Below, piece after piece: positions 1-64,000 of a stretch of DNA of 64,000 nt. Made by a program: the position numbers and the translations under genes. Under the pieces are notes generated by a model. That model worked only from the letters and a program-made list of their open reading frames with translations. It did no database searches and was not told where the DNA came from. How positions within the stretch are numbered: position 1 is the stretch's first letter; each line of letters starts with the position of its first letter. The DNA lies in contig JAHECO010000004.1 in assembly GCA_024641705.1 (NCBI GenBank), forward strand, positions 1 to 64,000, written 5' to 3'. The DNA is from Candidatus Kryptoniota bacterium (GTDB lineage: Bacteria; Bacteroidota; Ignavibacteria; Kryptoniales; JAKASW01).

Positions 1-39
1 CTTAAGTATAATTGACTTCTTGGGTCGTCCGGTTCTCAT
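1..39 (-). CDS. Probable IS630-family transposase, N-terminal fragment cut by the window edge
   Basis: Thirteen codons read leftward from an ATG at 37-39 and run off the window (MRTGRPKKSIILK). A strong Shine-Dalgarno sequence, GGAGGTGA on the minus strand, lies at 43-50, four bases before the ATG. The opening MRTGRPK is very common at the start of IS630-type DDE transposases, whose N-terminal helix-turn-helix follows directly. The fragment is too short to prove the family or to say whether the element is intact, and I could not identify its terminal repeat in bases 50-150. Confidence 0.5.
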   Translation of the reverse strand, partial: MRTGRPKKSIILK

Positions 40-154
40 GGGTCACCTCCATAATAAGTGGTTGCCCCATGATAGTAAAAAGTTAAGACTTATTCAAGAT
101 ATTTCAGTTACAAGACACTAGTGCAATTCGTGTTAATTCTCTCTCTAAATGGAA

Positions 155-180
155 CAGGCGGCGCCTCTCTTCGCCGCCTG
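155..180 (-). terminator. Hairpin terminator for the cytochrome c gene
   Basis: A perfect 9-bp inverted repeat (CAGGCGGCG / CGCCGCCTG, 8-base loop) lies about 30 bases beyond the stop of the minus-strand cytochrome gene. On the minus strand it is followed by a weak T-rich stretch (TTCCATTT). Confidence 0.55.
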
Positions 181-211
181 CCTGGTGCTTCGCGTCGTTC
201 CTCGTTAAGCG

Positions 212-772
212 CTACATCCGCTTCCGTTCGTGATCGCGGTGCGACTTCAATTCGGTATTCTTTTCCGCGGCGGGCGGATTCTGCAACGCAGCGTATTCCT
301 GCGGCGTCATGTCCTTCATCTTCTCAAGGAAAGCCACGATCGCCCATATTTTCTGGTCGGAATGTGTCTTCCCGAACCCGGGCATCCCGGTGCTCTTGAT
401 GCCGTTTTTGATGACCCAGAAAAGTCTCCCGGGTCCCATTTCCTTCGCGGAATGGACGAGATTTGGCGGGTGCGGGTAAAGACCCTGGCCTATTTCCGAC
501 CGCTCCACCCCCGGCGCGCCGTGGCAGGTTTCGCACATCTCGTGGTAGTGGCCGTATCCCTCTACAATCATCGAAGAATCCGTAAGCGCAGGCACGGCAA
601 TCCCTTTCGAGTAATGCTCGGCAGAGTTGTCGCTGGTATTGCTGAATATCCAGTGAATGAAGCCGGGATCCGGCGACATCGTCGAGACATTGTATAGTCC
701 CGAATTGACGAAGATGACGAGGAGGATCAACTCCACGACCAGCACAGAAACAATTATTCCGACAGTTTTCAT
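212..772 (-). CDS. Membrane-anchored monoheme cytochrome c
   Basis: The protein begins with one hydrophobic segment (about residues 4-24) that would anchor it to the inner membrane, with the remainder in the periplasm. A single heme-binding motif, CETCH, follows near residue 81, and a Met in the GMPGFGKTHSD segment is the likely sixth heme ligand. This is the plan of class I cytochromes c and of cytochrome subunits of respiratory complexes. The start at 770-772 is chosen because GGAG lies six bases upstream; two in-frame ATGs further upstream (open frame from 817) lack such a site. A hairpin terminator follows. The electron partner cannot be told from the neighbours. Confidence 0.85.
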   Translation of the reverse strand: MKTVGIIVSVLVVELILLVIFVNSGLYNVSTMSPDPGFIHWIFSNTSDNSAEHYSKGIAVPALTDSSMIVEGYGHYHEMCETCHGAPGVERSEIGQGLYPHPPNLVHSAKEMGPGRLFWVIKNGIKSTGMPGFGKTHSDQKIWAIVAFLEKMKDMTPQEYAALQNPPAAEKNTELKSHRDHERKRM

Positions 773-850
773 TTGTACTCCATTCATGTTTGCTCGCTGC
801 CCGAAAAGCGCAGTCAATGGTTTAACAACAATGTTTTAACTCAAGTTTCC

Positions 851-879
851 TTGACATTCTTTTTTTCAGATGTTAGTTT
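851..879 (+). promoter_or_regulatory. Sigma-70-like promoter of the surface protein gene at 917
   Basis: TTGACA (851-856) and TAGTTT (874-879) are separated by exactly 17 bases. Transcription would start near 886, giving a leader of about 30 bases that holds AAAGGG before the GTG start. A 10-bp word of this leader (886-895) recurs inverted just after the gene. Confidence 0.5.
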
Positions 880-916
880 AGTCCAGTTAGGTAATTAGGG
901 ACATAAAGGGCATGTC

Positions 917-2983
917 GTGCGCAATTTCTTGAGAGTTGCTACAATTGCACTATTTGTGACAGGCGTAGCACGAGGGCAGGTTTCGGATAACAATTCTACC
1001 AGCGTCGGCAAGATTGGGCTTACCGTAACAAGCTTCGGGCGCATCGGGAATTCATTCAACGCATCCTTCTGGCCGGCACAGCCTTCGTGCGAGTACACTA
1101 TCTCTCCGGTCCGGTCGAGGATCGAGCACCTCTTCAACGGCGGACTCTGGATCGGGGGATACAGGAACGGACAGGGGCCATTCGTCTCCACCGCTGCGAT
1201 CGACCGCAGCTTCTCCGTGGAAGAGTTCACGCAACCGCCCGACAGCGGACTGAGCGAACGCAGCTCTCTCCTCGATTCCCGCTATTATAGCCCCATAGCA
1301 GTATCACACCAGGATTTCGTCGCGGATTATACGGATTCAAACACTACCAATCCCGCGACCGGGCAGCGAATACTCGACCACGTCCCCCTTAACGTTTCCA
1401 TCCACCAGGAATCATATGCCTGGGAATACCCGATCGCAGATTTCTTCGTTATCCTCAGCTTCAATGTCAAGAATACCGGCAATACACAGCTTGATTCGGT
1501 ATATATAGGATTCGTCAACGACTTTGTCGTTCGCAATACAAATTACCGTTTGCCGAATGAAGGAAGCCCTTTTTATTCCGGGACGGGAGTGGGTTATGTC
1601 GACTCGTTGAGGCTCGTCTACGGCTTCGATGCCGAGCACCGGCCGCAGGACATGCCTACCGACTCTTATATATCGATGAAATTACTCGGCGTGGATCCCC
1701 TCACGTCCATACTGCCATCGGGTTCGAACATTCTCGATTCGTTGAACGGGTACACTCATTTCTCCGCCTGGCAGTTCAGGGCATCGACCGGCGATCCCAA
1801 TCTTCTGTCTCCTTCCGACGACCAGCAGCGTTTCGAGAAGATGGAGATACCTCTGCCTTCGGATTACTATCTCAATCCCGCAAACGTGTCATACCTCGGT
1901 AAAGCGGGGAACAGGTATACCCTCCTTTCGGTCGGGCCGTTTACGTTGAAGCCGGACTCGTCTGTAACGGTAGTGTTCGGCATAGTTGCGGCGCACAAGT
2001 TCGATACTGGAAATCCCACCGACTATCAGAACAACGTCGCCGCTTCGAGGAAGACCTTGTACGAGAATGCAACGTGGGCGCAGCGGACTTACAACGGCGA
2101 GGACAGGAACGGGAACGGAGTCCTCGATCCGGGCGAAGACCTCGACGGGAACGGAAAGATTACACGATATATTTTCCCGAACATTCTTCCTCCTCCCCAC
2201 ATGCGCGTCGTGCCGGGCGACAGGGAGGCGACGATTTACTGGGACGAGACGCCCGAGAACGTGATCGACCCGCTCCTGAACCGCAAGAATTTCGAAGGGT
2301 ACAGACTCTTTATGTCGAAGCCGGGATTTGACTTCCAGGGGCTGCAGGACCCGGTCGTCCAGATAGCGAGCTTCGACCTCATCGACTCACTGGGGTTCGA
2401 TGCCGGTTTGCCGGCCAAACTTATGACTCCGAAGCAATTTGCGGGCGATCCGTATAAGTACAACTACAAGTATGTCGTCCCGGGGCTTCTCAACGGGTGG
2501 CAGTATCTTTTCGGAGTGGAGGCTTTCGACCAGGGTGATCCTGCCTCCGGACTCCCGAGCCAGGCATCGACAGAGCAGGCGGTGAAGGCATTCCCCGGTC
2601 CGGCAGCGGCTACTGCCGATTCTGCCGCCGTCGGCGTCTTCCCGAATCCTTATTATACGCGTGCCGTCTGGGACGGGACCGGAGAGCGCGAGCGGAAAAT
2701 CTACTTCTATAATCTCCCCGCCAAATGCGAGATCAGGATATACACCGTCGCCGGCGACATCGTGGCGACACTCGAACACGATGCGTCGACGTACAACGGT
2801 TCGGACATACAGTGGTTCCAGCACTACTCCTCGGACAACACTCAGGTTTTTTCAGGGGGCATGCATGCGTGGAATCTTATAACAGATGCGGACCAGGCGA
2901 TCGCGACCGGACTCTATCTGTTCACGGTGAGGAACACCGTTACGGGCGAAATCAAACGTGGGAAGTTCTTGGTAGTGAAATAG
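917..2983 (+). CDS. Large exported surface protein of unknown function with a degenerate T9SS-like C-terminus
   Basis: The 688-residue product begins with a signal peptide (about residues 1-20, ending near ARGQ). It has a long beta-rich body, then an Asp/Asn-rich loop around residues 396-415 (DRNGNGVLDPGED, DLDGNGK) that resembles calcium-binding EF-hand or dockerin loops, followed by a fibronectin type III-like stretch. The last 100 residues have the layout of a T9SS sorting domain (FPNPYYTRAV, IYTVAGDIV, GLYLFTVRN, KRGKFLVVK) but lack the standard NYPNPFNP signature. The start is GTG at 917 with AAAGGG six bases upstream; the ATG at 912 is in another frame and closes quickly. Proteins of this build are common surface proteins in the group, but no activity can be assigned. 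Confidence 0.8.
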   Translation: MRNFLRVATIALFVTGVARGQVSDNNSTSVGKIGLTVTSFGRIGNSFNASFWPAQPSCEYTISPVRSRIEHLFNGGLWIGGYRNGQGPFVSTAAIDRSFSVEEFTQPPDSGLSERSSLLDSRYYSPIAVSHQDFVADYTDSNTTNPATGQRILDHVPLNVSIHQESYAWEYPIADFFVILSFNVKNTGNTQLDSVYIGFVNDFVVRNTNYRLPNEGSPFYSGTGVGYVDSLRLVYGFDAEHRPQDMPTDSYISMKLLGVDPLTSILPSGSNILDSLNGYTHFSAWQFRASTGDPNLLSPSDDQQRFEKMEIPLPSDYYLNPANVSYLGKAGNRYTLLSVGPFTLKPDSSVTVVFGIVAAHKFDTGNPTDYQNNVAASRKTLYENATWAQRTYNGEDRNGNGVLDPGEDLDGNGKITRYIFPNILPPPHMRVVPGDREATIYWDETPENVIDPLLNRKNFEGYRLFMSKPGFDFQGLQDPVVQIASFDLIDSLGFDAGLPAKLMTPKQFAGDPYKYNYKYVVPGLLNGWQYLFGVEAFDQGDPASGLPSQASTEQAVKAFPGPAAATADSAAVGVFPNPYYTRAVWDGTGERERKIYFYNLPAKCEIRIYTVAGDIVATLEHDASTYNGSDIQWFQHYSSDNTQVFSGGMHAWNLITDADQAIATGLYLFTVRNTVTGEIKRGKFLVVK

Positions 2984-3040
2984 CTATTGGCAATTAGTGA
3001 TTACCTAACCGCTAAGGGCTAGAATAGAAGGAGACATTAT

Positions 3041-5215
3041 ATGCGAAAGTCATTATTGATTTTATTGCTCGGTGCTGGTCTCGCGTTTGCGCAGACTTAT
3101 CCCGAACACTCTTTGTACGATCTTAATTACATCTCCATGGATTCCCTCAGGATCGCCGATTCGCTCGGCGTGCTGGGGAGGTCCGGCCTGACCGATTCGC
3201 AGTATCTTGGCGACACGGTCACCGTGACCGGTGTTGTCATTACCGCTCCTACGATCGTGGGCAACGTCAAGGTCAGCGGCAACTGGTCGTTCTATATCCA
3301 GAGCGCCGATAGTGCCGAGTGGGGAGGAATGAACGTGTTTTACTACGATTCTACGGCTGCGATCGCGGCGGGCTACGGCGCGATAGACACCGGGTATGTC
3401 ATTCAATTCTCGGGGTGGCTGCAGAAATACTCGTCCACGAGCATCATGGGAAATTTCGAATTGACGCCGATACCCGGTGACGTTAGCATCATCGGCATCA
3501 ACTCGTCCAGGCCGGCGCCGGCCGAAGTGAAGATCAGTGACCTTGTTCAGGGCGATCTCAGGTCCGGCGGGAAAATGAAATTCTACCCCGGGACGAAATA
3601 CAAAGGCGCTTATGTAATCATCCGGAATGTGACCGTGAAGGACCGCGTTAAGTCAAGCAGCGGTCAGTGGAGCTGGACTGTCCAGGATGCGCAGGGAAAC
3701 ACCATCGGGACTTACGACATCTCGCAGTACTTCTCCGCCCGTTCGTACGGCGTCGACCCGAACTGGGAACCGCCGCCTCCCGGCTCGAAACTCGACTACG
3801 TCAGGGGAATACTCATGGCCTACTCCACATATGGCTATGAAATAGCCCCGATGTATCCGGGGGACATCAAGGGTGATTATACACCCAGCATTACCGCGAC
3901 CGGTGCCGGCGTCGCCCCGAGGAGATCGGCTGCATTCCCGGGACCCTCGAGCCAGGTCACGGTCAGGGCGCTGATCAAGCCTACGAATCCAAACCCGTCT
4001 ATCGTGATAGACTCGGCGTTCGCGCATTATTCCGTCGATAACGGCAGTTACGTCAGGGTGAAAATGACGGCCGACACTTCCAACACTTATATCGCCACGA
4101 TCCCCGCAAAACCCGCGGGTTCTTTCGTAAAATATTTCTTCGAGGCGTGGTCCGACTCCCTGGTTTCGCTGTCGCCGGATACTTCCAGCACTGCCTTGTT
4201 CTACTACGTCAAGTCGGGGGCCTATACGATTAAGGATGTCCAGTATACGCCGTTCAAGGACGGCAACAGCGGTGTCGCGGATCTCCCGGTCACCGTCAAC
4301 GGGATCGTGCAGGCAGACACGAGCGACTTCCCGGTGGAACTCGATCACCGGAATAACACGCCGAAGACTCCACGAGTCTTCATACAGGATGCGGCGATGC
4401 CGTGGAGCGGAATAATGCTCTACGACTCGCTCGCCTATGCTCTCCACCGAGGCGACAGTGTTTCCGTCACCGGAACCGTCAGTGAATACTCGGGCATGAC
4501 GGAGATTACCGTGACTTCCGCAACTAAGATCCAGAGCGGCAAGCAGACGTACGCCCCGGTAAAGCTCAAGACAGGAACGGTTGGCGGGAAGGCAAGCGGG
4601 GATTCGACCGCAGAGCAGTGGGAAAGCGTCCTCGCGCGTTTCGACACAGTGACGATCACTAACAACGACCCCGATCCGAGTTACAGCATAACGAGCACGA
4701 ACGGAAGCTTCAGGGAATATATGGTGAACGACGGAAGCGGTGACTGCCGCGTCGACGACGATGGGAGCAATACCTACAGCGTCGACCCGCACGACACTGC
4801 GTGGGGATTCACAATATTACCGCAGGGGACAGACATAGAGAGCCTCACGGGAATCCTCGAATACACGTACGGAAATTACAAGCTCTACCCGCGGACCAAC
4901 GCAGACTTCGGGACTATAACGGGCATAAAGCGAGAGCCCTCACCGCTGCCTAAGATGTATTCGCTCGAGCAGAACTACCCGAACCCCTTCAACCCGGCGA
5001 CGACAATACGTTATTCGGTTCCCAACGCCGGCGTCGTCTCTTTGAAAGTGTACAACATACTCGGGCAGGAAGTGGCGACACTGGTAAGCCAGCGGCAGAG
5101 TGCCGGGACGTACACGGTGACCTTCCAGGCCGGAAGATACGCCAGCGGAGTTTACTTCTACCGCCTGACTGCGGGAAGCTTCAACTCCGTGAAGAAGATG
5201 CTGCTGTTGAAATGA
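3041..5215 (+). CDS. T9SS type A sorting domain-containing secreted protein with OB-fold-like repeats
   Basis: This 724-residue protein has a clean signal peptide (MRKSLLILLLGAGLAFAQ) and a canonical T9SS C-terminal sorting domain over about the last 85 residues (EQNYPNPFNPATTI, LKVYNILGQEVATL, GVYFYRL, KKMLLLK). Known sorting domains of this type route proteins through the outer membrane to the cell surface. The body has two stretches (about residues 60-150 and 400-500) with the pattern 'VTVTGVV..., FIQDA..., GDSVSVTGTV', like OB-fold domains in secreted nucleases and DUF5689-like proteins. No nuclease or hydrolase catalytic motif was recognised. AGAAGGAG upstream of the ATG gives a strong start. 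It lies just downstream of the surface protein at 917. Confidence 0.9.
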   Translation: MRKSLLILLLGAGLAFAQTYPEHSLYDLNYISMDSLRIADSLGVLGRSGLTDSQYLGDTVTVTGVVITAPTIVGNVKVSGNWSFYIQSADSAEWGGMNVFYYDSTAAIAAGYGAIDTGYVIQFSGWLQKYSSTSIMGNFELTPIPGDVSIIGINSSRPAPAEVKISDLVQGDLRSGGKMKFYPGTKYKGAYVIIRNVTVKDRVKSSSGQWSWTVQDAQGNTIGTYDISQYFSARSYGVDPNWEPPPPGSKLDYVRGILMAYSTYGYEIAPMYPGDIKGDYTPSITATGAGVAPRRSAAFPGPSSQVTVRALIKPTNPNPSIVIDSAFAHYSVDNGSYVRVKMTADTSNTYIATIPAKPAGSFVKYFFEAWSDSLVSLSPDTSSTALFYYVKSGAYTIKDVQYTPFKDGNSGVADLPVTVNGIVQADTSDFPVELDHRNNTPKTPRVFIQDAAMPWSGIMLYDSLAYALHRGDSVSVTGTVSEYSGMTEITVTSATKIQSGKQTYAPVKLKTGTVGGKASGDSTAEQWESVLARFDTVTITNNDPDPSYSITSTNGSFREYMVNDGSGDCRVDDDGSNTYSVDPHDTAWGFTILPQGTDIESLTGILEYTYGNYKLYPRTNADFGTITGIKREPSPLPKMYSLEQNYPNPFNPATTIRYSVPNAGVVSLKVYNILGQEVATLVSQRQSAGTYTVTFQAGRYASGVYFYRLTAGSFNSVKKMLLLK

Positions 5216-5250
5216 ATTACGAAACTGAGGTTGTCCCAAAACAAGGAAAA

Positions 5251-5332
5251 TGTCATTCTGAAGGAGCGGAGCGACTGAAGAATCCACTTATTCGTTCTGA
5301 AAAATGGATGCTTCACTTCGTTCAGCATGACA
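5251..5332. repeat. REP-like imperfect palindrome next to a REP-associated transposase gene
   Basis: The left arm begins TGTCATTCTGAAGGAG (from 5251) and ends near GAATCCA (5286). The right arm, read on the other strand from 5332, begins TGTCATGCTGAACGAAG and ends at GCATCCA (5305). Both arms are versions of the same roughly 30-base word in inverted orientation, separated by about 18 bases. This is the build of a bacterial interspersed palindrome. It sits less than 40 bases upstream of the transposase start, the usual position for REP elements served by RAYT enzymes. Confidence 0.75.
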
Positions 5333-5370
5333 GACAAGACTTTCTGGACAGCCTCAGTTCAGCTGATAAA

Positions 5371-5952
5371 ATGGCTAGAAGAAACGTCAGTTTCACTGAA
5401 GGATTGTTTTACCACATTTACAATCGCGGTGTGGGCAGGCAAAATATTTTTCTTACAAGAGATAACTATGACTTCGTTTTGCGGAAGGTCTCGCTGTATT
5501 CAGAGGATTTGGCTGTAAGGGTGATAGCGTTCTGTTTGATGCCTAATCACTATCACTTCCTGCTTCGCCAGGTGGGCGCTCAATCCGCGGGCCTGTTGGT
5601 ACAGCGAGTATTCAACAGTTATACGAAAGCTTTCAACAGACTTTACAGCAGATCAGGAACTCTGTTTGAGTCCCCGTTTAAGGCCAAAATGGTCGAGAGG
5701 AATGAGTACCTTGGCCATCTTTGCTGGTATATCCATATGAACCCGGTCGCCGCAGGATTGGTCCGCAACATTGAAGAGTGGCTCTACTCAAACTTTCTGG
5801 AATGCGTAGGTAAGAGGAATCTGTGGGCCTTTGACCCGGAGTTTATTGCAGATCTCTTCGGTTCTCCTTCAGGATACGAGGAATTTGTCCGTAGCTACGA
5901 GGTGACCGCGAGGCGCGATCAAAAGCTGAAAGAGTACTTTCTTGACGAATAG
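5371..5952 (+). CDS. REP-associated tyrosine transposase (RAYT, IS200-like Y1 transposase)
   Basis: The protein of 193 residues starts MARRNVSFTEGLFYHIYNRG and carries the HUH signature as MPNHYHFLLR near residue 60, plus the family segments F-N-S-Y-TKAFNRLYSRSGTLFES and HMNPVAAGLV. RAYTs are single-strand DNA nucleases with one catalytic tyrosine that act on repetitive extragenic palindromes. An inverted repeat of that type lies directly upstream (5251-5332). The ATG at 5371 is chosen because upstream in-frame codons read through the palindrome and give a peptide unrelated to the family. No classic ribosome site precedes it. It breaks an otherwise continuous cluster of envelope genes, which suggests insertion. 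Confidence 0.9.
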   Translation: MARRNVSFTEGLFYHIYNRGVGRQNIFLTRDNYDFVLRKVSLYSEDLAVRVIAFCLMPNHYHFLLRQVGAQSAGLLVQRVFNSYTKAFNRLYSRSGTLFESPFKAKMVERNEYLGHLCWYIHMNPVAAGLVRNIEEWLYSNFLECVGKRNLWAFDPEFIADLFGSPSGYEEFVRSYEVTARRDQKLKEYFLDE

Positions 5953-5981
5953 GAAAGCAATGGTTGGAAATTGCCTGGGCA

Positions 5982-6014
5982 AACTGCGACTCACTCCGGA
6001 AGTGAGTCGCAGTT
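5982..6014. repeat. Perfect 14-bp inverted repeat (hairpin) before a lipoprotein gene
   Basis: AACTGCGACTCACT (5982-5995) and AGTGAGTCGCAGTT (6001-6014) are exact reverse complements around a five-base loop. It lacks a T tract, so it is more likely a dispersed palindrome or mRNA stem than a terminator. It lies between the RAYT gene and the next start at 6026. Confidence 0.7.
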
Positions 6015-6025
6015 ACCGCCTTGGT

Positions 6026-7741
6026 ATGACATTACTCCATTATTCCATAATTCCATTACTCCTGTTTCTCCTCTCCGGCTGCACGAAACATTTTACCTCC
6101 ACGAAGTACGGCAACATCCCGCCGCAGACGTATGTGTCCGTCTTTCCCTACAGGGATTCGGTGCAGACCGCCAGCTTCAATCCGCAGTCGAGCCGCCTGG
6201 AAGTCCACTGGTGGGCGACCGACGTCGATGGTGTAATCAAGGGTTACCTACTCAGCTTCAACAAGGCGAAGTGGACATATACGGCGAACACCGACAGTGT
6301 CTTCGCGCTGCCCTTGTTCACGAAGGACACAACGTACACGCTGACGGTAGCCGGCATCGACAACTCCTTTACAGGGACACTCAAGGAAGGGGATACGGTT
6401 GCTTACACAGACGCGAACGGCAACGGCAGGTGGGACAAAGGCGAGGCGTTTCCTTCGCTCGGCACGTCGGTAGATCCCGATCCGCCGTCTATTCGCTTTC
6501 CTATCGCGAACACGCCTCCAGTCGTGAGTTTTATCATGAACAGCGGGCAATTCTCGACGAGGCTCGACCTTCCGGATACCACATTCACGGTCGTTTCCTT
6601 CGGGTGGGAGGGGACCGACATCGACGGGAACAGCACGATAGTCAACTACTACATTGCGCTGAACGATACCCTCTCGCCTTCAAGCTGGGTAGAACTCCCG
6701 GCACAGGCGACCTTCGTTACTTTGAAGGCGAGGACGCAGGACGCACTTACAGACACTTCGACGGTCTCGTGCGACGTCTATGCCAACACGTATCCCGCCA
6801 TGTCCTACGCCCCTCTCAGTGCGAAGCTTCCGAACATGAAGCTCAACGGCAACAACGTCATTTACATAAGAGCGAAGGACGTCGCGAACGCTTACAGCTC
6901 CGCTGCAAGGATGCCGGACACGACACATACCTGGTTTGTAAAGAAGCCTAAAGGCGACGTGCTCATCGTGAACGACTACGGGTTCACTACGCAGGCTCTC
7001 CCGTTTTACCGGAACATATTCGACAACATCGGCGGCGGCGTTCTTAAAGGGAAATATGACATCTGGGACATAAGAGCCGGTATGATTTCCGCCAGCCCAA
7101 GGAAGGGTTCCCTCGTCCAGCCGTGCATCGTCCCTTCTTTCCAGGAGACCTTGAAACTGTACAAGTACGTCTTCTGGTATTCGGCGGATAATGAGAACTT
7201 TGACATCGCGCAGATAGCCGTAAGGGAATTCAGGAGAACGGGAGGGAAGATATTCCTGACCTATGTAGTCCCGGCATCTTCCGACCCGGTCGCTGTCGGT
7301 TTGCAGATGAAGGATTTCACCGACGCGGTCGACAGCATAGGCGCGGACCTCATAACCGGCGCGTTGGCCTCGAGCCGGCCGGTTACGTCCACCGGCTTTG
7401 TGTGGCCGGGCACCTCGGTGATACCGACAGACACCGCTGCATATCCGGTCCTCGTGCGCGACAGCACGAACTCGAATCCGGCGGACGGCTCGAAGTTCGT
7501 CGGCAACCTCCGGGCAATTTACCCGTCGATCGACGCGAGCGTTGTCTACCGCATTCAGCCCTTCGGTTCGTACAGACCCGGCAATCCGCCGCCGGTTCTC
7601 GGGGTCATGAGCGGCGACAAGACCGCGTTCCTGCTCGGCGTTCCGCTTTACAGGTTCGACGGGAATTCATCCGTGCCGTCCGAGAACATGAGAGCCTATC
7701 GATTGATCGAGAAGGTGTTCAAAGACTTCGGAGCATTTTAA
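6026..7741 (+). CDS. Large outer-membrane lipoprotein with fibronectin III-like repeats, function unknown
   Basis: From the ATG at 6026 the product starts MTLLHYSIIPLLLFLLSGC, a lipoprotein signal with lipobox LSGC. Upstream in-frame codons (to 5942) run through the 5982-6014 hairpin and are unlikely to be translated. The 571-residue body has two fibronectin III-like units with 'WWATDVDGVIKGYLLSFN' and 'GWEGTDIDGNSTIVNYYIALN', typical of modules measuring distance between Asp-Gly loops, and a C-terminal alpha/beta part (GDVLIVNDYG..., KIFLTYVVP) like a flavodoxin- or GATase-type fold. It ends 15 bases before the TonB receptor start, so the two are probably cotranscribed; it may be an accessory lipoprotein of that receptor. 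Confidence 0.8.
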   Translation: MTLLHYSIIPLLLFLLSGCTKHFTSTKYGNIPPQTYVSVFPYRDSVQTASFNPQSSRLEVHWWATDVDGVIKGYLLSFNKAKWTYTANTDSVFALPLFTKDTTYTLTVAGIDNSFTGTLKEGDTVAYTDANGNGRWDKGEAFPSLGTSVDPDPPSIRFPIANTPPVVSFIMNSGQFSTRLDLPDTTFTVVSFGWEGTDIDGNSTIVNYYIALNDTLSPSSWVELPAQATFVTLKARTQDALTDTSTVSCDVYANTYPAMSYAPLSAKLPNMKLNGNNVIYIRAKDVANAYSSAARMPDTTHTWFVKKPKGDVLIVNDYGFTTQALPFYRNIFDNIGGGVLKGKYDIWDIRAGMISASPRKGSLVQPCIVPSFQETLKLYKYVFWYSADNENFDIAQIAVREFRRTGGKIFLTYVVPASSDPVAVGLQMKDFTDAVDSIGADLITGALASSRPVTSTGFVWPGTSVIPTDTAAYPVLVRDSTNSNPADGSKFVGNLRAIYPSIDASVVYRIQPFGSYRPGNPPPVLGVMSGDKTAFLLGVPLYRFDGNSSVPSENMRAYRLIEKVFKDFGAF

Positions 7742-7755
7742 CGAGCGAATATGTC

Positions 7756-10614
7756 ATGAGACTTCTTCGTTTATTCGGGATACTGGTCGCGCTGGCGTTT
7801 GCTTTCAACCCGCCGCTTCTCCCCGGGCAGGAGAAAGGAACGATAAGCGGGAAGGTGACCGATGCGGCGACTAACGAAGGGCTTGTCGGGGTGAACGTTT
7901 TGATTAAGGGGACTTATTATGGTGCCACAACCGACCTCGACGGGAATTTCGAGATCAAGAATGTGAGCCCGGGTACGTACACGCTTTCCTTCAGACTGCT
8001 GGGATATAAGGTTGTCGAACAGACCGGCTTCGAGGTCACCGCCGGCAGCACAGCCGTTGTAAACATGAAGCTTCAGGAGACTGCACTGTCGCTCGGCCAG
8101 GAAGTCGTTGTGGTGGGCGAGAAGCCGATGATGGACGTTGCCGAAACGCAGAGCGTGAAGACGATCAGTTCCGAAGATATTCGAAGGGCAGCGGTGGAGA
8201 ACGTCAAGGACGTTGTAGCGCAGCAGGTCGGTGTGGTTGCCTCCGATAATGAAATCCATATCCGCGGCGGAAGGTCGTACGAAAACTCATACCTGCTCGA
8301 CGGGATCTCGATACAGGACCCGCTTGCCGGAACGGGTTTCGGCTTGCAGCTGAGCTCGAATTCGTTAAGCGAGATGGAAGTGATCACCGGCGGCTACAAC
8401 GCCGAGTACGGCCAGGCCACGAGCGGCATCGTGAACGTTAAGACGAAGGACGGGACGTCGAAGTACGATCTCTACGTCCAGTACAAAACCGATCACTGGG
8501 GACTGAACAGCAACTCCATCTCGAATTTCAATTCGGACGATTACGAGGCGAACGTCAGCGGTCCTGAGCCCATAACGAAATTCCTCCTTCCAGCCGTCGG
8601 GCTGAAGATACCCGGCGAGATAACACTTTTCGGCAGTTTCGCGGCCGGTTTCACTGACGGCCACGTCCGGTGGGCGGATCGCTACGAGGGCGGGCAGCTC
8701 ATTCAGTTCAAGATCAACACGCCGCCGCGTCTGAACTCCTCAATATTTTACGGGACGAGGTTCACTCCCCGGTTGAACAACAACTGGTACGGACTCGGCA
8801 AAGTCACATATAAGCCGACGCAGACGTTGAAGATTGCGTACTCATACAACCAGAGCGTGACCATCAACCAGAATTCCCAGTCGCTTCAGACGAATCTCGA
8901 ATACGTCGAGCCCAACCCGGGCTATCAATACCAGTTTCAGGATCTCCTCGGCAGCGCGGACGTCTACACGCATAACAGCATCGTCAACACGCTGAGTATA
9001 ACCCAGACACTGAGTGCGAAAACTTTCTACGATCTCAAGATCGCTCACTTCTTCACTCAGCTCCGCGCCGACGCCAACGGGCTCTACTGGACACAGTACC
9101 AGGAGCCGATCGACGTCGTCTCGCTGCCTCCTCAATATTACAATACCGGCAGCGACACAATCGGAATAATCCCCGGCGACGGCTTCTACGACTTCGGGAA
9201 CGCCGATACATGGCACGACCATTACTTCATCAACAACGAGATAAAGTTCGACATCACGAGCAACTTCACGGAGAAGAACAGGTTCAAAGCCGGTTTCGAC
9301 ATGAACTTCCAGGAGATGCAGCTCATAGACATATATGAGCCGTGGGTTGGAGTGATGGGGTTGAACAACGACATCTACAAAGTATACCCCGCGATGGGTT
9401 CGGCATACTCCCAGGAGACGATAACGACGAACGGCATGATACTGAATTTCGGCCTGCGTTTCGATTACTGGTTTCCGGGCAAGTATGTGGACGATGCCGT
9501 GAAGAACCCGGCGGTAGTTACGATCCCTCAGGGCGTGCGCGACAAGTACTATCAGGACACCTATGATTTCTTCGGCAGAAGATGGAAGGGGAGAATCAGC
9601 CCGCGCCTCGGCGTCTCGCACCCGGTCTCCGACAACCAGACGCTCTTCCTGAACTATGGTCATTTCTCCAAGTGGCCTCGTCCGCAGTTCGTCTACGCGA
9701 AACTCAGCCCGAGCAATGCGAGGTCCACGTTCCAGACGTTCGGCAATCCCGACCTCAACCCGGAAACGACCGTCAGTTACGAACTCGGCCTCCGCAACCA
9801 GTTCACCAACGACGATGTCCTGACGGTCACCGCCTATTACAAAGACATCTTCGACTATGTTCAGACGAAACAGGTTCAGATCTCTGCAGCGGGTCTGATC
9901 GGGCAGAACTTCACGACGTACGTCAATTCGGACTATGCCAGGGCACGCGGTATCGAAGTAGAGTACCGCAAGAGAATCGGGAACTGGTTCACCGGAACCA
10001 TAAGCGGCTCGTACTCCGTCGTGACGGGGAAATCGAGCTCTGCGGACGAGGGGCTGCTCGTCGTACGCGGCGATATGTTCGAAGTCATCAACGAGACCTA
10101 TCTAAACTGGGATCGCTCCGTGCAGCTCTCCGCCAACGTCTCCGTGTACAACAACAAAGGAAACGGCATCTTCGGGTTCGGCCGCGGTATCCTCGACGAT
10201 TTCCAGACTTACTGCAGGATATTCTTTGAGTCGGGAAAGAGATACACGCCGTATTACTTCACAGGTACGTACGCGGCGAACGGCCGCCCGCTCTATGCCC
10301 CTGATAACCAGAACCCCTACAGCAAGATAGGCTCGAACTGGTTCTGGGTCGACCTCAACGTCGAGAAGTATTTCAGTCTCGCCGGCATCGACTTCACGCT
10401 TCTTGTGGAAGTGAAAAACCTGTTCAACAACCTGAACGCGGCAATAATCGACCCGGTGACCGGGGATGCATATGTGCTGGGAGCCCCGGTGCCGTCTTCA
10501 TGGAACGACCCGTACTATCCCGAGCTCAACGCTCCGATCGACCCGTTCCCATTCAACACGGCGCGCTACCTGCCGTACCGGAACATCAAAATAGGCGTGG
10601 CGGTGAAGCTGTGA
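7756..10614 (+). CDS. TonB-dependent receptor with carboxypeptidase-regulatory-like N-terminal domain
   Basis: The 952-residue protein has a signal peptide ending near LLPGQ, a carboxypeptidase-D regulatory-like domain (about residues 30-110; GKVTDAATNEGLVGVNVLIKGT, DLDGNFEIKNVSPGTY), a plug domain (about 135-245; DVVAQQVGVVASDNEIHIRGGRS, YLLDGISIQDP, GGYNAEYGQATSGIVNV) and a beta-barrel to the C-terminus. Such receptors import substrates across the outer membrane using proton-motive force passed on by TonB. The substrate is not evident. ATG at 7756 is chosen because it opens the signal peptide; the open frame extends to 7402 but only antiparallel to real coding sequence of the preceding gene. 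Its stop overlaps the next ATG by one base (TGATG). Confidence 0.92.
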   Translation: MRLLRLFGILVALAFAFNPPLLPGQEKGTISGKVTDAATNEGLVGVNVLIKGTYYGATTDLDGNFEIKNVSPGTYTLSFRLLGYKVVEQTGFEVTAGSTAVVNMKLQETALSLGQEVVVVGEKPMMDVAETQSVKTISSEDIRRAAVENVKDVVAQQVGVVASDNEIHIRGGRSYENSYLLDGISIQDPLAGTGFGLQLSSNSLSEMEVITGGYNAEYGQATSGIVNVKTKDGTSKYDLYVQYKTDHWGLNSNSISNFNSDDYEANVSGPEPITKFLLPAVGLKIPGEITLFGSFAAGFTDGHVRWADRYEGGQLIQFKINTPPRLNSSIFYGTRFTPRLNNNWYGLGKVTYKPTQTLKIAYSYNQSVTINQNSQSLQTNLEYVEPNPGYQYQFQDLLGSADVYTHNSIVNTLSITQTLSAKTFYDLKIAHFFTQLRADANGLYWTQYQEPIDVVSLPPQYYNTGSDTIGIIPGDGFYDFGNADTWHDHYFINNEIKFDITSNFTEKNRFKAGFDMNFQEMQLIDIYEPWVGVMGLNNDIYKVYPAMGSAYSQETITTNGMILNFGLRFDYWFPGKYVDDAVKNPAVVTIPQGVRDKYYQDTYDFFGRRWKGRISPRLGVSHPVSDNQTLFLNYGHFSKWPRPQFVYAKLSPSNARSTFQTFGNPDLNPETTVSYELGLRNQFTNDDVLTVTAYYKDIFDYVQTKQVQISAAGLIGQNFTTYVNSDYARARGIEVEYRKRIGNWFTGTISGSYSVVTGKSSSADEGLLVVRGDMFEVINETYLNWDRSVQLSANVSVYNNKGNGIFGFGRGILDDFQTYCRIFFESGKRYTPYYFTGTYAANGRPLYAPDNQNPYSKIGSNWFWVDLNVEKYFSLAGIDFTLLVEVKNLFNNLNAAIIDPVTGDAYVLGAPVPSSWNDPYYPELNAPIDPFPFNTARYLPYRNIKIGVAVKL

Positions 10615-11081
10615 TGAAAAGTCAAAAGGCAAAGGTCAAAAGTCAAAACTACAGGGCAAAAGTCAAAAACAAAATAGAGCGAGTCTCTGAGGACGGCAAT
10701 TTCAACTATCCGTCCAAGGCAGGCCCACGAGTGGACCTGAGGGAGAGGGCGTACAAATTTTCAGTCGACATCGTGAGATTCGTTTCCGAGAACAATAAGG
10801 AACGTATCTTCAATCCCATATTCGACCAGCTTCTGCGATCAGCGACTTCGGTCGGTGCAAATCTTGTCGAAGCCAGAGCCTCCAGTTCCAGGCGAGAATT
10901 CGTGAAGTTTTATGAGATTTCCCTAAAATCTGCGAACGAGACAAAATATTGGCTGCGTCTGATCAAGGATGCCCTGACCGTCCAGGAGAAGAGGGTGAAT
11001 GACCTTATGAATGAGGCGGTTGAACTTTCAAACATTATCGCCTCCTGCATCATATCACTCAAGAAGAAACGGGAGTTTTGA
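10614..11081 (+). CDS. Four-helix-bundle protein (23S rRNA intervening-sequence protein family)
   Basis: Residues from about 45 on (DLRERAYKFSVDIVRFVSE, LLRSATSVGANLVEARASSSRREFVKFYEISLKSANETKYWL) match the four-helix-bundle family first seen inside 23S rRNA intervening sequences, whose molecular role is unknown. The first 25 codons are built from copies of the word GTCAAAA and resemble intergenic repeat more than protein, so translation may start later. The ATG overlaps the stop of the TonB receptor by one base. An 11-bp perfect inverted repeat (10637-10647 and 11134-11144) brackets the gene and a 25-bp palindrome follows, so it looks inserted between the receptor and the PorV-like gene. Confidence 0.85.
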   Translation: MKSQKAKVKSQNYRAKVKNKIERVSEDGNFNYPSKAGPRVDLRERAYKFSVDIVRFVSENNKERIFNPIFDQLLRSATSVGANLVEARASSSRREFVKFYEISLKSANETKYWLRLIKDALTVQEKRVNDLMNEAVELSNIIASCIISLKKKREF

Positions 11082-11109
11082 ATTATGACTTTTATTTTTG
11101 ACGCTTGAG

Positions 11110-11134
11110 TTCCTGACCTGTCGTCAGGACAGGT
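11110..11134. repeat. 25-bp dispersed palindromic repeat, copy 1
   Basis: This 25-base unit, which contains ACCTGTC and GACAGGT as inverted arms and CCTGAC/GTCAGG as an interleaved second pair, occurs identically at 15956-15980. Both copies lie between genes and both are flanked by short AT-rich words in inverted orientation. Confidence 0.8.
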
Positions 11135-11155
11135 TTGACTTTTGAAATGCTTGAC

Positions 11156-12136
11156 ATGAAAAAGACAACCATAATATTCGCCATCATATTCTGGGCGGCC
11201 ATCTCCGTCCGCGCCCAACTCCTGCCCGTGCTCGGCGCGCAGAGGGCGGGGATAACGACCGCCGAATTTCTGAAAATTGGCGTTGGCGCGCGGGCGAACG
11301 CGATGGCCGAGAGTTTTGCCGCGGTCGGCGATGATGCGTTCTCGCTGTTCTACAACCCAGCGGGCATTACACAGTTCGATAAGGACGAGATTGCCATCTC
11401 GCATTCGACGTGGTTCATCGGACTTCAGCACGATTTCCTGGGCGCGGTCTACCATCTGGACAAACAGAACAGTGTCGGGATTTCCGCTATCTCGCTGCAA
11501 TCGGACGACATGCCGGTTACGACGGAATATGCGCCGACCGGGACCGGAGCCTACTTCAAGTACAGCGACCTCGCAGTCGCGGCAACTTACGCCAGGAAAA
11601 TGACCAACCAGTTCAGCTTCGGCCTGAGTGTGAGGTACATTTACGAGACACTCGGCGAAGTGAAGATGAACGGCCTTCTGATCGACCTCGGAACGTTCTA
11701 CTGGACCGGCCTCGGCACAACGAGGTTTGCCGTCGCCGTGAGCAACTTCGGCGGCCAGCTTACCCCTGCAGGGAGCGTGGAACTCGTCGACGGCACAACG
11801 GTATCGAAATTCCAGAGCTTCTCTCCGCCGACGATCTTCCGGATAGGGTTCGCATTCGAACCGTACCAGGACGAGGCAAACAAAGTCACCGCGTCGGCGC
11901 AGCTCAACCATCCTGCCGACAATTCGGAGAACGTGTCTCTCGGTGCGGAGTATTCCTTCAGGCAGTCATTCTTCCTGCGGGGCGGGTACAGGATCAACGT
12001 CGACGAGCAAAAGTTTTCGGTTGGAGCCGGCGTGAGGGTCGACGCGAAATTCGCGGCCATCAGCTTCGATTACGCGTTCACGCCGTATGAGCGCCTCGGA
12101 GACGTCCACAGATTTTCACTAAACCTTGGCTTCTGA
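11156..12136 (+). CDS. PorV/PorQ-family outer-membrane protein
   Basis: After a signal peptide (MKKTTIIFAIIFWAAISVRAQ), the protein reads 'AEFLKIGVGARANAMAESFAAVGDDAFSLFYNPAGI', the hallmark opening of the PorV/PorQ (UPF0164) family. The rest is a series of amphipathic strands ending in Phe (RFSLNLGF), as expected for a FadL-like barrel of about 14 strands. PorV proteins carry T9SS cargo or serve as outer-membrane partners; other homologues are of unknown role. Starts at TTG 11135, ATG 11147 and ATG 11156 are all in frame. I chose 11156 because it gives the best signal peptide and lies outside the repeat. The next lipoprotein starts one base after its stop. Confidence 0.88.
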   Translation: MKKTTIIFAIIFWAAISVRAQLLPVLGAQRAGITTAEFLKIGVGARANAMAESFAAVGDDAFSLFYNPAGITQFDKDEIAISHSTWFIGLQHDFLGAVYHLDKQNSVGISAISLQSDDMPVTTEYAPTGTGAYFKYSDLAVAATYARKMTNQFSFGLSVRYIYETLGEVKMNGLLIDLGTFYWTGLGTTRFAVAVSNFGGQLTPAGSVELVDGTTVSKFQSFSPPTIFRIGFAFEPYQDEANKVTASAQLNHPADNSENVSLGAEYSFRQSFFLRGGYRINVDEQKFSVGAGVRVDAKFAAISFDYAFTPYERLGDVHRFSLNLGF

Positions 12137-12137
12137 G

Positions 12138-13295
12138 ATGAGAACGGGATTATTCATAGCCGCCGTCGCGCTCCTCCTTTCGGCATGCAATGAGAAAGCG
12201 CATGTAGTCAACCCAGCCAGTCTACCGCTGGATTCGACGACGACGGTGTTCGGGGACACGAGCTACATCCAGATGCAGCCGATCTGGACCGGGTTCTACG
12301 GTCCCAAGGATATAAAGATCGGGTTCGACTACATACTCTACATCACTGAGCCGGACAGCAACAGGATAGTGATGGTGAACCTTGCGGGGAGCATGCTCGG
12401 CTATTCGCAATACGTCAAGCATCCGATTTCCATCGCCCAGGACAGAAGGTTCAATCTCATCATCGCGTGCGAATTCGACACCACAGTCGGGAGCCAGACC
12501 GTGACAGTCGCGGCGATCGCGAAGATACGGCTCTTCGATTACCAGCACGAAATTGCCAGTGCACCTGTTGAAATCGTGACGCATGAAAGTCCTCAGAGGC
12601 AGATAGTCAGAGACGGCGCCGGCAATCTCGTTTCCGGGAGGGTGTACACCGGCGTAGCCGTGCTCCCGAACAACAGCTATTACGTGACGCGTTCCGGGAA
12701 TCAGAACTCGAGCCCCGTAGACCCGGACAACATGATCCTGCACTTCGACAAAAACGACAAGAGGTATTCGAGCGACCTGATAGATCTTGTGCCAAGTCCA
12801 ATCAACCTGACGCCGACCGGGACCGGGCTCGTCGCGATAAACCGGCTCAGCAATATTACGACTTTCAACACGAGACAGTTCGGATCTGATTTTATCGTCA
12901 CGCAGACAGATCCCGAAAATGCCTACAAGGTGAAGTGGTTCACGTTTAGTCCAGGCACCGAGCTGAAGGCACCGGAGTGGGTATCGAAATTCAGTCTCGA
13001 CCCCGCACAGTACTCGCCGCCCGTGCTGCCGGACATTATCAGCAACATTTTCGTAGCGCCGCAGGCGATTGCCATCGATGACAGGAGCAACATATACGTC
13101 ATCGACAGCGGGCTCGACAGCCTGATGAAATTCGATCTGAAAGGGAGACTCCTGCGTGAGTCTTTCGGCCCGGCGAAGTCACGCAACTCTCTTCTCAATC
13201 CGTCCGGCGTCACCTTCTTCGACAAGACGCTTTACATCAGCGACACGGGACACGACAGGATTTTGCGTTACAGGCTTTCGACCGACTTACGATGA
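12138..13295 (+). CDS. NHL-repeat-like lipoprotein
   Basis: The product opens MRTGLFIAAVALLLSACNEK, a lipoprotein signal with lipobox LSAC. The body has repeated stretches 'GPKDIKIGFDYILYITEPDSNRIVMVNLAG' and 'PQAIAIDDRSNIYVIDSGLDSLMKFDLKGRLL', 'NPSGVTFFDKTLYISDTGHDRILRY', which are the strand pattern of NHL-type beta-propellers. Its start lies one base after the stop of the PorV-like gene, so translation is likely coupled. A TonB receptor, PorV-like protein and NHL lipoprotein in a row suggest one envelope complex, which is an inference from order only. Confidence 0.85.
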   Translation: MRTGLFIAAVALLLSACNEKAHVVNPASLPLDSTTTVFGDTSYIQMQPIWTGFYGPKDIKIGFDYILYITEPDSNRIVMVNLAGSMLGYSQYVKHPISIAQDRRFNLIIACEFDTTVGSQTVTVAAIAKIRLFDYQHEIASAPVEIVTHESPQRQIVRDGAGNLVSGRVYTGVAVLPNNSYYVTRSGNQNSSPVDPDNMILHFDKNDKRYSSDLIDLVPSPINLTPTGTGLVAINRLSNITTFNTRQFGSDFIVTQTDPENAYKVKWFTFSPGTELKAPEWVSKFSLDPAQYSPPVLPDIISNIFVAPQAIAIDDRSNIYVIDSGLDSLMKFDLKGRLLRESFGPAKSRNSLLNPSGVTFFDKTLYISDTGHDRILRYRLSTDLR

Positions 13296-13334
13296 ACGGT
13301 CGTTTTGTCAACAACTAATAAAGGAGGGACAAGC

Positions 13335-13658
13335 ATGAAGAACCATCTCTCCAGGGCAATACTCTTGGTCTCGACGGTGTTTCTGCTGTCGGGCTGCGCG
13401 GCTTACGCGGTCGCCCCGGTGACGGGCTTCGTTTATTCCGACACGAAGTTCGGCATCAACGCGACGAGCAATCAGGGGGCTTCGAAGGTCGGGGAAGCTT
13501 ACTCCGAATCGTACCTCGGATTCGTTGCGGTCGGTGACGCAAGCATTCAGGCCGCGATGAAAAACGGAGGAATAACCAAAGTTCAGCACGTTGACTACCA
13601 TTCATACAGCATTCTCGGTCTATACGCGAAGTTCACCGTGACGGTGTACGGGGAATAG
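13335..13658 (+). CDS. TRL-like family small lipoprotein
   Basis: The 107-residue product has a lipoprotein signal (lipobox LSGC, Cys near residue 18). Its C-terminal half reads 'SYLGFVAVGDASIQAAMKNGGITKVQHVDYH' and ends 'YAKFTVTVYGE', which closely fits the TRL-like family of small lipoproteins of unknown role found in many proteobacteria and spirochaetes. AAGGAGG at 13321-13327 sits seven bases before the ATG, the best ribosome site in this cluster, so the protein may be abundant. It ends the envelope cluster; a GC-rich hairpin follows. Confidence 0.88.
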   Translation: MKNHLSRAILLVSTVFLLSGCAAYAVAPVTGFVYSDTKFGINATSNQGASKVGEAYSESYLGFVAVGDASIQAAMKNGGITKVQHVDYHSYSILGLYAKFTVTVYGE

Positions 13659-13744
13659 AGCTATCTTCGGCTGCCGCGCCCCGGCGGCAGATCCGGCAAA
13701 GATACCGGTTCGATTAGCAGCAAAAGCATCGGGGCATGAATTGG

Positions 13745-13765
13745 CCGCCGCCGTAAGGGCGGCGG
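13745..13765 (+). terminator. GC-rich hairpin at the end of the envelope cluster
   Basis: CCGCCGCC (13745-13752) pairs exactly with GGCGGCGG (13758-13765) around a five-base loop. It is followed at some distance by GTTTTA rather than a full T tract, so its role as an intrinsic terminator is only probable. Confidence 0.4.
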
Positions 13766-13797
13766 ACGCGTTTTAGGCGCGTACGCCTCATGCTTTC

Positions 13798-13826
13798 TTG
13801 TACTCCAATCGGAGCGTTTTTATATT
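13798..13826 (+). promoter_or_regulatory. Sigma-70-like promoter of the NlpC/P60 gene
   Basis: TTGTAC (13798-13803) and TATATT (13821-13826) are spaced by 17 bases, and the ATG at 13845 follows after 18 bases, giving a very short leader. Confidence 0.45.
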
Positions 13827-13844
13827 GTCACAGCAACTTCGCCG

Positions 13845-14495
13845 ATGAACAAAACTTACAGACTCCTGATTTCATTCTGTGCCCTGTCGTGCCTCCTCGT
13901 AATGGGCTGTGCCGGGTCGTCTCCACGGTTCAGTTCAGGAAACAACGGCACTGTCAGCGATAGGCCGAGGTTTACCACCGACGAGACTCCGGAAGAGCTG
14001 AAGGTTGAGCAGAAGGAGCTCAAGGCGGAGGACGACCGCGCTATCAGCCCGGAAAGGCTGAGAGACGAAGTCAGCAGGATGCAGCAGCAGGCACCTGGCA
14101 GTACGAAGAGCAGGCTGATGCAGGCGGTCATGTCTTACATCGGTACTCCGTACAGGATCGGCGGAGTGGACCACTCGGGGATCGATTGTTCGGGATTCTC
14201 GATGGTGGTGTTCAACTCGGTCTTCAACATAGAGCTGCCGCATTCTGCCCTGCAGCAATCATCACTCGGGAGCAGGGTTTCCCAGGATCGCCTCCGGGCC
14301 GGGGATCTTGTCTTCTTCAAGACTGTGGGAAGACGAATCAGCCACGTCGGCATTTATCTCGGCGATGACCTCTTCGCACACGCGAGCGTTTCACATGGTG
14401 TGACGATCTCGTCGCTGGAAAGCACTTATTACAAGCGCCGGTACGCAGGCGCCAGAAAAATAACCTCAACGGACATTTCAGATGGCACTCAATAG
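13845..14495 (+). CDS. NlpC/P60 family cell-wall peptidase, lipoprotein
   Basis: A lipoprotein signal ends at Cys22 (VMGC). A polar linker (about residues 25-85) precedes an NlpC/P60 domain from about residue 88. The catalytic Cys115 is in DHSGIDCSGFS, His167 in ISHVGIYLGDD and the third polar residue is His179 in FAHAS. Enzymes of this type cut the gamma-D-Glu to meso-diaminopimelate bond of peptidoglycan stem peptides and work in growth or recycling, here probably from the inner face of the outer membrane. All catalytic residues are present. The gene overlaps the next one by 14 bases. Confidence 0.9.
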   Translation: MNKTYRLLISFCALSCLLVMGCAGSSPRFSSGNNGTVSDRPRFTTDETPEELKVEQKELKAEDDRAISPERLRDEVSRMQQQAPGSTKSRLMQAVMSYIGTPYRIGGVDHSGIDCSGFSMVVFNSVFNIELPHSALQQSSLGSRVSQDRLRAGDLVFFKTVGRRISHVGIYLGDDLFAHASVSHGVTISSLESTYYKRRYAGARKITSTDISDGTQ

Positions 14496-15933
14496 TCTCA
14501 ACGAATTCATTCAATTGCTCAAGAAGAAGCACGAGCTGAAGGTGATCGAAACCGAAGTCGACGCGAAGCTCGAGATAACGGAAATCGTGGACCGCGTCGT
14601 CAAATCGGGCGGTCCGGCGCTCCTCTTCACAAATGTCAAGGGGAGCAAGATCCCGCTGGCGATAAACCTCTTCGGTACCCGGCAGAGAATGGCGTGGGCT
14701 CTCGGAGTCGAAGACCTCGGTGAGATCGGGGACAGGCTCGCGGAAATGATGAACCTGAAGGTCCCCGAGTCGCTCCTCGGCAAGATGGCGATGATGCCGA
14801 AGCTAATGGAGATGGCGAAGTTTCCGCCGAAGGTCGTCAAGAAAGCCCCCTGCCAGGAAGTGGTTACCGTGGAGAAGGACGTCGACCTGTACAAGTTCCC
14901 GGTCACCACGTCGTGGCCGCAGGACGGCGGGCCCTATGTGCTCTTCGGACAGGTCGTGACGAAGGACCCGGACACAGGCATTCGTAACATGGGTCTCTAC
15001 CGCCTGCAGGTGCTCGACAAAAACACAACCGCTATGCACTGGCAGAGGCACAAGGGAGGCGCGGCGCATTTCAGGAGGGCGAAGGAGAAGGGGATGAAGC
15101 GGCTCGAGGTTGCCGTCGTAGTCGGGTCCGACCCGGCCACCATGTACAGCACAAGCGCGCCGCTTCCCGAAAGCATCGAAGAGTACCTCTTCTCGGGCTT
15201 CCTCAGGAAAGAGCCGGTCGAACTTGTGAAATGCAAGACGGTCGACCTCGAGGTTCCTGCCGAGTCAGAGATCGTGCTGGAGGGCTATGTCGACACGGAA
15301 GAGGAGCTCCGGCTCGAAGGACCGTTCGGCGATCATACGGGGTTTTATTCTCTTGCGGACTACTACCCGGCATTTCACGTTACGGCGATCACGACACGCA
15401 GGAAGCCGGTTTTCGTCTCCACGGTGGTAGGCCAGCCGATCATGGAAGACGACTGGATGGGCTACGCCACCGAGCGGATTTTCCTGCCGCTGGCAAAGCT
15501 TGTCATACCGGAAATTGTCGATTACCACATGCCGTTCGAGGGAATATTTCACAACCTCGTATTCGTGTCGATCGACAAACGCTACCCGGGACACGCGTTC
15601 AAGGTCATGAACGGGTTGTGGGGGATGGGGCAGATGATGTTCGCGAAGGTTATCGTCGTTGTCGATAAGGACGTGAATGTGCAGAACACCTCTGAAGCGT
15701 GGTGGTACGCTCTGAACAACATCGACCCGCAGCGCGACGTGATATTCACGAAAGGTCCCGCCGACGTCCTGGATCATTCGTCGCAGCACTTCAGTTTCGG
15801 GAGCAAGATGGGGATCGACGGCACGCGGAAGTGGCCGGACGAAGGTTTCACGAGGCCGTGGCCCGACAAGATCGTGATGTCAGACGAGATAAAGAAGCTC
15901 GTCGATTCGAAGTGGAAACTTTACGGACTTTAA
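14482..15933 (+). CDS. ubiD: UbiD-family prenylated-FMN-dependent decarboxylase
   Basis: The 483-residue sequence matches the UbiD family over its full length: 'GPALLFTNVKGSKIPLAINLFGT', 'DGGPYVLFGQVVTKDPDTGIRNMG', 'LYRLQVLDKNTTAMHWQRHKGGAAHF', the Glu-rich 'ELRLEGPFGDHTGFYS' and 'FVSIDKRYPGHAFKVMNGLWG'. These enzymes remove aromatic or acrylic carboxyl groups using prenylated FMN made by UbiX, and in quinone pathways act on polyprenyl-hydroxybenzoate or its menaquinone counterpart. The Arg and Glu residues of the active site appear conserved. No ubiX or other quinone gene is nearby, so the substrate (menaquinone precursor or another aromatic acid) is open. It overlaps the NlpC/P60 gene by 14 bases. 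Confidence 0.9.
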   Translation: MALNSLNEFIQLLKKKHELKVIETEVDAKLEITEIVDRVVKSGGPALLFTNVKGSKIPLAINLFGTRQRMAWALGVEDLGEIGDRLAEMMNLKVPESLLGKMAMMPKLMEMAKFPPKVVKKAPCQEVVTVEKDVDLYKFPVTTSWPQDGGPYVLFGQVVTKDPDTGIRNMGLYRLQVLDKNTTAMHWQRHKGGAAHFRRAKEKGMKRLEVAVVVGSDPATMYSTSAPLPESIEEYLFSGFLRKEPVELVKCKTVDLEVPAESEIVLEGYVDTEEELRLEGPFGDHTGFYSLADYYPAFHVTAITTRRKPVFVSTVVGQPIMEDDWMGYATERIFLPLAKLVIPEIVDYHMPFEGIFHNLVFVSIDKRYPGHAFKVMNGLWGMGQMMFAKVIVVVDKDVNVQNTSEAWWYALNNIDPQRDVIFTKGPADVLDHSSQHFSFGSKMGIDGTRKWPDEGFTRPWPDKIVMSDEIKKLVDSKWKLYGL

Positions 15934-15955
15934 GATGAGAATTCTAAATTATGAA

Positions 15956-15980
15956 TTCCTGACCTGTCGTCAGGACAGGT
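15956..15980. repeat. 25-bp dispersed palindromic repeat, copy 2
   Basis: Identical to the unit at 11110-11134. It is flanked by TCTAAATT on the left and CTAAATTTT on the right, and falls in the gap between the UbiD gene and the next lipoprotein. Confidence 0.8.
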
Positions 15981-16030
15981 CTAAATTTTCAATTACCGGT
16001 GTTAAAGGGAGCGGTGTTCTTTCGAAATCA

Positions 16031-16474
16031 ATGCTCCTGGTTGTGTTTTCCTTTTCTTTTCTGATCGCGTCATGTTCGAAGAAGCCGGCGGAGTTGTACG
16101 ACGGGGGGATGAAGTCGTTTGCTGCGAAGGACTACGCTAAAGCCCAGGAATATTTCGCCGATGGAATAAAGAAGGAGGGAAATATGCAGTTGTATGCCGG
16201 ATTCATCGCCGCGAATCTCGTAACGGGGAAATATCCTCAGGTTAACGATGCGTACAACAAGCTTACCGAAGCAATCCGATCCTCGCTTATCCAGCGCTAC
16301 GGCAAGAGGCTCATTGTTACCCTCGGAATCACGACGGAGCTTCCTCCTTACAATGTCAATGGCGGGAACCAGATTCCTCCCGATTTTCCCGGGATTGTCA
16401 TGCTCCAGGCGAAAGCCGACTATGAGGACTTCATAACCGTCGAGCAGCAAATCGACCGCATCGTGAAAGAATGA
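16031..16474 (+). CDS. Small lipoprotein with a TPR-like helical body, function unknown
   Basis: From the ATG at 16031 the product begins MLLVVFSFSFLIASCSKK, a short lipoprotein signal with lipobox IASC. The next 60 residues (ELYDGGMKSFAAKDYAKAQEYFADGIKKE, QLYAGFIAANLVTGKYPQVNDAY) have the spacing of one or two TPR helical hairpins. An open frame extends upstream to 15935, but it runs through the 25-bp repeat, so I do not include it. The evidence for the start is otherwise weak, since AAAGGGAG lies about 20 bases upstream. The stop overlaps the next ATG (ATGA). Confidence 0.7.
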   Translation: MLLVVFSFSFLIASCSKKPAELYDGGMKSFAAKDYAKAQEYFADGIKKEGNMQLYAGFIAANLVTGKYPQVNDAYNKLTEAIRSSLIQRYGKRLIVTLGITTELPPYNVNGGNQIPPDFPGIVMLQAKADYEDFITVEQQIDRIVKE

Positions 16475-18486
16475 TCTTTTCTCTCGCCGGGAGAAATCTT
16501 TGGCAGCAGCCGCGCCGCTTGGCATGGTGGTTTTGGAAATCCAGCCCGGTGGTGGCAGCGCTCCTGTTAGTTTCCGCGGCGGCCGCGCCTTCCCAGACTA
16601 CGCTCACCGGAATCGCAAACTACAAGATCGATGTCCGCCTCGATCCCGGGGCACACTCCACCGACGCCGAAGAGATACTCAGCTGGCACAACACATCAGG
16701 GACAGCCGTCGATCGGCTCCTCTTCCATCTTTATCCCAACGCTTTCAAGAGCAACAACACCACGTTCATGCGCGAGGGTGGAAGGGAAATCTCGCCGGCG
16801 GCACGCGGATGGATCGACATCATTAAGTTCGTAGACCTGCGGACGAACCAAAATCTCACCGAGAACATCCGGTACATCCAACCTGACGACGGAAATCTCC
16901 ATGACAGTACGATCATCATGGTCCAGCTGAAGCGACCGGTACGCGCGCGCGACTCGGTGAGCGTTTCCATCGACTTTCAAGAGCGGCTTCCGCAGGCTGT
17001 CTCCAGAAGCGGATGGGCTCCGGGGCGTGAGTTCTATTTTGTGTCTCAGTGGTTTCCGAAAATAGGAGTCCTGGAAAACGGCGCGTGGAATTGCCACCAG
17101 TTTCATGCGTTTACGGAATTTTTCTCGGACTTCGGCACCTACGACGTGAACATCACTGTCCCCGCAAATTACATTGTCGGGGCCTGCGGCGAATTGACAG
17201 GCGAACCGCAAAAGTCGAATGGCACGGTAACCTATGAATATGTTGCCCATGATGTCCACGACTTTGCCTGGACCGCATCGCCCGATTTCTTGTCTGAGAC
17301 GAGGACATTCAGTTACGAGGGACTTCCCGAGACGAAGGTAGTCCTTCTTCTTCAGCCCGAGCATTCCGGCCTCGCCGACAGGTATTTTGCCGCCGTCGAC
17401 ACAGCGATCAAATACTTCGGATTCTGGTACGGTCCCTACCCGTACCCGGTCATAACCGTCGTCGATCCGCCGCGCACCGCTCATGTCGGGGGAATGGAGT
17501 ACCCCACACTCATAACGGCGGGAACGGAGGACTATACGCTCAAGGATTTTCTTTCTCCTGAAGTGGTCACTATCCACGAGTTCGGACACCAGTACTGGTA
17601 CGCGATGGTCGCCAACAACGAGTTCGAGGAAGCCTGGCTCGATGAGGGATTGAACTCATACTCGACCGGAAAAGTCCTCGAGAAGGCGTACGGGCCGAAT
17701 ACCTCCGTCTTCAGGATAGCGGATGTTTACCCGGTTTATCTCTACCCGCTCGCTTCTTTTCAGGGTTTGCCAATCGCGCCGATTATCGGAAAGGTTTGGA
17801 TACACGAACCGTACAACCGCTTGCCCCTCTACCTCGACTACGACAAGACCGACCCGATCTCAAAGTATGGTTGCATGGCGTTCGACAGGGGTTCATACAG
17901 GACGATCGCATACAACAAGCCGGAACTCGTTCTGCGTACACTCGAGGGCGTGCTCGGTCCCGACATGATGGGCGACGTGTTGCGGACATATTTCGAGGAG
18001 TACAAGTTCAGGCATCCCACTGCCGCAGATTTCGAGAGAGTGTGCGAGCGGGTGTCGGGCAAAGATCTCGGCTGGTTCTTCGACCAGTTCATCGACGGCA
18101 CCGGCACCGTGGATTTCGGCGTGAAGTCAATCGACTATTACAGGGAAACGGATCTGAGCAGCGGTGCATCGACGTACGTTACGACGGTTGTAGTGACAAG
18201 GAACGGCGAGATAAAAATGCCGGTCGACCTTCGCCTGTCCCTGGACGATGGAAGCGCGGTCGACACTGTGTGGGACGGACAGAGCAGCTGGCGTTCGTTC
18301 AGCTTCCGTACCAGCGTGCCGCCGGACTACGCGGTCCTCGACAGGTCGGGCAAAATTCCGATCGACATGGATTATGCCGACAACAGCCTGAGAGTACATT
18401 CCCTCCTTTCTCCCGTCTTTAAATGGGTGGGCAAAATCCTGAACTATTTTCAGAACGTGCTGATGACAGTGGGGATGCTCGCTTGA
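16471..18486 (+). CDS. M1-family zinc metallopeptidase (aminopeptidase-like)
   Basis: The zinc site is clear: H369-E-F-G-H373 followed 18 residues later by Glu392 in AWLDEGLNSY, the HEXXH-X18-E pattern of the M1 (gluzincin) family. The upstream exopeptidase motif is changed to GGMEYP from the usual GxMEN. A hydrophobic stretch at residues 27-40 with a following ...APSQ suggests export, with a beta-sandwich N-terminal domain before the catalytic part. Exported M1 peptidases of this kind hydrolyse N-terminal residues of peptides in the periplasm. The start overlaps the previous stop by four bases. The stop overlaps the TTG start of the next gene, so these three genes probably form one operon. 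Confidence 0.9.
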   Translation: MIFSLAGRNLWQQPRRLAWWFWKSSPVVAALLLVSAAAAPSQTTLTGIANYKIDVRLDPGAHSTDAEEILSWHNTSGTAVDRLLFHLYPNAFKSNNTTFMREGGREISPAARGWIDIIKFVDLRTNQNLTENIRYIQPDDGNLHDSTIIMVQLKRPVRARDSVSVSIDFQERLPQAVSRSGWAPGREFYFVSQWFPKIGVLENGAWNCHQFHAFTEFFSDFGTYDVNITVPANYIVGACGELTGEPQKSNGTVTYEYVAHDVHDFAWTASPDFLSETRTFSYEGLPETKVVLLLQPEHSGLADRYFAAVDTAIKYFGFWYGPYPYPVITVVDPPRTAHVGGMEYPTLITAGTEDYTLKDFLSPEVVTIHEFGHQYWYAMVANNEFEEAWLDEGLNSYSTGKVLEKAYGPNTSVFRIADVYPVYLYPLASFQGLPIAPIIGKVWIHEPYNRLPLYLDYDKTDPISKYGCMAFDRGSYRTIAYNKPELVLRTLEGVLGPDMMGDVLRTYFEEYKFRHPTAADFERVCERVSGKDLGWFFDQFIDGTGTVDFGVKSIDYYRETDLSSGASTYVTTVVVTRNGEIKMPVDLRLSLDDGSAVDTVWDGQSSWRSFSFRTSVPPDYAVLDRSGKIPIDMDYADNSLRVHSLLSPVFKWVGKILNYFQNVLMTVGMLA

Positions 18487-19391
18487 ACATCGGCGCGCCG
18501 AAAGCTCTATGGAAGGGAGCGGGGAGAGTCATCCGGAACTGGCGCCTGTGGTGCCTTTTTTATTTTCTGAATCTTCTCTTCGCTGCGGTCCTGGCACTCC
18601 CTTTCGCATCGGTGTTTGCGAAAGATATTTCGAGAAGTCTTGCCGGTTCCGACCTCCTCGCAGGTTTCAATTACAGATGGTATGTCGAATTCATCCATGC
18701 AAACGATGCAAACGGCGCCTATTTCGAATCGCTGGTGCCGCAGATCGTTGTGCTCCTCGGCGTGTATGTGTTAATGGAGGTATTCCTTGCCGGTGGATTC
18801 TTCTCGGTGTTCGCGGAAGGAGGCAGAGGGAAGGTGAGCAGATTCTTTTCGGAATGCGCTTCCAAGTTCTTTCCGATTCTGACCATAACCATAGGTGAGA
18901 TTGTGCTCCTCTTTGCCTTATATAAGGGGGACGCATTTTGGGCCCGCGCAAATCTTGCCGCGGCCGGCGAAGCGTTGACCGATGCCCAGGTGCTTCACGC
19001 GGAACTCTGGCGGTATGGAGCGGTGATCGCAGCGTTCATGATTGTCAACTTGTTCTCCGATTTCGCGAAGGCCGCGGTTGCGATCGACGACGATACCCTG
19101 GCTCACAAGATCTGGCGCGGGCTGGCGTTTGCGATGAGACATCCGTTTGCGTCGTCCGGGACCTACCTCGGCGCCGCAATCGTAAGCGCGGCTGTGATTG
19201 CACTTTACTATTTCGTCGAATCCGGCATGCACCCGCTCACTGCGGAAGGGATTGTGCTCCAGATAGCGGCCGGACAGATTTTTATTTTGCTTAGAATTTA
19301 TTCCAAGCTTATCTTTTACGCCGGAGAGGCAGCGCTTTATCGCGAGAACCAAATCGAAGTAATTAACGTCAAAAGGGAAATGCTGGAGTAA
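18483..19391 (+). CDS. Integral membrane protein of unknown function
   Basis: About six hydrophobic segments (near residues 18-38, 75-100, 115-135, 160-180, 215-235 and 245-270 of the 302-residue product) make this an inner-membrane protein. The N-terminus (GAPKALWKGAGRVIRNWRLWCLFY) is basic, as at a cytoplasmic face. No family motif was recognised, though the layout resembles uncharacterised DUF-type membrane proteins with an internal 'WRGLAFAMRHPFAS' loop. I chose TTG at 18483, which overlaps the stop of the peptidase (TTGA) and suits reinitiation. A start at ATG 18423 would overlap the peptidase by 64 bases. Peptide deformylase follows after eight bases. Confidence 0.75.
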   Translation: MNIGAPKALWKGAGRVIRNWRLWCLFYFLNLLFAAVLALPFASVFAKDISRSLAGSDLLAGFNYRWYVEFIHANDANGAYFESLVPQIVVLLGVYVLMEVFLAGGFFSVFAEGGRGKVSRFFSECASKFFPILTITIGEIVLLFALYKGDAFWARANLAAAGEALTDAQVLHAELWRYGAVIAAFMIVNLFSDFAKAAVAIDDDTLAHKIWRGLAFAMRHPFASSGTYLGAAIVSAAVIALYYFVESGMHPLTAEGIVLQIAAGQIFILLRIYSKLIFYAGEAALYRENQIEVINVKREMLE

Positions 19392-19398
19392 CACTGAT

Positions 19399-19959
19399 AT
19401 GATCATGCCGATATACCTCTACGGTACCAAAGTATGGGACGCCCCCGCGAAGAAGATCACGAAGTTCGACGATTCGCTCGTCGGTTTGATACGGGACATG
19501 TTCGAGACGATGCACAACGCGGACGGGATCGGGCTCGCGGCAAACCAGGTGGGACTTGCGCTATCGCTGGCTGTGATGGATATTTCCGTGATGGAGGACT
19601 ATGCCTCGGAAAAGCCGCTTGTTGCCATAAACCCCGAGATACTGGAGAGCAGCGGCGAATACACGCTGGAGGAAGGATGCCTGAGCGTCCCGGGGATTCG
19701 TGACGAGGTGACCCGCGCCGACGCGATCAGGGTCCGCTATACGGACGGCAATTTCGAAAGAGTGGAAACCGAACTCACCGGGATGTGGGCCCGCGTGTTC
19801 CAGCACGAGTATGACCACCTGCAGCAGAAGTTCTTCATCAACCGCCTTTCCGGCGTGAAGAGACAGATACTGAAGCCGAGGCTGGCCAAGATCAAGAGGA
19901 ACGAGATCAGGTCCCGCTATCCCGTCGTGGCTTTGATCGACGAAAAGAAGTCGAGGTAA
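19399..19959 (+). CDS. def: Peptide deformylase
   Basis: All three deformylase motifs are present: GIGLAANQVG (residues 43-52), EGCLSVPG with metal-ligand Cys94, and QHEYDHL with His136, catalytic Glu137 and His140. The enzyme removes the formyl group from N-terminal Met of new proteins, using Fe2+ or a similar metal ion, in the cytoplasm. Its 186 residues are the usual length. It begins eight bases after the membrane protein, and so is likely cotranscribed with it. Often def pairs with fmt; here no methionyl-tRNA formyltransferase is adjacent. The next gene is convergent. Confidence 0.95.
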   Translation: MIMPIYLYGTKVWDAPAKKITKFDDSLVGLIRDMFETMHNADGIGLAANQVGLALSLAVMDISVMEDYASEKPLVAINPEILESSGEYTLEEGCLSVPGIRDEVTRADAIRVRYTDGNFERVETELTGMWARVFQHEYDHLQQKFFINRLSGVKRQILKPRLAKIKRNEIRSRYPVVALIDEKKSR

Positions 19960-19970
19960 TTTCCCCCGGT

Positions 19971-21257
19971 CTAGTCCATCTGGCTCGACTGGACCAGCCT
20001 GTAATCCCCCGTTGAAAATTCATCCAGGAAAACGAACTCCAGTTTCAGGTTGTAATAATACCAGATCTGGTACGGTGGAGTTGTGAAGTCTTCGTTGTGG
20101 GTCTCCACCTGGTCGGGCTGGCCGTAAATGATATAGACTCTTCCGCGGTCGCTCTGCCATCCACGGCCGAGTCCGCCGGAGAAGTGCTGGTTGGCGTAAT
20201 CCACTCTCCTGTAAAATTCCGTCCGCATGGCGTCTGCGGCCTCTTTGTTGCCTTCAGCGCGCCGCAGCCAGAAGTCGAGGAACCTCTCCTTTCTTTCTTC
20301 AAAGGTCCCTTCTTTCAGCGTGGATATCTCCCCGGGGGTCGTTATATAGATGAGAGGTTCAAGTTCCCGGTCGAGTTCCGCCGACACGAGCGGGACACTG
20401 CTCCTGAGAATCCTGAACGTGGTCTGCGAGGAACTCTCTTCCTCACCCTTCTTCACGGTCAGCTTAAGCTGGTAAGTGCCCGGCGCAAGGTCCCGTGTCT
20501 CGATCGGCAATTTGTAGCGTTGCACCCTTCCGGCCTGTCTTATCTGCAGCGTGGAGTCGATCGAGGTCGGCGACTCGACTGACCTCGCGACGGTCCGCAG
20601 CGAGAAGTTTCCGGGTGCGTCCTTCATTGTCACATAGAAGTCCGCGAGAAGGGTGTCGGTCCGGTTCTTCAGCACGTCGACAGGTACGCCGCTCGTGTCG
20701 GCCTCGTCGTAGAGAAGAACGTCGCTTACAGTAAGCGGGCTGCGCAGGAAGTCTTTGAACGTGTGCTGGATTTCTCTCGAAGAGGTGTGGTCTGTGTTAT
20801 AATCGTAGAGTTTGATGACGATGTAGTATTTCCCGGGCTGGAGCGTGACCTTGTTCGTCACGGTGTCGTAAGCCGCCGTCGAATTCGTCATAGCGTATGT
20901 GGGGACTGTTATTTTCCTGTCGAGGATCTTTGAATAGCGAATTTCCGTAAGGTCCTTGTCTGAAAACACGTTGATCGAGAATTGGCAGTGAGCCGAAAAT
21001 CCCGAATCTGTCTTCACGAATACGATGTCGTCGTACCTCACGCGTGAGTACAGGACGCTCTCGGATGAGTCCGAATTCATGAGCGGGTAATTGATTATGA
21101 AGAACCCGAACCGGGGAGCAAAGAGGGTGTTCTTCAGGTCGGGGGCAAACGAATGCATCTCGGGGCCGCAGCCGGAGATGAGAATGGCAAGCCCGAAAAG
21201 GCCTGCCGCGAGCGATGAAAACCGTTTCACCGCGATGTGCTTGTTTTTATTTTTCAT
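19971..21257 (-). CDS. GWxTD domain-containing lipoprotein
   Basis: A lipoprotein signal ends at a Cys near residue 30 (ISGC). The C-terminal 100 residues hold the GWxTD domain: 'RRVDYANQHFSGGLGRGWQSDRGRVYIIYGQPD', with the GWxTD motif here as GWQSD, and 'PYQIWYYYNLKLEFVFLDEF'. The N-terminal two-thirds is a pair of beta-sandwich domains (LQPGKYYIVIKLYDYN, LAPGTYQLKLTVKKG). GWxTD proteins occur in Acidobacteria and the Bacteroidota/Chlorobiota group and have no known biochemical function. The gene overlaps the end of the upstream site-2 protease gene by 11 bases, so the two are an operon; the pairing may link it to envelope stress signalling, which is speculation. Confidence 0.9.
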   Translation of the reverse strand: MKNKNKHIAVKRFSSLAAGLFGLAILISGCGPEMHSFAPDLKNTLFAPRFGFFIINYPLMNSDSSESVLYSRVRYDDIVFVKTDSGFSAHCQFSINVFSDKDLTEIRYSKILDRKITVPTYAMTNSTAAYDTVTNKVTLQPGKYYIVIKLYDYNTDHTSSREIQHTFKDFLRSPLTVSDVLLYDEADTSGVPVDVLKNRTDTLLADFYVTMKDAPGNFSLRTVARSVESPTSIDSTLQIRQAGRVQRYKLPIETRDLAPGTYQLKLTVKKGEEESSSQTTFRILRSSVPLVSAELDRELEPLIYITTPGEISTLKEGTFEERKERFLDFWLRRAEGNKEAADAMRTEFYRRVDYANQHFSGGLGRGWQSDRGRVYIIYGQPDQVETHNEDFTTPPYQIWYYYNLKLEFVFLDEFSTGDYRLVQSSQMD

Positions 21258-22314
21258 TTAAGACGTCCGATGCTTCGAGTAGTTTTTCCATAGTTATAAT
21301 CCCGTAGAGGATCCCATCGCGTTCAACGGGGGCAACGGTCACGTCCGCGTTCCTCATCGCCGTGAGCGCTTCGGCGGCGGTCGCCTCCGGGAGGATGGTA
21401 GGGAAATTTCTTTTTGCTATGTCCCCGACGCGCCTGTCGTGAAGGCGGTGGTGCAGCGACTCGATAACCGACGAGCGTGTCAGGATTCCGACGAACCTTC
21501 CGTTCTCGAGGACGGGGAAGTCGTTCTGGAAGGTATGCAGTGATTTTTCCACGACGGCCGTGAGAGGCTCATCCGGCGAGATTGTGGTGAAATCAGTTAT
21601 CAACAGATCTCGTACCCCTATCTTCTCCAGCCTGGAAGAGAGAACAGTAGCCTGGACCTCGGAGTTCGCGACACTGAAAACGAAAATACCGATCAGTATC
21701 AGCCACCAGTTATAGAAGAAACCCGCGATCATGAAACCAATCGCGAAGATCTTTCCGACATCCGCGGCAAGCCTCGTGGCTTCAGTGTATTCCTTTTTCA
21801 TCGCGATTATTCCGCGAAGGATTCTGCCGCCGTCCATGGGGTAGGCCGGCACGATATTGAAGAGGCCGAGCATAACGTTTGCCCAGAAGAGGTCGACGAC
21901 CATGCTCCCGCTCTGCAGGGAGATCTCAGCAAACTGGAGCGAAGGATCGAGCATCTTTCCGAATAAGAGTAAGACCCCGGCGATGAGGAAATTCACCATC
22001 GGTCCGGCTATTGTTATTGCCACTTCCTTGATGGGGTCGCGTGGAATATCCGTTATCTGCGAGACGCCGCCGATCGGCAGAAGAATTATGGAGGCGATGG
22101 TAAGCCCGTACGATTGCGCCACCAGGCTGTGTCCCAGCTCGTGAAGGAGGACGCACGCGAATATCAGCGTCCAGAAAACGAGACTGTACAGCCCGGCACC
22201 GGGACCCTGTACCGACGTCTCCGCGTACCAGATAAAGGCCAGCAGCAAAAGGAACGTGAAATGTATCCTTATCGGGATGCCGAAAAGCCGACCCACCGGA
22301 AACGACCAACGCAT
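21247..22314 (-). CDS. M50 site-2 protease family membrane metallopeptidase with CBS domain pair
   Basis: The zinc motif HELGH (His58, Glu59, His62) lies in the second hydrophobic segment, and the third ligand Asp161 is in YPMDGGR, the LDG-type motif. Six hydrophobic segments cover residues 15-215. From about 235 to 350 two CBS motifs follow (GVRDLLITDFTTISPDEPLTAVVEKS; NFPTILPEATAAEALTAMRN), which bind adenine nucleotides in related proteins. Site-2 proteases cut membrane-embedded substrates such as anti-sigma factors. The ATG at 22312-22314 is preceded by AAGGGA. The gene overlaps the following GWxTD gene. The target is not identifiable here. Confidence 0.93.
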   Translation of the reverse strand: MRWSFPVGRLFGIPIRIHFTFLLLLAFIWYAETSVQGPGAGLYSLVFWTLIFACVLLHELGHSLVAQSYGLTIASIILLPIGGVSQITDIPRDPIKEVAITIAGPMVNFLIAGVLLLFGKMLDPSLQFAEISLQSGSMVVDLFWANVMLGLFNIVPAYPMDGGRILRGIIAMKKEYTEATRLAADVGKIFAIGFMIAGFFYNWWLILIGIFVFSVANSEVQATVLSSRLEKIGVRDLLITDFTTISPDEPLTAVVEKSLHTFQNDFPVLENGRFVGILTRSSVIESLHHRLHDRRVGDIAKRNFPTILPEATAAEALTAMRNADVTVAPVERDGILYGIITMEKLLEASDVLNEK

Positions 22315-22583
22315 TTTGGCTGAATTCCCTTTTTCTCAATTTAATTCTCACCATTATAAATGACAATCTGTCCGCTTTGGTTCCTCGAAGGCAGCAGTGT
22401 ATCGCTTCGCCTAAATTGTTTGACCGATTTGATATGGCGGGAGTTTAGCTTTGAGAAGCGGCGGGACATGTTTTTCTTGAAATGTTGAAAAAGCCGCCAC
22501 TGTTGTGTAACAAAATTTGAGAACTCACGTCTAACTATACAGCCAGCACTCAAAAGAAGGACCTACCTAGAATGCCTCCTTCT
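22315..22583. other. Intergenic stretch without a credible protein gene; possible small RNA region
   Basis: The interval holds the leader of the M50 gene on the minus strand (a TATAAT-like word about 50 bases upstream of its ATG). The only open frame, a 70-codon one on the minus strand, shows no ribosome site or family pattern. It leads, on the + strand, into the terminator at 22584-22615. Confidence 0.4.
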
Positions 22584-22615
22584 ACCCGCCCTTGCCCAGG
22601 GCGGGTTTCTTTTTT
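22584..22615 (+). terminator. Strong + strand intrinsic terminator with no + strand gene upstream
   Basis: ACCCGCCC (22584-22591) and GGGCGGGT (22599-22606) form a perfect 8-bp stem, followed by TTCTTTTTT on the + strand. On the minus strand no T tract follows the stem, so it does not terminate the adjacent minus-strand genes. The T tract overlaps the stop codon of the hydrolase gene. Confidence 0.7.
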
Positions 22616-23510
22616 AGGAAGACTTGAGAAAATCTGTCAGCTTGCGGACGTACTCGCTGCCCCCCTTTTCCAGGACGTCCACATGCCCTGCCCCCTTGAC
22701 TTCGATTAATTCGGCCTTTTTACCCAGTTCGGCAAGCTTCTCGGGGTACTGTCTCTTTACAGTTCTGTCCTTTTCACCGTGCACGAGGAGAACGGGGACG
22801 TTGACTTTACCGATATCCTTCGCAGGAGACACTTCCGACGCGCTGAAGTTGGCGATCTTCTCGGCTCTGCGCAGCACAAAATGGAGCAACAGCTTGTTCC
22901 TTATTCCGATGTGCCGGAATTCATGGTCGAGGGCGATCGAGAAGAGATCACAGAACGGGGCCACAGCGATGACGCGCGAGACGCGTTTGTCTATCGCGGC
23001 AACCTGTATGGCGATTGCCGCCCCCATTGAAGTGCCCAGCAGGCTGATCGGAATACCCGGATGTTCCGATGTGATCTTGTCGATGAATCGGACCACGTCG
23101 TGTTTTTCGTAGTATCCGTATGTGCAGTACTCACCTTCGCTCTCCCCGTGGCGACGCATGTCGATCAAATAGATTTTCTGGCACGAGCCTGCTAGCTCCT
23201 TTGCATAATTCAATCCGCTGACCTTCGAGTCGGTGATGCCGTGAAGAAATATGATCGCCCCAGCGACGTGCTCGCACTTCGGATCGTCGATAGCCCAGTA
23301 AGACAGTCTGTAGCCGTCGGAAGTGAGAGTCGTGCCCGACTCGTACTTCAGTCCGATTTGCTCCGGGCGGCTGTAGCCGAATCGTTCACGATAGTACTCG
23401 GGGTTCCTCCGCTCCGGCATCAGGAGCATTCTCGGCCCGACCAGGATTACGGAGATCGGGATGAGCGAGAGGAGCACTATCGCGCTCACTACTATCAGGA
23501 GATCAATCAT
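22614..23510 (-). CDS. Membrane-anchored alpha/beta hydrolase
   Basis: An N-terminal hydrophobic helix (about residues 2-25) anchors the protein. The alpha/beta-hydrolase fold follows with 'GAIIFLHGITDSKVSGLNYA' (oxyanion strand), nucleophile Ser161 in GTSMGAA, acid Asp248 in VHGEKDRTV and His276 in GAGHVDVL. This resembles BEM46/Bem46-like and prolyl-oligopeptidase-type serine hydrolases of bacterial membranes. The substrate is unknown, though lipids or acyl esters are likely. It lies alone on the minus strand between the orphan terminator and a 438-base gap. Confidence 0.9.
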   Translation of the reverse strand: MIDLLIVVSAIVLLSLIPISVILVGPRMLLMPERRNPEYYRERFGYSRPEQIGLKYESGTTLTSDGYRLSYWAIDDPKCEHVAGAIIFLHGITDSKVSGLNYAKELAGSCQKIYLIDMRRHGESEGEYCTYGYYEKHDVVRFIDKITSEHPGIPISLLGTSMGAAIAIQVAAIDKRVSRVIAVAPFCDLFSIALDHEFRHIGIRNKLLLHFVLRRAEKIANFSASEVSPAKDIGKVNVPVLLVHGEKDRTVKRQYPEKLAELGKKAELIEVKGAGHVDVLEKGGSEYVRKLTDFLKSS

Positions 23511-23948
23511 TCCACAAAGGCGTCATTTTCGTAATCACGATGTTTTCCACACTTCGTAAACAATATGTAATTTTTTCTGATAATATTACAGATTCAATGT
23601 CGGGGGGAATATTTCCTTAGGCGAATCAGCGAGACGAGAACGGCGTTGACCGGGGCGTGCCGATCTTCCTTGAGCCGCTTGCCGTTCGGGAACTCATAAC
23701 AAGGGACGAAACGATTTAATATTCGAGAATATCTCTCGGGCAGGGCGGGAACGAAACGGATTCGTGCCGCACATGGAAGTAATTGTCCGGATACCCCTTC
23801 TTCCGGGTTGAGCCTAAGTGCCCGGGGGGAGAGACTATCCGGCGGAAGTGCCTGTCGCTGCGGTGCGACCGCGGCTCAGCAGTATTAAGAGGAGCCGCGG
23901 GCTACGAGTCCCGCGGCTAACATAGGCAAAGCTTTGGTGTCTGGAAAA
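23511..23948. other. Noncoding 438-base gap with a start-less open frame and a terminator-like hairpin
   Basis: On the minus strand, 23594-23875 is open for 93 codons between two TGA stops but holds no ATG, GTG or TTG that would give a convincing start. Its translation is Arg- and Pro-rich and includes VNAVLVSLIRLRKYS and NRFVPCYEFPNG. An inverted repeat CCGGATA / TATCCGG is also present near 23795-23843. No known RNA family was recognised. This may be a gene remnant or a dispersed repeat. Confidence 0.4.
23893..23918 (-). terminator. Hairpin downstream of the beta-barrel gene
   Basis: AGCCGCGGG (23893-23901) pairs perfectly with CCCGCGGCT (23910-23918). It lies 30 bases past the minus-strand gene at 23949. 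Only a loose T-rich run (TCCTCTT) follows on the minus strand. Confidence 0.4.
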
Positions 23949-24482
23949 TCAGAACTTGTAATCAACGCCGACAGCGAAGATGTAGAATCCGAAACCGACG
24001 CGTGCCTGCAAAGCCCATTGGTCGCTGAGGAAATATCTCAAACCGGCGCTGCCGCCAAGCGTGAATCCGCCGGCTGTCGGGCTGTAAACTCCCGAAACCC
24101 CTGACCAGGACCACGTTGCAATTTCATAGCCAAGAACGATGCCGAGGAACGGATCCAGTTTCTTGTTGTCGAGAACGAAGTGGTACATTCCGGAGACTCC
24201 GAGGTCGATATAAGTCCAGCCTCCGCCGAACCCGCCGAAGTCTTCACTGTAGTGGTAGTAGTCAAAGAGGCCGCCGATACCGATGATTCCGGGTCCCACT
24301 TCGCCGGGCTGGGTTATTCCGCGCTCGTAATCGAGACCATACGTGAGTGTGCTCCCGACGCCGCTGAGTCCGATATGCGCTCCCAGATAGTTTTTCTGGT
24401 ACTCGAACTGGGCATTCGCCTTTGGCGCAAAGAAAATGACGACGAATGTCGCTAATAGTGCTGCAGAAAGTTGACGAAGCAT
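23949..24482 (-). CDS. Small outer-membrane beta-barrel protein
   Basis: The 177-residue product has a signal peptide (cleaved after ANA near residue 24). The rest alternates hydrophobic and polar residues with many Gly and aromatic residues (YLGAHIGLSGVGSTLTYGLDYE, GGWTYIDLGVSGMYHFVL, FTLGGSAGLRYFLSDQWALQARVGFGF) and ends in Phe (VGVDYKF). This is the pattern of OmpA/OmpW-like eight-stranded barrels and of porin-like proteins in this group. GGAGAG precedes the ATG by six bases. Its ligand and role are unknown. It stands alone, with birA divergent upstream. Confidence 0.85.
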   Translation of the reverse strand: MLRQLSAALLATFVVIFFAPKANAQFEYQKNYLGAHIGLSGVGSTLTYGLDYERGITQPGEVGPGIIGIGGLFDYYHYSEDFGGFGGGWTYIDLGVSGMYHFVLDNKKLDPFLGIVLGYEIATWSWSGVSGVYSPTAGGFTLGGSAGLRYFLSDQWALQARVGFGFYIFAVGVDYKF

Positions 24483-24712
24483 AGTTCTCTCCTTTGTTTG
24501 TTTTGTTCTGTATTAATCGCTCGCATGACTAATGCCACAAATAGGAGGGACGTCCAAGAGCAATGCCTGAGTGGTTCAGCGATATTTTGTACCGGGTCTT
24601 GAATCGGCCGCACTCTGCTATTTTTAGCTAAAGATTACTTTTGTTCTTGTCAAATGCAAGAATTTTCAACAATAATGTGATGAATGTCTCACCTGTTTTT
24701 CAGGCCATAATC

Positions 24713-25510
24713 ATGGGTCTGACCTTTCCTTTGCGCTGCTTCGGGGTTAAATTCTCGTACACTTTGAATTACGATATATACCGGTTTGGAAAGATCGATT
24801 CGACTAACACCCGCGCTCTGAAGCTGGGCGACGAAGGGTTTCCCGAGGGAACCGTGGTCGTTGCGGACGAACAGGACAGCGGGCGCGGGAGGTTTGGCAG
24901 AAAATGGGAGGCCGAGCCGCTTTCGAACCTGCTCTTTTCCATACTGCTTCGCCCCGGTTTTCTGAAGAGGGACGAGGTTTTCATACTCACCTTCGCAGCT
25001 GCCGTCGCGGTGGCGGAGGCGCTGGAGAAAACCGCCGGTGTGGCGGCGGAGCTGAAATGGCCGAACGACGTTCTACTCGACTCGAAGAAGGTCTGCGGCA
25101 TTCTTCTGGAGTCAAGTTTCGAAGGGAACAGCTTGAGTCATGTCGTGCTCGGGATCGGGCTTAATGTGAACCAGACCGCTTTTCCGGAAGAGATAAAGGA
25201 AAGGGCGACATCGCTGGCGCTCGTCACGGCGAGGAAATTCGATCGCGATGAGCTACTCCTCATGGTACTCGGGAACTTCGCTTCCCTTTATGGCACGCTG
25301 ATGAGCGGAGATCTGTACCCGGTCATGAAGAAATGGCGTGAAAGAATGAGAATGATCGGGAGGAAAGTGACCTTGACGGTTGCGGACAAGACTTTTGAAG
25401 GAGTGATCGACGATGTGACCGATGACGGTTCGCTCGTGCTCAGGATGCCGTCCGGTTTGCGGAAGTTCACCGCCGGTGAAATTTCTTTTTCCTACAGTAA
25501 TATAATGTGA
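24713..25510 (+). CDS. birA: Biotin--[acetyl-CoA-carboxylase] ligase
   Basis: The catalytic domain shows YRFGKIDSTN, the biotinyl-AMP loop GRGRFGRKW (residues 57-65), LKWPNDVLLDSKKVCGILLE and GIGLNVNQ, then the C-terminal SH3-like domain (RKVTLTVADKTFEGVIDDVTDDGSLVLR). It attaches biotin to carboxylase carrier proteins through biotinyl-AMP. There is no N-terminal DNA-binding domain, so it is the non-regulatory class I form. The ATG at 24713 leaves about 23 residues before the fold; an in-frame open stretch reaches back to 24641 with ATG at 24680 and could be used. It leads an operon with coaX. Confidence 0.92.
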   Translation: MGLTFPLRCFGVKFSYTLNYDIYRFGKIDSTNTRALKLGDEGFPEGTVVVADEQDSGRGRFGRKWEAEPLSNLLFSILLRPGFLKRDEVFILTFAAAVAVAEALEKTAGVAAELKWPNDVLLDSKKVCGILLESSFEGNSLSHVVLGIGLNVNQTAFPEEIKERATSLALVTARKFDRDELLLMVLGNFASLYGTLMSGDLYPVMKKWRERMRMIGRKVTLTVADKTFEGVIDDVTDDGSLVLRMPSGLRKFTAGEISFSYSNIM

Positions 25511-25527
25511 TCTGGAGGAACAGGCTG

Positions 25528-26316
25528 ATGCTGCTCTGTATCGATGTCGGAAACACTCACACGCAGTTCGGCGTGTACGAAAAGGAGAAACTGAGAAACG
25601 ACTACCGCGTCGCCAGCGAAGTCGTGAGAACGGAGGACGAAATCGGTATCGTCGTGCTCTCGCTCCTGGAACACGACGGAATCAAGGCGCGGAAGATCGA
25701 AGGAGTCGGGATCTCATCCGTCGTTCCAAGCCTGACGGGCATTCTCGAGCGGATGTCGCAGAAGTATTTTGGCTGCGATCCGATGCTCGTGACTTCCGAT
25801 CTCGACCTGGGGATGGTTGTCGCGTACGATGAGCCGCGGGCCGTGGGGAGCGACAGGATCTGTACCGCGGTCGCGGGTTACAGAAAATATGGCGGGCCGC
25901 TCATCATTCTGGATTTCGGCACGGCGACCACGTTCGATGTAATATCGGCCGACGGGGTCTACCTCGGAGGTGCCATTGCACCGGGCCTCGAAACCGCCGC
26001 GGCCGATCTGCAGAGGCGCGCCGCGAAGCTTCCGAAAATCGAGCTGCGATTCCCCGATGAGGTTATCGGGAAGACCACGGTCAGGAGCATGCAGAGCGGA
26101 ATCATGTTCGGGGCGGTCGACGCCATGGAGGGGATAGTCAGAAGAATAAAGGCTTCGCTCGGCGCTGACGCGAAGGTGGTTGCTACCGGGGGGTACGCGA
26201 AAATAATTTCAGCTCAGACACAAATCATCGATTACATAGAACCCGCACTTGTCCTCGAAGGGATACGTTTGGTTTATGAGAAGAACCACAGGAAAGTCAC
26301 GAGCCGCCGCCGCTAG
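25528..26316 (+). CDS. coaX: Type III pantothenate kinase
   Basis: The ASKHA-type ATP-binding signature DVGNTHTQ (residues 6-13), the 'GISSVVPSLT' strand, the pantothenate-site segment 'GSDRICTAVAG' and 'LDFGTATTFDVI' plus 'YLGGAIAPGL' identify CoaX. The enzyme phosphorylates pantothenate, the first step of coenzyme A synthesis, and requires a monovalent cation; it is not feedback-inhibited like CoaA. ATG 25528 follows TGGAGGAA by eight bases, so I prefer it to an upstream GTG at 25507. birA-coaX order is common. The gene overlaps the next one by 41 bases. Confidence 0.95.
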   Translation: MLLCIDVGNTHTQFGVYEKEKLRNDYRVASEVVRTEDEIGIVVLSLLEHDGIKARKIEGVGISSVVPSLTGILERMSQKYFGCDPMLVTSDLDLGMVVAYDEPRAVGSDRICTAVAGYRKYGGPLIILDFGTATTFDVISADGVYLGGAIAPGLETAAADLQRRAAKLPKIELRFPDEVIGKTTVRSMQSGIMFGAVDAMEGIVRRIKASLGADAKVVATGGYAKIISAQTQIIDYIEPALVLEGIRLVYEKNHRKVTSRRR

Positions 26317-26806
26317 GGGCAAAAGGCTCTCCCCGCAGAAACCGGTCCCATTCATTATCCGAAAGGCGAAACCGGGCGATCTTCCGCAAGTGGTGAAGAT
26401 GAGCAGCGGTGTCAGGGAGATCGAGAATTACCCCGGACAGAAAATGAAAGCCGAAGACTTCATGCACTTCGTCAGGGGCTACGGTGCCATGATGCTCGTT
26501 GCGGTTGCCTCGCCTCCCGGCCGAGGAAAGAAGGAGGTCGTCGGCTACGTCACCGTCTACAAGTCGGAGAACTATTACTATCTTCCATACGCGGTGACCA
26601 GGAAAGGGTGGCGGCGACGCGGGATAGGAAACGCGCTCCTGGGAGAAATAGAAAAATTGGCGAAAGAGGAAAAGGTCGAGTATATTTTGATGAGCGTATA
26701 TTTCTTCAATTCGAAAGTCCACAGCTTTCTCAGGGCACGCGGCTATGTACCTAGCAAGAGGCTGGTCCAATATTCTAAGATTGTCACAGGAAAAGGCAGG
26801 AAATGA
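26276..26806 (+). CDS. GNAT-family N-acetyltransferase
   Basis: A basic N-terminal extension (MRRTTGKSRAAAARGKRLSP) precedes the GNAT fold: 'FIIRKAKPGDLPQVVKM', 'EVVGYVTVYKSENYYYLPYAVTRKGWRRRGIGNALLGEIEKLA'. The GWRRRGIG segment is the acetyl-CoA pyrophosphate-binding motif (R/Q-x-x-G-x-G/A), and 'YFFNSKVHSFLRARGYV' is the usual C-terminal element. These enzymes transfer acetyl from acetyl-CoA to amines; the acceptor is not known. The ATG at 26276 overlaps the coaX stop region by 41 bases, and the stop overlaps glmM by four bases, so it is within the same operon. Confidence 0.87.
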   Translation: MRRTTGKSRAAAARGKRLSPQKPVPFIIRKAKPGDLPQVVKMSSGVREIENYPGQKMKAEDFMHFVRGYGAMMLVAVASPPGRGKKEVVGYVTVYKSENYYYLPYAVTRKGWRRRGIGNALLGEIEKLAKEEKVEYILMSVYFFNSKVHSFLRARGYVPSKRLVQYSKIVTGKGRK

Positions 26807-28203
26807 GTAAAACAGCAGGGGCGCGCGCCCAATCGTCGTTGATAGTGAGCATTTCCGGACTGAGGGGGGTAGTGGGAGAGTCGCTCACCCCGGAGACCGT
26901 CGTCAGGTACGCAAACGCCTTTGCCAGGCTGTCAAAACGCGGGAAGATAATCGTCGGACGGGACGGCAGGTATCACGGCGAAATGCTTGCCGAAGTCCTG
27001 GCCGGCACGCTTGCGGCGAACGGCTGCGACGTTGTCGATATCGGGATATGTCCCACACCCACTGTACAGCTTGCCGCAGAACACTCCGACGCGGCGGGCG
27101 GTGTTGCCGTCACAGCAAGCCACAACCCGATGGAATGGAACGGGCTGAAGTTTATCAACGAGGACGGCGTGTTCCTCGATGCCGGGGAGAACAAGGAGTT
27201 GTGGAAGTACGCGGCCCTGAAAAATGGATATGTCTCTTCCAAGGCCACCGGCAGGATCGAACACAACGATTTCTTTCTTCATGATCACGTCAGGCGTGTG
27301 CTCGCAATAAGGTCTGTGGATGTCGAGGCGATACGCAGAAGGCATTTCAGGGTTGTCGTGGACTGTGTGAACGCGGGCGGGTCTGTGGTCGTACCCATGC
27401 TCCTGAATGAACTTGGGTGCTCGGTCGTAAAGATGAACTGCGAAGCCACCGGAAGATTTCCGAGGAAGCCAGAGCCGGTACCCGAGAACCTTACCGCCGT
27501 CATGGAAAGGGTCCGGCACGAGAGGGCGGACCTCGGAATCGTGGTAGATCCCGACGTGGACAGGCTAGTGCTGATAACCGAAAAGGGTGAGCCATTCAGC
27601 GAGGAATACACGATCGCCCAGGCGGTCAAGTTCATTTTCTCAAAGGTGCCGGTTGAAAACCGGGTCGCGGCGGTCAATCTGTCGACGACCAGGGCGGCGG
27701 ATGAAATCGCGGAGGCGCTGGACGGCAAAGTGTACCGGTCCGCCGTCGGCGAGATCAACGTCGTCAAGAAGATGAAGAAGGTGAACGCGGTGATCGGAGG
27801 CGAGGGGAGCGGGGGCGTAATCCTGCCCGAGGTGCACTACGGCAGAGACGCTCTCGTGGGGATAGCGATCACGCTGCAGCACCTCCTGGAGTTCGGCGGC
27901 ACGCTGTCCGGATTGAAGGAGTCGCTTCCCCGGTTTGAGATTGTCAAGATGAAGATAGAGACCGGGAAGAAGGATCCCGGCAAGGTAATCGAAGCCGTCA
28001 GGAAGAAGTATTCGATGTTCAAGCTGAATACCGAGGACGGTTTGAAGATCGATGCCCCGGACTACTGGGTCCATCTGAGAAAATCGAACACGGAGCCAAT
28101 AATCAGGGTTCTGGCGGAAGCCGCGTCACGCAAGGAAGCGGAGTCGAAGGCATCGGAAGTAACCAAACTTGTGCAGAAGATCGTCAGGTCGGAGAAATCC
28201 TGA
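26803..28203 (+). CDS. glmM: Phosphoglucosamine mutase / alpha-D-phosphohexomutase
   Basis: The four motifs of the alpha-D-phosphohexomutase family are present: the phosphoserine loop TASHNPMEWNG (Ser106), the metal site DPDVDRLVL, the sugar loop GEGSGGVILPEVHYGRDA and the phosphate-binding RKSNTEPIIRV. In the GlmM group the enzyme turns glucosamine-6-phosphate into glucosamine-1-phosphate, feeding UDP-GlcNAc for cell wall and LPS. A phosphomannomutase/phosphoglucomutase role is possible, because the family's substrate choice is hard to read from motifs. It overlaps the acetyltransferase by four bases and the next regulator by one base (TGATG). Confidence 0.88.
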   Translation: MSKTAGARAQSSLIVSISGLRGVVGESLTPETVVRYANAFARLSKRGKIIVGRDGRYHGEMLAEVLAGTLAANGCDVVDIGICPTPTVQLAAEHSDAAGGVAVTASHNPMEWNGLKFINEDGVFLDAGENKELWKYAALKNGYVSSKATGRIEHNDFFLHDHVRRVLAIRSVDVEAIRRRHFRVVVDCVNAGGSVVVPMLLNELGCSVVKMNCEATGRFPRKPEPVPENLTAVMERVRHERADLGIVVDPDVDRLVLITEKGEPFSEEYTIAQAVKFIFSKVPVENRVAAVNLSTTRAADEIAEALDGKVYRSAVGEINVVKKMKKVNAVIGGEGSGGVILPEVHYGRDALVGIAITLQHLLEFGGTLSGLKESLPRFEIVKMKIETGKKDPGKVIEAVRKKYSMFKLNTEDGLKIDAPDYWVHLRKSNTEPIIRVLAEAASRKEAESKASEVTKLVQKIVRSEKS

Positions 28204-28592
28204 TGGCGTATGTCGTCCTGATCGCCGATGACAACGCGGATAACATTCTCCTTATCCGCAGGATAGTCAGACGGTCAGGAATCGAGTGTGAGTTCATCGA
28301 TGCGCAGGGCGGAAGAGAGGCGTTGAGACTCGCGACGGCCAGGGTCCCGGACATAATCTTTCTCGACATGAAGATGCCGGATATGGACGGCTATGAGGCG
28401 GCTTCGGCATTGAAGTCCAACGAGTCGACAAAACATATTCCCATCATCGCCGTCACCGCCCAGGCGATGCTGGGCGACAAGGAGAGAGCTCTCGCTGCAG
28501 GATGTGATGAATACATGACCAAGCCGGTGGACCCGGTGGAACTGGTCGAAACCATGAAGAAACACATTTCAAAAGAAGCTTCCGGGGGATAG
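28203..28592 (+). CDS. Single-domain CheY-like response regulator
   Basis: This 129-residue protein is a lone receiver domain: acidic pair ADDN at residues 8-11, phospho-acceptor Asp near residue 56 (FLDMKMPDMDG), the Thr/Ala switch at TAQAM and the conserved Lys in YMTKPVDP. There is no output domain, so it must act by binding a partner or in a phosphorelay. Its ATG overlaps the glmM stop by one base, and the giant hybrid kinase starts two bases after its stop, so the two surely work together. It is a likely phosphoryl shuttle or output for that kinase. Confidence 0.93.
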   Translation: MAYVVLIADDNADNILLIRRIVRRSGIECEFIDAQGGREALRLATARVPDIIFLDMKMPDMDGYEAASALKSNESTKHIPIIAVTAQAMLGDKERALAAGCDEYMTKPVDPVELVETMKKHISKEASGG

Positions 28593-28593
28593 A

Positions 28594-31500
28594 ATGAGCG
28601 GAAAGAGAGGGCTGCTTTCGCTCAGTGTCGGGATCGGCGGGGCATGGGTGTTTGCCGTTCTCGTCGTGCTTGTCGGCCGCATCTTGCATGTATCAATGAC
28701 GCGCGATCTCCTCATCGATACGATTATCATCACCAACATGATCTCGGTGGCGATTTCTCTGTTCGCTTTCTCGCGATACATAGTCCTCAGAGAAAGGCTT
28801 CTGGAATTCATAGCCCTTGCATTTCTTGTCGGCGGTTTCATAAGGATAAGCGGCGTAATCGTGTCCGACCTCGGCCTTCTGGGGAGTTCTCAGCATGCGT
28901 TCTATTTCCAGCTCGCTGCCTGGCAGGGAGGACGGTTCCTACTGGCGCTGATGCTGGCTGTGGGTACCATACTTGTCTGGATCTACCCCAAACCGAAATC
29001 CACCCTCTTCGACGTCTTCACGGGAGTCGTCATCGCCGGTATCATAGTAACTGTCGTTGTTTTCGTCTCCCAGGGGCACAAGATCGGTGACGAACTGTCA
29101 TCAGGGAACATGCGCCCGATGACCCTTCTCGTCGCAGGGTTCTTCCTGATCTCGTTCTTCGGGGTAAGCCGCAACTACCTCAAGTACCCGACCCTTTTCA
29201 ACTACACACTTAGCATCACCCTATTCCTTCTCACTCTTGCGGGCCTCGTGGGGTCTTTCTCCGTGAACATAACCGACACCGCTTCCGTCGCCCATCTGGG
29301 ACTGACGATGACGGCGTATCTGATCGGCGCCGTCGGCAGCCTCGTGGACGTGGGCCAGATATTCAGCGATTACGTCCGCAGCTCGGAAGGACTGAAAGCC
29401 GCCAACCAAGAGCTTCTTAAATACCAGGTCTACCTCGAAAAAGTCCCCGATCCTGTCAGGATAGTGAACGAGACGGGCTTCACGCTGTACGTGAACCCGG
29501 CATTTGAGAAGGTGTTCGGTTATACGCTCCAGGAAATGAGAGTGAGGCCGATAGACGAACTTTATGATTTGCCTGACCGGGAGAAAGCAAGCAGATACGC
29601 CGACCTGGTGGACCAGGGGAAGGGAAGCGAATTCGAACTCACCGTCATCACACATGACGGGGTGAAGGTCGATACGCTCCTGAATTCGGCCTCTATCATA
29701 ATTGACGGGAAGCGCCTCGGAACTATCACGATCTACAGGGACATCACAAGGCGGAAACAGCTCGAGCATCACAACCAGGTGTTGAGCGCGGCAGTCGAGA
29801 ATACCGGCGAAGCGATAGCCCTTACCGATGCCGACGGGTACGTGACCTTCTTCAACACTGCCGCCGAGGAACTTTTCGGTTACACCCTGGATGAGTTGCC
29901 GGGGCGGGGCCTCTGGGCGATCGTCTCCCCGAGTTTCGGTTATTACAAGGCGCGGGAGATCTTCGTACAGACCGTGCGCGGCGGCGGCTGGAAAGGCGAA
30001 GTCCTGAACCGGAGGAAGGATGGAACGGAGTACTACATATCGCTTAGCACCAGCTGCATCAAAGGCTCCAACGGCGTGATCATCGCGCTGGTGGGCATCT
30101 GCGAGGACATAACCGACAAGAAGTGGGAAGAGAAGAGGAAGGAAACGGCGTATCGTGTAGCGCAGCTCGCTTTCACGAGCGGTACGATCTCCGACCTTGC
30201 CGAATCGGCAGTTGCTCTCCTTGCAGAGATACTCGGAGCCCCCCTGGCATCGCTCTACTCCTACGACGAGAAGGGGATGGTCCTGGAACTTCTTGCTCAG
30301 CGAAACGCACAGGGGAAGTCGCCGAACGTTCCGGTTCTCCAGAGGCTTGAGGCCAGCCCCGAAACGAACGCGGCCCGTGCGGCCAAACTCTGCAAAATGG
30401 TTTACAGCAGGTCGCTGTCGGAGACCGAATTCGCCGAGTTCGAGGGTGAACCATTCTTCCGGGAATCCAAAGGGTTGATCAGCCTGCCGCTCGTCACATC
30501 CGGCGAACTCGTCGGAGTTTTGCAGTATGTGTCGGTGGCCTCGCCCGGAAACATCAAGTACGAGGCCGATCTTGCCGAGGCCGCCGCGATCGAACTTGCC
30601 GCCGGAGTCCAGAGACTGAAGCTCGGCGGAAAAGTCGCGGAGCAGGCAGACCAGCTCGAGAAAATATTCGCAAGCGCGGCAGAAGGGATTGCCCTCGTCG
30701 ACAGGGTTGGCAGAATAATCCTGATGAACGAAGGGGGCAAGAGGACGTTCGGAATAGGCGAGATCCCGGAGGTGGGCTTCTCCGAGTTCGCGGAAAAGCT
30801 CGGGATGCACAGGCTCGATGGGATGCCTCTTGCTGAAGACGAAAACCCCGTCAGGCTTGCGGCAATTGAAGGGAAGGATATCCGAAACAGCGAGCTTATG
30901 ATAAAGCGCAACGGTCTCGAGCGCATCCTTTCGGTCAGCGCTTCGCCGCTGATCGACCGCGGGCGCGACGTCAACGGTGCGGTGGTGATCTTCAGTGACA
31001 TAACCGACCAGAAGAGAAATGAACTTGCGATCAAGAAGCAGAACAGGAGACTCTCGGTAATCAACCGGATGGCGCTTGCCGTCAAGGACGCGCTGGATGT
31101 TTTCGAAATCCTGAACAAGAGCCTGACGAGGCTTCTCGAGTTCGAAGAGCTGTCCGGGGCCGCCGTATATCTGCTCAACGAGTCGACGGGTAACCTGAAC
31201 CTCGCAACCTCGCTCGGGTTCGGACCTGCATTCATGAAGGAGGAAAGCATCAAGTCGATTCCCCTGGCGAACGGGTTCCTCCTCGAAACGATGAAGTCGG
31301 GCATGCCCCAGCCGATTCCAAATCTTGGGAGCGGGATTGAACCGGTGCCCCTGTTCGATGCACTGCGGAGGGAAAACATGACATCTGCAGTGATAATTCC
31401 CATCCTCGGCACGCGCAAGACTCACGGGGTTCTCCTTGCGTCGTCCAGGCAGATCATGGAGCTTGCTGAGTCCGATGAAGAATTTTTTATGATGATTTCC

Positions 31501-33162
31501 CGCGTACTCGGCGGAGCGGTGGAAAACGCATTCCTGTACTCGGATATCCTGGAGAAGTCGAACGAGCTCGAGGATTCGAACGAGCAGCTCCGGATGTCCA
31601 AGATCTGGGTCGAAGAGGCCAACGCGCAGCTCGTCCAGGCCAACCAGCAGCTTGAAGAGGCCAGCAGGCTGAAGAGCCAGTTCCTCGCCAACATGAGCCA
31701 TGAGCTCCGCACACCGCTCAACTCCATAATAGGATTCACGAACCTGGTACTTACCGACGACATCCAACCGCCGACAGGGGAACAGAAGGAAGGGCTGGAG
31801 ATAGTACTCCGCAACGCGAAGAACCTTCTCGCGCTTATAAACGACATTCTCGATCTCTCGAAGATAGAGGCCGGGCGAATTACGATATCGCCGGAAGAAC
31901 TGAACCTCGAATCCGTGGTGAGCGACGCTATAGCCACCATAGCTCCGCTTCTGGGTGACAAACCGGTGAAACTGGACACTGAAATGGAGGAAGGACTCCC
32001 GGTACTTTTCTCCGACCCCGCCAGATTAAAGCAGATCGTCCTGAACCTCCTGAGCAATGCCGCTAAATTCACTGACGAGGGCCATATCAAGGTAATTGCG
32101 AATCTCCTTGAGGGGAATTTCATTTCTCTCGCCGTCGAAGATACGGGCTCCGGTATCCCGGCCGATTATCTGGAAGTCGTGTTCGAGGAATTCAGGCAGG
32201 TCGACGGTTCCAACACCAGGAAGCACGGCGGCACCGGCCTGGGCCTCGCGATATCGAGGAAGCTTGCGCGCATGCTCGGCGGGGACCTCACGGTCAGAAG
32301 TGAGGTCGGGAAAGGCTCTACGTTCACAATGACCCTGCCGACATCATACCGCCAGGCGGAGAAGGCAAAGCCGGCAGAGAGACCGGAGGTGCCCCCGACA
32401 CCTAATGCACTTCCCCATACTAACAACCTGGTCGTCTGTATCGACGACGATCCCGATGTACTCCTCCTTCTGAAGAATCACCTCGAGTCGGAGGGTTTCG
32501 AGTTCGCGGGGATCAGCGATTCGAGAACGGCACTGGACAAGGTTAAGAAGAACAGACCCGTCCTCGTTACTCTGGACATTATGATGCCGAACAAAGACGG
32601 CTGGCAGATCCTGCAGGAGCTGAAGGCCGACCCCGAGCTGAAAGACATACCGGTCGTCATTCACTCCGTGGTTGAGAACAAAGCACTCGCCGTGTCGCTG
32701 GGAGCGGAGTCGTATATGGTGAAACCGGTCGCGGCCGACCAGATTATTTCGGTCGTCCGGAACTATACCGGCACTTCGGGAGGTGAGATACTTGTCGTCG
32801 ACGACAGCGAGGACTTCACGAATTTCCTCAGGAACCTTCTCGAAAAGAGCAAGTTCGAAATATCTACCGCACGCAACGGTGTTGAAGCTATCGATTTCCT
32901 CAAGAAGAATGTCCCGTCCCTCGTTTTCCTCGATCTGCTTATGCCGGAAATGGACGGCTTTGAGGTGGTCGAGAAGATGAATGAGGATGAAAGGCTCAGG
33001 GAAGTTCCGATAGTTGTGCTTACTGCCAAGGAGGTAACTGAAGAGGAGAGGTCTACTCTCAATTCGAAGATAAAGAATATCGTGCAGAAGGAAGGCTTAA
33101 CGAGGGAGATAATCCTTCGCGAGGTAAATAAATTCATACAGAGAAAAAAACGGCAGTCCTGA
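28594..33162 (+). CDS. Membrane hybrid sensor histidine kinase (PAS-PAS-GAF-PAS-GAF-HisKA-HATPase-REC-REC)
   Basis: The 1522-residue protein starts with about seven or eight transmembrane helices (residues 8-250). PAS domains lie near 276-390, 396-510 and 686-810, and GAF domains near 521-680 and 818-985, with a coiled coil before the kinase core. The phospho-acceptor His1036 is in MSHELRTPLNS, the ATPase N-box in LNLLSNAAKF and the G boxes in DTGSGIP and GGTGLGLAISRKL. Two receivers follow, with Asp1328 (TLDIMMPNKDG) and Asp1447 (FLDLLMPEMDG). The second receiver ends 'NIVQKEG', without the usual Lys-Pro. The signal sensed is unknown. The layout points to integrating redox, small-molecule and membrane cues through the adjacent CheY-like protein. 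Confidence 0.94.
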   Translation: MSGKRGLLSLSVGIGGAWVFAVLVVLVGRILHVSMTRDLLIDTIIITNMISVAISLFAFSRYIVLRERLLEFIALAFLVGGFIRISGVIVSDLGLLGSSQHAFYFQLAAWQGGRFLLALMLAVGTILVWIYPKPKSTLFDVFTGVVIAGIIVTVVVFVSQGHKIGDELSSGNMRPMTLLVAGFFLISFFGVSRNYLKYPTLFNYTLSITLFLLTLAGLVGSFSVNITDTASVAHLGLTMTAYLIGAVGSLVDVGQIFSDYVRSSEGLKAANQELLKYQVYLEKVPDPVRIVNETGFTLYVNPAFEKVFGYTLQEMRVRPIDELYDLPDREKASRYADLVDQGKGSEFELTVITHDGVKVDTLLNSASIIIDGKRLGTITIYRDITRRKQLEHHNQVLSAAVENTGEAIALTDADGYVTFFNTAAEELFGYTLDELPGRGLWAIVSPSFGYYKAREIFVQTVRGGGWKGEVLNRRKDGTEYYISLSTSCIKGSNGVIIALVGICEDITDKKWEEKRKETAYRVAQLAFTSGTISDLAESAVALLAEILGAPLASLYSYDEKGMVLELLAQRNAQGKSPNVPVLQRLEASPETNAARAAKLCKMVYSRSLSETEFAEFEGEPFFRESKGLISLPLVTSGELVGVLQYVSVASPGNIKYEADLAEAAAIELAAGVQRLKLGGKVAEQADQLEKIFASAAEGIALVDRVGRIILMNEGGKRTFGIGEIPEVGFSEFAEKLGMHRLDGMPLAEDENPVRLAAIEGKDIRNSELMIKRNGLERILSVSASPLIDRGRDVNGAVVIFSDITDQKRNELAIKKQNRRLSVINRMALAVKDALDVFEILNKSLTRLLEFEELSGAAVYLLNESTGNLNLATSLGFGPAFMKEESIKSIPLANGFLLETMKSGMPQPIPNLGSGIEPVPLFDALRRENMTSAVIIPILGTRKTHGVLLASSRQIMELAESDEEFFMMISRVLGGAVENAFLYSDILEKSNELEDSNEQLRMSKIWVEEANAQLVQANQQLEEASRLKSQFLANMSHELRTPLNSIIGFTNLVLTDDIQPPTGEQKEGLEIVLRNAKNLLALINDILDLSKIEAGRITISPEELNLESVVSDAIATIAPLLGDKPVKLDTEMEEGLPVLFSDPARLKQIVLNLLSNAAKFTDEGHIKVIANLLEGNFISLAVEDTGSGIPADYLEVVFEEFRQVDGSNTRKHGGTGLGLAISRKLARMLGGDLTVRSEVGKGSTFTMTLPTSYRQAEKAKPAERPEVPPTPNALPHTNNLVVCIDDDPDVLLLLKNHLESEGFEFAGISDSRTALDKVKKNRPVLVTLDIMMPNKDGWQILQELKADPELKDIPVVIHSVVENKALAVSLGAESYMVKPVAADQIISVVRNYTGTSGGEILVVDDSEDFTNFLRNLLEKSKFEISTARNGVEAIDFLKKNVPSLVFLDLLMPEMDGFEVVEKMNEDERLREVPIVVLTAKEVTEEERSTLNSKIKNIVQKEGLTREIILREVNKFIQRKKRQS

Positions 33163-33218
33163 TTCTCCTACACAGCCTGCCTTGTTAAACACTCAAAACG
33201 GCACGGACTAATGGACTA

Positions 33219-34340
33219 ATGGACGAACATCAGAAGATCTTAGCTGTAGACGACGCCCCGGATAATCTGGTCCTGCTCGACAGGCTGCTCAGGCGGCAGG
33301 GGTTCGATGTAGCCAAGGCCTTAAGCGGGAAAGAGTGCCTGGCGAAGAGCGCATCGGAACATCCCGACCTGATTATCCTGGATGTCGCAATGCCGGAAAT
33401 GAACGGGTTCGAAACGCTGAAACATCTGAGGGGAAACGAAATTACCAAAGATATTCCCGTGATCATCCTGACGGCGAACTCCAAGGATGCGAAAAGCATT
33501 GAGGAAGGGTTCTCACTGGGGGCGGATGAGTATCTCACGAAACCCATCGATCAGGACGAGCTCATCGCGAGGGTACGTTCCATACTCCGCGTGGTCAAGG
33601 CGGAGCACGAGATAGAACAGCTCAAGGCGGACTTCCAGTCGATGCTCGTGCACGATCTTCGGAGCCCGCTCTCCGTCATAATCGGCGTGCTCGAACTCGG
33701 AGCTGCGGGGGAGTTCGACGAAAATCCGGCGGAGATGAAGGAGTTTCTGAATTCCGCGCTTGATACGTCGCAGAAAATGCTCGGCCTGATAAACGACATA
33801 CTGGATGTCGCGAAGCTCGAGGCCGGAAAACTCCAGCTCAACAAGCAGCCGAACGACGTGAACGTCATCGTTGCCGGAGCGGTCGCACGCCTCAAGGTAA
33901 TCGCGCGTGAGAAAGGAATCACGCTGAAAATAGAACAGGATCAAGACCTTCCGATTTGCGAGTGCGACGGCGGAAAGATCGATCAGGTTGTGACGAACCT
34001 CGTAGGGAACGCGCTCAAATTCACACCGAAAGACGGCCAGGTGACGGTGAGAACGAGCACGAAGACTTACGGGGAAGAAGCGCCCGGCCTGAAAGGCCAG
34101 TACATTGCGCTCGAAGTGGCGGACACGGGTGTGGGTATTTCTCAGGACGAAGTCCCTCTTATATTCGACAGGTACCGCCAGGCGAAAAGTGCCAAGGGGT
34201 CGGCGCAGAAAGGAACAGGACTCGGGCTTACAATCGTAAAGCGGGTAACGGAGGCACATGGTGGAAGAGTCTTCGTCGAGTCGGCACTCGGAAAGGGGAC
34301 GAAGTTCACTGTCGTCATTCCAGCCGGTGGAAACGACTGA
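33219..34340 (+). CDS. Response-regulator/histidine-kinase fusion (REC-HisKA-HATPase)
   Basis: A receiver (residues 6-122, phospho-acceptor Asp55 in LIILDVAMPEMNG, Lys in YLTKPID) is linked by a short coil to a HisKA domain (His145 in MLVHDLRSPLS) and a HATPase domain (NLVGNALKF, DTGVGIS, KGTGLGLTIVKRV). This is a soluble kinase whose activity is likely switched by its own receiver, and it could be a downstream step of the preceding hybrid kinase. The ATG lies in a small tandem repeat GGACTAAT-GGACTAAT; an ATG eight bases upstream is followed at once by a stop. No ribosome site was seen. Confidence 0.93.
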   Translation: MDEHQKILAVDDAPDNLVLLDRLLRRQGFDVAKALSGKECLAKSASEHPDLIILDVAMPEMNGFETLKHLRGNEITKDIPVIILTANSKDAKSIEEGFSLGADEYLTKPIDQDELIARVRSILRVVKAEHEIEQLKADFQSMLVHDLRSPLSVIIGVLELGAAGEFDENPAEMKEFLNSALDTSQKMLGLINDILDVAKLEAGKLQLNKQPNDVNVIVAGAVARLKVIAREKGITLKIEQDQDLPICECDGGKIDQVVTNLVGNALKFTPKDGQVTVRTSTKTYGEEAPGLKGQYIALEVADTGVGISQDEVPLIFDRYRQAKSAKGSAQKGTGLGLTIVKRVTEAHGGRVFVESALGKGTKFTVVIPAGGND

Positions 34341-34403
34341 CGGCCGGTTCGGGACAGCGCTTCGCCCGGCGTGCGCGGCGTGGAAGCGCGGGAGGTGCCC
34401 GCG

Positions 34404-35510
34404 TTGATCTCGATGGACGTTCGTGCACTGCTCAACCTGTCGATGGTTCAGGGGATCGGGCCTGCCAGGCTTCGCGCCCTCGTCAGCCAGTTCGGGGATC
34501 CGGAATCGGTCCTCGCGGCAGGCGAGAAAGAACTGACTTCGGTGGAAGGAATCGACCGCGGCCTCGCCAGAAGGATACTCTCGCACCAGGATTTCGATAA
34601 GGAGATACAGGTTCAGCTCTCACGACTCAACAAGTGGGAAGCCAGGCTCGTTACTTTCTGGGACAAAGAGTACCCCGATAATCTGAAAAAGATATACGAT
34701 CCGCCGGTAATGCTCTTTACCCGCGGTTCTCTTTTGCCTTCGGACAAATACTCTGTGGCGATCGTCGGCACACGGAACCCGACGACATACGGCAAACACG
34801 TTGCGGAGAAGTTTGCGGCCGCGCTTACCGAACAGGGGATCGCCGTAGTTTCGGGTCTCGCACGCGGTGTAGATACACTTGCACACGCCACGACCATCCG
34901 CTCGGGGGGCAGAACCCTGGCCGTTCTCGGCAGCGGCGTCGACGTCATCTATCCCAGCGAGAACAGGAGACTGGCGGACCAGCTACTCATGGGAGGCGCG
35001 ATTCTCTCGGAGTACTACATGGGTTCGAAGCCGGATGCCGTGAACTTTCCTCGCCGCAACAGAATCATCAGCGGGATCTCGCTCGGCACGATATTGATCG
35101 AGACCGATATCAACGGTGGAGCGATGATTACCGCCGGGACCGCGCTCGACCAGAACAGGGAAGTCTTTGCGGTGCCGGGGTCCGTATTCGAAAAGAAAAG
35201 CCGGGGGACCAACAAGTTGATCCGTGAAGGGCGGGCGAAACTCGTTGAAGATATATCGGATGTTCTGGAGGAGCTCAAATACAAACTGAAGCCGATTCTC
35301 AAGAGCCAGGTCCCTCAGCAGCAGAAGGTGCAGCTGACTATCTTCGAACAGAAAGTTTTCGAGGCGCTCACGGAGGAGCCGGAACACATCGACGCGCTCG
35401 GTGAAAGGTGCGGATTGGCAATATCCGATCTTCTTGTCCAGCTGTTGAGCCTGGAGCTGAAAGGTATTGTCAAACAGCTTCCGGGAAAGTATTTTGTAAA
35501 GTGCGTGTAG
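34404..35510 (+). CDS. dprA: DNA-processing protein DprA
   Basis: The Rossmann core is complete: 'YSVAIVGTRNPTTYGKHVAEKFAAAL', 'VVSGLARGVDTLAHATTI', 'AVLGSGVDVIYPSENRRLADQL', 'NFPRRNRIISGIS' and 'VFAVPGSVFEKKSRGTNKLIREG'. A helix-hairpin-helix-like N-terminus (QGIGPARLRALVSQFG) and a winged-helix C-terminus (residues about 300-365) flank it. DprA binds incoming single-stranded DNA and loads RecA during natural transformation. TTG at 34404 is chosen because GGAGGTG (34391-34397) lies six bases before it, while ATG 34413 is 15 bases away. No other competence gene is adjacent. Confidence 0.94.
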   Translation: MISMDVRALLNLSMVQGIGPARLRALVSQFGDPESVLAAGEKELTSVEGIDRGLARRILSHQDFDKEIQVQLSRLNKWEARLVTFWDKEYPDNLKKIYDPPVMLFTRGSLLPSDKYSVAIVGTRNPTTYGKHVAEKFAAALTEQGIAVVSGLARGVDTLAHATTIRSGGRTLAVLGSGVDVIYPSENRRLADQLLMGGAILSEYYMGSKPDAVNFPRRNRIISGISLGTILIETDINGGAMITAGTALDQNREVFAVPGSVFEKKSRGTNKLIREGRAKLVEDISDVLEELKYKLKPILKSQVPQQQKVQLTIFEQKVFEALTEEPEHIDALGERCGLAISDLLVQLLSLELKGIVKQLPGKYFVKCV

Positions 35511-35633
35511 GGGCATGGCGCAGAGAGCGAATAGCAAAGCGCGCAACGCATCGCAGAATTATCCCATCTCGCGCTCTGCACTTTGCTCTGTGCGGTATCG
35601 TATTTGTCGAATGAAAATCGGAGAATACATCTT

Positions 35634-36629
35634 ATGATAATTGTGACAGGCGGGGCGGGATTCATCGGAAGTGCGATCGTATGGAGGCTGAACCAGCTCG
35701 GAAAGGAAGACATCCTCATCGTCGATAACCTCGGCACGGACGAGAAGTGGAAAAATCTCGTGCCACTCAGGTACCACGATTACATGGAAAAGGACGAATT
35801 CCTCAGTCTGGTAATGAACCAGCGGCTTGCCGCCCGGATGAGGTCGGACAGGGAACCGATCGAAGCGATCATACACATGGGGGCCTGCTCGGCGACGACC
35901 GAACGTGACGCCAGCTACCTCATCCGGAACAACTTCGAGTATACGAGGCAGCTTGCCATCGTTGCCGTCAATGAAGGGGCACGTTTCATATACGCTTCAA
36001 GCGCGGCGACTTACGGCGATGGGAGCAACGGATTCGAGGACAGCGAAGGCAAGATCGATTCGCTCAGACCGCTGAACATGTACGGCTATTCCAAACAGCT
36101 CTTCGACCAGTGGGCGCTGAGGCGCGGCCTGCTCGACAGGATCGTCGGCCTGAAGTACTTCAACGTCTACGGCCCAAACGAATATCACAAGGGTGACATG
36201 CGCTCAGTTGTCCTCAAAGCGTTCGAGCAAATTCAGGCGACGGGAAAGATGCGGCTGTTCAAGTCTTACAGAAACGAGTACAAGGACGGCGAACAGGTCC
36301 GCGATTTCATTTACGTCAAAGATGCCGTCGAGATGACACTGTTCTTCCTGGAGAAGAAGGCAATCGGAGGACTCTTCAATGTCGGGAGCGGCACCGAAAG
36401 TACTTGGAATAAGCTCGCGGCTTCTATCTTCTCCGCAATCGGCAAACCGCAGAATATCGAGTATGTAGAGATGCCTGAGACGATCCGCTACAAGTACCAG
36501 TACTACACGTGCGCGGATGTTGCCAAAATCAGGAAGGCCGGATATTCCGGAAAGATGACCGGCATCGAGGACGCGGTTTCGGACTATGTGAACAACTATC
36601 TCGTGCCCGGGAAGAGGCTCGGGGAATAG
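35634..36629 (+). CDS. hldD: ADP-L-glycero-D-manno-heptose 6-epimerase
   Basis: The short-chain dehydrogenase/epimerase fold is seen in GGAGFIGS (NADP-binding), 'IIHMGACSATTERDASYLIRNN' and the catalytic Tyr-Lys pair in MYGYSKQLFD. The stretch 'FNVYGPNEYHKGDMRSVVLKAFEQIQ' and 'GEQVRDFIYVKDAVEMTLFFL' are diagnostic of HldD (RfaD). It makes ADP-L-glycero-beta-D-manno-heptose for the LPS inner core, consistent with a diderm. ATG 35634 has GGAG about ten bases before. The preceding 120 bases hold an imperfect inverted repeat (GCGCAGAGAGCG...GCTCTGTGC). Other heptose genes are outside the window. Confidence 0.93.
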   Translation: MIIVTGGAGFIGSAIVWRLNQLGKEDILIVDNLGTDEKWKNLVPLRYHDYMEKDEFLSLVMNQRLAARMRSDREPIEAIIHMGACSATTERDASYLIRNNFEYTRQLAIVAVNEGARFIYASSAATYGDGSNGFEDSEGKIDSLRPLNMYGYSKQLFDQWALRRGLLDRIVGLKYFNVYGPNEYHKGDMRSVVLKAFEQIQATGKMRLFKSYRNEYKDGEQVRDFIYVKDAVEMTLFFLEKKAIGGLFNVGSGTESTWNKLAASIFSAIGKPQNIEYVEMPETIRYKYQYYTCADVAKIRKAGYSGKMTGIEDAVSDYVNNYLVPGKRLGE

Positions 36630-36729
36630 CGGTCCGGTCGCGGTGAAGTGTGAAGAGACCGTCCGGGACAAATGAAGAGTAACGAGGGAGACTTACCGGA
36701 CTAATTTTCTTCTGCAGCAAGGGGGCATC

Positions 36730-37869
36730 ATGGACGGCGGGCAAATTATTATACTCGGAGGCTACGGCACGACCGGAAGGCTGATCGCGCGGGGCCTCCT
36801 GCAAAAGACGGGGGCCGGCATTATCGTTGCCGGAAGAGACATCCGGCGTGCCCGGGAATTTGCTGAGAAGCTCAATTCGGAATTTCATCGGGGCAGGGCT
36901 GCGGCCGCGAAGGTGGACGCTTCCAACATCGATGAGCTGCGCAGGGCATTCGACAACGCCACTATGGTTGTGGTAGCGTCGAGTACTGCAATGTTCGTTG
37001 ATCTGATTGTCAGGGCTGCACTCGACTGCCGCATCGACTATTACGATATCCAATACTCATCTTCGAAAGTTGCCTACCTCAAGTCCGTCTCGAAACGCAT
37101 CGAAGAACTGGGACTCTGCTTCATCACGGACGGAGGGTTCCATCCCGGCCTGCCGGGAGTATTGGCGCGATGGGCGGGAAGCAGGTTCGACTCGATGGAG
37201 AAGGCGGCAGTGAGCAGCCTTATCAGGATTGACTGGAAGAGACTGGACCCCGGGAAATCCACCATCCGGGAATTTCTTGCCGAGATGAGCGACTACGACT
37301 CGTCGGTTTTCGTGGACGGGACGTGGAGGCGGGCTTCTTTCCTCTCGTCATCTGGTTACATGAAGGAAGATTTCGGTGAGCCTTTCGGCAGGCGATACTG
37401 CGCACCGATGTTTCTCGAGGAGCTGAGAATCATTCCGGAGCTTTACCCTTCACTGAAAAAAGTCGGTTTCTACGTGGGGGGCTTCAACTGGTTTGTCGAC
37501 TACTTTGTTTTTCCTCCGGCATTTGCCGTAATGAAACTCTGGCCGTCGCTCGGGGTAAACCTTTTCTCGGGACTCATGCTGTTCGGAGTGAAAGCATTTG
37601 CCCGACCGCCCTACTCGACGATCCTGAAGCTGAGAGCGACAGGCTCCAATGACGGAAGTAGCTGCGAACTGACCGCGACCTTGTCACACGAGGATGGGTA
37701 TGCTCTCACGGCTCTCCCCGTTGTTGGAACGTTGAAGCAATGTTTCGAAGGAAGTCTCAGAAAACCCGGGCTCTTTACTCAGGCGAGCATTGTTGACCCC
37801 GGGAAGTTGCTGGAAGACCTGGTAGCGATGGGGGCTGCCTGGAAAGTCGGGTGGGAATTCCCTGCCTGA
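36730..37869 (+). CDS. Saccharopine dehydrogenase-like NADP-binding oxidoreductase
   Basis: The N-terminal Rossmann motif GGYGTTGRLIARGL (residues 10-23) and 'VAGRDIRRAREFAEKLN' match saccharopine dehydrogenase-type proteins with an NAD(P)-binding domain. 'ALDCRIDYYDIQYSSSKVAYLKSVS' and 'GLCFITDGGFHPGLPGVLAR' are typical of the membrane-associated trans-acting enoyl-reductase-like branch. A hydrophobic stretch near residue 250-290 may associate with membranes. The substrate is unknown. AAGGGGG precedes the ATG. A 200-base gap with a tRNA promoter follows. Confidence 0.87.
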   Translation: MDGGQIIILGGYGTTGRLIARGLLQKTGAGIIVAGRDIRRAREFAEKLNSEFHRGRAAAAKVDASNIDELRRAFDNATMVVVASSTAMFVDLIVRAALDCRIDYYDIQYSSSKVAYLKSVSKRIEELGLCFITDGGFHPGLPGVLARWAGSRFDSMEKAAVSSLIRIDWKRLDPGKSTIREFLAEMSDYDSSVFVDGTWRRASFLSSSGYMKEDFGEPFGRRYCAPMFLEELRIIPELYPSLKKVGFYVGGFNWFVDYFVFPPAFAVMKLWPSLGVNLFSGLMLFGVKAFARPPYSTILKLRATGSNDGSSCELTATLSHEDGYALTALPVVGTLKQCFEGSLRKPGLFTQASIVDPGKLLEDLVAMGAAWKVGWEFPA

Positions 37870-37971
37870 TTGTGCGAAGCGTCATCGGCGGCACGCGGCA
37901 AAGGTTTGCGGGTCCGGAAATAGTCCACATCCTCCGACGGAAGGCGGTATTGCTTCTCAAATTTTAATCAT

Positions 37972-38000
37972 TTGCACTCATTTCGCCTCCGTGTTAAATT
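37972..38000 (+). promoter_or_regulatory. Promoter of the tRNA-Ala gene
   Basis: TTGCAC (37972-37977) and TAAATT (37995-38000) are 17 bases apart. A perfect 8-bp inverted repeat GAAAATCG / CGATTTTC and CCGCCT / AGGCGG lie between it and the tRNA, in what would be the 5' leader. Confidence 0.55.
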
Positions 38001-38072
38001 ACAATTGAAAATCGCTGAAAACTTCGATTTTCCGCCTGCTTTGAGATGTTTTCGAAAGGCGGACGGAAACGC

Positions 38073-38145
38073 GGGGCAGTAGCTCAGTTGGGAGAGCGCC
38101 AGAATCGCACTCTGGAGGTCGGGGGTTCGACTCCCCTCTGCTCCA
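38073..38145 (+). tRNA. tRNA-Ala, anticodon CGC
   Basis: The 73-base sequence folds as a complete cloverleaf: acceptor stem GGGGCAG / CTGCTCC, D stem GCTC / GAGC, anticodon stem CCAGA / TCTGG with loop ATCGCAC (anticodon CGC), and T arm around TTCGACT. The third acceptor pair is G3:U70, the main identity element for alanyl-tRNA synthetase, which confirms the assignment. The next bases are CA, so CCA would be added after transcription, apart from the discriminator A. Confidence 0.94.
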
Positions 38146-38187
38146 CAGAAGAGTTTTTTATTAATGAAAGCAATGAAATGAGTTTTT

Positions 38188-38287
38188 GAGGTCAAGTCCT
38201 GTGCAACGGAAGGTTGCCGAACCCCGCCAGGTCCGGAAGGAAGCAACGGTAAGCGTACTAACCGTGTGACACAGTAAGCTTGGCCTC
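38188..38287 (+). ncRNA. ffs: Signal recognition particle RNA (4.5S type)
   Basis: The terminal stem GAGGTCAAG / CTTGGCCTC closes a hairpin of about 100 nucleotides. The apical part carries the domain IV signature CCAGGTCCGGAAGGAAGCA with its GGAA tetraloop, which binds the Ffh protein. It is the short form without an Alu domain. It lies 42 bases after the tRNA, probably on the same transcript. Confidence 0.95.
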
Positions 38288-38297
38288 TCTTTTTTTC
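38288..38297 (+). terminator. T tract terminating the SRP RNA
   Basis: The closing stem of the SRP RNA is followed directly by TCTTTTTTTC, so the RNA hairpin itself serves as the terminator. Confidence 0.7.
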
Positions 38298-38883
38298 AGA
38301 GCTTTACGAAACCGCTCGTTGCGGCTCCATCAGCGAAGCTCGGCTCCGGGTGGTTCTTTCAAATCTTGAAGTTGAATAATTGGTATTTCGGTGTTGAGAC
38401 GACATAACATTGCGGGCCGGGAATCAGACGAAGATAGGTCAGGTATCGCGTCCATGGCCGGCATGGGGGCAGTGTCGTCGCTGTTATCTTCGGTCGTAGC
38501 ATTTTGGGAAGATATCATTCCCTCATTCGTCAAATCAATTTTAAACATTATTTGCGGAGTCTTTTCAGACTATCTCCAGCGTGTTCACGAGAGTGTTCTC
38601 ATTGATTCGGGGAGAGAGGCCGCAGTATTTTGCGGCATGAAATTGAATCCAATCCTCATCCCGACGGGACCGTCTCACCTGGTCCCGAGCTTTGCAACTG
38701 CCGGAGGATCTCCGGGTTGTGATATAGAGATGACAGGCGCGTCCGACAGGGTCGCGTCGCGGCTTTACCATCATAGCACACACTCTGAAAGAGTTTTGGG
38801 GAATCGGATCACAGGGTCACGGATCGAGTATCTGGGTGACAGTCTAGGCAACTCTCCGCTCAAACACAACAGAGCAGGTATTT
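38298..38883. other. 586-base stretch before RNase E/G: probable long structured leader
   Basis: No credible gene is seen; the longest open frames (172 codons on +, 72 on -) lack a ribosome site and family pattern. Several perfect stems lie close together: CGGGACC / GGTCCCG (38665-38687), CCGGAG-GAT-CTCCGG (38701-38715), AGTCT / AGACT and ACTCT / AGAGT. They suggest a folded RNA leader for the RNase gene, but the promoter could not be placed. Confidence 0.45.
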
Positions 38884-40512
38884 ATGAAAAAGGAGATTGT
38901 AATCAATGAGACTGCCGACCAGGTGCGTATCGCAATTACGGAGGACGGCAGGCTCGCGGAGATCTTTGTCGACACCCCCGGAAAAGAACGGATGGTCGGC
39001 GACATCTATCTCGGCAGGATCGCCAGGGTCATGCCGGGCATCCGCGCTGCGTTCATCGACATCGGACACAAACAGGATGCGTTCCTTCATTTTTCCGACG
39101 TCGACCCGAATATAGACGAGTACTCTTCGCTCATCGGCGAAGATGAATCCGAAATCGACGACGAGGACGACGACGACGAAGAGGTCGTCACTGCCGCTCC
39201 GCCGGCCGAACACGGACCCCGCCAGCAGACAGGCCAACGCCCGCAACCACACCAGCAGAGAGGTTTCCGTCCGCCGCAAAGAGACATCAAGCTCGATCGC
39301 GGCCAGAGCATAATCGTCCAGGTTACCAAGGAGCCGGTCGGCAAGAAGGGCGTCCGCGTGACGAGCAAAGTGTCCCTCCCCGGAAGGTATCTGGTTCTCC
39401 TCCCCTTCGACGGCCGTGTCGGGGTATCCAAGAAGCTCTACAACTTCCGCGAGAAGAAAAGACTGAGAAGAATTGTCAGAAGCATGCTTCCGGAAGGCTT
39501 CGGCGTGATCATAAGGACCGTCGCGGAAGGAAAAGAAGAAGAGCTCCTGAAGAACGATCTCGGTCAGCTAATAAAAACATGGCGCGAGATCGAAAAGAGT
39601 CTCAAGACTGAACAGCCCCCGATTCTGCTTTACAAAGACTTGTCTACCGTATCGAGCGTCATCCGCGACCTCTTTAACAACGAGGTGCAGCGCGTCGTGG
39701 TCGACTCGCGCAGGCTTTACAAGGAAATAACCACTTACGTGAAATGGTTCTCTCCGAACCTCGTGGATAAGATTGAGTTCTACCGGGGGAAGCAGCCGAT
39801 CTTCGACGTCTTCGGCGTTGCGAAAGACATGCAGGAATCGCTCGGAAGGAGAGTCCCGTTGAAAACGGGAGGATACCTTGTCATAGACCCGACCGAGGCG
39901 ATGACGGTTATTGACGTCAATAGCGGCAGGTATGCCGCGAACAGGGAACAGGAGCAAAATTCGCTCCGCACGAACATGGAAGCCTCGCGTGAAATAGTCA
40001 GGCAGCTCCGGCTCCGCGATATAGGCGGAATAATAGTCATCGACTTCATTGACCTCGACGACGAACGGAACAAGCGTAAAGTCTACGAGGAGTTGCGCAA
40101 GGAATTCAGGAGAGACAGGGCGAAGTCGACGGTGCTTCCGATGACCGAGTTCGGTCTCGTCCAGATCACGCGTCAGCGAATACGGCAGAGCATTATGCAG
40201 TCTTTCAGCGAGACCTGTCCCGTTTGCTCCGGTACCGGCATTGTCCAGAGCAGGGCAACTGTTCTGACGGATATAACCGGCTGGTTCGGCAGGTTAAGGA
40301 CGGACGGGCACGGCGGACGCTTCTTCAAGCTCACCGTTCACCCGTATATCGCGTACTACCTCAAGGAAGGAAGACCGAGCCACCTGTCGACGCTGATGTG
40401 GAGGAACAAAGTGTTTATCAGGCTTGTAGCGGATCCGGCGACACCTATGAACTCCTTCAAGGTCTACTCCAACTCCGAGAATCGCGAGATAACCGAAGAG
40501 TTCAAGGCATAG
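38884..40512 (+). CDS. rng: Ribonuclease E/G family endoribonuclease
   Basis: The catalytic region is complete: 'GGYLVIDPTEAMTVIDVNSGRY' with metal-binding Asp344, 'RDIGGIIVIDFIDLDDER' with Asp390, and the zinc-link CPVC (Cys445, Cys448) that joins monomers. The S1 RNA-binding domain (residues 35-150; DIYLGRIARVMPGIRAAFIDIG) is split by an acidic and Gln/Pro-rich insert at about 73-135. At 542 residues it is an RNase G-like core without the long RNase E scaffold tail. It processes rRNA and decays mRNA, preferring 5'-monophosphate ends. GAGCAGG lies upstream of the ATG. Confidence 0.95.
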   Translation: MKKEIVINETADQVRIAITEDGRLAEIFVDTPGKERMVGDIYLGRIARVMPGIRAAFIDIGHKQDAFLHFSDVDPNIDEYSSLIGEDESEIDDEDDDDEEVVTAAPPAEHGPRQQTGQRPQPHQQRGFRPPQRDIKLDRGQSIIVQVTKEPVGKKGVRVTSKVSLPGRYLVLLPFDGRVGVSKKLYNFREKKRLRRIVRSMLPEGFGVIIRTVAEGKEEELLKNDLGQLIKTWREIEKSLKTEQPPILLYKDLSTVSSVIRDLFNNEVQRVVVDSRRLYKEITTYVKWFSPNLVDKIEFYRGKQPIFDVFGVAKDMQESLGRRVPLKTGGYLVIDPTEAMTVIDVNSGRYAANREQEQNSLRTNMEASREIVRQLRLRDIGGIIVIDFIDLDDERNKRKVYEELRKEFRRDRAKSTVLPMTEFGLVQITRQRIRQSIMQSFSETCPVCSGTGIVQSRATVLTDITGWFGRLRTDGHGGRFFKLTVHPYIAYYLKEGRPSHLSTLMWRNKVFIRLVADPATPMNSFKVYSNSENREITEEFKA

Positions 40513-40722
40513 GGAGATTTAGGATCGGCAAAGGCACCGCCCTGACTCACCCCCCGGCGTTCGGCGGGCCGTCGACCAGGCCGTACGAAACCTCGATTCG
40601 TGTCGCGGAAAACCAGCGATGGCATTAAGGGGTGACGGTTCTTATCTTCAGGTTGGCGGAAATGAGTGTGTCAGGGATTTGTCTGCCGCGCCGGCCCGAC
40701 AACAGAAACCCAGGAGCATTCG

Positions 40723-41163
40723 ATGAGAAACGTATTGATCAAGATGAAACCGAAGAAAAGGATTGCTCTCGTCGCGCACGACAACAAGAAAGAAGAGCTC
40801 CTGCAGTGGGCAAAGTACAACGCCGGCACACTGGGGAACCACCAGCTCTTTGCAACCGGCACGACCGGCAAATTGCTGTCCGAGGCACTCGGAGTGAAGA
40901 TAAAGAGGATGATGAGCGGACCCGTCGGCGGCGACCAGCAGCTCGGGGCAAAGATTGCGGAAGCCAAAATCGATATCCTCATCTTCTTCTGGGACCCGCT
41001 CGAGCCACAGCCTCACGACCCGGATGTGAAGGCGCTTCTGCGGATCGCCGTCGTCTGGAATATCCCGGTGGCATCGAACAGGGCTTCAGCGGATTTCCTG
41101 ATTTCTTCCCCCCTGTTCCATTCCGAGTATGAGCGGAACGTCATCTTCAATATGCGCAGGTGA
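40723..41163 (+). CDS. mgsA: Methylglyoxal synthase
   Basis: The 146-residue protein matches MgsA: '[22 protein letters not shown]' (catalytic His), 'ATGTTGKLL', '[16 protein letters not shown]' with the catalytic Asp, and '[39 protein letters not shown]'. It converts dihydroxyacetone phosphate to methylglyoxal and phosphate, a bypass of lower glycolysis used when phosphate is short. The ATG at 40723 has AGGAG six bases before. The phosphofructokinase follows 79 bases later. The 210 bases before the gene hold nothing recognisable. Confidence 0.94.
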
Positions 41164-41242
41164 TTTGCCGGACGAGCTTTAATGTTCGTCCTTCACTTAA
41201 TAAATTCCTGATGAACTCAATTTCAATCAAAGGAGCAAACAT

Positions 41243-42403
41243 ATGCGAATTGGAATTCTGACGGGTGGTGGCGACGTACCTGGACTGAACCCATGCATAA
41301 AAGCCGCGGTCTACAGGGCGCAGGACGCGGGCATCGAAGTTGTCGGCATCAAACGCGGCTGGGGAGGACTGCTTTACTACGACATCGGTTCGAAAGACGG
41401 CGATCACGAGTGGGTGACGATGTTGAACAAACAGAATACCCGGACCGTGGACCGGTCGGGCGGAACTTTTCTTCATACGTCGAGAACCAACCCTTCGAAG
41501 GTAAAACCTAAAGATGTGCCGGAATTTCTAAAGGATGAGAAACATCCCCCGAAGAAAGACGATGCTCCTCTCGATTTTACACCACATGTGCTCAAGGTCC
41601 TTGAACACCTTAAGATCGACGCGATGCTTCCCATCGGGGGCGACGATACGCTGAGCTATGCAGTCCGCCTCCACAAGGAAGGGTTTCCCGTGGTTGCCGT
41701 TCCGAAGACGATGGACAACGACGTTTTCGGCACCGATTATTGCATCGGGTTCTCGACGGCGGTCACGAGAAGCGTGAATTTCATTACCGCCCTGCGAACG
41801 CCGGCGGGATCCCACGAGCGTATCGCGGTGGTCGAGTTGTTCGGCAGAAACTCCGGGGAGACGTCGCTCATTTCGGCGTATCTTGCCGGCGTCGACCGCG
41901 CCATAATCTCGGAGGTGCCGTTTGATCCGGAGAAACTTGCGGCCCTGCTGCTCGAGGATAAAAAACGGAACCCGAGCGACTACGCGATCATGACGATCTC
42001 CGAAGGCGCGCAGATGGTGGGCGGAAAGATCGTCGAGTACGGACAGGCCGACGCGTACGGACACAAGAAACTCGGCGGAATCGGCGAGTTGACCGGCGAC
42101 GCGCTGAAACAGATCACCGGCTCGGAGATCATCTATCAACAGGTGGCGTACCTCATGCGAAGCGGAGAGCCGGACGCCCTCGACAGGATGGTGGCTATAA
42201 GCTATGCGAACCTCGCGACCGACCTGATCATCAAGAAACAGTACGGTAGAATGGTCGCACTCAAAGAGGGAAAGTACACGCACATCCCGATAGACAGCAT
42301 CGCTACAGGAGTGAAGCGCGTAGATGTCGATGAGTTGTATGACGCTAACGAGTACAAACCTAAGGTTGCACATCTGCTCGACAAGCCGATGTTCCTCTAC
42401 TAA
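41243..42403 (+). CDS. pfp: 6-phosphofructokinase, predicted pyrophosphate-dependent
   Basis: The fold is clearly [20 protein letters not shown] (nucleotide/PPi site), '[15 protein letters not shown]', '[23 protein letters not shown]' with the catalytic Asp, '[17 protein letters not shown]' and the substrate-binding 'EGAQ'. In ATP-dependent PFKs the positions after GGD and in PGTIDND are Gly; here they are Asp135 (GGDD) and Lys155 (PKTMDND), the pair known to exclude ATP and mark PPi-dependent enzymes. The reaction would then be reversible fructose-6-phosphate phosphorylation by pyrophosphate. AAAGGAG lies seven bases before the ATG. ATP use cannot be excluded without assay. Confidence 0.9.
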
Positions 42404-42433
42404 CAGCTGCTGAATTCATTCGTTGAACGCCTT

Positions 42434-42469
42434 GACGGGACCGGCTTCAGTGCGGTCCCGTCTTTTTCT
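42434..42469 (+). terminator. Intrinsic terminator of the phosphofructokinase gene
   Basis: GACGGGACCG (42434-42443) pairs with CGGTCCCGTC (42453-42462), a perfect 10-bp stem, followed by TTTTTCT. Confidence 0.88.
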
Positions 42470-42708
42470 GCAGAGGAAAACCACACCCTTCCATCTTGTC
42501 TAATATTGCCCTTGGTGGGGTAATTTGTGCCAGAATTTGGCGTTGTGAAGGGTTTTCCTACACGTCGCTGAATCGGCACCCTTAATTTCCGTTTCGGAAA
42601 TCGGTTATTCCCTTGTGCACTGCCGGCATTTCAATTGCAGAGAATGTCCTGAGCTCATGTCAGGGAGCTTAACAATTGAAGGTCAGCATAAAACGAGGAG
42701 ATATTACC
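42470..42708 (+). promoter_or_regulatory. Probable promoter and long leader of the first multiheme cytochrome
   Basis: TTGTCT (42496-42501) and TAATTTGTG (42521-42529) are spaced by 19 bases. The same nine-base word TAATTTGTG occurs upstream of the second cytochrome at 44971-44979. A leader of about 170 bases would separate it from the gene. No operator was identified. A GAGGAG ribosome site lies at 42695-42700. Confidence 0.35.
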
Positions 42709-44742
42709 ATGGGTAAGCTATCTACCATTTGTACCATGGCCTTACTGCTGTTTGCTGGCGTCGTGCAGTCACAAACTCCTAATGCGAAGATCGAAGTGGT
42801 TGGGATGTCGCCCTACCAGTTCGCGAAGCATTACGGATCTCAGGGGAGCAGGACCGCGACCTCAGGATTGAATACAGTCGGTAAAGGCTCAATCGTCTAT
42901 CTGGACGCAGAAGATTTGAATGAAGGAACGATCACTTCCGTGACGTGGTCTATCCTAAGCAAGCCGGTCGGATCGGTCGCCGTCATCGACAGCGCAAGCA
43001 AGGTGTTCACCACTATGAAGGTCGATAGTATCGGCCAGTACATGGTTGAAGTGAGTTTGACAACCTCCGGCGGTACGGCAAAAGATACGGTCACGATCAA
43101 TTCGGCAACTTACATCGGGGTCGGCAACTTCGAAGGCGGGACACCCAGCTACGCGCTCGGGCAGTGCGCCCTCGGATGTCACTCTGCGAACGTAGACTCG
43201 TGGACGACGTCGGTTCATGCAGTCTTCTTTAAGGATGCCATCGACGGCACGGACCTGAGACAGACTCACTATTCCAAGACATGCATCGGTTGCCACACAA
43301 CCGGATATGATACGAACGCCACCAACGGTGGATTCGACGATCTGATGAAGACATCCGGATGGACGTTCCCGAGCACTTATGTCGACACGAATTTCGCGCA
43401 TCTCCAGGCAGCATCGGCCCAGCTCGCACAGCTTGCAACGATCGGTTGCGAGAACTGCCACGGTCCGGGGAGCGAACACAAGGGAGACCCGTCCAAGATA
43501 AGCGTATCGCTCGACGTCAAGGTTTGTGCGCAGTGCCATGATGCACCTACACATCATTCGATCGTCAGAGAGTACGCCACCAGCAGCCATGGGTTGAACG
43601 CTATCCAGGAAGAGGATGCCGGAGTAAATAACGCTTCGTGCGCAAAGTGCCACAATGGGACCGGCTTCTATCTCTATGCCTCTGGCAAGACAATTTCCGG
43701 TGCACAGGCCACGCAGCCGATCGGTTGCGCATCGTGTCATGACCCGCATTCGGCCGCGAACCCGCACCAGCTGAGAAAAGTCACGGCCGATACCCTGATG
43801 AACGGGTTCAAGATACCGGACGCAGGGAGCGGCGGTCTCTGCATGAACTGTCACCGGTCAAGGCGGACTGCAGACACGTATACGAAGAAATGGGCCAGTC
43901 ACTACAGCCCGCATTACGGCACGCAGACCGATATGCTCTACGGCCAGAACGCGGTCCAGTTCGGCGACAATACCATTACGGGCGTATCGACCCACACTCA
44001 GCTGGAAGATGCCTGTGTCACGTGCCACATGTCTGCGGCTAGCGGCAAAGTCGCATATTTGCTCGGCAGTCACACGTGGAAGATGGCCGGTCCCGACAGC
44101 TCGGGGACTATGACGGAGAACGTAAGTGTGTGCGAATCTTGTCACGGACCCATCGAGAGCTTTGACGACATCAAAGCAGGCGACGATTACGACGGCAACG
44201 GCAAAGTGGAGGGTGTACAGACGGAGGTGAAGGGACTGCTGGCGAAGCTGGCTGCCCTGCTGCCGAAAGACACCTCGGGCGCCGTGAGCACAGACTCGGC
44301 GGCGATAGCCGGTAATCCGAACTATCTCAAGGGTGTCTACGATTATCTCTACGTGGTCAACGACGGAAGCTACGGTGTCCACAACGCGAAATACACATTC
44401 GGTATCCTAACGAGAGCCATCGGCACTTTGACCGGAGTCGAAGTTGTTCCCAACAAAGTTCCGAAGACCTTTGCTCTCGAGCAGAACTATCCGAACCCGT
44501 TCAACCCGTCGACGACCATCAACTTCTCGGTCCCGAAATCCGGGAACGTCAAGATCACGATCTACAACTCGATCGGTCAGCTGGTGAAGACTCTGGTTGA
44601 CAATCACTTCACAGCGGGTTCATACAAGGTAACCTGGGACGGAAGGAACAATTCCGGCACTTCGGTATCGAGCGGTGTCTATTTCTACAAGTTCACCTCG
44701 AGAGATTTCGCTCAGACCCGAAAAATGATGTTGATGAAGTAG
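42709..44742 (+). CDS. Nine-heme c-type cytochrome with T9SS type A sorting domain
   Basis: A signal peptide (about residues 1-21) is followed by a beta-sandwich region (about 60-140) and a heme-rich core. Heme motifs occur at residues 192, 247, 273, 311, 340, 378, 436 and 475 (all CXXCH, e.g. CIGCH, CENCH, CMNCH). The first, at residue 153, reads CALGCH, a rare CX3CH. The last 90 residues are a T9SS sorting domain (EQNYPNPFNPSTTINFSVP, ITIYNSIGQLVKTL, GVYFYKF, RKMMLMK), which should send the protein to the cell surface. The core resembles cytochrome c554-like and other multiheme proteins. It is a candidate for electron transfer to external acceptors. GAGGAG precedes ATG 42709 by eight bases. 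Confidence 0.93.
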   Translation: MGKLSTICTMALLLFAGVVQSQTPNAKIEVVGMSPYQFAKHYGSQGSRTATSGLNTVGKGSIVYLDAEDLNEGTITSVTWSILSKPVGSVAVIDSASKVFTTMKVDSIGQYMVEVSLTTSGGTAKDTVTINSATYIGVGNFEGGTPSYALGQCALGCHSANVDSWTTSVHAVFFKDAIDGTDLRQTHYSKTCIGCHTTGYDTNATNGGFDDLMKTSGWTFPSTYVDTNFAHLQAASAQLAQLATIGCENCHGPGSEHKGDPSKISVSLDVKVCAQCHDAPTHHSIVREYATSSHGLNAIQEEDAGVNNASCAKCHNGTGFYLYASGKTISGAQATQPIGCASCHDPHSAANPHQLRKVTADTLMNGFKIPDAGSGGLCMNCHRSRRTADTYTKKWASHYSPHYGTQTDMLYGQNAVQFGDNTITGVSTHTQLEDACVTCHMSAASGKVAYLLGSHTWKMAGPDSSGTMTENVSVCESCHGPIESFDDIKAGDDYDGNGKVEGVQTEVKGLLAKLAALLPKDTSGAVSTDSAAIAGNPNYLKGVYDYLYVVNDGSYGVHNAKYTFGILTRAIGTLTGVEVVPNKVPKTFALEQNYPNPFNPSTTINFSVPKSGNVKITIYNSIGQLVKTLVDNHFTAGSYKVTWDGRNNSGTSVSSGVYFYKFTSRDFAQTRKMMLMK

Positions 44743-44754
44743 GCTCTCTTGAAA

Positions 44755-44790
44755 TGGCCGCCACCCTCCCAGGAGTGGCGGTCATTTCTT
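44755..44790 (+). terminator. Intrinsic terminator after the first multiheme cytochrome
   Basis: TGGCCGCCAC (44755-44764) pairs with GTGGCGGTCA (44775-44784) with one G-T pair, followed by TTTCTTC. It implies that the two cytochromes have separate transcripts at least in part. Confidence 0.75.
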
Positions 44791-45028
44791 CATTTTCAAT
44801 TCCTCCAGACGGAGGTCACGGTAGGGTGTCCCAAAATGCCCAGGGATAAGGCAAAATACTATCCATTCAGGGGTAGATAGAGAAAGTCTAATTAGTCCCC
44901 GCCTTTTTTGAATGAATTTAGCGCAAAATCGGCTCCATTCATTGGCATCTTAATTGCATCTTCATCCGTGTAATTTGTGTTTGAGTTTCCTAATTATTGC
45001 CAAAAGCACAAGAAAAGGAGAATTAGCT

Positions 45029-47152
45029 ATGAGGAAACGAATTGTCACCACGTTTGTGATGGTATTCCTCGCAGCTGGGTTAGCTTACTCGCAGACAGCA
45101 GTACCAAAGGCTGGCATTCAGATTGTCGGGATGACCCCCTACACACTGGACGAAGCTTATGGTTCCCAAGGAAGTTCGATGTATGCCACGACAGGGCTGA
45201 GCACCGTCGGGGAGAAGACTCTGGTTTTTCTTCAGGCAATCGATTCCACAGGAGGCGCAATCCAGTCTGTTAGCTGGTCGGTCACCGGTGGGCCCGCTAA
45301 AATTGACAGCGCGTCGACGCCGTTCACGACCATTACATTTGACACGACGGGGGAATACACGGTCAATGTTTCGATCACTACTTCGGGGGGCACATCCCAG
45401 GCATCGGCCGTATTCACGTCGGCGAATTACGTCGGTGTCGGCTACATGGGTATAGTTTCGAACGACTCCGCCGTGACCAATGGCGGCGGACAGCCCGTTG
45501 CCCCGTCTGTCGCTCCCGAGTGCGGCACATGCCACCAGGGTGCGATGGTAGGATTCGGACTTGATCCGACCGCGGACTACGCGAACTGGATGAATACCGA
45601 ACACGCCAGTATGTTCAAGAACGGCGTGAACGGAGTGGTCAGTTCGCACTACGGCTCCAGCTGTATGCAGTGTCACACAACGGGATACAACCCCGGCGCG
45701 AAGAATGGGAATTTTGCAGACGTAGCTTCGCAGGTCGGTTGGACTTTCCCGTCGACGCTTGTGGATACCAACTTCGCTCATGTGTACCATACCTCGGCAC
45801 AGCTGGCGCAGTTGGGGACGATCGGCTGCGAAAGCTGCCACGGTCCTGGAAGCGAACACGTCGGGGATCCGGCGAAGATTTCCGTCTCCCTGAGCGCAAG
45901 TGTTTGCCTGCAATGCCACGACGAACCCCCGCATCACGCGATAGGCAGAGAGTGGACCAGCAGCCCGCACGACAGCGGGATGGCAGCGCTCCAGGCCGGC
46001 GACGCGATGCTTAACAACGCCCCCTGCGCGCAGTGTCACAATGCCGGAGGGTTTGCAGACTACGCGACAGAAGGAAGCATTTCGTCCAGCTACAGTCCAA
46101 TGCCTCTGACATGCGCCGGATGCCACAATCCCCATCTGATTGATGGGAATCATCCCTACCAGTTGAGAAAAGTCACCGCCGATACTCTGCAGAACGGGTT
46201 CCAGATAACCGAGGGTGGTGTAGGCGTGCTTTGCATGAATTGTCACCGCTCGCGCGCCAATGCCAACGCAACGGTCAACGGCGGATGGAAGCGGTACTTC
46301 GGTCCCCATGAAGGACCTCAAACGGACGTCTTCTTCGGTCAAGACGGATACCAGTTCGGTGACAACTCGATCACCGGTCTTAATACCCACATGCAGCTCA
46401 CGGACGCATGCGTCACCTGCCATATGGCTACCGATACCGTCGATGCAAACGCCTCGATGAGCCTTGGCAGCCATACGTGGAAGATGAGCGGTGCCGATGC
46501 AGTGGGAGACACGACGGACAATACAACTGCCTGTCAGTCCTGCCACGGCCCGATCACCGACTTCGACCAGATACCGGCTGCTTACGATTACGCCGGCATT
46601 GCCAACGGCGGCCCGGTACCGGGCGTCCAGACCGAAGTCAAGGCGCTTCTGGCTAAGCTCGCCTCGTTTATCCCGGATTCGGTCCTCGCCAACCCGGGCA
46701 GCGCTACAGTCGGCAGCGGGCTTACGAAAGACCAGCTTGGCGCCCTCTGGGATTACCTCCTGATATCCAAGGACGGAAGCTACGGCGTCCACAACGCGAA
46801 GTACACCTTTGCGCTGCTGACGAGAGCTATCGGAACCTTCACTGGAGTAAAGGTGCTCGACAACAAAGTGCCGAGGACTTACGCTCTGGAACAGAACTAC
46901 CCGAACCCGTTCAACCCGACCACGACGATCAACTTCTCGGTGCCGAAAACGGGTATGGTCAATATCTCCGTCTACAATGCGATCGGCCAGCTCGTTAAGG
47001 TCCTCGCGAACGACAACTACGTACCCGGAACCTACCAGATCATATGGAACGGGATGAACCAGTCGGGTACCCAGATCGCCAGCGGAGTGTACTTCTACAA
47101 GTTCACTTCGAAGAATTACGTCAGAACGATGAAGATGATGTTGCTTAAGTAA
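45029..47152 (+). CDS. Nine-heme c-type cytochrome with T9SS type A sorting domain (paralogue)
   Basis: The 707-residue product aligns with the preceding cytochrome throughout: signal peptide, beta domain, nine CXXCH motifs (residues 165, 212, 267, 293, 333, 362, 402, 461, 502) and a T9SS sorting domain (EQNYPNPFNPTTTINFSVP, ISVYNAIGQLVKVL, GVYFYKF, MKMMLLK). Its first heme motif is an ordinary CGTCH, where the paralogue has CX3CH. Shared non-heme blocks such as GPGSEH, ADTLxNGF and DGSYGVHNAKYTF, show recent duplication followed by divergence. AAAAGGAG lies eight bases before ATG 45029; the longer upstream frame (to 44954) is leader. Surface export and electron transfer are inferred. Confidence 0.93.
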   Translation: MRKRIVTTFVMVFLAAGLAYSQTAVPKAGIQIVGMTPYTLDEAYGSQGSSMYATTGLSTVGEKTLVFLQAIDSTGGAIQSVSWSVTGGPAKIDSASTPFTTITFDTTGEYTVNVSITTSGGTSQASAVFTSANYVGVGYMGIVSNDSAVTNGGGQPVAPSVAPECGTCHQGAMVGFGLDPTADYANWMNTEHASMFKNGVNGVVSSHYGSSCMQCHTTGYNPGAKNGNFADVASQVGWTFPSTLVDTNFAHVYHTSAQLAQLGTIGCESCHGPGSEHVGDPAKISVSLSASVCLQCHDEPPHHAIGREWTSSPHDSGMAALQAGDAMLNNAPCAQCHNAGGFADYATEGSISSSYSPMPLTCAGCHNPHLIDGNHPYQLRKVTADTLQNGFQITEGGVGVLCMNCHRSRANANATVNGGWKRYFGPHEGPQTDVFFGQDGYQFGDNSITGLNTHMQLTDACVTCHMATDTVDANASMSLGSHTWKMSGADAVGDTTDNTTACQSCHGPITDFDQIPAAYDYAGIANGGPVPGVQTEVKALLAKLASFIPDSVLANPGSATVGSGLTKDQLGALWDYLLISKDGSYGVHNAKYTFALLTRAIGTFTGVKVLDNKVPRTYALEQNYPNPFNPTTTINFSVPKTGMVNISVYNAIGQLVKVLANDNYVPGTYQIIWNGMNQSGTQIASGVYFYKFTSKNYVRTMKMMLLK

Positions 47153-47179
47153 TAGTCAGGAATAGATACGTTGATAGGA

Positions 47180-47206
47180 GGCCGTCCATCCGGACGGCCT
47201 TTTTTT
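47180..47206 (+). terminator. Intrinsic terminator after the second multiheme cytochrome
   Basis: GGCCGTCC (47180-47187), ATCC loop and GGACGGCC (47192-47199), then TTTTTTT. The minus strand lacks a T tract, so it serves only the + strand. Confidence 0.9.
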
Positions 47207-47235
47207 ATGCGTGGGAAAGACAGAGAGACAAGGCT

Positions 47236-47583
47236 CTAGAAGGCATCCTCAATCACCCTTATCCTTGTTGTGTCGCGCCCGAGCTCCACGACGATAACGT
47301 CAAATCTGGAGTCGCAGTCGTCAAGTCCTCTATCTGCCAGATAACCATCCGCAGCTTTCCTGATCTGAGCCTGCTTCCTCCCGTCGACGGCATCCTCTCC
47401 GCTGCCGTATATGTTGCTCCTTCTGGTTTTCACTTCGCAGAAAACTATAAGGTTGTCCTTTCTCGCTATTAAGTCGATCTCCGCGCGGGCGTATCTGAAA
47501 TTACGCTCGGCAATTTCGTATCCGTTCCTGGTCAGGAACTCCGCGGCGAGTCGTTCTCCTTTTGTCCCCAGTATCTTGTTCAT
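47236..47583 (-). CDS. yraN: YraN/UPF0102 family endonuclease-like protein
   Basis: The 115-residue protein reads 'GTKGERLAAEFLTRNGYEIAERNFRYARAEIDLIARKDNLIVFCEVKTRR', which is the signature of the YraN family. The E...D...EVK residues match the metal-binding pattern of restriction-endonuclease-like folds, as in Holliday-junction resolvases. Its exact role is unknown. It is 11 bases downstream of rnhB on the same strand. The rnhB-yraN pair is conserved in many bacteria. AGGAACAA... no clear ribosome site was seen because of tight coupling. Confidence 0.93.
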   Translation of the reverse strand: MNKILGTKGERLAAEFLTRNGYEIAERNFRYARAEIDLIARKDNLIVFCEVKTRRSNIYGSGEDAVDGRKQAQIRKAADGYLADRGLDDCDSRFDVIVVELGRDTTRIRVIEDAF

Positions 47584-47594
47584 CCTGATAGTCC

Positions 47595-48197
47595 TCAGAC
47601 TGTGATGGAAAAACTCTTTCTGTGTATGGGAGTGAATCCGTGCTTCCTGATCGCGAGAAGATGTTCCCGGGTGAGGTATCCCTTGTTCCTGTCGAAGGAA
47701 TAGTCCGGGAATTCCCTCGAATACGAATGCATAAGGGCATCACGGGCAGTCTTCGCAAGTATTGAAGCCGCAGCGATGGAGAAGACCGTTGAGTCGCCTT
47801 TCACTATCGATATGCACGTCTTGTCCCCCATGTTCAGGAACTTGCCGTCTATCAGGATGACCTGCGGCTTGATCTTCAGCGTCTCGACGGCAGTCCGCAC
47901 CGCCAGCCGGGTAGCATTGAGAATATTCAATGTGTCGATCGTCCCGCTTTCTACATGCGCAACGGAGAAATCTATGGCCCTGTTTCTAATCATCTCCCCT
48001 ACCGATTCCCTCCGCGGTTCGGAAAGCAGCTTTGAATCCCTGACGTTTTCGATCAAGTCCCCCACACGCATAATCACGGCCGCCGCCGTAACAGGACCCG
48101 CCACCGGTCCGCGTCCGGCCTCGTCCACCCCTGCGATGCATTCTATTCCCCGGTCGGCGAGCATTCTCTCGAAATCAAACGTCGGAACAACATTCAT
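47595..48197 (-). CDS. rnhB: Ribonuclease HII
   Basis: The hallmark GVDEAGRGPVAGPV (Asp25, Glu26) and the following 'DSKLLSEPRRE', 'VILIDGKFL' with the third acidic residue, and 'ASILAKTARDALMHSYSREFPDYSFDRNKGYLTREHL' identify RNase HII. It cuts RNA of RNA-DNA hybrids and removes single ribonucleotides misplaced in DNA, in the cytoplasm. The length of 200 residues is normal. It leads a two-gene operon with yraN and is divergent from the nfeD gene, from which it is separated by 93 bases. Confidence 0.95.
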   Translation of the reverse strand: MNVVPTFDFERMLADRGIECIAGVDEAGRGPVAGPVTAAAVIMRVGDLIENVRDSKLLSEPRRESVGEMIRNRAIDFSVAHVESGTIDTLNILNATRLAVRTAVETLKIKPQVILIDGKFLNMGDKTCISIVKGDSTVFSIAAASILAKTARDALMHSYSREFPDYSFDRNKGYLTREHLLAIRKHGFTPIHRKSFSITV

Positions 48198-48290
48198 ATC
48201 AGCGTAAATTTATGCAAATTCCTCGAGAATTGTTACGCCTTCCAACCGGCATCGATTGATATTTCATGCGCCGTTTGTTAAGATGTCCCG

Positions 48291-49571
48291 GTGAGACTTA
48301 CAGCTGCATTGCTGATGTCGCTCGTTGTAGCGGGAGGTTTGCGCGCGGGCGAGAAAGTGATATTGATCCGTGTCGACGGGGCCATAGGCCCGGCCAGCGC
48401 CGAGTACATAGTGAACTCCGTGGACCTGGCAGAAAAAGAGCATGTAGAGGCGCTGGTCATCGAGATGAATACGCCCGGCGGTTTACTCGAGTCGACGAGG
48501 AGAATAGTTCAGAGCATCCTTAGCTCTTCGGTACCTGTCATAGTCTACATTTATCCGGCAGGATCGAGAGCCGGATCGGCAGGCGTATTCATAACCCTCT
48601 CCGCGAATATCGCCGCGATGGCGCCCGGCACGAACATAGGCGCGGCGCATCCCGTCGGCGGAGGAGTGGGGTCGGACACTTCCTCCGTCATGTCGGAGAA
48701 GATCACTAACGATGCCGCAGCGTTTGTCAGGGCAATAGCCCAGAAGCGGCACCGCAATGCTGCGTGGGCGGAAGATGCGGTCCGGCACAGTATCTCGAAT
48801 TCTGAATCGGAAGCACTGAAGGATGGGGTGATAGACCTCGTGTCCCCGAATCTCGATTCACTGCTCAGGCAGGTGAACGGAAGGGAAGTGGAAACTGCCG
48901 CGGGGATGGTGACTCTCAAGACGGCCGATGCGAAAGTCGAATTTGTCCCCATGAACTGGCGGGAAGAATTTCTCGGTGTGATCAGCGACCCGAACATCAC
49001 TTATATTCTCATGATGATCGGCATCTTCGGAATCATGTTCGAACTGTTCAACCCCGGGTCGATATTGCCCGGCGTGGTGGGAGCTATCTCGTTGATTCTC
49101 GCGTTCTACGCGTTCCAGACGCTGCCGGTTAATTATGCCGGCCTGGCACTGATCCTCCTCGCTATTGTTCTCTTTGTTGCTGAAATTAAGATCGTGAGCC
49201 ACGGCATCCTCGCTATCGGCGGAGTCATCTCGATGTTTCTCGGTTCGGTGATGCTTATCCGGTCGCCGTTCGAGCTCGTGAGCATTTCGCTTACGCTGAT
49301 TGTGACTACCGTCGTCGTCGCCACGGTGTTCTTCCTCTGGGTCGTCGGTCTCGGGCTGAGGGCCCAACAACGCAAACCGACCACGGGGCTCGAAGGAATG
49401 CTCGGCGAGAGCGGGACCGTGATGACTCCGATAAAGCCCGGCTCGGTCGGGCAGGTATCGGTCCACGGAGAAATCTGGAAGGCCACTGCCGACCGGAGTC
49501 TTAAGGTGGGGGAAGAGATCGTCGTTGAATCATCCGAGAATTGGACGCTGAAAGTAAAACCCAAGGAATAG
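48291..49571 (+). CDS. NfeD-family membrane-bound serine protease (ClpP class)
   Basis: After a signal peptide (about residues 1-19), a ClpP-like protease domain follows with 'VIEMNTPGGLLESTRRIVQSILSSSVPVIVYIYPAGSRAGSAGVFI' (catalytic Ser in GSAG) and 'ANIAAMAPGTNIGAAHPV'. Four hydrophobic helices (about 235-345) and a C-terminal OB-fold NfeD domain (GMLGESGTVMTPIKPGSVGQVSVHGEIWKATA) complete the long form. The start is GTG at 48291. It is followed ten bases later by a slipin, the usual partner of NfeD; together they form stomatin-type complexes in membrane microdomains and quality control. Confidence 0.93.
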   Translation: MRLTAALLMSLVVAGGLRAGEKVILIRVDGAIGPASAEYIVNSVDLAEKEHVEALVIEMNTPGGLLESTRRIVQSILSSSVPVIVYIYPAGSRAGSAGVFITLSANIAAMAPGTNIGAAHPVGGGVGSDTSSVMSEKITNDAAAFVRAIAQKRHRNAAWAEDAVRHSISNSESEALKDGVIDLVSPNLDSLLRQVNGREVETAAGMVTLKTADAKVEFVPMNWREEFLGVISDPNITYILMMIGIFGIMFELFNPGSILPGVVGAISLILAFYAFQTLPVNYAGLALILLAIVLFVAEIKIVSHGILAIGGVISMFLGSVMLIRSPFELVSISLTLIVTTVVVATVFFLWVVGLGLRAQQRKPTTGLEGMLGESGTVMTPIKPGSVGQVSVHGEIWKATADRSLKVGEEIVVESSENWTLKVKPKE

Positions 49572-49580
49572 GAGGCCTAC

Positions 49581-50339
49581 ATGCCTAGTGCTTTTGCAAT
49601 TATAGTAATTTTCATAATTTTCTTCCTCGCGAGTGCTATCAGGATCCTTCGTGAGTATGAAAGAGCCGTGGTCTTCCGACTCGGAAGGCTGATTGCCGAG
49701 AAAGGCCCGGGACTTATTATCCTGGTACCGATCGTAGATAAGATGGTTCGTGTAAGCTTGAGAACCATTGCGTTGGACGTACCGCCGCAGGACATAATTA
49801 CGCGGGACAACGTATCGGTGAAGGTAAGCGCCGTGATTTATTTCAGGGTGTTGGATCCCCGCAAGGCTGTCGTCGAGGTCGAAGATTATCTGTTTGCCAC
49901 GAGTCAGATGTCACAGACAACCCTCCGCAGCATTCTTGGACAGTCGGAACTCGATGAACTGTTGTCGCAGCGGGATAAGATCAATAAAGAACTTCAGGTG
50001 ATTATCGACACGCATACCGAACCCTGGGGAATCAAAGTATCGAACGTGGAAGTCAAGCAGATTGATTTGCCGGTGGAGATGCAGCGGGCAATGGCGCGCC
50101 AGGCTGAAGCGGAGCGGGAGAGAAGGGCAAAGGTTATAAACGCCGAAGGAGAATTCCAGGCGTCACAAAAACTCGCGGACGCAGCGAAGGTGATCGGAGA
50201 TTTTCCTGTCGCGATTCAGCTTAGGTTTCTTCAGACACTGGTGGAGGTCGCATCCGAGAACAATTCCACGACCATATTCCCTGTGCCTATTGATCTGCTT
50301 GCGCCTTTTCTGGAGAACAAGACTTCAGGCAAGAAGTAA
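49581..50339 (+). CDS. Slipin / band 7 (SPFH) family protein
   Basis: One N-terminal hydrophobic helix (residues 3-22) anchors the protein, followed by the SPFH domain: '[40 protein letters not shown]', '[25 protein letters not shown]' and '[45 protein letters not shown]', then a coiled coil. It oligomerises at membranes and stabilises lipid domains or partner proteases. The gene begins ten bases after nfeD with AGGAGG before its ATG, so the two are an operon. A bidirectional terminator follows. Confidence 0.95.
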
Positions 50340-50363
50340 TTTTTATCGCAGGGTACTTAGAAT

Positions 50364-50391
50364 AAAAAGCCCCGCCGGAGCGGGGCTTTTT
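50364..50391. terminator. Bidirectional terminator between convergent genes
   Basis: AAAAAGCCCCG (50364-50374) and CGGGGCTTTTT (50381-50391) form a stem with T tracts on both strands, between the + strand slipin and the minus-strand lipoprotein gene. Confidence 0.92.
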
Positions 50392-50416
50392 ATTTGATGG
50401 GTTGTTGAACTAAATC

Positions 50417-51130
50417 TTATGTCCAGCTTCCGGCGCCAATTTCCACGCCCTGGTCGTCGTATTCGATCCACTGGCCTGACCCGGTCGAGGTCCAGGTCAC
50501 GTCGAGCGTCAGCACCGTTCCGCCTGTATATATTTTCAACTCGCCGCTCTTGTCGGAGTTGTTCGTGAATTCATACTTCAGCTGCTCCGCGCCGGTCGAA
50601 TCGTTTGCCACGATCGTTCCGGTAAGCGTGCCGTTGGAAGCGGTAGACCAGGTGACCTGGTAAGCAACGACGGTCGTCGGCGGATAATAAATCGCCCAGT
50701 TGCCGGTCTTTCCGTCCGTGGTTTCTGTCCCGCTAAGTGCGGTCCAGTTGCTGTAATTGACTCCTTCCAACGTCCCGTTGTATACCAGCTTCCAATCGTA
50801 GGAACTGCCACTGGCTGTTGCCGACCATGTTGCGGTGAACCCGCCCTGCGAGTAAGTCCAGGTCCAGGTGTTGCCGGACTGCGTCCCGTTCCCGGAATAG
50901 AACCCGAGATAAGCGGCTGACGTGGCGTTGAATAGGCCGGCCACGCTGTTCGCGTAGGTGGCGCCAAAACTGGTGTCGGCACTGGCAGAAGTACTGCTCG
51001 GCCCGGTGAATGTGGGAGCCGCAAGTGTGGGCGCGGTGCCTCCTGAGCTCGTACTGCTGCTCTTCGAGCAGCCAGCGAGGAGCAGTGCTGCTACTGCCAG
51101 CACACCGGCACTCTTTAGAAAGTTCAGCAT
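50417..51130 (-). CDS. Serine/threonine-rich lipoprotein of unknown function
   Basis: A lipoprotein signal (LLAGC, Cys about residue 21) is followed by a Ser/Gly/Thr-rich linker and a beta-rich domain dense in Trp, Tyr, Thr and Ser ('TWTWTYSQGGFTATWSATASGSSYDWKLVYNGT', 'TGNWAIYYPP'), resembling a lipocalin- or beta-helix-like surface domain. No family was recognised. GGAGGG precedes the ATG by six bases. It stands alone, convergent with the slipin and divergent from porD. Confidence 0.8.
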   Translation of the reverse strand: MLNFLKSAGVLAVAALLLAGCSKSSSTSSGGTAPTLAAPTFTGPSSTSASADTSFGATYANSVAGLFNATSAAYLGFYSGNGTQSGNTWTWTYSQGGFTATWSATASGSSYDWKLVYNGTLEGVNYSNWTALSGTETTDGKTGNWAIYYPPTTVVAYQVTWSTASNGTLTGTIVANDSTGAEQLKYEFTNNSDKSGELKIYTGGTVLTLDVTWTSTGSGQWIEYDDQGVEIGAGSWT

Positions 51131-51320
51131 CGGATTTTCCCTCCTGTGTTTTGAATATTTTCCTTAATTATCTCTTGCCACAAATTTCGGATTAAAGTAA
51201 AGACTAAATACCTCATTGGCAAGCGATTTCCGTCACACCGCCGATCATTTCCGCAGGCCGAAGGAGCTATGTTGCCTTCCACTACTCCGAGGGCTAAATT
51301 GAACCCGGAGGAAAAAAGCT

Positions 51321-52214
51321 ATGAAATGGCTCGTTTTGTTGACGATGTTCACCTCGCTATCCGTCGTGAGCGCGCAGGAGATCAATGCCACGGTCACGTT
51401 GAACTACGACGCCCTCGGCGGCACGGACAGGGAGAACGTCGTTAACCTGGGCCCGGCAATCCAGAACTATATCAACAGCTACAGATGGACAGGCCAGGAT
51501 TTCAAGGGCCCCAAGATTCCGGTCACCTTGAACATCTACCTCCTCTCCGGTTCAAACAGTGTGTACTCGGCACAGGCTTTCGTGGGAAGCCAGAGAACGG
51601 TCTACAAGTCGGACAACACGTCTCCTATGATTCGCCTGCTTGACAATTCCTGGCAGTTCACTTACACAAAGGACCAGCCTCTCCTGCATGACGAGTTTCA
51701 TTTCAATTCGCTGACGGGTTTCATCGACTACTATATGAATGTCATTCTTGGATTTGACTCCGATTCCTATTACCCGTTGGGTGACCCAAATTGTGGCACG
51801 AGGTATTTTCAGAAAGCAGCGAACATAGTGGCACAGGGTCAGAACAGTGATTATCCGCAGGGATGGCAGCCGACTACCTCGGGAAGCTACTCAAGGTATG
51901 CCCTGGTAAATGAACTGCTGTCGGGGAAGTACGACGTCTTCAGAACAGCCTTTTTCGATTATGAGTATAACGGTATAGATCTCCTTAGCACCGAGAGGGA
52001 TTCGGCCCAGGCGACGATTGCCGGCGCCCTGAACAAGATTGCCGATCTGGTTCTGCAGTCCGGGTCGAGGAGCGCGGTGACGAGGGTTTTCTTCGACGCG
52101 AAATACAACGAGATAGCCGACGCTCTAAGAGGGTACCATGACAAGGGAATCCTCCAGAAGTTGTCGATTGTCGATCAGGCGCACCAATCTACGTATTCCA
52201 AGTACATTAACTAA
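51321..52214 (+). CDS. porD: T9SS protein PorD (DUF4835 family)
   Basis: After a signal peptide (MKWLVLLTMFTSLSVVSAQ), the protein follows the PorD/DUF4835 pattern in order: 'INATVTLNYDAL', 'AIQNYINSYRWTGQDFKGPKIPVTLNIYLLSG', 'GSQRTVYKSDNTSPMIRLLDNSWQFTYTKDQPLLHDEF', 'FIDYYMNVILGFDSDSYYPLGG-like', 'YFQKAANIVAQGQ', 'ALVNELLSGKYDVFRTAFFDYEYNGIDLL'. PorD is a periplasmic or outer-membrane-associated part of the type IX secretion system in Bacteroidota, required for gingipain export in Porphyromonas. GGAGG lies ten bases before the ATG. The PorV-like gene and HhH-barrel gene follow, so a secretion-related cluster is likely. Confidence 0.9.
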   Translation: MKWLVLLTMFTSLSVVSAQEINATVTLNYDALGGTDRENVVNLGPAIQNYINSYRWTGQDFKGPKIPVTLNIYLLSGSNSVYSAQAFVGSQRTVYKSDNTSPMIRLLDNSWQFTYTKDQPLLHDEFHFNSLTGFIDYYMNVILGFDSDSYYPLGDPNCGTRYFQKAANIVAQGQNSDYPQGWQPTTSGSYSRYALVNELLSGKYDVFRTAFFDYEYNGIDLLSTERDSAQATIAGALNKIADLVLQSGSRSAVTRVFFDAKYNEIADALRGYHDKGILQKLSIVDQAHQSTYSKYIN

Positions 52215-52302
52215 GTGATAGCCTGCCGGGATTTTCGGTTTCACTCCCGGACCCGAACCGGATCGGGTGATCCGGTCGTATTCTGTAAAATGGATAGGAG
52301 CT

Positions 52303-53190
52303 ATGCGCTTACCGGGCCAGGTTCTGTTCGTTTCCTCATTATGTCTGCTGACTGTTCTCTCGGCATCGGAGTCGTACGCCGGCTTTGAACGCAGGTATGC
52401 CGGTGCGCGTTCGCTCGGGACGGCGGGCGCGCTGGGCTTGTTCGGCGAGGACGCCTGGTCTTTCTACGCGAACCCCGCACGTGCGGCAAGTCTATCTGAA
52501 GTAGGGCTCTTCTACACCCCCACCACGCTCGGACTGCAGGAAATCAGATCGATGGGAGCGGCTTTCCGCGATCATGTGTTCGGTTTGGATTGTTCCGGGG
52601 CGATTCAGTCGTTCGGTTACGAATTATATCGCGAGACGGTATTGAGTGCCGGTGCGTCCCTGCCCGTCTCAGATTTTCTGTTCGTTGGCTCGAACCTGAA
52701 CCTGAATCACCTCTATATCAGTGATTACGGTACGGACCTCTCCGCAAGTATCGACATCGGCGGCAGGATGTTCCTGTCCGAACATGTTGCGGCAGGATTC
52801 AGCATGACCAACCTGAACTCCGCCTCGATGACGCTATCCAATGACAGGCTCCCGCAGTCATTTGCGGCCGGGATCGCCTATCTGTCCGGCGCATTCAACC
52901 TCGGTATTGAATACTTCAAGGAGCTCGGGTTCCCGTCTTCCGCCCGTATCGCCGCCGAATACTCGCCGGCCAGTCCGGTTACGCTGCGTGCCGGGACTTC
53001 CAGCGGGTCGAGTTCTTTCAGCGCGGGTTTCTCGGTCAGACTCGCACCCTTCCGCATCGAGTACGGCGCAGCTTTCCATCAAGTCCTTGGAACCACGCAT
53101 TCCTTCGGCCTTTCGCTCGAGCTCGACGGAGCCGGAGAAACTGAATTCGATGACATCCAACGGTACAGAGAGTCGATCCGGCGAAGGTAG
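52303..53190 (+). CDS. PorV/PorQ-like outer-membrane protein
   Basis: A signal peptide (MRLPGQVLFVSSLCLLTVLSASESYA) precedes 'RRYAGARSLGTAGALGLFGEDAWSFYANPARAASL', a variant of the PorV/PorQ opening, and a beta-strand-rich body ('GSNLNLNHLYISDYGTDLSASIDIGG', 'FAAGIAYLSGAFNLGIEYF', 'LRAGTSSGSSSFSAGFSVRL'). It lies between porD and the HhH-barrel gene, with a 14-base gap to the latter. A role in T9SS is possible, but PorV-family members also occur without it. ATG 52303 has AGGAG only two bases before, while the open frame reaches GTG at 52267, so the start is somewhat uncertain. Confidence 0.82.
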   Translation: MRLPGQVLFVSSLCLLTVLSASESYAGFERRYAGARSLGTAGALGLFGEDAWSFYANPARAASLSEVGLFYTPTTLGLQEIRSMGAAFRDHVFGLDCSGAIQSFGYELYRETVLSAGASLPVSDFLFVGSNLNLNHLYISDYGTDLSASIDIGGRMFLSEHVAAGFSMTNLNSASMTLSNDRLPQSFAAGIAYLSGAFNLGIEYFKELGFPSSARIAAEYSPASPVTLRAGTSSGSSSFSAGFSVRLAPFRIEYGAAFHQVLGTTHSFGLSLELDGAGETEFDDIQRYRESIRRR

Positions 53191-53204
53191 AGTGGAGGTG
53201 ACTT

Positions 53205-55130
53205 TTGCCCTGTGGAAGGAGTAAAACGGGTTCGATTGCGGCAGCTGTCGCAATGCTTCTCGGGTTCGCCACAGAGTGCGTGTTCGCGCAGTCGGCCGAG
53301 GAGGAGGTGCTGCAGGAAAATATCACCGAATCGGTGCTGACAAATTCTGACGACGTAGAAGAGCTTTTCACCCCGATTGATATCAACGAGGCCTCGCTTG
53401 ACGATCTCCTCGCCTTGCCGGGCATCGACGAGGCGTGCGCAACTTCCATAGTTGCATACAGGGCGAAGGTGGGATCGATCCGGAGAATTGAGGAGCTCTC
53501 ACGAATCGAGGGCATGACCCCGGAATTGCTCGCTGCCCTCGCGAAGCGCTTAAAGGTGTCGGGTGGATCAGGTCTCCGCGTCGATGCTGCCTCCTATTTC
53601 AGTATTCTGCCGCAGAGAGTCTCTCTTTACAACGAGCGGGGCGATTATGGAATATCCAATTTTCAAAGGTTCGAACTCACATACGGCAGCTTCGGGGCAT
53701 ATGCGCTGACGGACAAAGACCCGGGCGAAAACAGCTATGCGGATTTCTACTCGTTCGCATTCGCCGCGAGAGACATCGGGCCGTTCACCGCCATAAACGC
53801 CGGGGACTACAGCATGAGTCTGGGAAACGGCCTTTTGTTCTCCAGCGGGGGAATGGTGTCGAAGAGTGCCGGAGCCATTACTCCGCTTTTCACGAACAGG
53901 GCTTACGCTCTAAAACCTTATCGGTCCCGTGGGGAAAACAAGTTTCTGAGAGGAGGTGCGCTGGGAGTCTGCATCGGTGACTTAACTCTTACCGCATTCG
54001 CCTCGTCCAAGAACCTCCTAGCTAGGGTTGACGACTCGGGCCGGGTGACTTCGGTAGACTACTCGGGTTTGCACATTCCGTCAGCTTCAACAGACTCCCG
54101 GCGCAATCTGTCGGAGCGGATCACAGGCGGCATTGTCCATTATGATACTCCGACGCTGGTCGCCGGTGCAGCTGCGGTCTACTTCCTGTACGACCGCACC
54201 TTTGCCGGCTACTATGAGAGAGAAACCCTCGCTCTTGAGACGTTCTCTCGTTTTCGTTCCGAGAATCTCGCATTCTCAGGCGAAATCCTTTTCGACAGGC
54301 TTGTCTCCTTTTCCACGAACGTCGGGCTGGACTTCGGCGACGCGCGGTTCGCGTTCGGAATGCGAAGTCTTCGCTCACGGCTGGTCCAGAATTACAGCGG
54401 AGCTCTTTCGGAAAGTTTTCCGACAGCCCCCGAGCGAGGAGTATATTTTGGAGCAAGCCTGCGTCCCGCGGACATTGTGAAACTCGGGTTCTATTACGAC
54501 AGGTTTAGAATCATTTCAATTACCGGTGAACCCGACCGCAACGGCGAAGAGGTTTTCGTCGATTCGTATATCTCCTTGCCGGGGAAAGAATTCTTCGAAG
54601 GGGGTAATACGCTCTTGTACGTACGTTACAAATACAAAACCAAGGAGGACGCGTACATTCCCTTCGCGGATTTCCCGGTCGCTCTTTCGGTCATCGCGGG
54701 TTCAAAACAGAATTTTAGAATCGATTTCCGGCACAGAATCGGTGCGTCGTATGCATTCCGCATCAGGACCGAATGGAACTTCGTCTCATCCGGAGAAAGG
54801 GGTGACATGTTTCTCATCGATTCCGGCTGGCGATTCGGCGACGGATCCATCGACGCTAGGATATGCTTCTACCGGACCGACTCCTACAAATCCGCATTTT
54901 ATACACTTGAGAAGGACCTTCCACGTATCATGGGCCTCAACTTGTTTTACGGGGACGGCGCACGCCTCTTTCTGCTCGGGAGTCTGAAGATGTCGCGGCA
55001 CCTTGAGGGAGGCCTTAAGATATCCAGAGATATCTACAGCGGCAGCAGGGAAATCGCGGTGGGGTCTGAGTCAAAAGCCTTGTCTGGGCAGACCGAGTTC
55101 AGCATGGAGATCATTTACACGATTGAATGA
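53205..55130 (+). CDS. Secreted helix-hairpin-helix protein with predicted outer-membrane barrel
   Basis: A signal peptide (cleaved near VFAQ) is followed by two helix-hairpin-helix units of ComEA type at about residues 60-115 ('PIDINEASLDDLLALPGIDEACATSIVAYRAKVGSIRRIEELSRIEGMTPELLAALAKRL'). The remaining 500 residues are alternating amphipathic strands with many aromatic residues ('LRPADIVKLGFYYDRFRIISITG', 'FRIRTEWNF', 'EFSMEIIYTIE'), typical of a large barrel. ComEA-type HhH binds DNA, so it may bind or take up DNA, but this is inference. The start is TTG 53205 with GGAGGTG four bases before. It follows the PorV-like gene. Confidence 0.8.
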   Translation: MPCGRSKTGSIAAAVAMLLGFATECVFAQSAEEEVLQENITESVLTNSDDVEELFTPIDINEASLDDLLALPGIDEACATSIVAYRAKVGSIRRIEELSRIEGMTPELLAALAKRLKVSGGSGLRVDAASYFSILPQRVSLYNERGDYGISNFQRFELTYGSFGAYALTDKDPGENSYADFYSFAFAARDIGPFTAINAGDYSMSLGNGLLFSSGGMVSKSAGAITPLFTNRAYALKPYRSRGENKFLRGGALGVCIGDLTLTAFASSKNLLARVDDSGRVTSVDYSGLHIPSASTDSRRNLSERITGGIVHYDTPTLVAGAAAVYFLYDRTFAGYYERETLALETFSRFRSENLAFSGEILFDRLVSFSTNVGLDFGDARFAFGMRSLRSRLVQNYSGALSESFPTAPERGVYFGASLRPADIVKLGFYYDRFRIISITGEPDRNGEEVFVDSYISLPGKEFFEGGNTLLYVRYKYKTKEDAYIPFADFPVALSVIAGSKQNFRIDFRHRIGASYAFRIRTEWNFVSSGERGDMFLIDSGWRFGDGSIDARICFYRTDSYKSAFYTLEKDLPRIMGLNLFYGDGARLFLLGSLKMSRHLEGGLKISRDIYSGSREIAVGSESKALSGQTEFSMEIIYTIE

Positions 55131-55144
55131 AATTCTCGCGCGGC

Positions 55145-55843
55145 TCAGCGGACCGGAGACATCACTCGGATGAGGCGCGTGCCTTCGAACTTCCCATCGG
55201 CGGCGAAATCGAAGGCGAAGCGCGCGGTCCCGATGCGCTCGCAGGCACAGCACCCGTTCCGTATAGTGTAGCTCACGACAAATCGCTGCCCGCCGCCCGG
55301 GAGTGATTCGCATTCCGGCTGTTCGAAGTTGAACCTGTCTCCCGGCCAGAGTGAGGCGTCTGGGAAGGATCCTAATGTTCTCATGTACATAGAATCCTTC
55401 TTCAATTCAGTGAGGTCGACAAACTGGAAGTCGTCGACATCGATCATGCCCGGTCGACCGTTTACGAGGGTTATCCCGTAGTTCTCGTTGGCCCTGAAAG
55501 GATAGGAGACGAACACTATGTCCACGACTCCGGTGTTCACGAATTTGCGTGCAAAACCCGTGGTATCGATGAGCGCGGAGAACCTTACAGCCTCACTCGA
55601 CGCCCCCAGTTCTTTCATGAGGATCAGGAAACACTGCCGGGAGCGAGCCGATCCAATCCTGCCGCACCTTTCGTCCATTACGAGGCTGAAGTGAGGTGAG
55701 GGGGTCCACACGACGTTCGAATCCAGACGCGGCGCGGCTGCTTGTGCCGCCGCCACACGTACGCTCGCGGCGAGCACAAAGAGCGTGAGCGGAAAGATAA
55801 TGTTCGTTTTAATATTTCGGCCCGGGGTTGTATTATTTAACAT
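55145..55843 (-). CDS. Exported protein of unknown function with a CxxC-like motif
   Basis: A hydrophobic N-terminus (IKTNIIFPLTLFVLAASVRVAAAQAAA) is a signal peptide. The mature part has a conserved-looking C-terminal element 'YTIRNGCCACERIGTARFAFDFAADGKFEGTRLIRV' and an earlier 'MDERCGRIGSARSRQCFLILMKELG', each with Cys residues that could form disulfides. No family was recognised. It is antisense and convergent with the HhH-barrel gene, ending 15 bases from its stop, and divergent from the HAD gene. Confidence 0.65.
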   Translation of the reverse strand: MLNNTTPGRNIKTNIIFPLTLFVLAASVRVAAAQAAAPRLDSNVVWTPSPHFSLVMDERCGRIGSARSRQCFLILMKELGASSEAVRFSALIDTTGFARKFVNTGVVDIVFVSYPFRANENYGITLVNGRPGMIDVDDFQFVDLTELKKDSMYMRTLGSFPDASLWPGDRFNFEQPECESLPGGGQRFVVSYTIRNGCCACERIGTARFAFDFAADGKFEGTRLIRVMSPVR

Positions 55844-55932
55844 AGAAGTGAAAGCCTCTTGGCAAACTAATCAACGAAATCAGCCAAGTCAACGATTATC
55901 AATCATACAGAATTTCAGAAAGACAGAGGAAG

Positions 55933-56565
55933 ATGAAGCAAGGATATTCCGTGATCGTTTTCGATCTGGGCAACGTGCTCCTGCCGTTTGATTACAAGAT
56001 AATACTCCGCAGACTTGACGGCGTGGGAAGCGGACTGGGCGAGAAATTCGCCGAGTTTTATAAGAACAATTACGACATACACAGAAGATTCGAGAGGGGG
56101 GAACTCTCGAGCGAAGAATTCTCGGGGATTATCCTGAATGTTCTGGAACATAAGGTTCCGAAAGAAGATTTCTTCGACATATATTCAAGCATGTTCTCGG
56201 TCAACGAAGAGCTTGTCGCCGTGCTCCCGGCGTTGAAGAAGAACTACAAACTTGTCCTTCTCTCCAACACGAACGATATCCATCGGCGATACGGATGGCA
56301 GCGGAACGAATTTTTGAAGCTGTTCGACAAGCTTGTGCTTTCCCACGAGGTGGGCGCGGTCAAACCCGAGGAGAAGATCTACCGAGCGGTGGAGGAATTT
56401 ACAGGAGACGCTCCCGAGCAGCACTTCTATATAGACGACATCCCCGAGTACGTAGCCGGCGGAAAAAAGATGGGGTGGGACGCGGTACAATTCGTCGGGA
56501 ACAACGAACTCTTTGCGGATTTCGAAAGACGGGGTATTGCGTTCCGTGATGAGAGCGGAGGCTGA
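55933..56565 (+). CDS. HAD-superfamily hydrolase (YihX-like phosphatase)
   Basis: HAD motif I is FDLGNVLLPF, in which the usual second Asp is Gly-Asn, as in the YihX/epoxide-hydrolase N-terminal branch. Motif II is LLSNTND, motif III the Lys in EVGAVKPEEKIY and motif IV IDDIPEY. The cap region is helical (residues 20-90). Members act on phosphorylated sugars or are sugar-1-phosphate phosphatases, but the altered motif I makes phosphatase activity uncertain. GAGGAAG precedes the ATG. It is convergent with the amidase gene. Confidence 0.9.
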   Translation: MKQGYSVIVFDLGNVLLPFDYKIILRRLDGVGSGLGEKFAEFYKNNYDIHRRFERGELSSEEFSGIILNVLEHKVPKEDFFDIYSSMFSVNEELVAVLPALKKNYKLVLLSNTNDIHRRYGWQRNEFLKLFDKLVLSHEVGAVKPEEKIYRAVEEFTGDAPEQHFYIDDIPEYVAGGKKMGWDAVQFVGNNELFADFERRGIAFRDESGG

Positions 56566-56580
56566 GGGGAAGCCCCTCTC

Positions 56581-57147
56581 TTACTTCAGCATCAGGTCGA
56601 ATCTCTTCCAATCAAAATTCCACGGATCGGTCTTCCTTCCCGGGGCGATGTCGCTGTGGCCGAGAAGATACCTGATGCTGTACTTCGACTTTAGACACCT
56701 GATGAGCTTCGCCAGGGAAAGGTACTGTGCATCCGTAGGGGAATCGTGGATTGTGTTCACCAGCTCGATGCCGATCGAAACCGGGTTTACGTCCTTCGCG
56801 CCGTCAGGGAGGCGGCTTTTCCCCGCGTGGTAGGCAACGTCGCGGTCGCGCACCAGACGGTAGATGGTACCGTCGCGGTCGATGATATAATGCGGGCTGA
56901 CGTCGATGCCCTTGTATTCCTTGAGCACCCCCGCGACGCTGAAAGAATCGGCGGTGAGCGCATTGTATGAGGAGTGGATGATAATCGCTTCGATTTTTCT
57001 CGGGTGATCGGCTTTTCGGTGTCCCCAATGGACCAGGCGGCCGACAACCTTCACCTGTCCGCACGGATGCTGCGGCGCCCCACTCTGCGGCTGCCCGAAG
57101 AGGAGAATAAGACCGATGAAAAGGGTGAAAGACATTTCTTTCTTCAT
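56581..57147 (-). CDS. N-acetylmuramoyl-L-alanine amidase (Amidase_2 type)
   Basis: A signal peptide (about residues 1-24) precedes the amidase fold: 'IEAIIIHSSYNA' with the first zinc His, 'VSPHYIIDRDGTIYRLVRDRDVAYHAGKS', 'SIGIELVNT' and 'LLGHSDIAPGRKTDP' with zinc ligands His and Asp/Cys-like position. The enzyme cuts the amide bond between N-acetylmuramic acid and L-Ala in peptidoglycan. At 188 residues it is a minimal form like AmpD or T7 lysozyme. It ends 16 bases past the HAD stop on the opposite strand, and a terminator lies just upstream. Confidence 0.9.
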   Translation of the reverse strand: MKKEMSFTLFIGLILLFGQPQSGAPQHPCGQVKVVGRLVHWGHRKADHPRKIEAIIIHSSYNALTADSFSVAGVLKEYKGIDVSPHYIIDRDGTIYRLVRDRDVAYHAGKSRLPDGAKDVNPVSIGIELVNTIHDSPTDAQYLSLAKLIRCLKSKYSIRYLLGHSDIAPGRKTDPWNFDWKRFDLMLK

Positions 57148-57167
57148 TTTATTCTAATGACCGGAAT

Positions 57168-57200
57168 AAAAAAAGCCGTCCGGGGTCGCACCCGGACGGC
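57168..57200 (-). terminator. Intrinsic terminator of the ribonucleotide reductase gene
   Basis: GCCGTCCGGG (57175-57184) pairs with CCCGGACGGC (57191-57200); on the minus strand the stem is followed by TTTTTTT (complement of 57168-57174). Confidence 0.9.
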
Positions 57201-57221
57201 TCTGGCATGAGCGTTTTGTTT

Positions 57222-59951
<2,730 letters not shown>

Positions 59952-60117
59952 ATGACTCCTCCCATTTATCTTGGAGATTCCGCCGCCCCTGCCCTAATCG
60001 GTCGTGGGAACCGATTTCTGCGTCATTGGATAGAACGACGGCTCTTGTTACGCGAAATGCTTCAATTGTCTGGACGCCCGGCCCTCCCCCCTCCACACGG
60101 TAGGAGAGTCGATGTGC
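59952..60117 (-). promoter_or_regulatory. Leader of nrdJ with one hairpin, no riboswitch seen
   Basis: AATCGGT (59996-60002) and ACCGATT (60010-60016) form a 7-bp stem around a seven-base loop. The B12-box and other conserved parts of cobalamin riboswitches were searched for by eye on the minus strand and not found. Regulation by NrdR or another repressor is possible. Confidence 0.4.
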
Positions 60118-60146
60118 AAATTATTGTCAAGGCTCAGGAAAGTCAA
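60118..60146 (-). promoter_or_regulatory. Sigma-70-like promoter of nrdJ
   Basis: On the minus strand TTGACT (60141-60146) and TAATTT (60118-60123) are separated by 17 bases. A TSS near 60110 gives a leader of about 160 bases. Confidence 0.5.
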
Positions 60147-60172
60147 GAAATTTAGTTTAAGAATTGACTTCA

Positions 60173-60192
60173 ACACAAACTTTGTTTGGTGT
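60173..60192. promoter_or_regulatory. Possible NrdR-like operator upstream of nrdJ
   Basis: An imperfect palindrome ACACAAACTTTGTTTGGTGT lies 27 bases upstream of the -35 element. Its centre is CAAAC-AAA-GTTTG and its ends are ACAC/GTGT, similar to NrdR boxes. The match is loose and no tandem copy was seen. The rest of the gap (60193-60324) holds nothing recognisable. Confidence 0.25.
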
Positions 60193-60324
60193 TTTCAAGC
60201 ATCTGATCGGCAGCCCGTATGCGGCATCTGAGAAATTGGTTTAAGACCACATTCAGCCTATGAAAGGACATAGAGTCGGTGCTAAGGAACATTGAAGTAA
60301 AAGTGTGTGGTGACGAGCGCCGGT

Positions 60325-63147
60325 TCAGCTGGAAACGGTATTCAGAAGCTGGTCGACGAGCTTCGTCATCTCGCCTGTGCTGTAGGGTTTCTGCAGGAAC
60401 CCGTCGGCATAGTTTCCAAGAACGCTCTCGAGGTCGGACAGCTCGCTGTACCCGGTACAGATTAGAACTCTCGGGGGATTGTCCTGCTTCTTTATTTCCA
60501 TGCAGGTATCCTTGCCCCCCATCCCCGGCATAACCATGTCGAGGACAACAAGTTTGACGTCGGGATTTTCTTTCAGTCGCTCGAGGGCCTGTAATCCGTC
60601 GGTCGCCGTGACAACGTCGTAACCGTGCTCGCTGAGGATATCGTAACTGAGTTGCCGCACGCCTTCCTCGTCGTCGACTACGAGGATCTTCACTCCTTTG
60701 GTGGCGAATGTTCTTGCGGGTTCAGGTGCCGGCCCGGATTTCGGTTTCTCGGAGAAACTCGGGAGGTATATGGTGACTTTCGTTCCGGTGCCCGGCGTCG
60801 ACCCGACTTCGATGAATCCCTTGTGGTGCTTCACTATGTTGAATGCCATACTGAGACTCAGACCGGTGTATTTCTTGACTCGCTTCGTAGTGAAGAAAGG
60901 TTCGAAGATGCGCCTCTTTATAGTGTCGTCCATCCCGATCCCGTGATCTTCGATCTCCACGAAGCAGTGCTCACCGCCGGTCACATAGGCCGGCGCCGAC
61001 TCGGGCACGTTGGCGAGCCCGACGGTGCACATGATCGTCCCGCCGTCTTCCATTGATTCGGCCGCGTTAGTCAGCAGGGCGAGGATCACCTGCCTGAGCT
61101 GAGAGGTGCTCACGCGAGTGTGGATCGGGCGTTCGGACTGCCTCATCAGGATCGAATACCTGTCGCCGTGGGTCTTCCTGAAATCGACGACGATGTTCCC
61201 GCAGAACCTGTTGAAGTCGACAACCTCGAGAGTCTTTGCATCGAGCTGGGCAAATCCGAGGACCTCTTTCACCAACTCCGTAGTCCTCCGCGAAGAACTC
61301 TCGATGATATCGGCGTAGTGATGTTCCTTGGAGTCGGGAGGCAATTTTCTTTTCAGGAGAGACGCGTAGCCGGTTATGCTGCCGATTATGTTGTTAAGGT
61401 CGTGAGTGAGGGAAGACGCAAGCCTTCCGAGCGCCTCGATCTTCTTTTCATTCGTCGCGTAGTTCTGGTAGTACTGCAGGTCGCTCGTGTCCTGCACCGT
61501 GGCATAGAATATCTTCGACGTCGGTTCGAACTGGAGGGCAAACTCGAAATTCTTGCGGCCCCGGGGGGCGTTGACGGCTGCCGAGAATCTTACGAATTTC
61601 TCCTTCCATACTGCTGCCACACTGCCCAAGAGATCGTCGAATCTTCCGGCATCTTCGGGGGCGAGGTAATCGCGCACCTTCTTTCCCGCGAGGCTCTCGT
61701 CGTCGAACATCTGCATGGCGATCTTGTTCGCCGTCTCGACTGCGCCTTTCTCGGAGAGGGTCATCAGTCCGAACACCGAGTTGTTGTACAGCTTCTCGAG
61801 TGCTGCGCCCTGTTCCTTCACGACATCGAACAGTTCGGCAGACCTGTAAGCGGAATAGACGTGCAGTATGTACGAGACGATCAGCGCGCGGGGGAGTCTT
61901 TGCGAGATCGGGCCGACATGATTGAAGGCCACCAGGAAATCCCTGGTCGATGGATTGGGTGCAACCACAGTGACTTTCCCGCGCGAAAGATGTTCATTCA
62001 TGAATTCAAACATACGGCCCCGGCTCCCGCGGTCAGGGTCTTCTTCGAAGAGGCCGTCAACAGTCGTGTTCCAGAGGGCCTCGCCATCCGAGAGACACTC
62101 GAAAATATGCGATAACGAGCCGCTTTCAAATCTTTTCGTCTCGGTGATCACACGGTTCCCCGACAGAGTGAGGGCTGTGAGGAGGACACCGGCATCCAGC
62201 GGTGCGAACTCCGCAAAAATGGCGGCCTGCGTACCGGCGAGAGAATGCGCCCTTCTCAACGTCAGAGTGACGATCTTCTTTGTGTCGAGAACGCCGGTAA
62301 GCTCGGCAATGCTGTCGAAAAAGACCCTCAGTATCCTGTTTTGAACCTCGAACTGGGCGGTCTTCCGCGTGACCCGCGACCGGAGGACATAAACGAAAGA
62401 TGCGAGTACAACCATAAGTACGAAGACAATACCAAGCACGAACTCGATCGATCCGGAATAGCGGCTGAGCAGGCTCTCATGTATCGCCCGCAGGTCGGCC
62501 GAAGACCGGAGAAAAATGTCGTCGCCGTTGGTATACGGCCTCTTGAACGAAAACCTTGTGGAGATGCCCGTCAGGGAGTAGATCTCACCGATCCGGATAT
62601 CGCCCGGTTCGAACTGGGGATCCTGACGGAAATCAAGAAAGGCCGACGCGGTGTCGTCATTCTGCCCAACGAACGATATCGTGATCCCGTTGCCTCTGAA
62701 AGCTGTCCCTATCACTGTGCCCTTACAAGTGACGAGGAGGCCGTGAAAGCTTCCGTCTTTCACCTGCCCGGCCGTCACGCGTACCGGGCCTACTTTCAGC
62801 CTGCGCCGCAGGATTCGGATTTTTGGCGAAACGACTTCTTCCTGGCCGTAGTAAATCCCCAGCCTTCCCGTCGCCACTAAGCTGTCGCCCACGAAAAGGG
62901 AAGGCCCTCTATAGTTGAATTCGAACAGCCTGATGCCGGAAGTCCGATCCTGAATGAAAACCTCGAGAGAGGAATCAGTTCTGGCGGAGGGAACGGTTAC
63001 GACTCCGGTGACGGTCACGAGCCGGTTTGATTCCTCCACGGCATCGCGTCGCGCCGTAAGTCTTATCGCCTCTTTTATGGATGTGACCTGCTGGGAGCGC
63101 GCCGGGATTAAAATGAACGCTGACAGGATCAGGACGGCGAGGTTCAA
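60325..63147 (-). CDS. Exported-sensor hybrid histidine kinase (OB-fold-like, GAF, PAS, HisKA, HATPase, REC)
   Basis: The 940-residue product starts with a signal-like helix (MNLAVLILSAFILIPARSQQ, from TTG). A periplasmic domain at about residues 30-220 has OB-fold-like strands ('RLVTVTGVVTVPSARTDSSLEVFIQDRTSGIRLFEF'), followed by a transmembrane helix near 235-255. A GAF-like region, a PAS domain (about 450-560) and the kinase core follow: His582 in SSLTHDLNNIIGS, ATPase boxes EDHGIGM and FEPFFTTK, then a receiver with Asp870 (VVLDMVMPGMGG). TTG 63147 overlaps the stop of the upstream HTH-receiver gene (TTGA) and suits translational coupling. The upstream open frame to 63462 is antiparallel shadow of that gene. 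Confidence 0.92.
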   Translation of the reverse strand: MNLAVLILSAFILIPARSQQVTSIKEAIRLTARRDAVEESNRLVTVTGVVTVPSARTDSSLEVFIQDRTSGIRLFEFNYRGPSLFVGDSLVATGRLGIYYGQEEVVSPKIRILRRRLKVGPVRVTAGQVKDGSFHGLLVTCKGTVIGTAFRGNGITISFVGQNDDTASAFLDFRQDPQFEPGDIRIGEIYSLTGISTRFSFKRPYTNGDDIFLRSSADLRAIHESLLSRYSGSIEFVLGIVFVLMVVLASFVYVLRSRVTRKTAQFEVQNRILRVFFDSIAELTGVLDTKKIVTLTLRRAHSLAGTQAAIFAEFAPLDAGVLLTALTLSGNRVITETKRFESGSLSHIFECLSDGEALWNTTVDGLFEEDPDRGSRGRMFEFMNEHLSRGKVTVVAPNPSTRDFLVAFNHVGPISQRLPRALIVSYILHVYSAYRSAELFDVVKEQGAALEKLYNNSVFGLMTLSEKGAVETANKIAMQMFDDESLAGKKVRDYLAPEDAGRFDDLLGSVAAVWKEKFVRFSAAVNAPRGRKNFEFALQFEPTSKIFYATVQDTSDLQYYQNYATNEKKIEALGRLASSLTHDLNNIIGSITGYASLLKRKLPPDSKEHHYADIIESSSRRTTELVKEVLGFAQLDAKTLEVVDFNRFCGNIVVDFRKTHGDRYSILMRQSERPIHTRVSTSQLRQVILALLTNAAESMEDGGTIMCTVGLANVPESAPAYVTGGEHCFVEIEDHGIGMDDTIKRRIFEPFFTTKRVKKYTGLSLSMAFNIVKHHKGFIEVGSTPGTGTKVTIYLPSFSEKPKSGPAPEPARTFATKGVKILVVDDEEGVRQLSYDILSEHGYDVVTATDGLQALERLKENPDVKLVVLDMVMPGMGGKDTCMEIKKQDNPPRVLICTGYSELSDLESVLGNYADGFLQKPYSTGEMTKLVDQLLNTVSS

Positions 63148-63761
63148 GAAATTCCTCTCCCGCCGAGGTCCCCCGCCGACAGGAGGTTCAGCACTGAATG
63201 GACGAGCTCGGCCGTCGAGACCGGCTTTGCCAGCCACTGGTCTGCCCGGGATCTTCTCAGCCTTTCGATTGCAGCCGCTGAAAGGTTGCCTGATAGCACG
63301 AGCACCTTCAGGTGGTAATTGACCTTCCGGTCCGCGATTAGTTCCAGTACCTTGAAGCCGTCGATACCGGGCATCATAAGATCCAGCACGATCAGCTCGG
63401 GCTTGAACTCGCCGATGAGGACCAACGCCTCGTAACCGTCTCCGCTTATCTTGACATCGCAATTCTCAAGCTTATCCTGCAATACCTCGCGAATCATCCC
63501 GGCGTAGGCTTCATCGTCGTCGATTATTAAGATTCTTTTCGGATGCTCTCCCCCAAAGTCAAAATTGATATCCATGCTGTGAGCTTTCAGGAATTGTCTG
63601 AGATCAGAAGGCCAGATTCTGAAGTGCCCACCGGGGGTACAATAGGCCTTCAACTTGCCTGCTCTGATCCAATTGTTGATGGTTCTTGTTGTGACGCGGC
63701 AAATCTGGGCTGCCTGGCCAACGCCCAATGGCCACGACGTAGAGGTGTTTTCTGCCAGCAT
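63144..63761 (-). CDS. HTH-receiver protein: excisionase/MerR-like DNA-binding domain fused to a response regulator domain
   Basis: Residues 13-60 ('GVGQAAQICRVTTRTINNWIRAGKLKAYCTPGGHFRIWPSDLRQFL') are a winged helix of the excisionase/MerR/BldC-like type. Residues about 75-200 are a receiver with IIDDDEA, phospho-acceptor Asp127 (VLDLMMPGIDG) and Lys in WLAKPVS. The order is reversed compared with typical regulators, where the receiver comes first. It could bind DNA in response to phosphorylation by the kinase encoded next, with which it overlaps by four bases. A promoter with 17-base spacing lies upstream. Confidence 0.9.
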   Translation of the reverse strand: MLAENTSTSWPLGVGQAAQICRVTTRTINNWIRAGKLKAYCTPGGHFRIWPSDLRQFLKAHSMDINFDFGGEHPKRILIIDDDEAYAGMIREVLQDKLENCDVKISGDGYEALVLIGEFKPELIVLDLMMPGIDGFKVLELIADRKVNYHLKVLVLSGNLSAAAIERLRRSRADQWLAKPVSTAELVHSVLNLLSAGDLGGRGIS

Positions 63762-63793
63762 TTCCCGTTTTTCTTATTTTTCCTGTTGCACCA

Positions 63794-63822
63794 ACTTTAA
63801 CACTTTTTGGCCTGACTTACAA
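63794..63822 (-). promoter_or_regulatory. Sigma-70-like promoter of the HTH-receiver/kinase operon
   Basis: On the minus strand TTGTAA (63817-63822) and TAAAGT (63794-63799) are separated by 17 bases, about 33 bases before the ATG at 63761. Confidence 0.45.
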
Positions 63823-63945
63823 CCAAAACATGCGAAACCTTTTGGAAAAAGGGGAAATTGCTCCTTAGTCCAAGTAAAAATGACTCCGGCAAAGGCTGCA
63901 ATCCGGAAAGAGACGGGGGCTTTCAGTCAAACCGCGAGAGACCCC

Positions 63946-63974
63946 TTGACAACCTCCGGCCCCGGCGTTAAATT
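63946..63974 (+). promoter_or_regulatory. Strong sigma-70-like promoter at the right edge
   Basis: TTGACA (63946-63951), 17-base spacer and TAAATT (63969-63974), the best promoter match in the window. The leader is short. Confidence 0.65.
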
Positions 63975-63995
63975 TCAGATAGAAAGGTCCGATAT

Positions 63996-64000
63996 ATGTC
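63996..64000 (+). CDS. Start of a gene cut by the right edge
   Basis: ATG at 63996 follows AAAGG (63982-63986) and the promoter above. Only five bases are present, so no product can be named. Confidence 0.45.

Follow-up and report, generated by a model that had tools for sequence, protein, structure and literature searches.

Tandem nonaheme cytochromes with type IX secretion tags as candidate surface terminal reductases in a Candidatus Kryptoniota bacterium

Two neighbouring genes in the window under study, a stretch of 64,000 nucleotides from a Candidatus Kryptoniota bacterium (contig JAHECO010000004.1, positions 1 to 64,000), combine a nine-heme count with a C-terminal tag for the type IX secretion system (T9SS). 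The observation was confirmed, and the pattern is not fortuitous since more than 100 homologues preserve the number and spacing of the motifs as well as the tag. Judged from the sequence data, the two products are probably cytochromes of the OcwA/OmhA type that T9SS would display on the cell surface, where they would act as the terminal reductases of a porin-cytochrome conduit.

Architecture and setting of the gene pair

The features of the window to which reference is made are the following:
42709..44742, + strand: nonaheme cytochrome 1, complete ORF, 677 aa
43144..44400 (approximate bounds), + strand: OcwA/NrfA-superfamily heme core of gene 1, extending from around the heme-1 motif as far as the C-terminal three-helix region
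44488..44730, + strand: T9SS type A sorting domain of gene 1 (TIGR04183)
44754..44790, + strand: terminator-like hairpin AAATGGCCGCCAC...GTGGCGGTCATTT, 3' of gene 1, read by eye
45029..47152, + strand: nonaheme cytochrome 2, complete ORF, 707 aa
45521..46850, + strand: heme core of gene 2, aa 165 (heme-1 motif) to aa 607 (three-helix region)
46898..47140, + strand: T9SS type A sorting domain of gene 2 (TIGR04183)
11135..12136, + strand: outer-membrane protein of the PorV family (T9SS shuttle family), in the same window, away from the pair

The two genes are paralogues, about 55% identical over the alignment, and their products share the same order of domains, namely a putative signal peptide, an Ig/PKD-like N domain, the heme core, the three-helix region and the T9SS tag. 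Both N-termini, read from the sequence without a predictor, are hydrophobic and end in AYSQ (gene 1) or VQSQ (gene 2); the start of gene 2 is placed at the ATG at 45029, which lies in the reading frame of a TTG-started ORF (44954-47152). The nine heme motifs attributed to each protein by the first-pass annotation hold to the letter for gene 2, with its nine CxxCH, but not for gene 1, in which eight CxxCH are accompanied by CALGCH, a CX3CH representing a putative heme site at the heme-1 position. This variant was probably inherited, because the sister orthologue L124 likewise has eight CxxCH and one CX3CH; the other gene-1 orthologues have CxxCH at this position.

The hairpin located after gene 1 suggests that the two genes constitute separate transcription units; a promoter/terminator scan was uninformative and did not list this hairpin, the loop being too long for the scan. 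The pair is flanked by genes for phosphofructokinase, methylglyoxal synthase and RNase HII, and is kept in tandem in 7 of the 13 genomes of the genus (L034, L035 and L037 being among the loci showing it). A search of the plasmid collection gave no match.

The presence of a sorting domain at the C-terminus of both proteins, already proposed at first reading, is borne out by TIGR04183 scores of 37.6 (gene 1) and 33.0 bits (gene 2), with a cut-off of 23. The Pfam profiles Por_Secre_tail and FlgD_ig agree with this assignment, gene 2 remaining slightly under their cut-off of 27 (25.2 and 26.6, respectively). A Foldseek search with the AF2 model of gene 2, built with 22 homologues, returned FlgD, PorZ, PorU and the translocon substrate CTD chains 8GL8_D and 8GL6_D, the fold of the gene 2 CTD resembling that of the translocon-bound CTDs of RemZ/RemA. 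In both the C-terminal TIGR04183 domain and this fold the window proteins are like known T9SS type A cargo (RemA/RemZ, gingipains), from which they differ in that they are predicted to bear nine covalently bound hemes. The tag is under purifying selection, like the heme core, as indicated by dN/dS values of 0.03-0.14, to be read with the caveat that dS is often saturated.

Kinship of the heme core

In profile searches the core matched OcwA (6I5B, E 5e-31) and 6QVM (E 3e-23), the next best match being at 9e-13, so that the OcwA/OmhA matches outrank MccA, c554 and NrfA. The entry 6QVM, named "Multiheme cytochrome cf", is presumably OmhA, which like OcwA is a surface Fe(III) reductase. The relationship to OcwA rests on sequence profiles; Foldseek with the AF2 model of gene 2 did not return OcwA. 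That model has low confidence over the heme core (mean pLDDT 61, with values near 40 in the middle) and is usable only in its N-terminal beta domain, helical end and tag.

With OcwA of Thermincola potens (6I5B; PMC6703420) the window proteins share the nine hemes, the order of c554-like and NrfA-like hemes, the C-terminal three-helix region and, in alignment, seven of the eight invariant non-motif histidines. On the other hand, OcwA belongs to a Gram-positive host and has neither a T9SS tag nor this kind of N-terminal Ig-like domain, and the position of its heme-9 Met ligand is probably taken by an invariant His (H454). Furthermore, the open hemes 2 and 5 of OcwA each have a distal His-His pair, whereas in the window proteins the heme-5 pair is replaced and only that of heme 2 is kept, OcwA H281/H282 being aligned with HH in both; for this reason they are designated "OcwA-like" and not OcwA. 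OcwA is a terminal reductase at the cell surface; it is slow with nitrite as substrate and converts hydroxylamine in both the reductive and the oxidative direction (PMC6703420). The similarity to OmhA of Carboxydothermus ferrireducens likewise concerns the core; OmhA, which has 11 predicted hemes, a Gram-positive host and no T9SS tag, is the sole cytochrome detected on the cell surface and on biogenic magnetite (PMC7829351).

Secretion genes, conduit genes and their distribution

A genome devoid of a T9SS translocon, which the first-pass annotation had regarded as fatal to its proposal of heme-bearing T9SS cargo, is not what was found. Matches over the cut-off in the source genome comprise SprA (795 + 205 bits), PorU (659 bits) and no fewer than 13 members of the PorV family, one of them inside the window; 122 TIGR04183 sites are also present. 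The presence of T9SS is judged here from SprA, PorU and the PorV family. The ccm genes, which it had been suggested to look for, are represented by heme-attachment proteins of the CcmC/CcmF type. Both sets of genes support the notion of such cargo, as does the conservation of the tag across the phyla possessing T9SS. Core homologues occur in 112 of the 197 genomes of the class, and the tag is found at the end of all long alignment rows (114/114) from Ignavibacteria-type, Neomarinimicrobiota and Calditrichota genomes. In the Chloroflexota homologues it is found in none of four, three of which have a lipobox, and a lipobox in place of the tag is seen also in the related hexaheme proteins of family f3.

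Another contig of the same genome, C38, contains a cluster composed of a barrel, a 14-heme cytochrome and a multiheme lipoprotein cytochrome (lipobox ASC), and encodes also NapC/NirT-type 18-heme and b-type cytochromes. No Pfam or NCBIfam name was found for the barrel, which matches porins and for which 22-23 strands are predicted in an L088 homologue. The cluster has the predicted composition of a porin-cytochrome complex of the MtrCAB or OmbB-OmaB-OmcB type, i.e., a barrel adjoining many-heme periplasmic and outer lipoprotein cytochromes, with the difference that the additional terminal cytochrome would reach the surface by T9SS and not as a lipoprotein. Of the 112 genomes of the class having the core, 108 have the barrel as well, against 19 of the 85 lacking the core, a co-occurrence whose P value overstates the case given the phylogenetic non-independence of the genomes. 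Core and barrel lie within 20 kb of each other in 14 of 100 genomes, with approximately one expected, and in several relatives conduit genes stand beside the tagged gene, as in the clusters tagged cytochrome-barrel-14-heme-6-heme (L235), tagged cytochrome-barrel-14-heme (L238) and tagged cytochrome-4-heme-barrel-14-heme-multiheme (L051). In the source genome the conduit genes are not near the pair, a distance that was counted against the reading favored here, as was the existence of nitrite-reducing relatives of the core family.

Proposed route and its alternatives

According to the favored reading, the cytochromes would be exported first by Sec, would receive their hemes in the periplasm through the CcmC/CcmF-type proteins and would then fold; the holo-protein would traverse SprA guided by its C-terminal tag and a PorV-family carrier, after which PorU would cut off the tag and attach the protein to the surface. 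Quinol would donate electrons to the 18-heme (NapC/NirT-type) and b-type cytochromes encoded on C38; the 14-heme cytochrome inside its barrel would carry them across the outer membrane, and the surface lipoprotein cytochrome would hand them to the nonaheme protein, from which they would reach a solid or soluble acceptor. The tagged cytochrome would work with, and not instead of, an ordinary outer-membrane conduit.

It is unlikely, though deserving of consideration, that the proteins are surface enzymes and not wires, namely T9SS-exported reductases of nitrite, hydroxylamine, NO or a sulfur oxyanion having their active site at heme 2 and perhaps serving detoxification. The core does group with c554, NrfA, octaheme nitrite reductase and MccA, and both the activities of OcwA and the alignment of its heme-2 His-His pair point in this direction; yet the best matches are OcwA/OmhA and not NrfA, whose hallmark (a pentaheme with a CxxCK active-site heme) is replaced by nine motifs all ending in H. 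Furthermore, a conserved enzymatic site is made less likely by three facts: across the core family the heme-2 pair is not conserved, R or Y being equally common, the heme-5 pair is missing, and in operon-linked relatives the heme-2 motif itself is lost. The genes are, besides, linked to an electron conduit.

The premise of the first-pass annotation that porin-cytochrome complexes are absent from the window is correct but does not extend to the genome, and its corollary, that the T9SS cytochromes constitute their own conduit and bring electrons out with no such complex, is scarcely credible. Four genomes (G109, G114, G134 and G166) do have the core with no barrel match, two of them being 74-78% complete, but the C38 cluster, the nearly constant company of the barrel and the joint gene clusters speak to the contrary, and a protein attached to the outer face of the outer membrane cannot span that membrane alone. 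A vestigial tag, or one acting only for the N- and C-terminal beta domains, with the cytochromes residing in the periplasm as some other proteins of the NrfA superfamily do, is very improbable in view of the purifying selection on the tag and its presence in all long homologues of the T9SS phyla; where it is lacking, a lipobox replaces it in the f3 hexahemes and in three of the four Chloroflexota proteins, some anchor being found throughout.

What is established about the delivery of multiheme cytochromes beyond the outer membrane concerns chiefly the lipoprotein and type II routes. A literature search, outside of which were subscription papers and preprints, yielded no paper combining multiheme cytochromes with type IX secretion and no experimentally shown T9SS cargo with c-type heme, and the Melioribacter roseus and Caldithrix papers searched do not mention T9SS-tagged multiheme cytochromes. 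In three papers cytochromes, type IX secretion and extracellular electron transfer (EET) co-occur, by term counts in passing only. It seems reasonably likely that, throughout the class and also in some members of the Neomarinimicrobiota and Calditrichota, the last step of EET relies on nonaheme cytochromes that T9SS routinely exports already folded and loaded with heme, by a previously undescribed route. If so, the range of T9SS cargo would be widened to proteins with covalent cofactors, the bulk of folded substrate that SprA can pass would be put to the test, and the association of OcwA-like core, T9SS tag and 14-heme conduit would serve as a genomic marker by which Ignavibacteria and neighbouring groups respiring minerals or electrodes are recognised. 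The T9SS route is testable, since genes of this kind are present in the cultivated relatives Stygiobacter electus and M. roseus (MAG).

Two paralogous cytochromes with an OcwA-like core

Two neighbouring genes encode the multiheme proteins:

42709-44742, +: gene 1, nonaheme-type cytochrome, complete, 677 aa
45029-47152, +: gene 2, nonaheme cytochrome, complete, 707 aa

The products are paralogues (55% identity over the alignment) in which the tail, i.e. the C-terminal T9SS sorting domain, and most heme motifs are almost identical. The nine heme motifs ascribed to each protein by the first-pass annotation are confirmed for gene 2 (nine CxxCH) but not for gene 1, which has eight CxxCH and CALGCH at the heme-1 position. 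This CX3CH, a candidate heme site, is probably an inherited change and not a sequencing error, since the closest sister of gene 1 (L124) likewise has eight CxxCH and one CX3CH; the gene 1 orthologues of L034, L035 and L037 have CxxCH at heme 1. A terminator-like hairpin is seen in the sequence 3′ of gene 1, so that each gene may be transcribed as a unit of its own; the flanking genes, by sequence phosphofructokinase, methylglyoxal synthase and RNase HII, are unrelated to electron transfer. In the tree, the copies of gene 1 and those of gene 2 in the genus form separate groups with full support, which dates the duplication to the origin of the genus or before it.

A profile of 22 homologues matched OcwA (6I5B, E 5e-31), a nonaheme terminal reductase at the cell surface (PMC6703420), and 6QVM (E 3e-23), followed by octaheme nitrite reductase, MccA, c554 and NrfA. 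Two hemes of OcwA, 2 and 5, are open and lie below one His-His pair each; the ligand of heme 9 is Met (PMC6703420). Across 118 aligned rows, eight histidines outside the motifs show no or almost no variation (H192, H277, H314, H369, H427, H454, H482 and H588, gene 2 numbering); seven align with OcwA histidines, whereas H454 falls where OcwA has SVM, which suggests that a histidine replaces the Met ligand of heme 9. The OcwA heme-2 His-His pair aligns with HH302/303 of gene 2, and similarly in gene 1, whereas the heme-5 pair is not retained in the window proteins; the numbering offset of 29 is consistent with both published OcwA pairs.

The sorting domain and its export machinery

As the first-pass annotation had proposed, both proteins carry a C-terminal T9SS sorting domain; it is of type A (TIGR04183) and scores over the NCBIfam cut-off in each; Pfam matches comprise Por_Secre_tail, FlgD_ig and multiheme profiles including MtrC/MtrF II-IV and cytochrome c554. 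Structure modelling of gene 2 gave high confidence for an N-terminal beta sandwich and the tail and moderate confidence for the C-terminal helices; the heme core is poorly modelled. In Foldseek the tail groups with FlgD, PorZ, PorU and the substrate CTDs of the SprA-PorV translocons 8GL8 and 8GL6, in which type A CTDs bind PorV loops inside the SprA pore (PMC10994853). Purifying selection on the tail is similar to that on the core (dN/dS 0.03-0.14, dS being often saturated).

The absence of a T9SS translocon, the main objection foreseen to T9SS export, is not what the genome displays, because it holds 122 TIGR04183 sites, SprA, PorU, at least 13 proteins scoring above the cut-off for the PorV family and, for heme attachment, one CcmC-like and two CcmF/NrfE-like proteins, under the equivalog cut-offs but clear. 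One PorV-family protein is inside the window:

11135-12136: PorV-family protein, profile over cut-off

A T9SS cargo protein (3041-5215), a TonB-dependent receptor (7402-10614) and this protein lie within 9 kb. The window also encodes large sensor kinases of the hybrid type that combine PAS/GAF with receiver domains (28594-33162 and 60325-63462 (-)).

The core was matched in 112 of the 197 genomes of the class, six of them solely via shorter, untagged hexaheme lipoproteins; in named records the family occurs in Melioribacteraceae and other Ignavibacteria, Neomarinimicrobiota, Calditrichota and Chloroflexota. Where Stygiobacter electus and Melioribacter fall in the tree suggests that the class is Ignavibacteria. 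Scored with an HMM built solely from 18 non-cytochrome tails of the same genome, the tail is present in 114/114 long rows from T9SS phyla (~110 distinct, three pairs being identical; two rows truncated at contig ends are left out) and in 0/4 Chloroflexota rows, three of which have a lipobox. Six-heme relatives of family f3 (L213-L219), with a lipobox of SACEGPEG type and no tag, represent a second anchoring mode for a related core. Other T9SS-tagged multiheme proteins (L039 7520-10555; L069 5374-7350) have seven CxxCH plus odd motifs and are not full-length members of the core family.

Association with a porin-cytochrome conduit

A cluster on contig C38 of the same genome runs from an 18-heme protein that includes a b-type cytochrome part, through a second b-type cytochrome, a 9-heme membrane protein, a third b-type cytochrome and a NapC/NirT-type 18-heme protein, to a tetraheme protein resembling c554; then come an outer-membrane barrel, a 14-heme protein and, last, a multiheme cytochrome that is a lipoprotein. 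The barrel has no name in databases; its homologue in L088 is modelled with 22-23 long strands and matches porins. Barrel homologues occur in 127/197 genomes of the class: 108 have barrel and core, four core alone, 19 barrel alone and 66 neither (Fisher P 1e-29, a descriptive figure because genomes share ancestry). Core and barrel are at most 20 kb apart in 14 of the 100 genomes with placed hits, versus ~1 expected (families f4, f7, f9 and f14). L235 has tagged cytochrome, barrel, 14-heme and 6-heme in that order, L238 (f9) has tagged cytochrome, barrel and 14-heme, and L051 has tagged nonaheme, 4-heme, barrel, 14-heme and multiheme (gaps ≤41 bases); in L236, L237 and L239 tagged cytochrome and conduit genes are divergent or nearby. 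The C38 cluster, the barrel in 108/112 core-positive genomes and this linkage disfavour the earlier idea of a T9SS route dispensing with porin-cytochrome complexes, Geobacter-like and MtrB-like forms of which are already known in Ignavibacteria (PMC7399161).

Genes, domains, conservation and the association of tagged cytochrome and conduit are shown by sequence. Heme would be attached before export, the T9SS would export the holo-protein, whose folded core could plausibly fit through the SprA pore, and PorU would process it; anchored at the surface, it would receive electrons and pass them to a presumed acceptor. The parts are of known kinds and the novelty would lie in their combination, OcwA-like terminal reductases putatively delivered by T9SS; multiheme cytochrome plus T9SS was not found described in the open-access journal papers searched.

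Conduit-linked relatives often have eight CxxCH (L235 3188-5299, L236 6827-9067 and L237 12851-14965; f7, f14), and in L235 the heme-2 motif is FRVH, the cysteines being lost at the heme equivalent to the OcwA active site. A small T9SS-tagged protein adjoins the tagged cytochrome in three genomes (L239 1970-2848, L235 687-1502, L236 5920-6732), with no CxxCH in L239 and L235 and one in L236. On contig C57 of genome G000, two reading frames that overlap and contain 20 and 10 CxxCH (L101, 4413-6961 (-)) may together represent a single, very large cytochrome interrupted by a frameshift.
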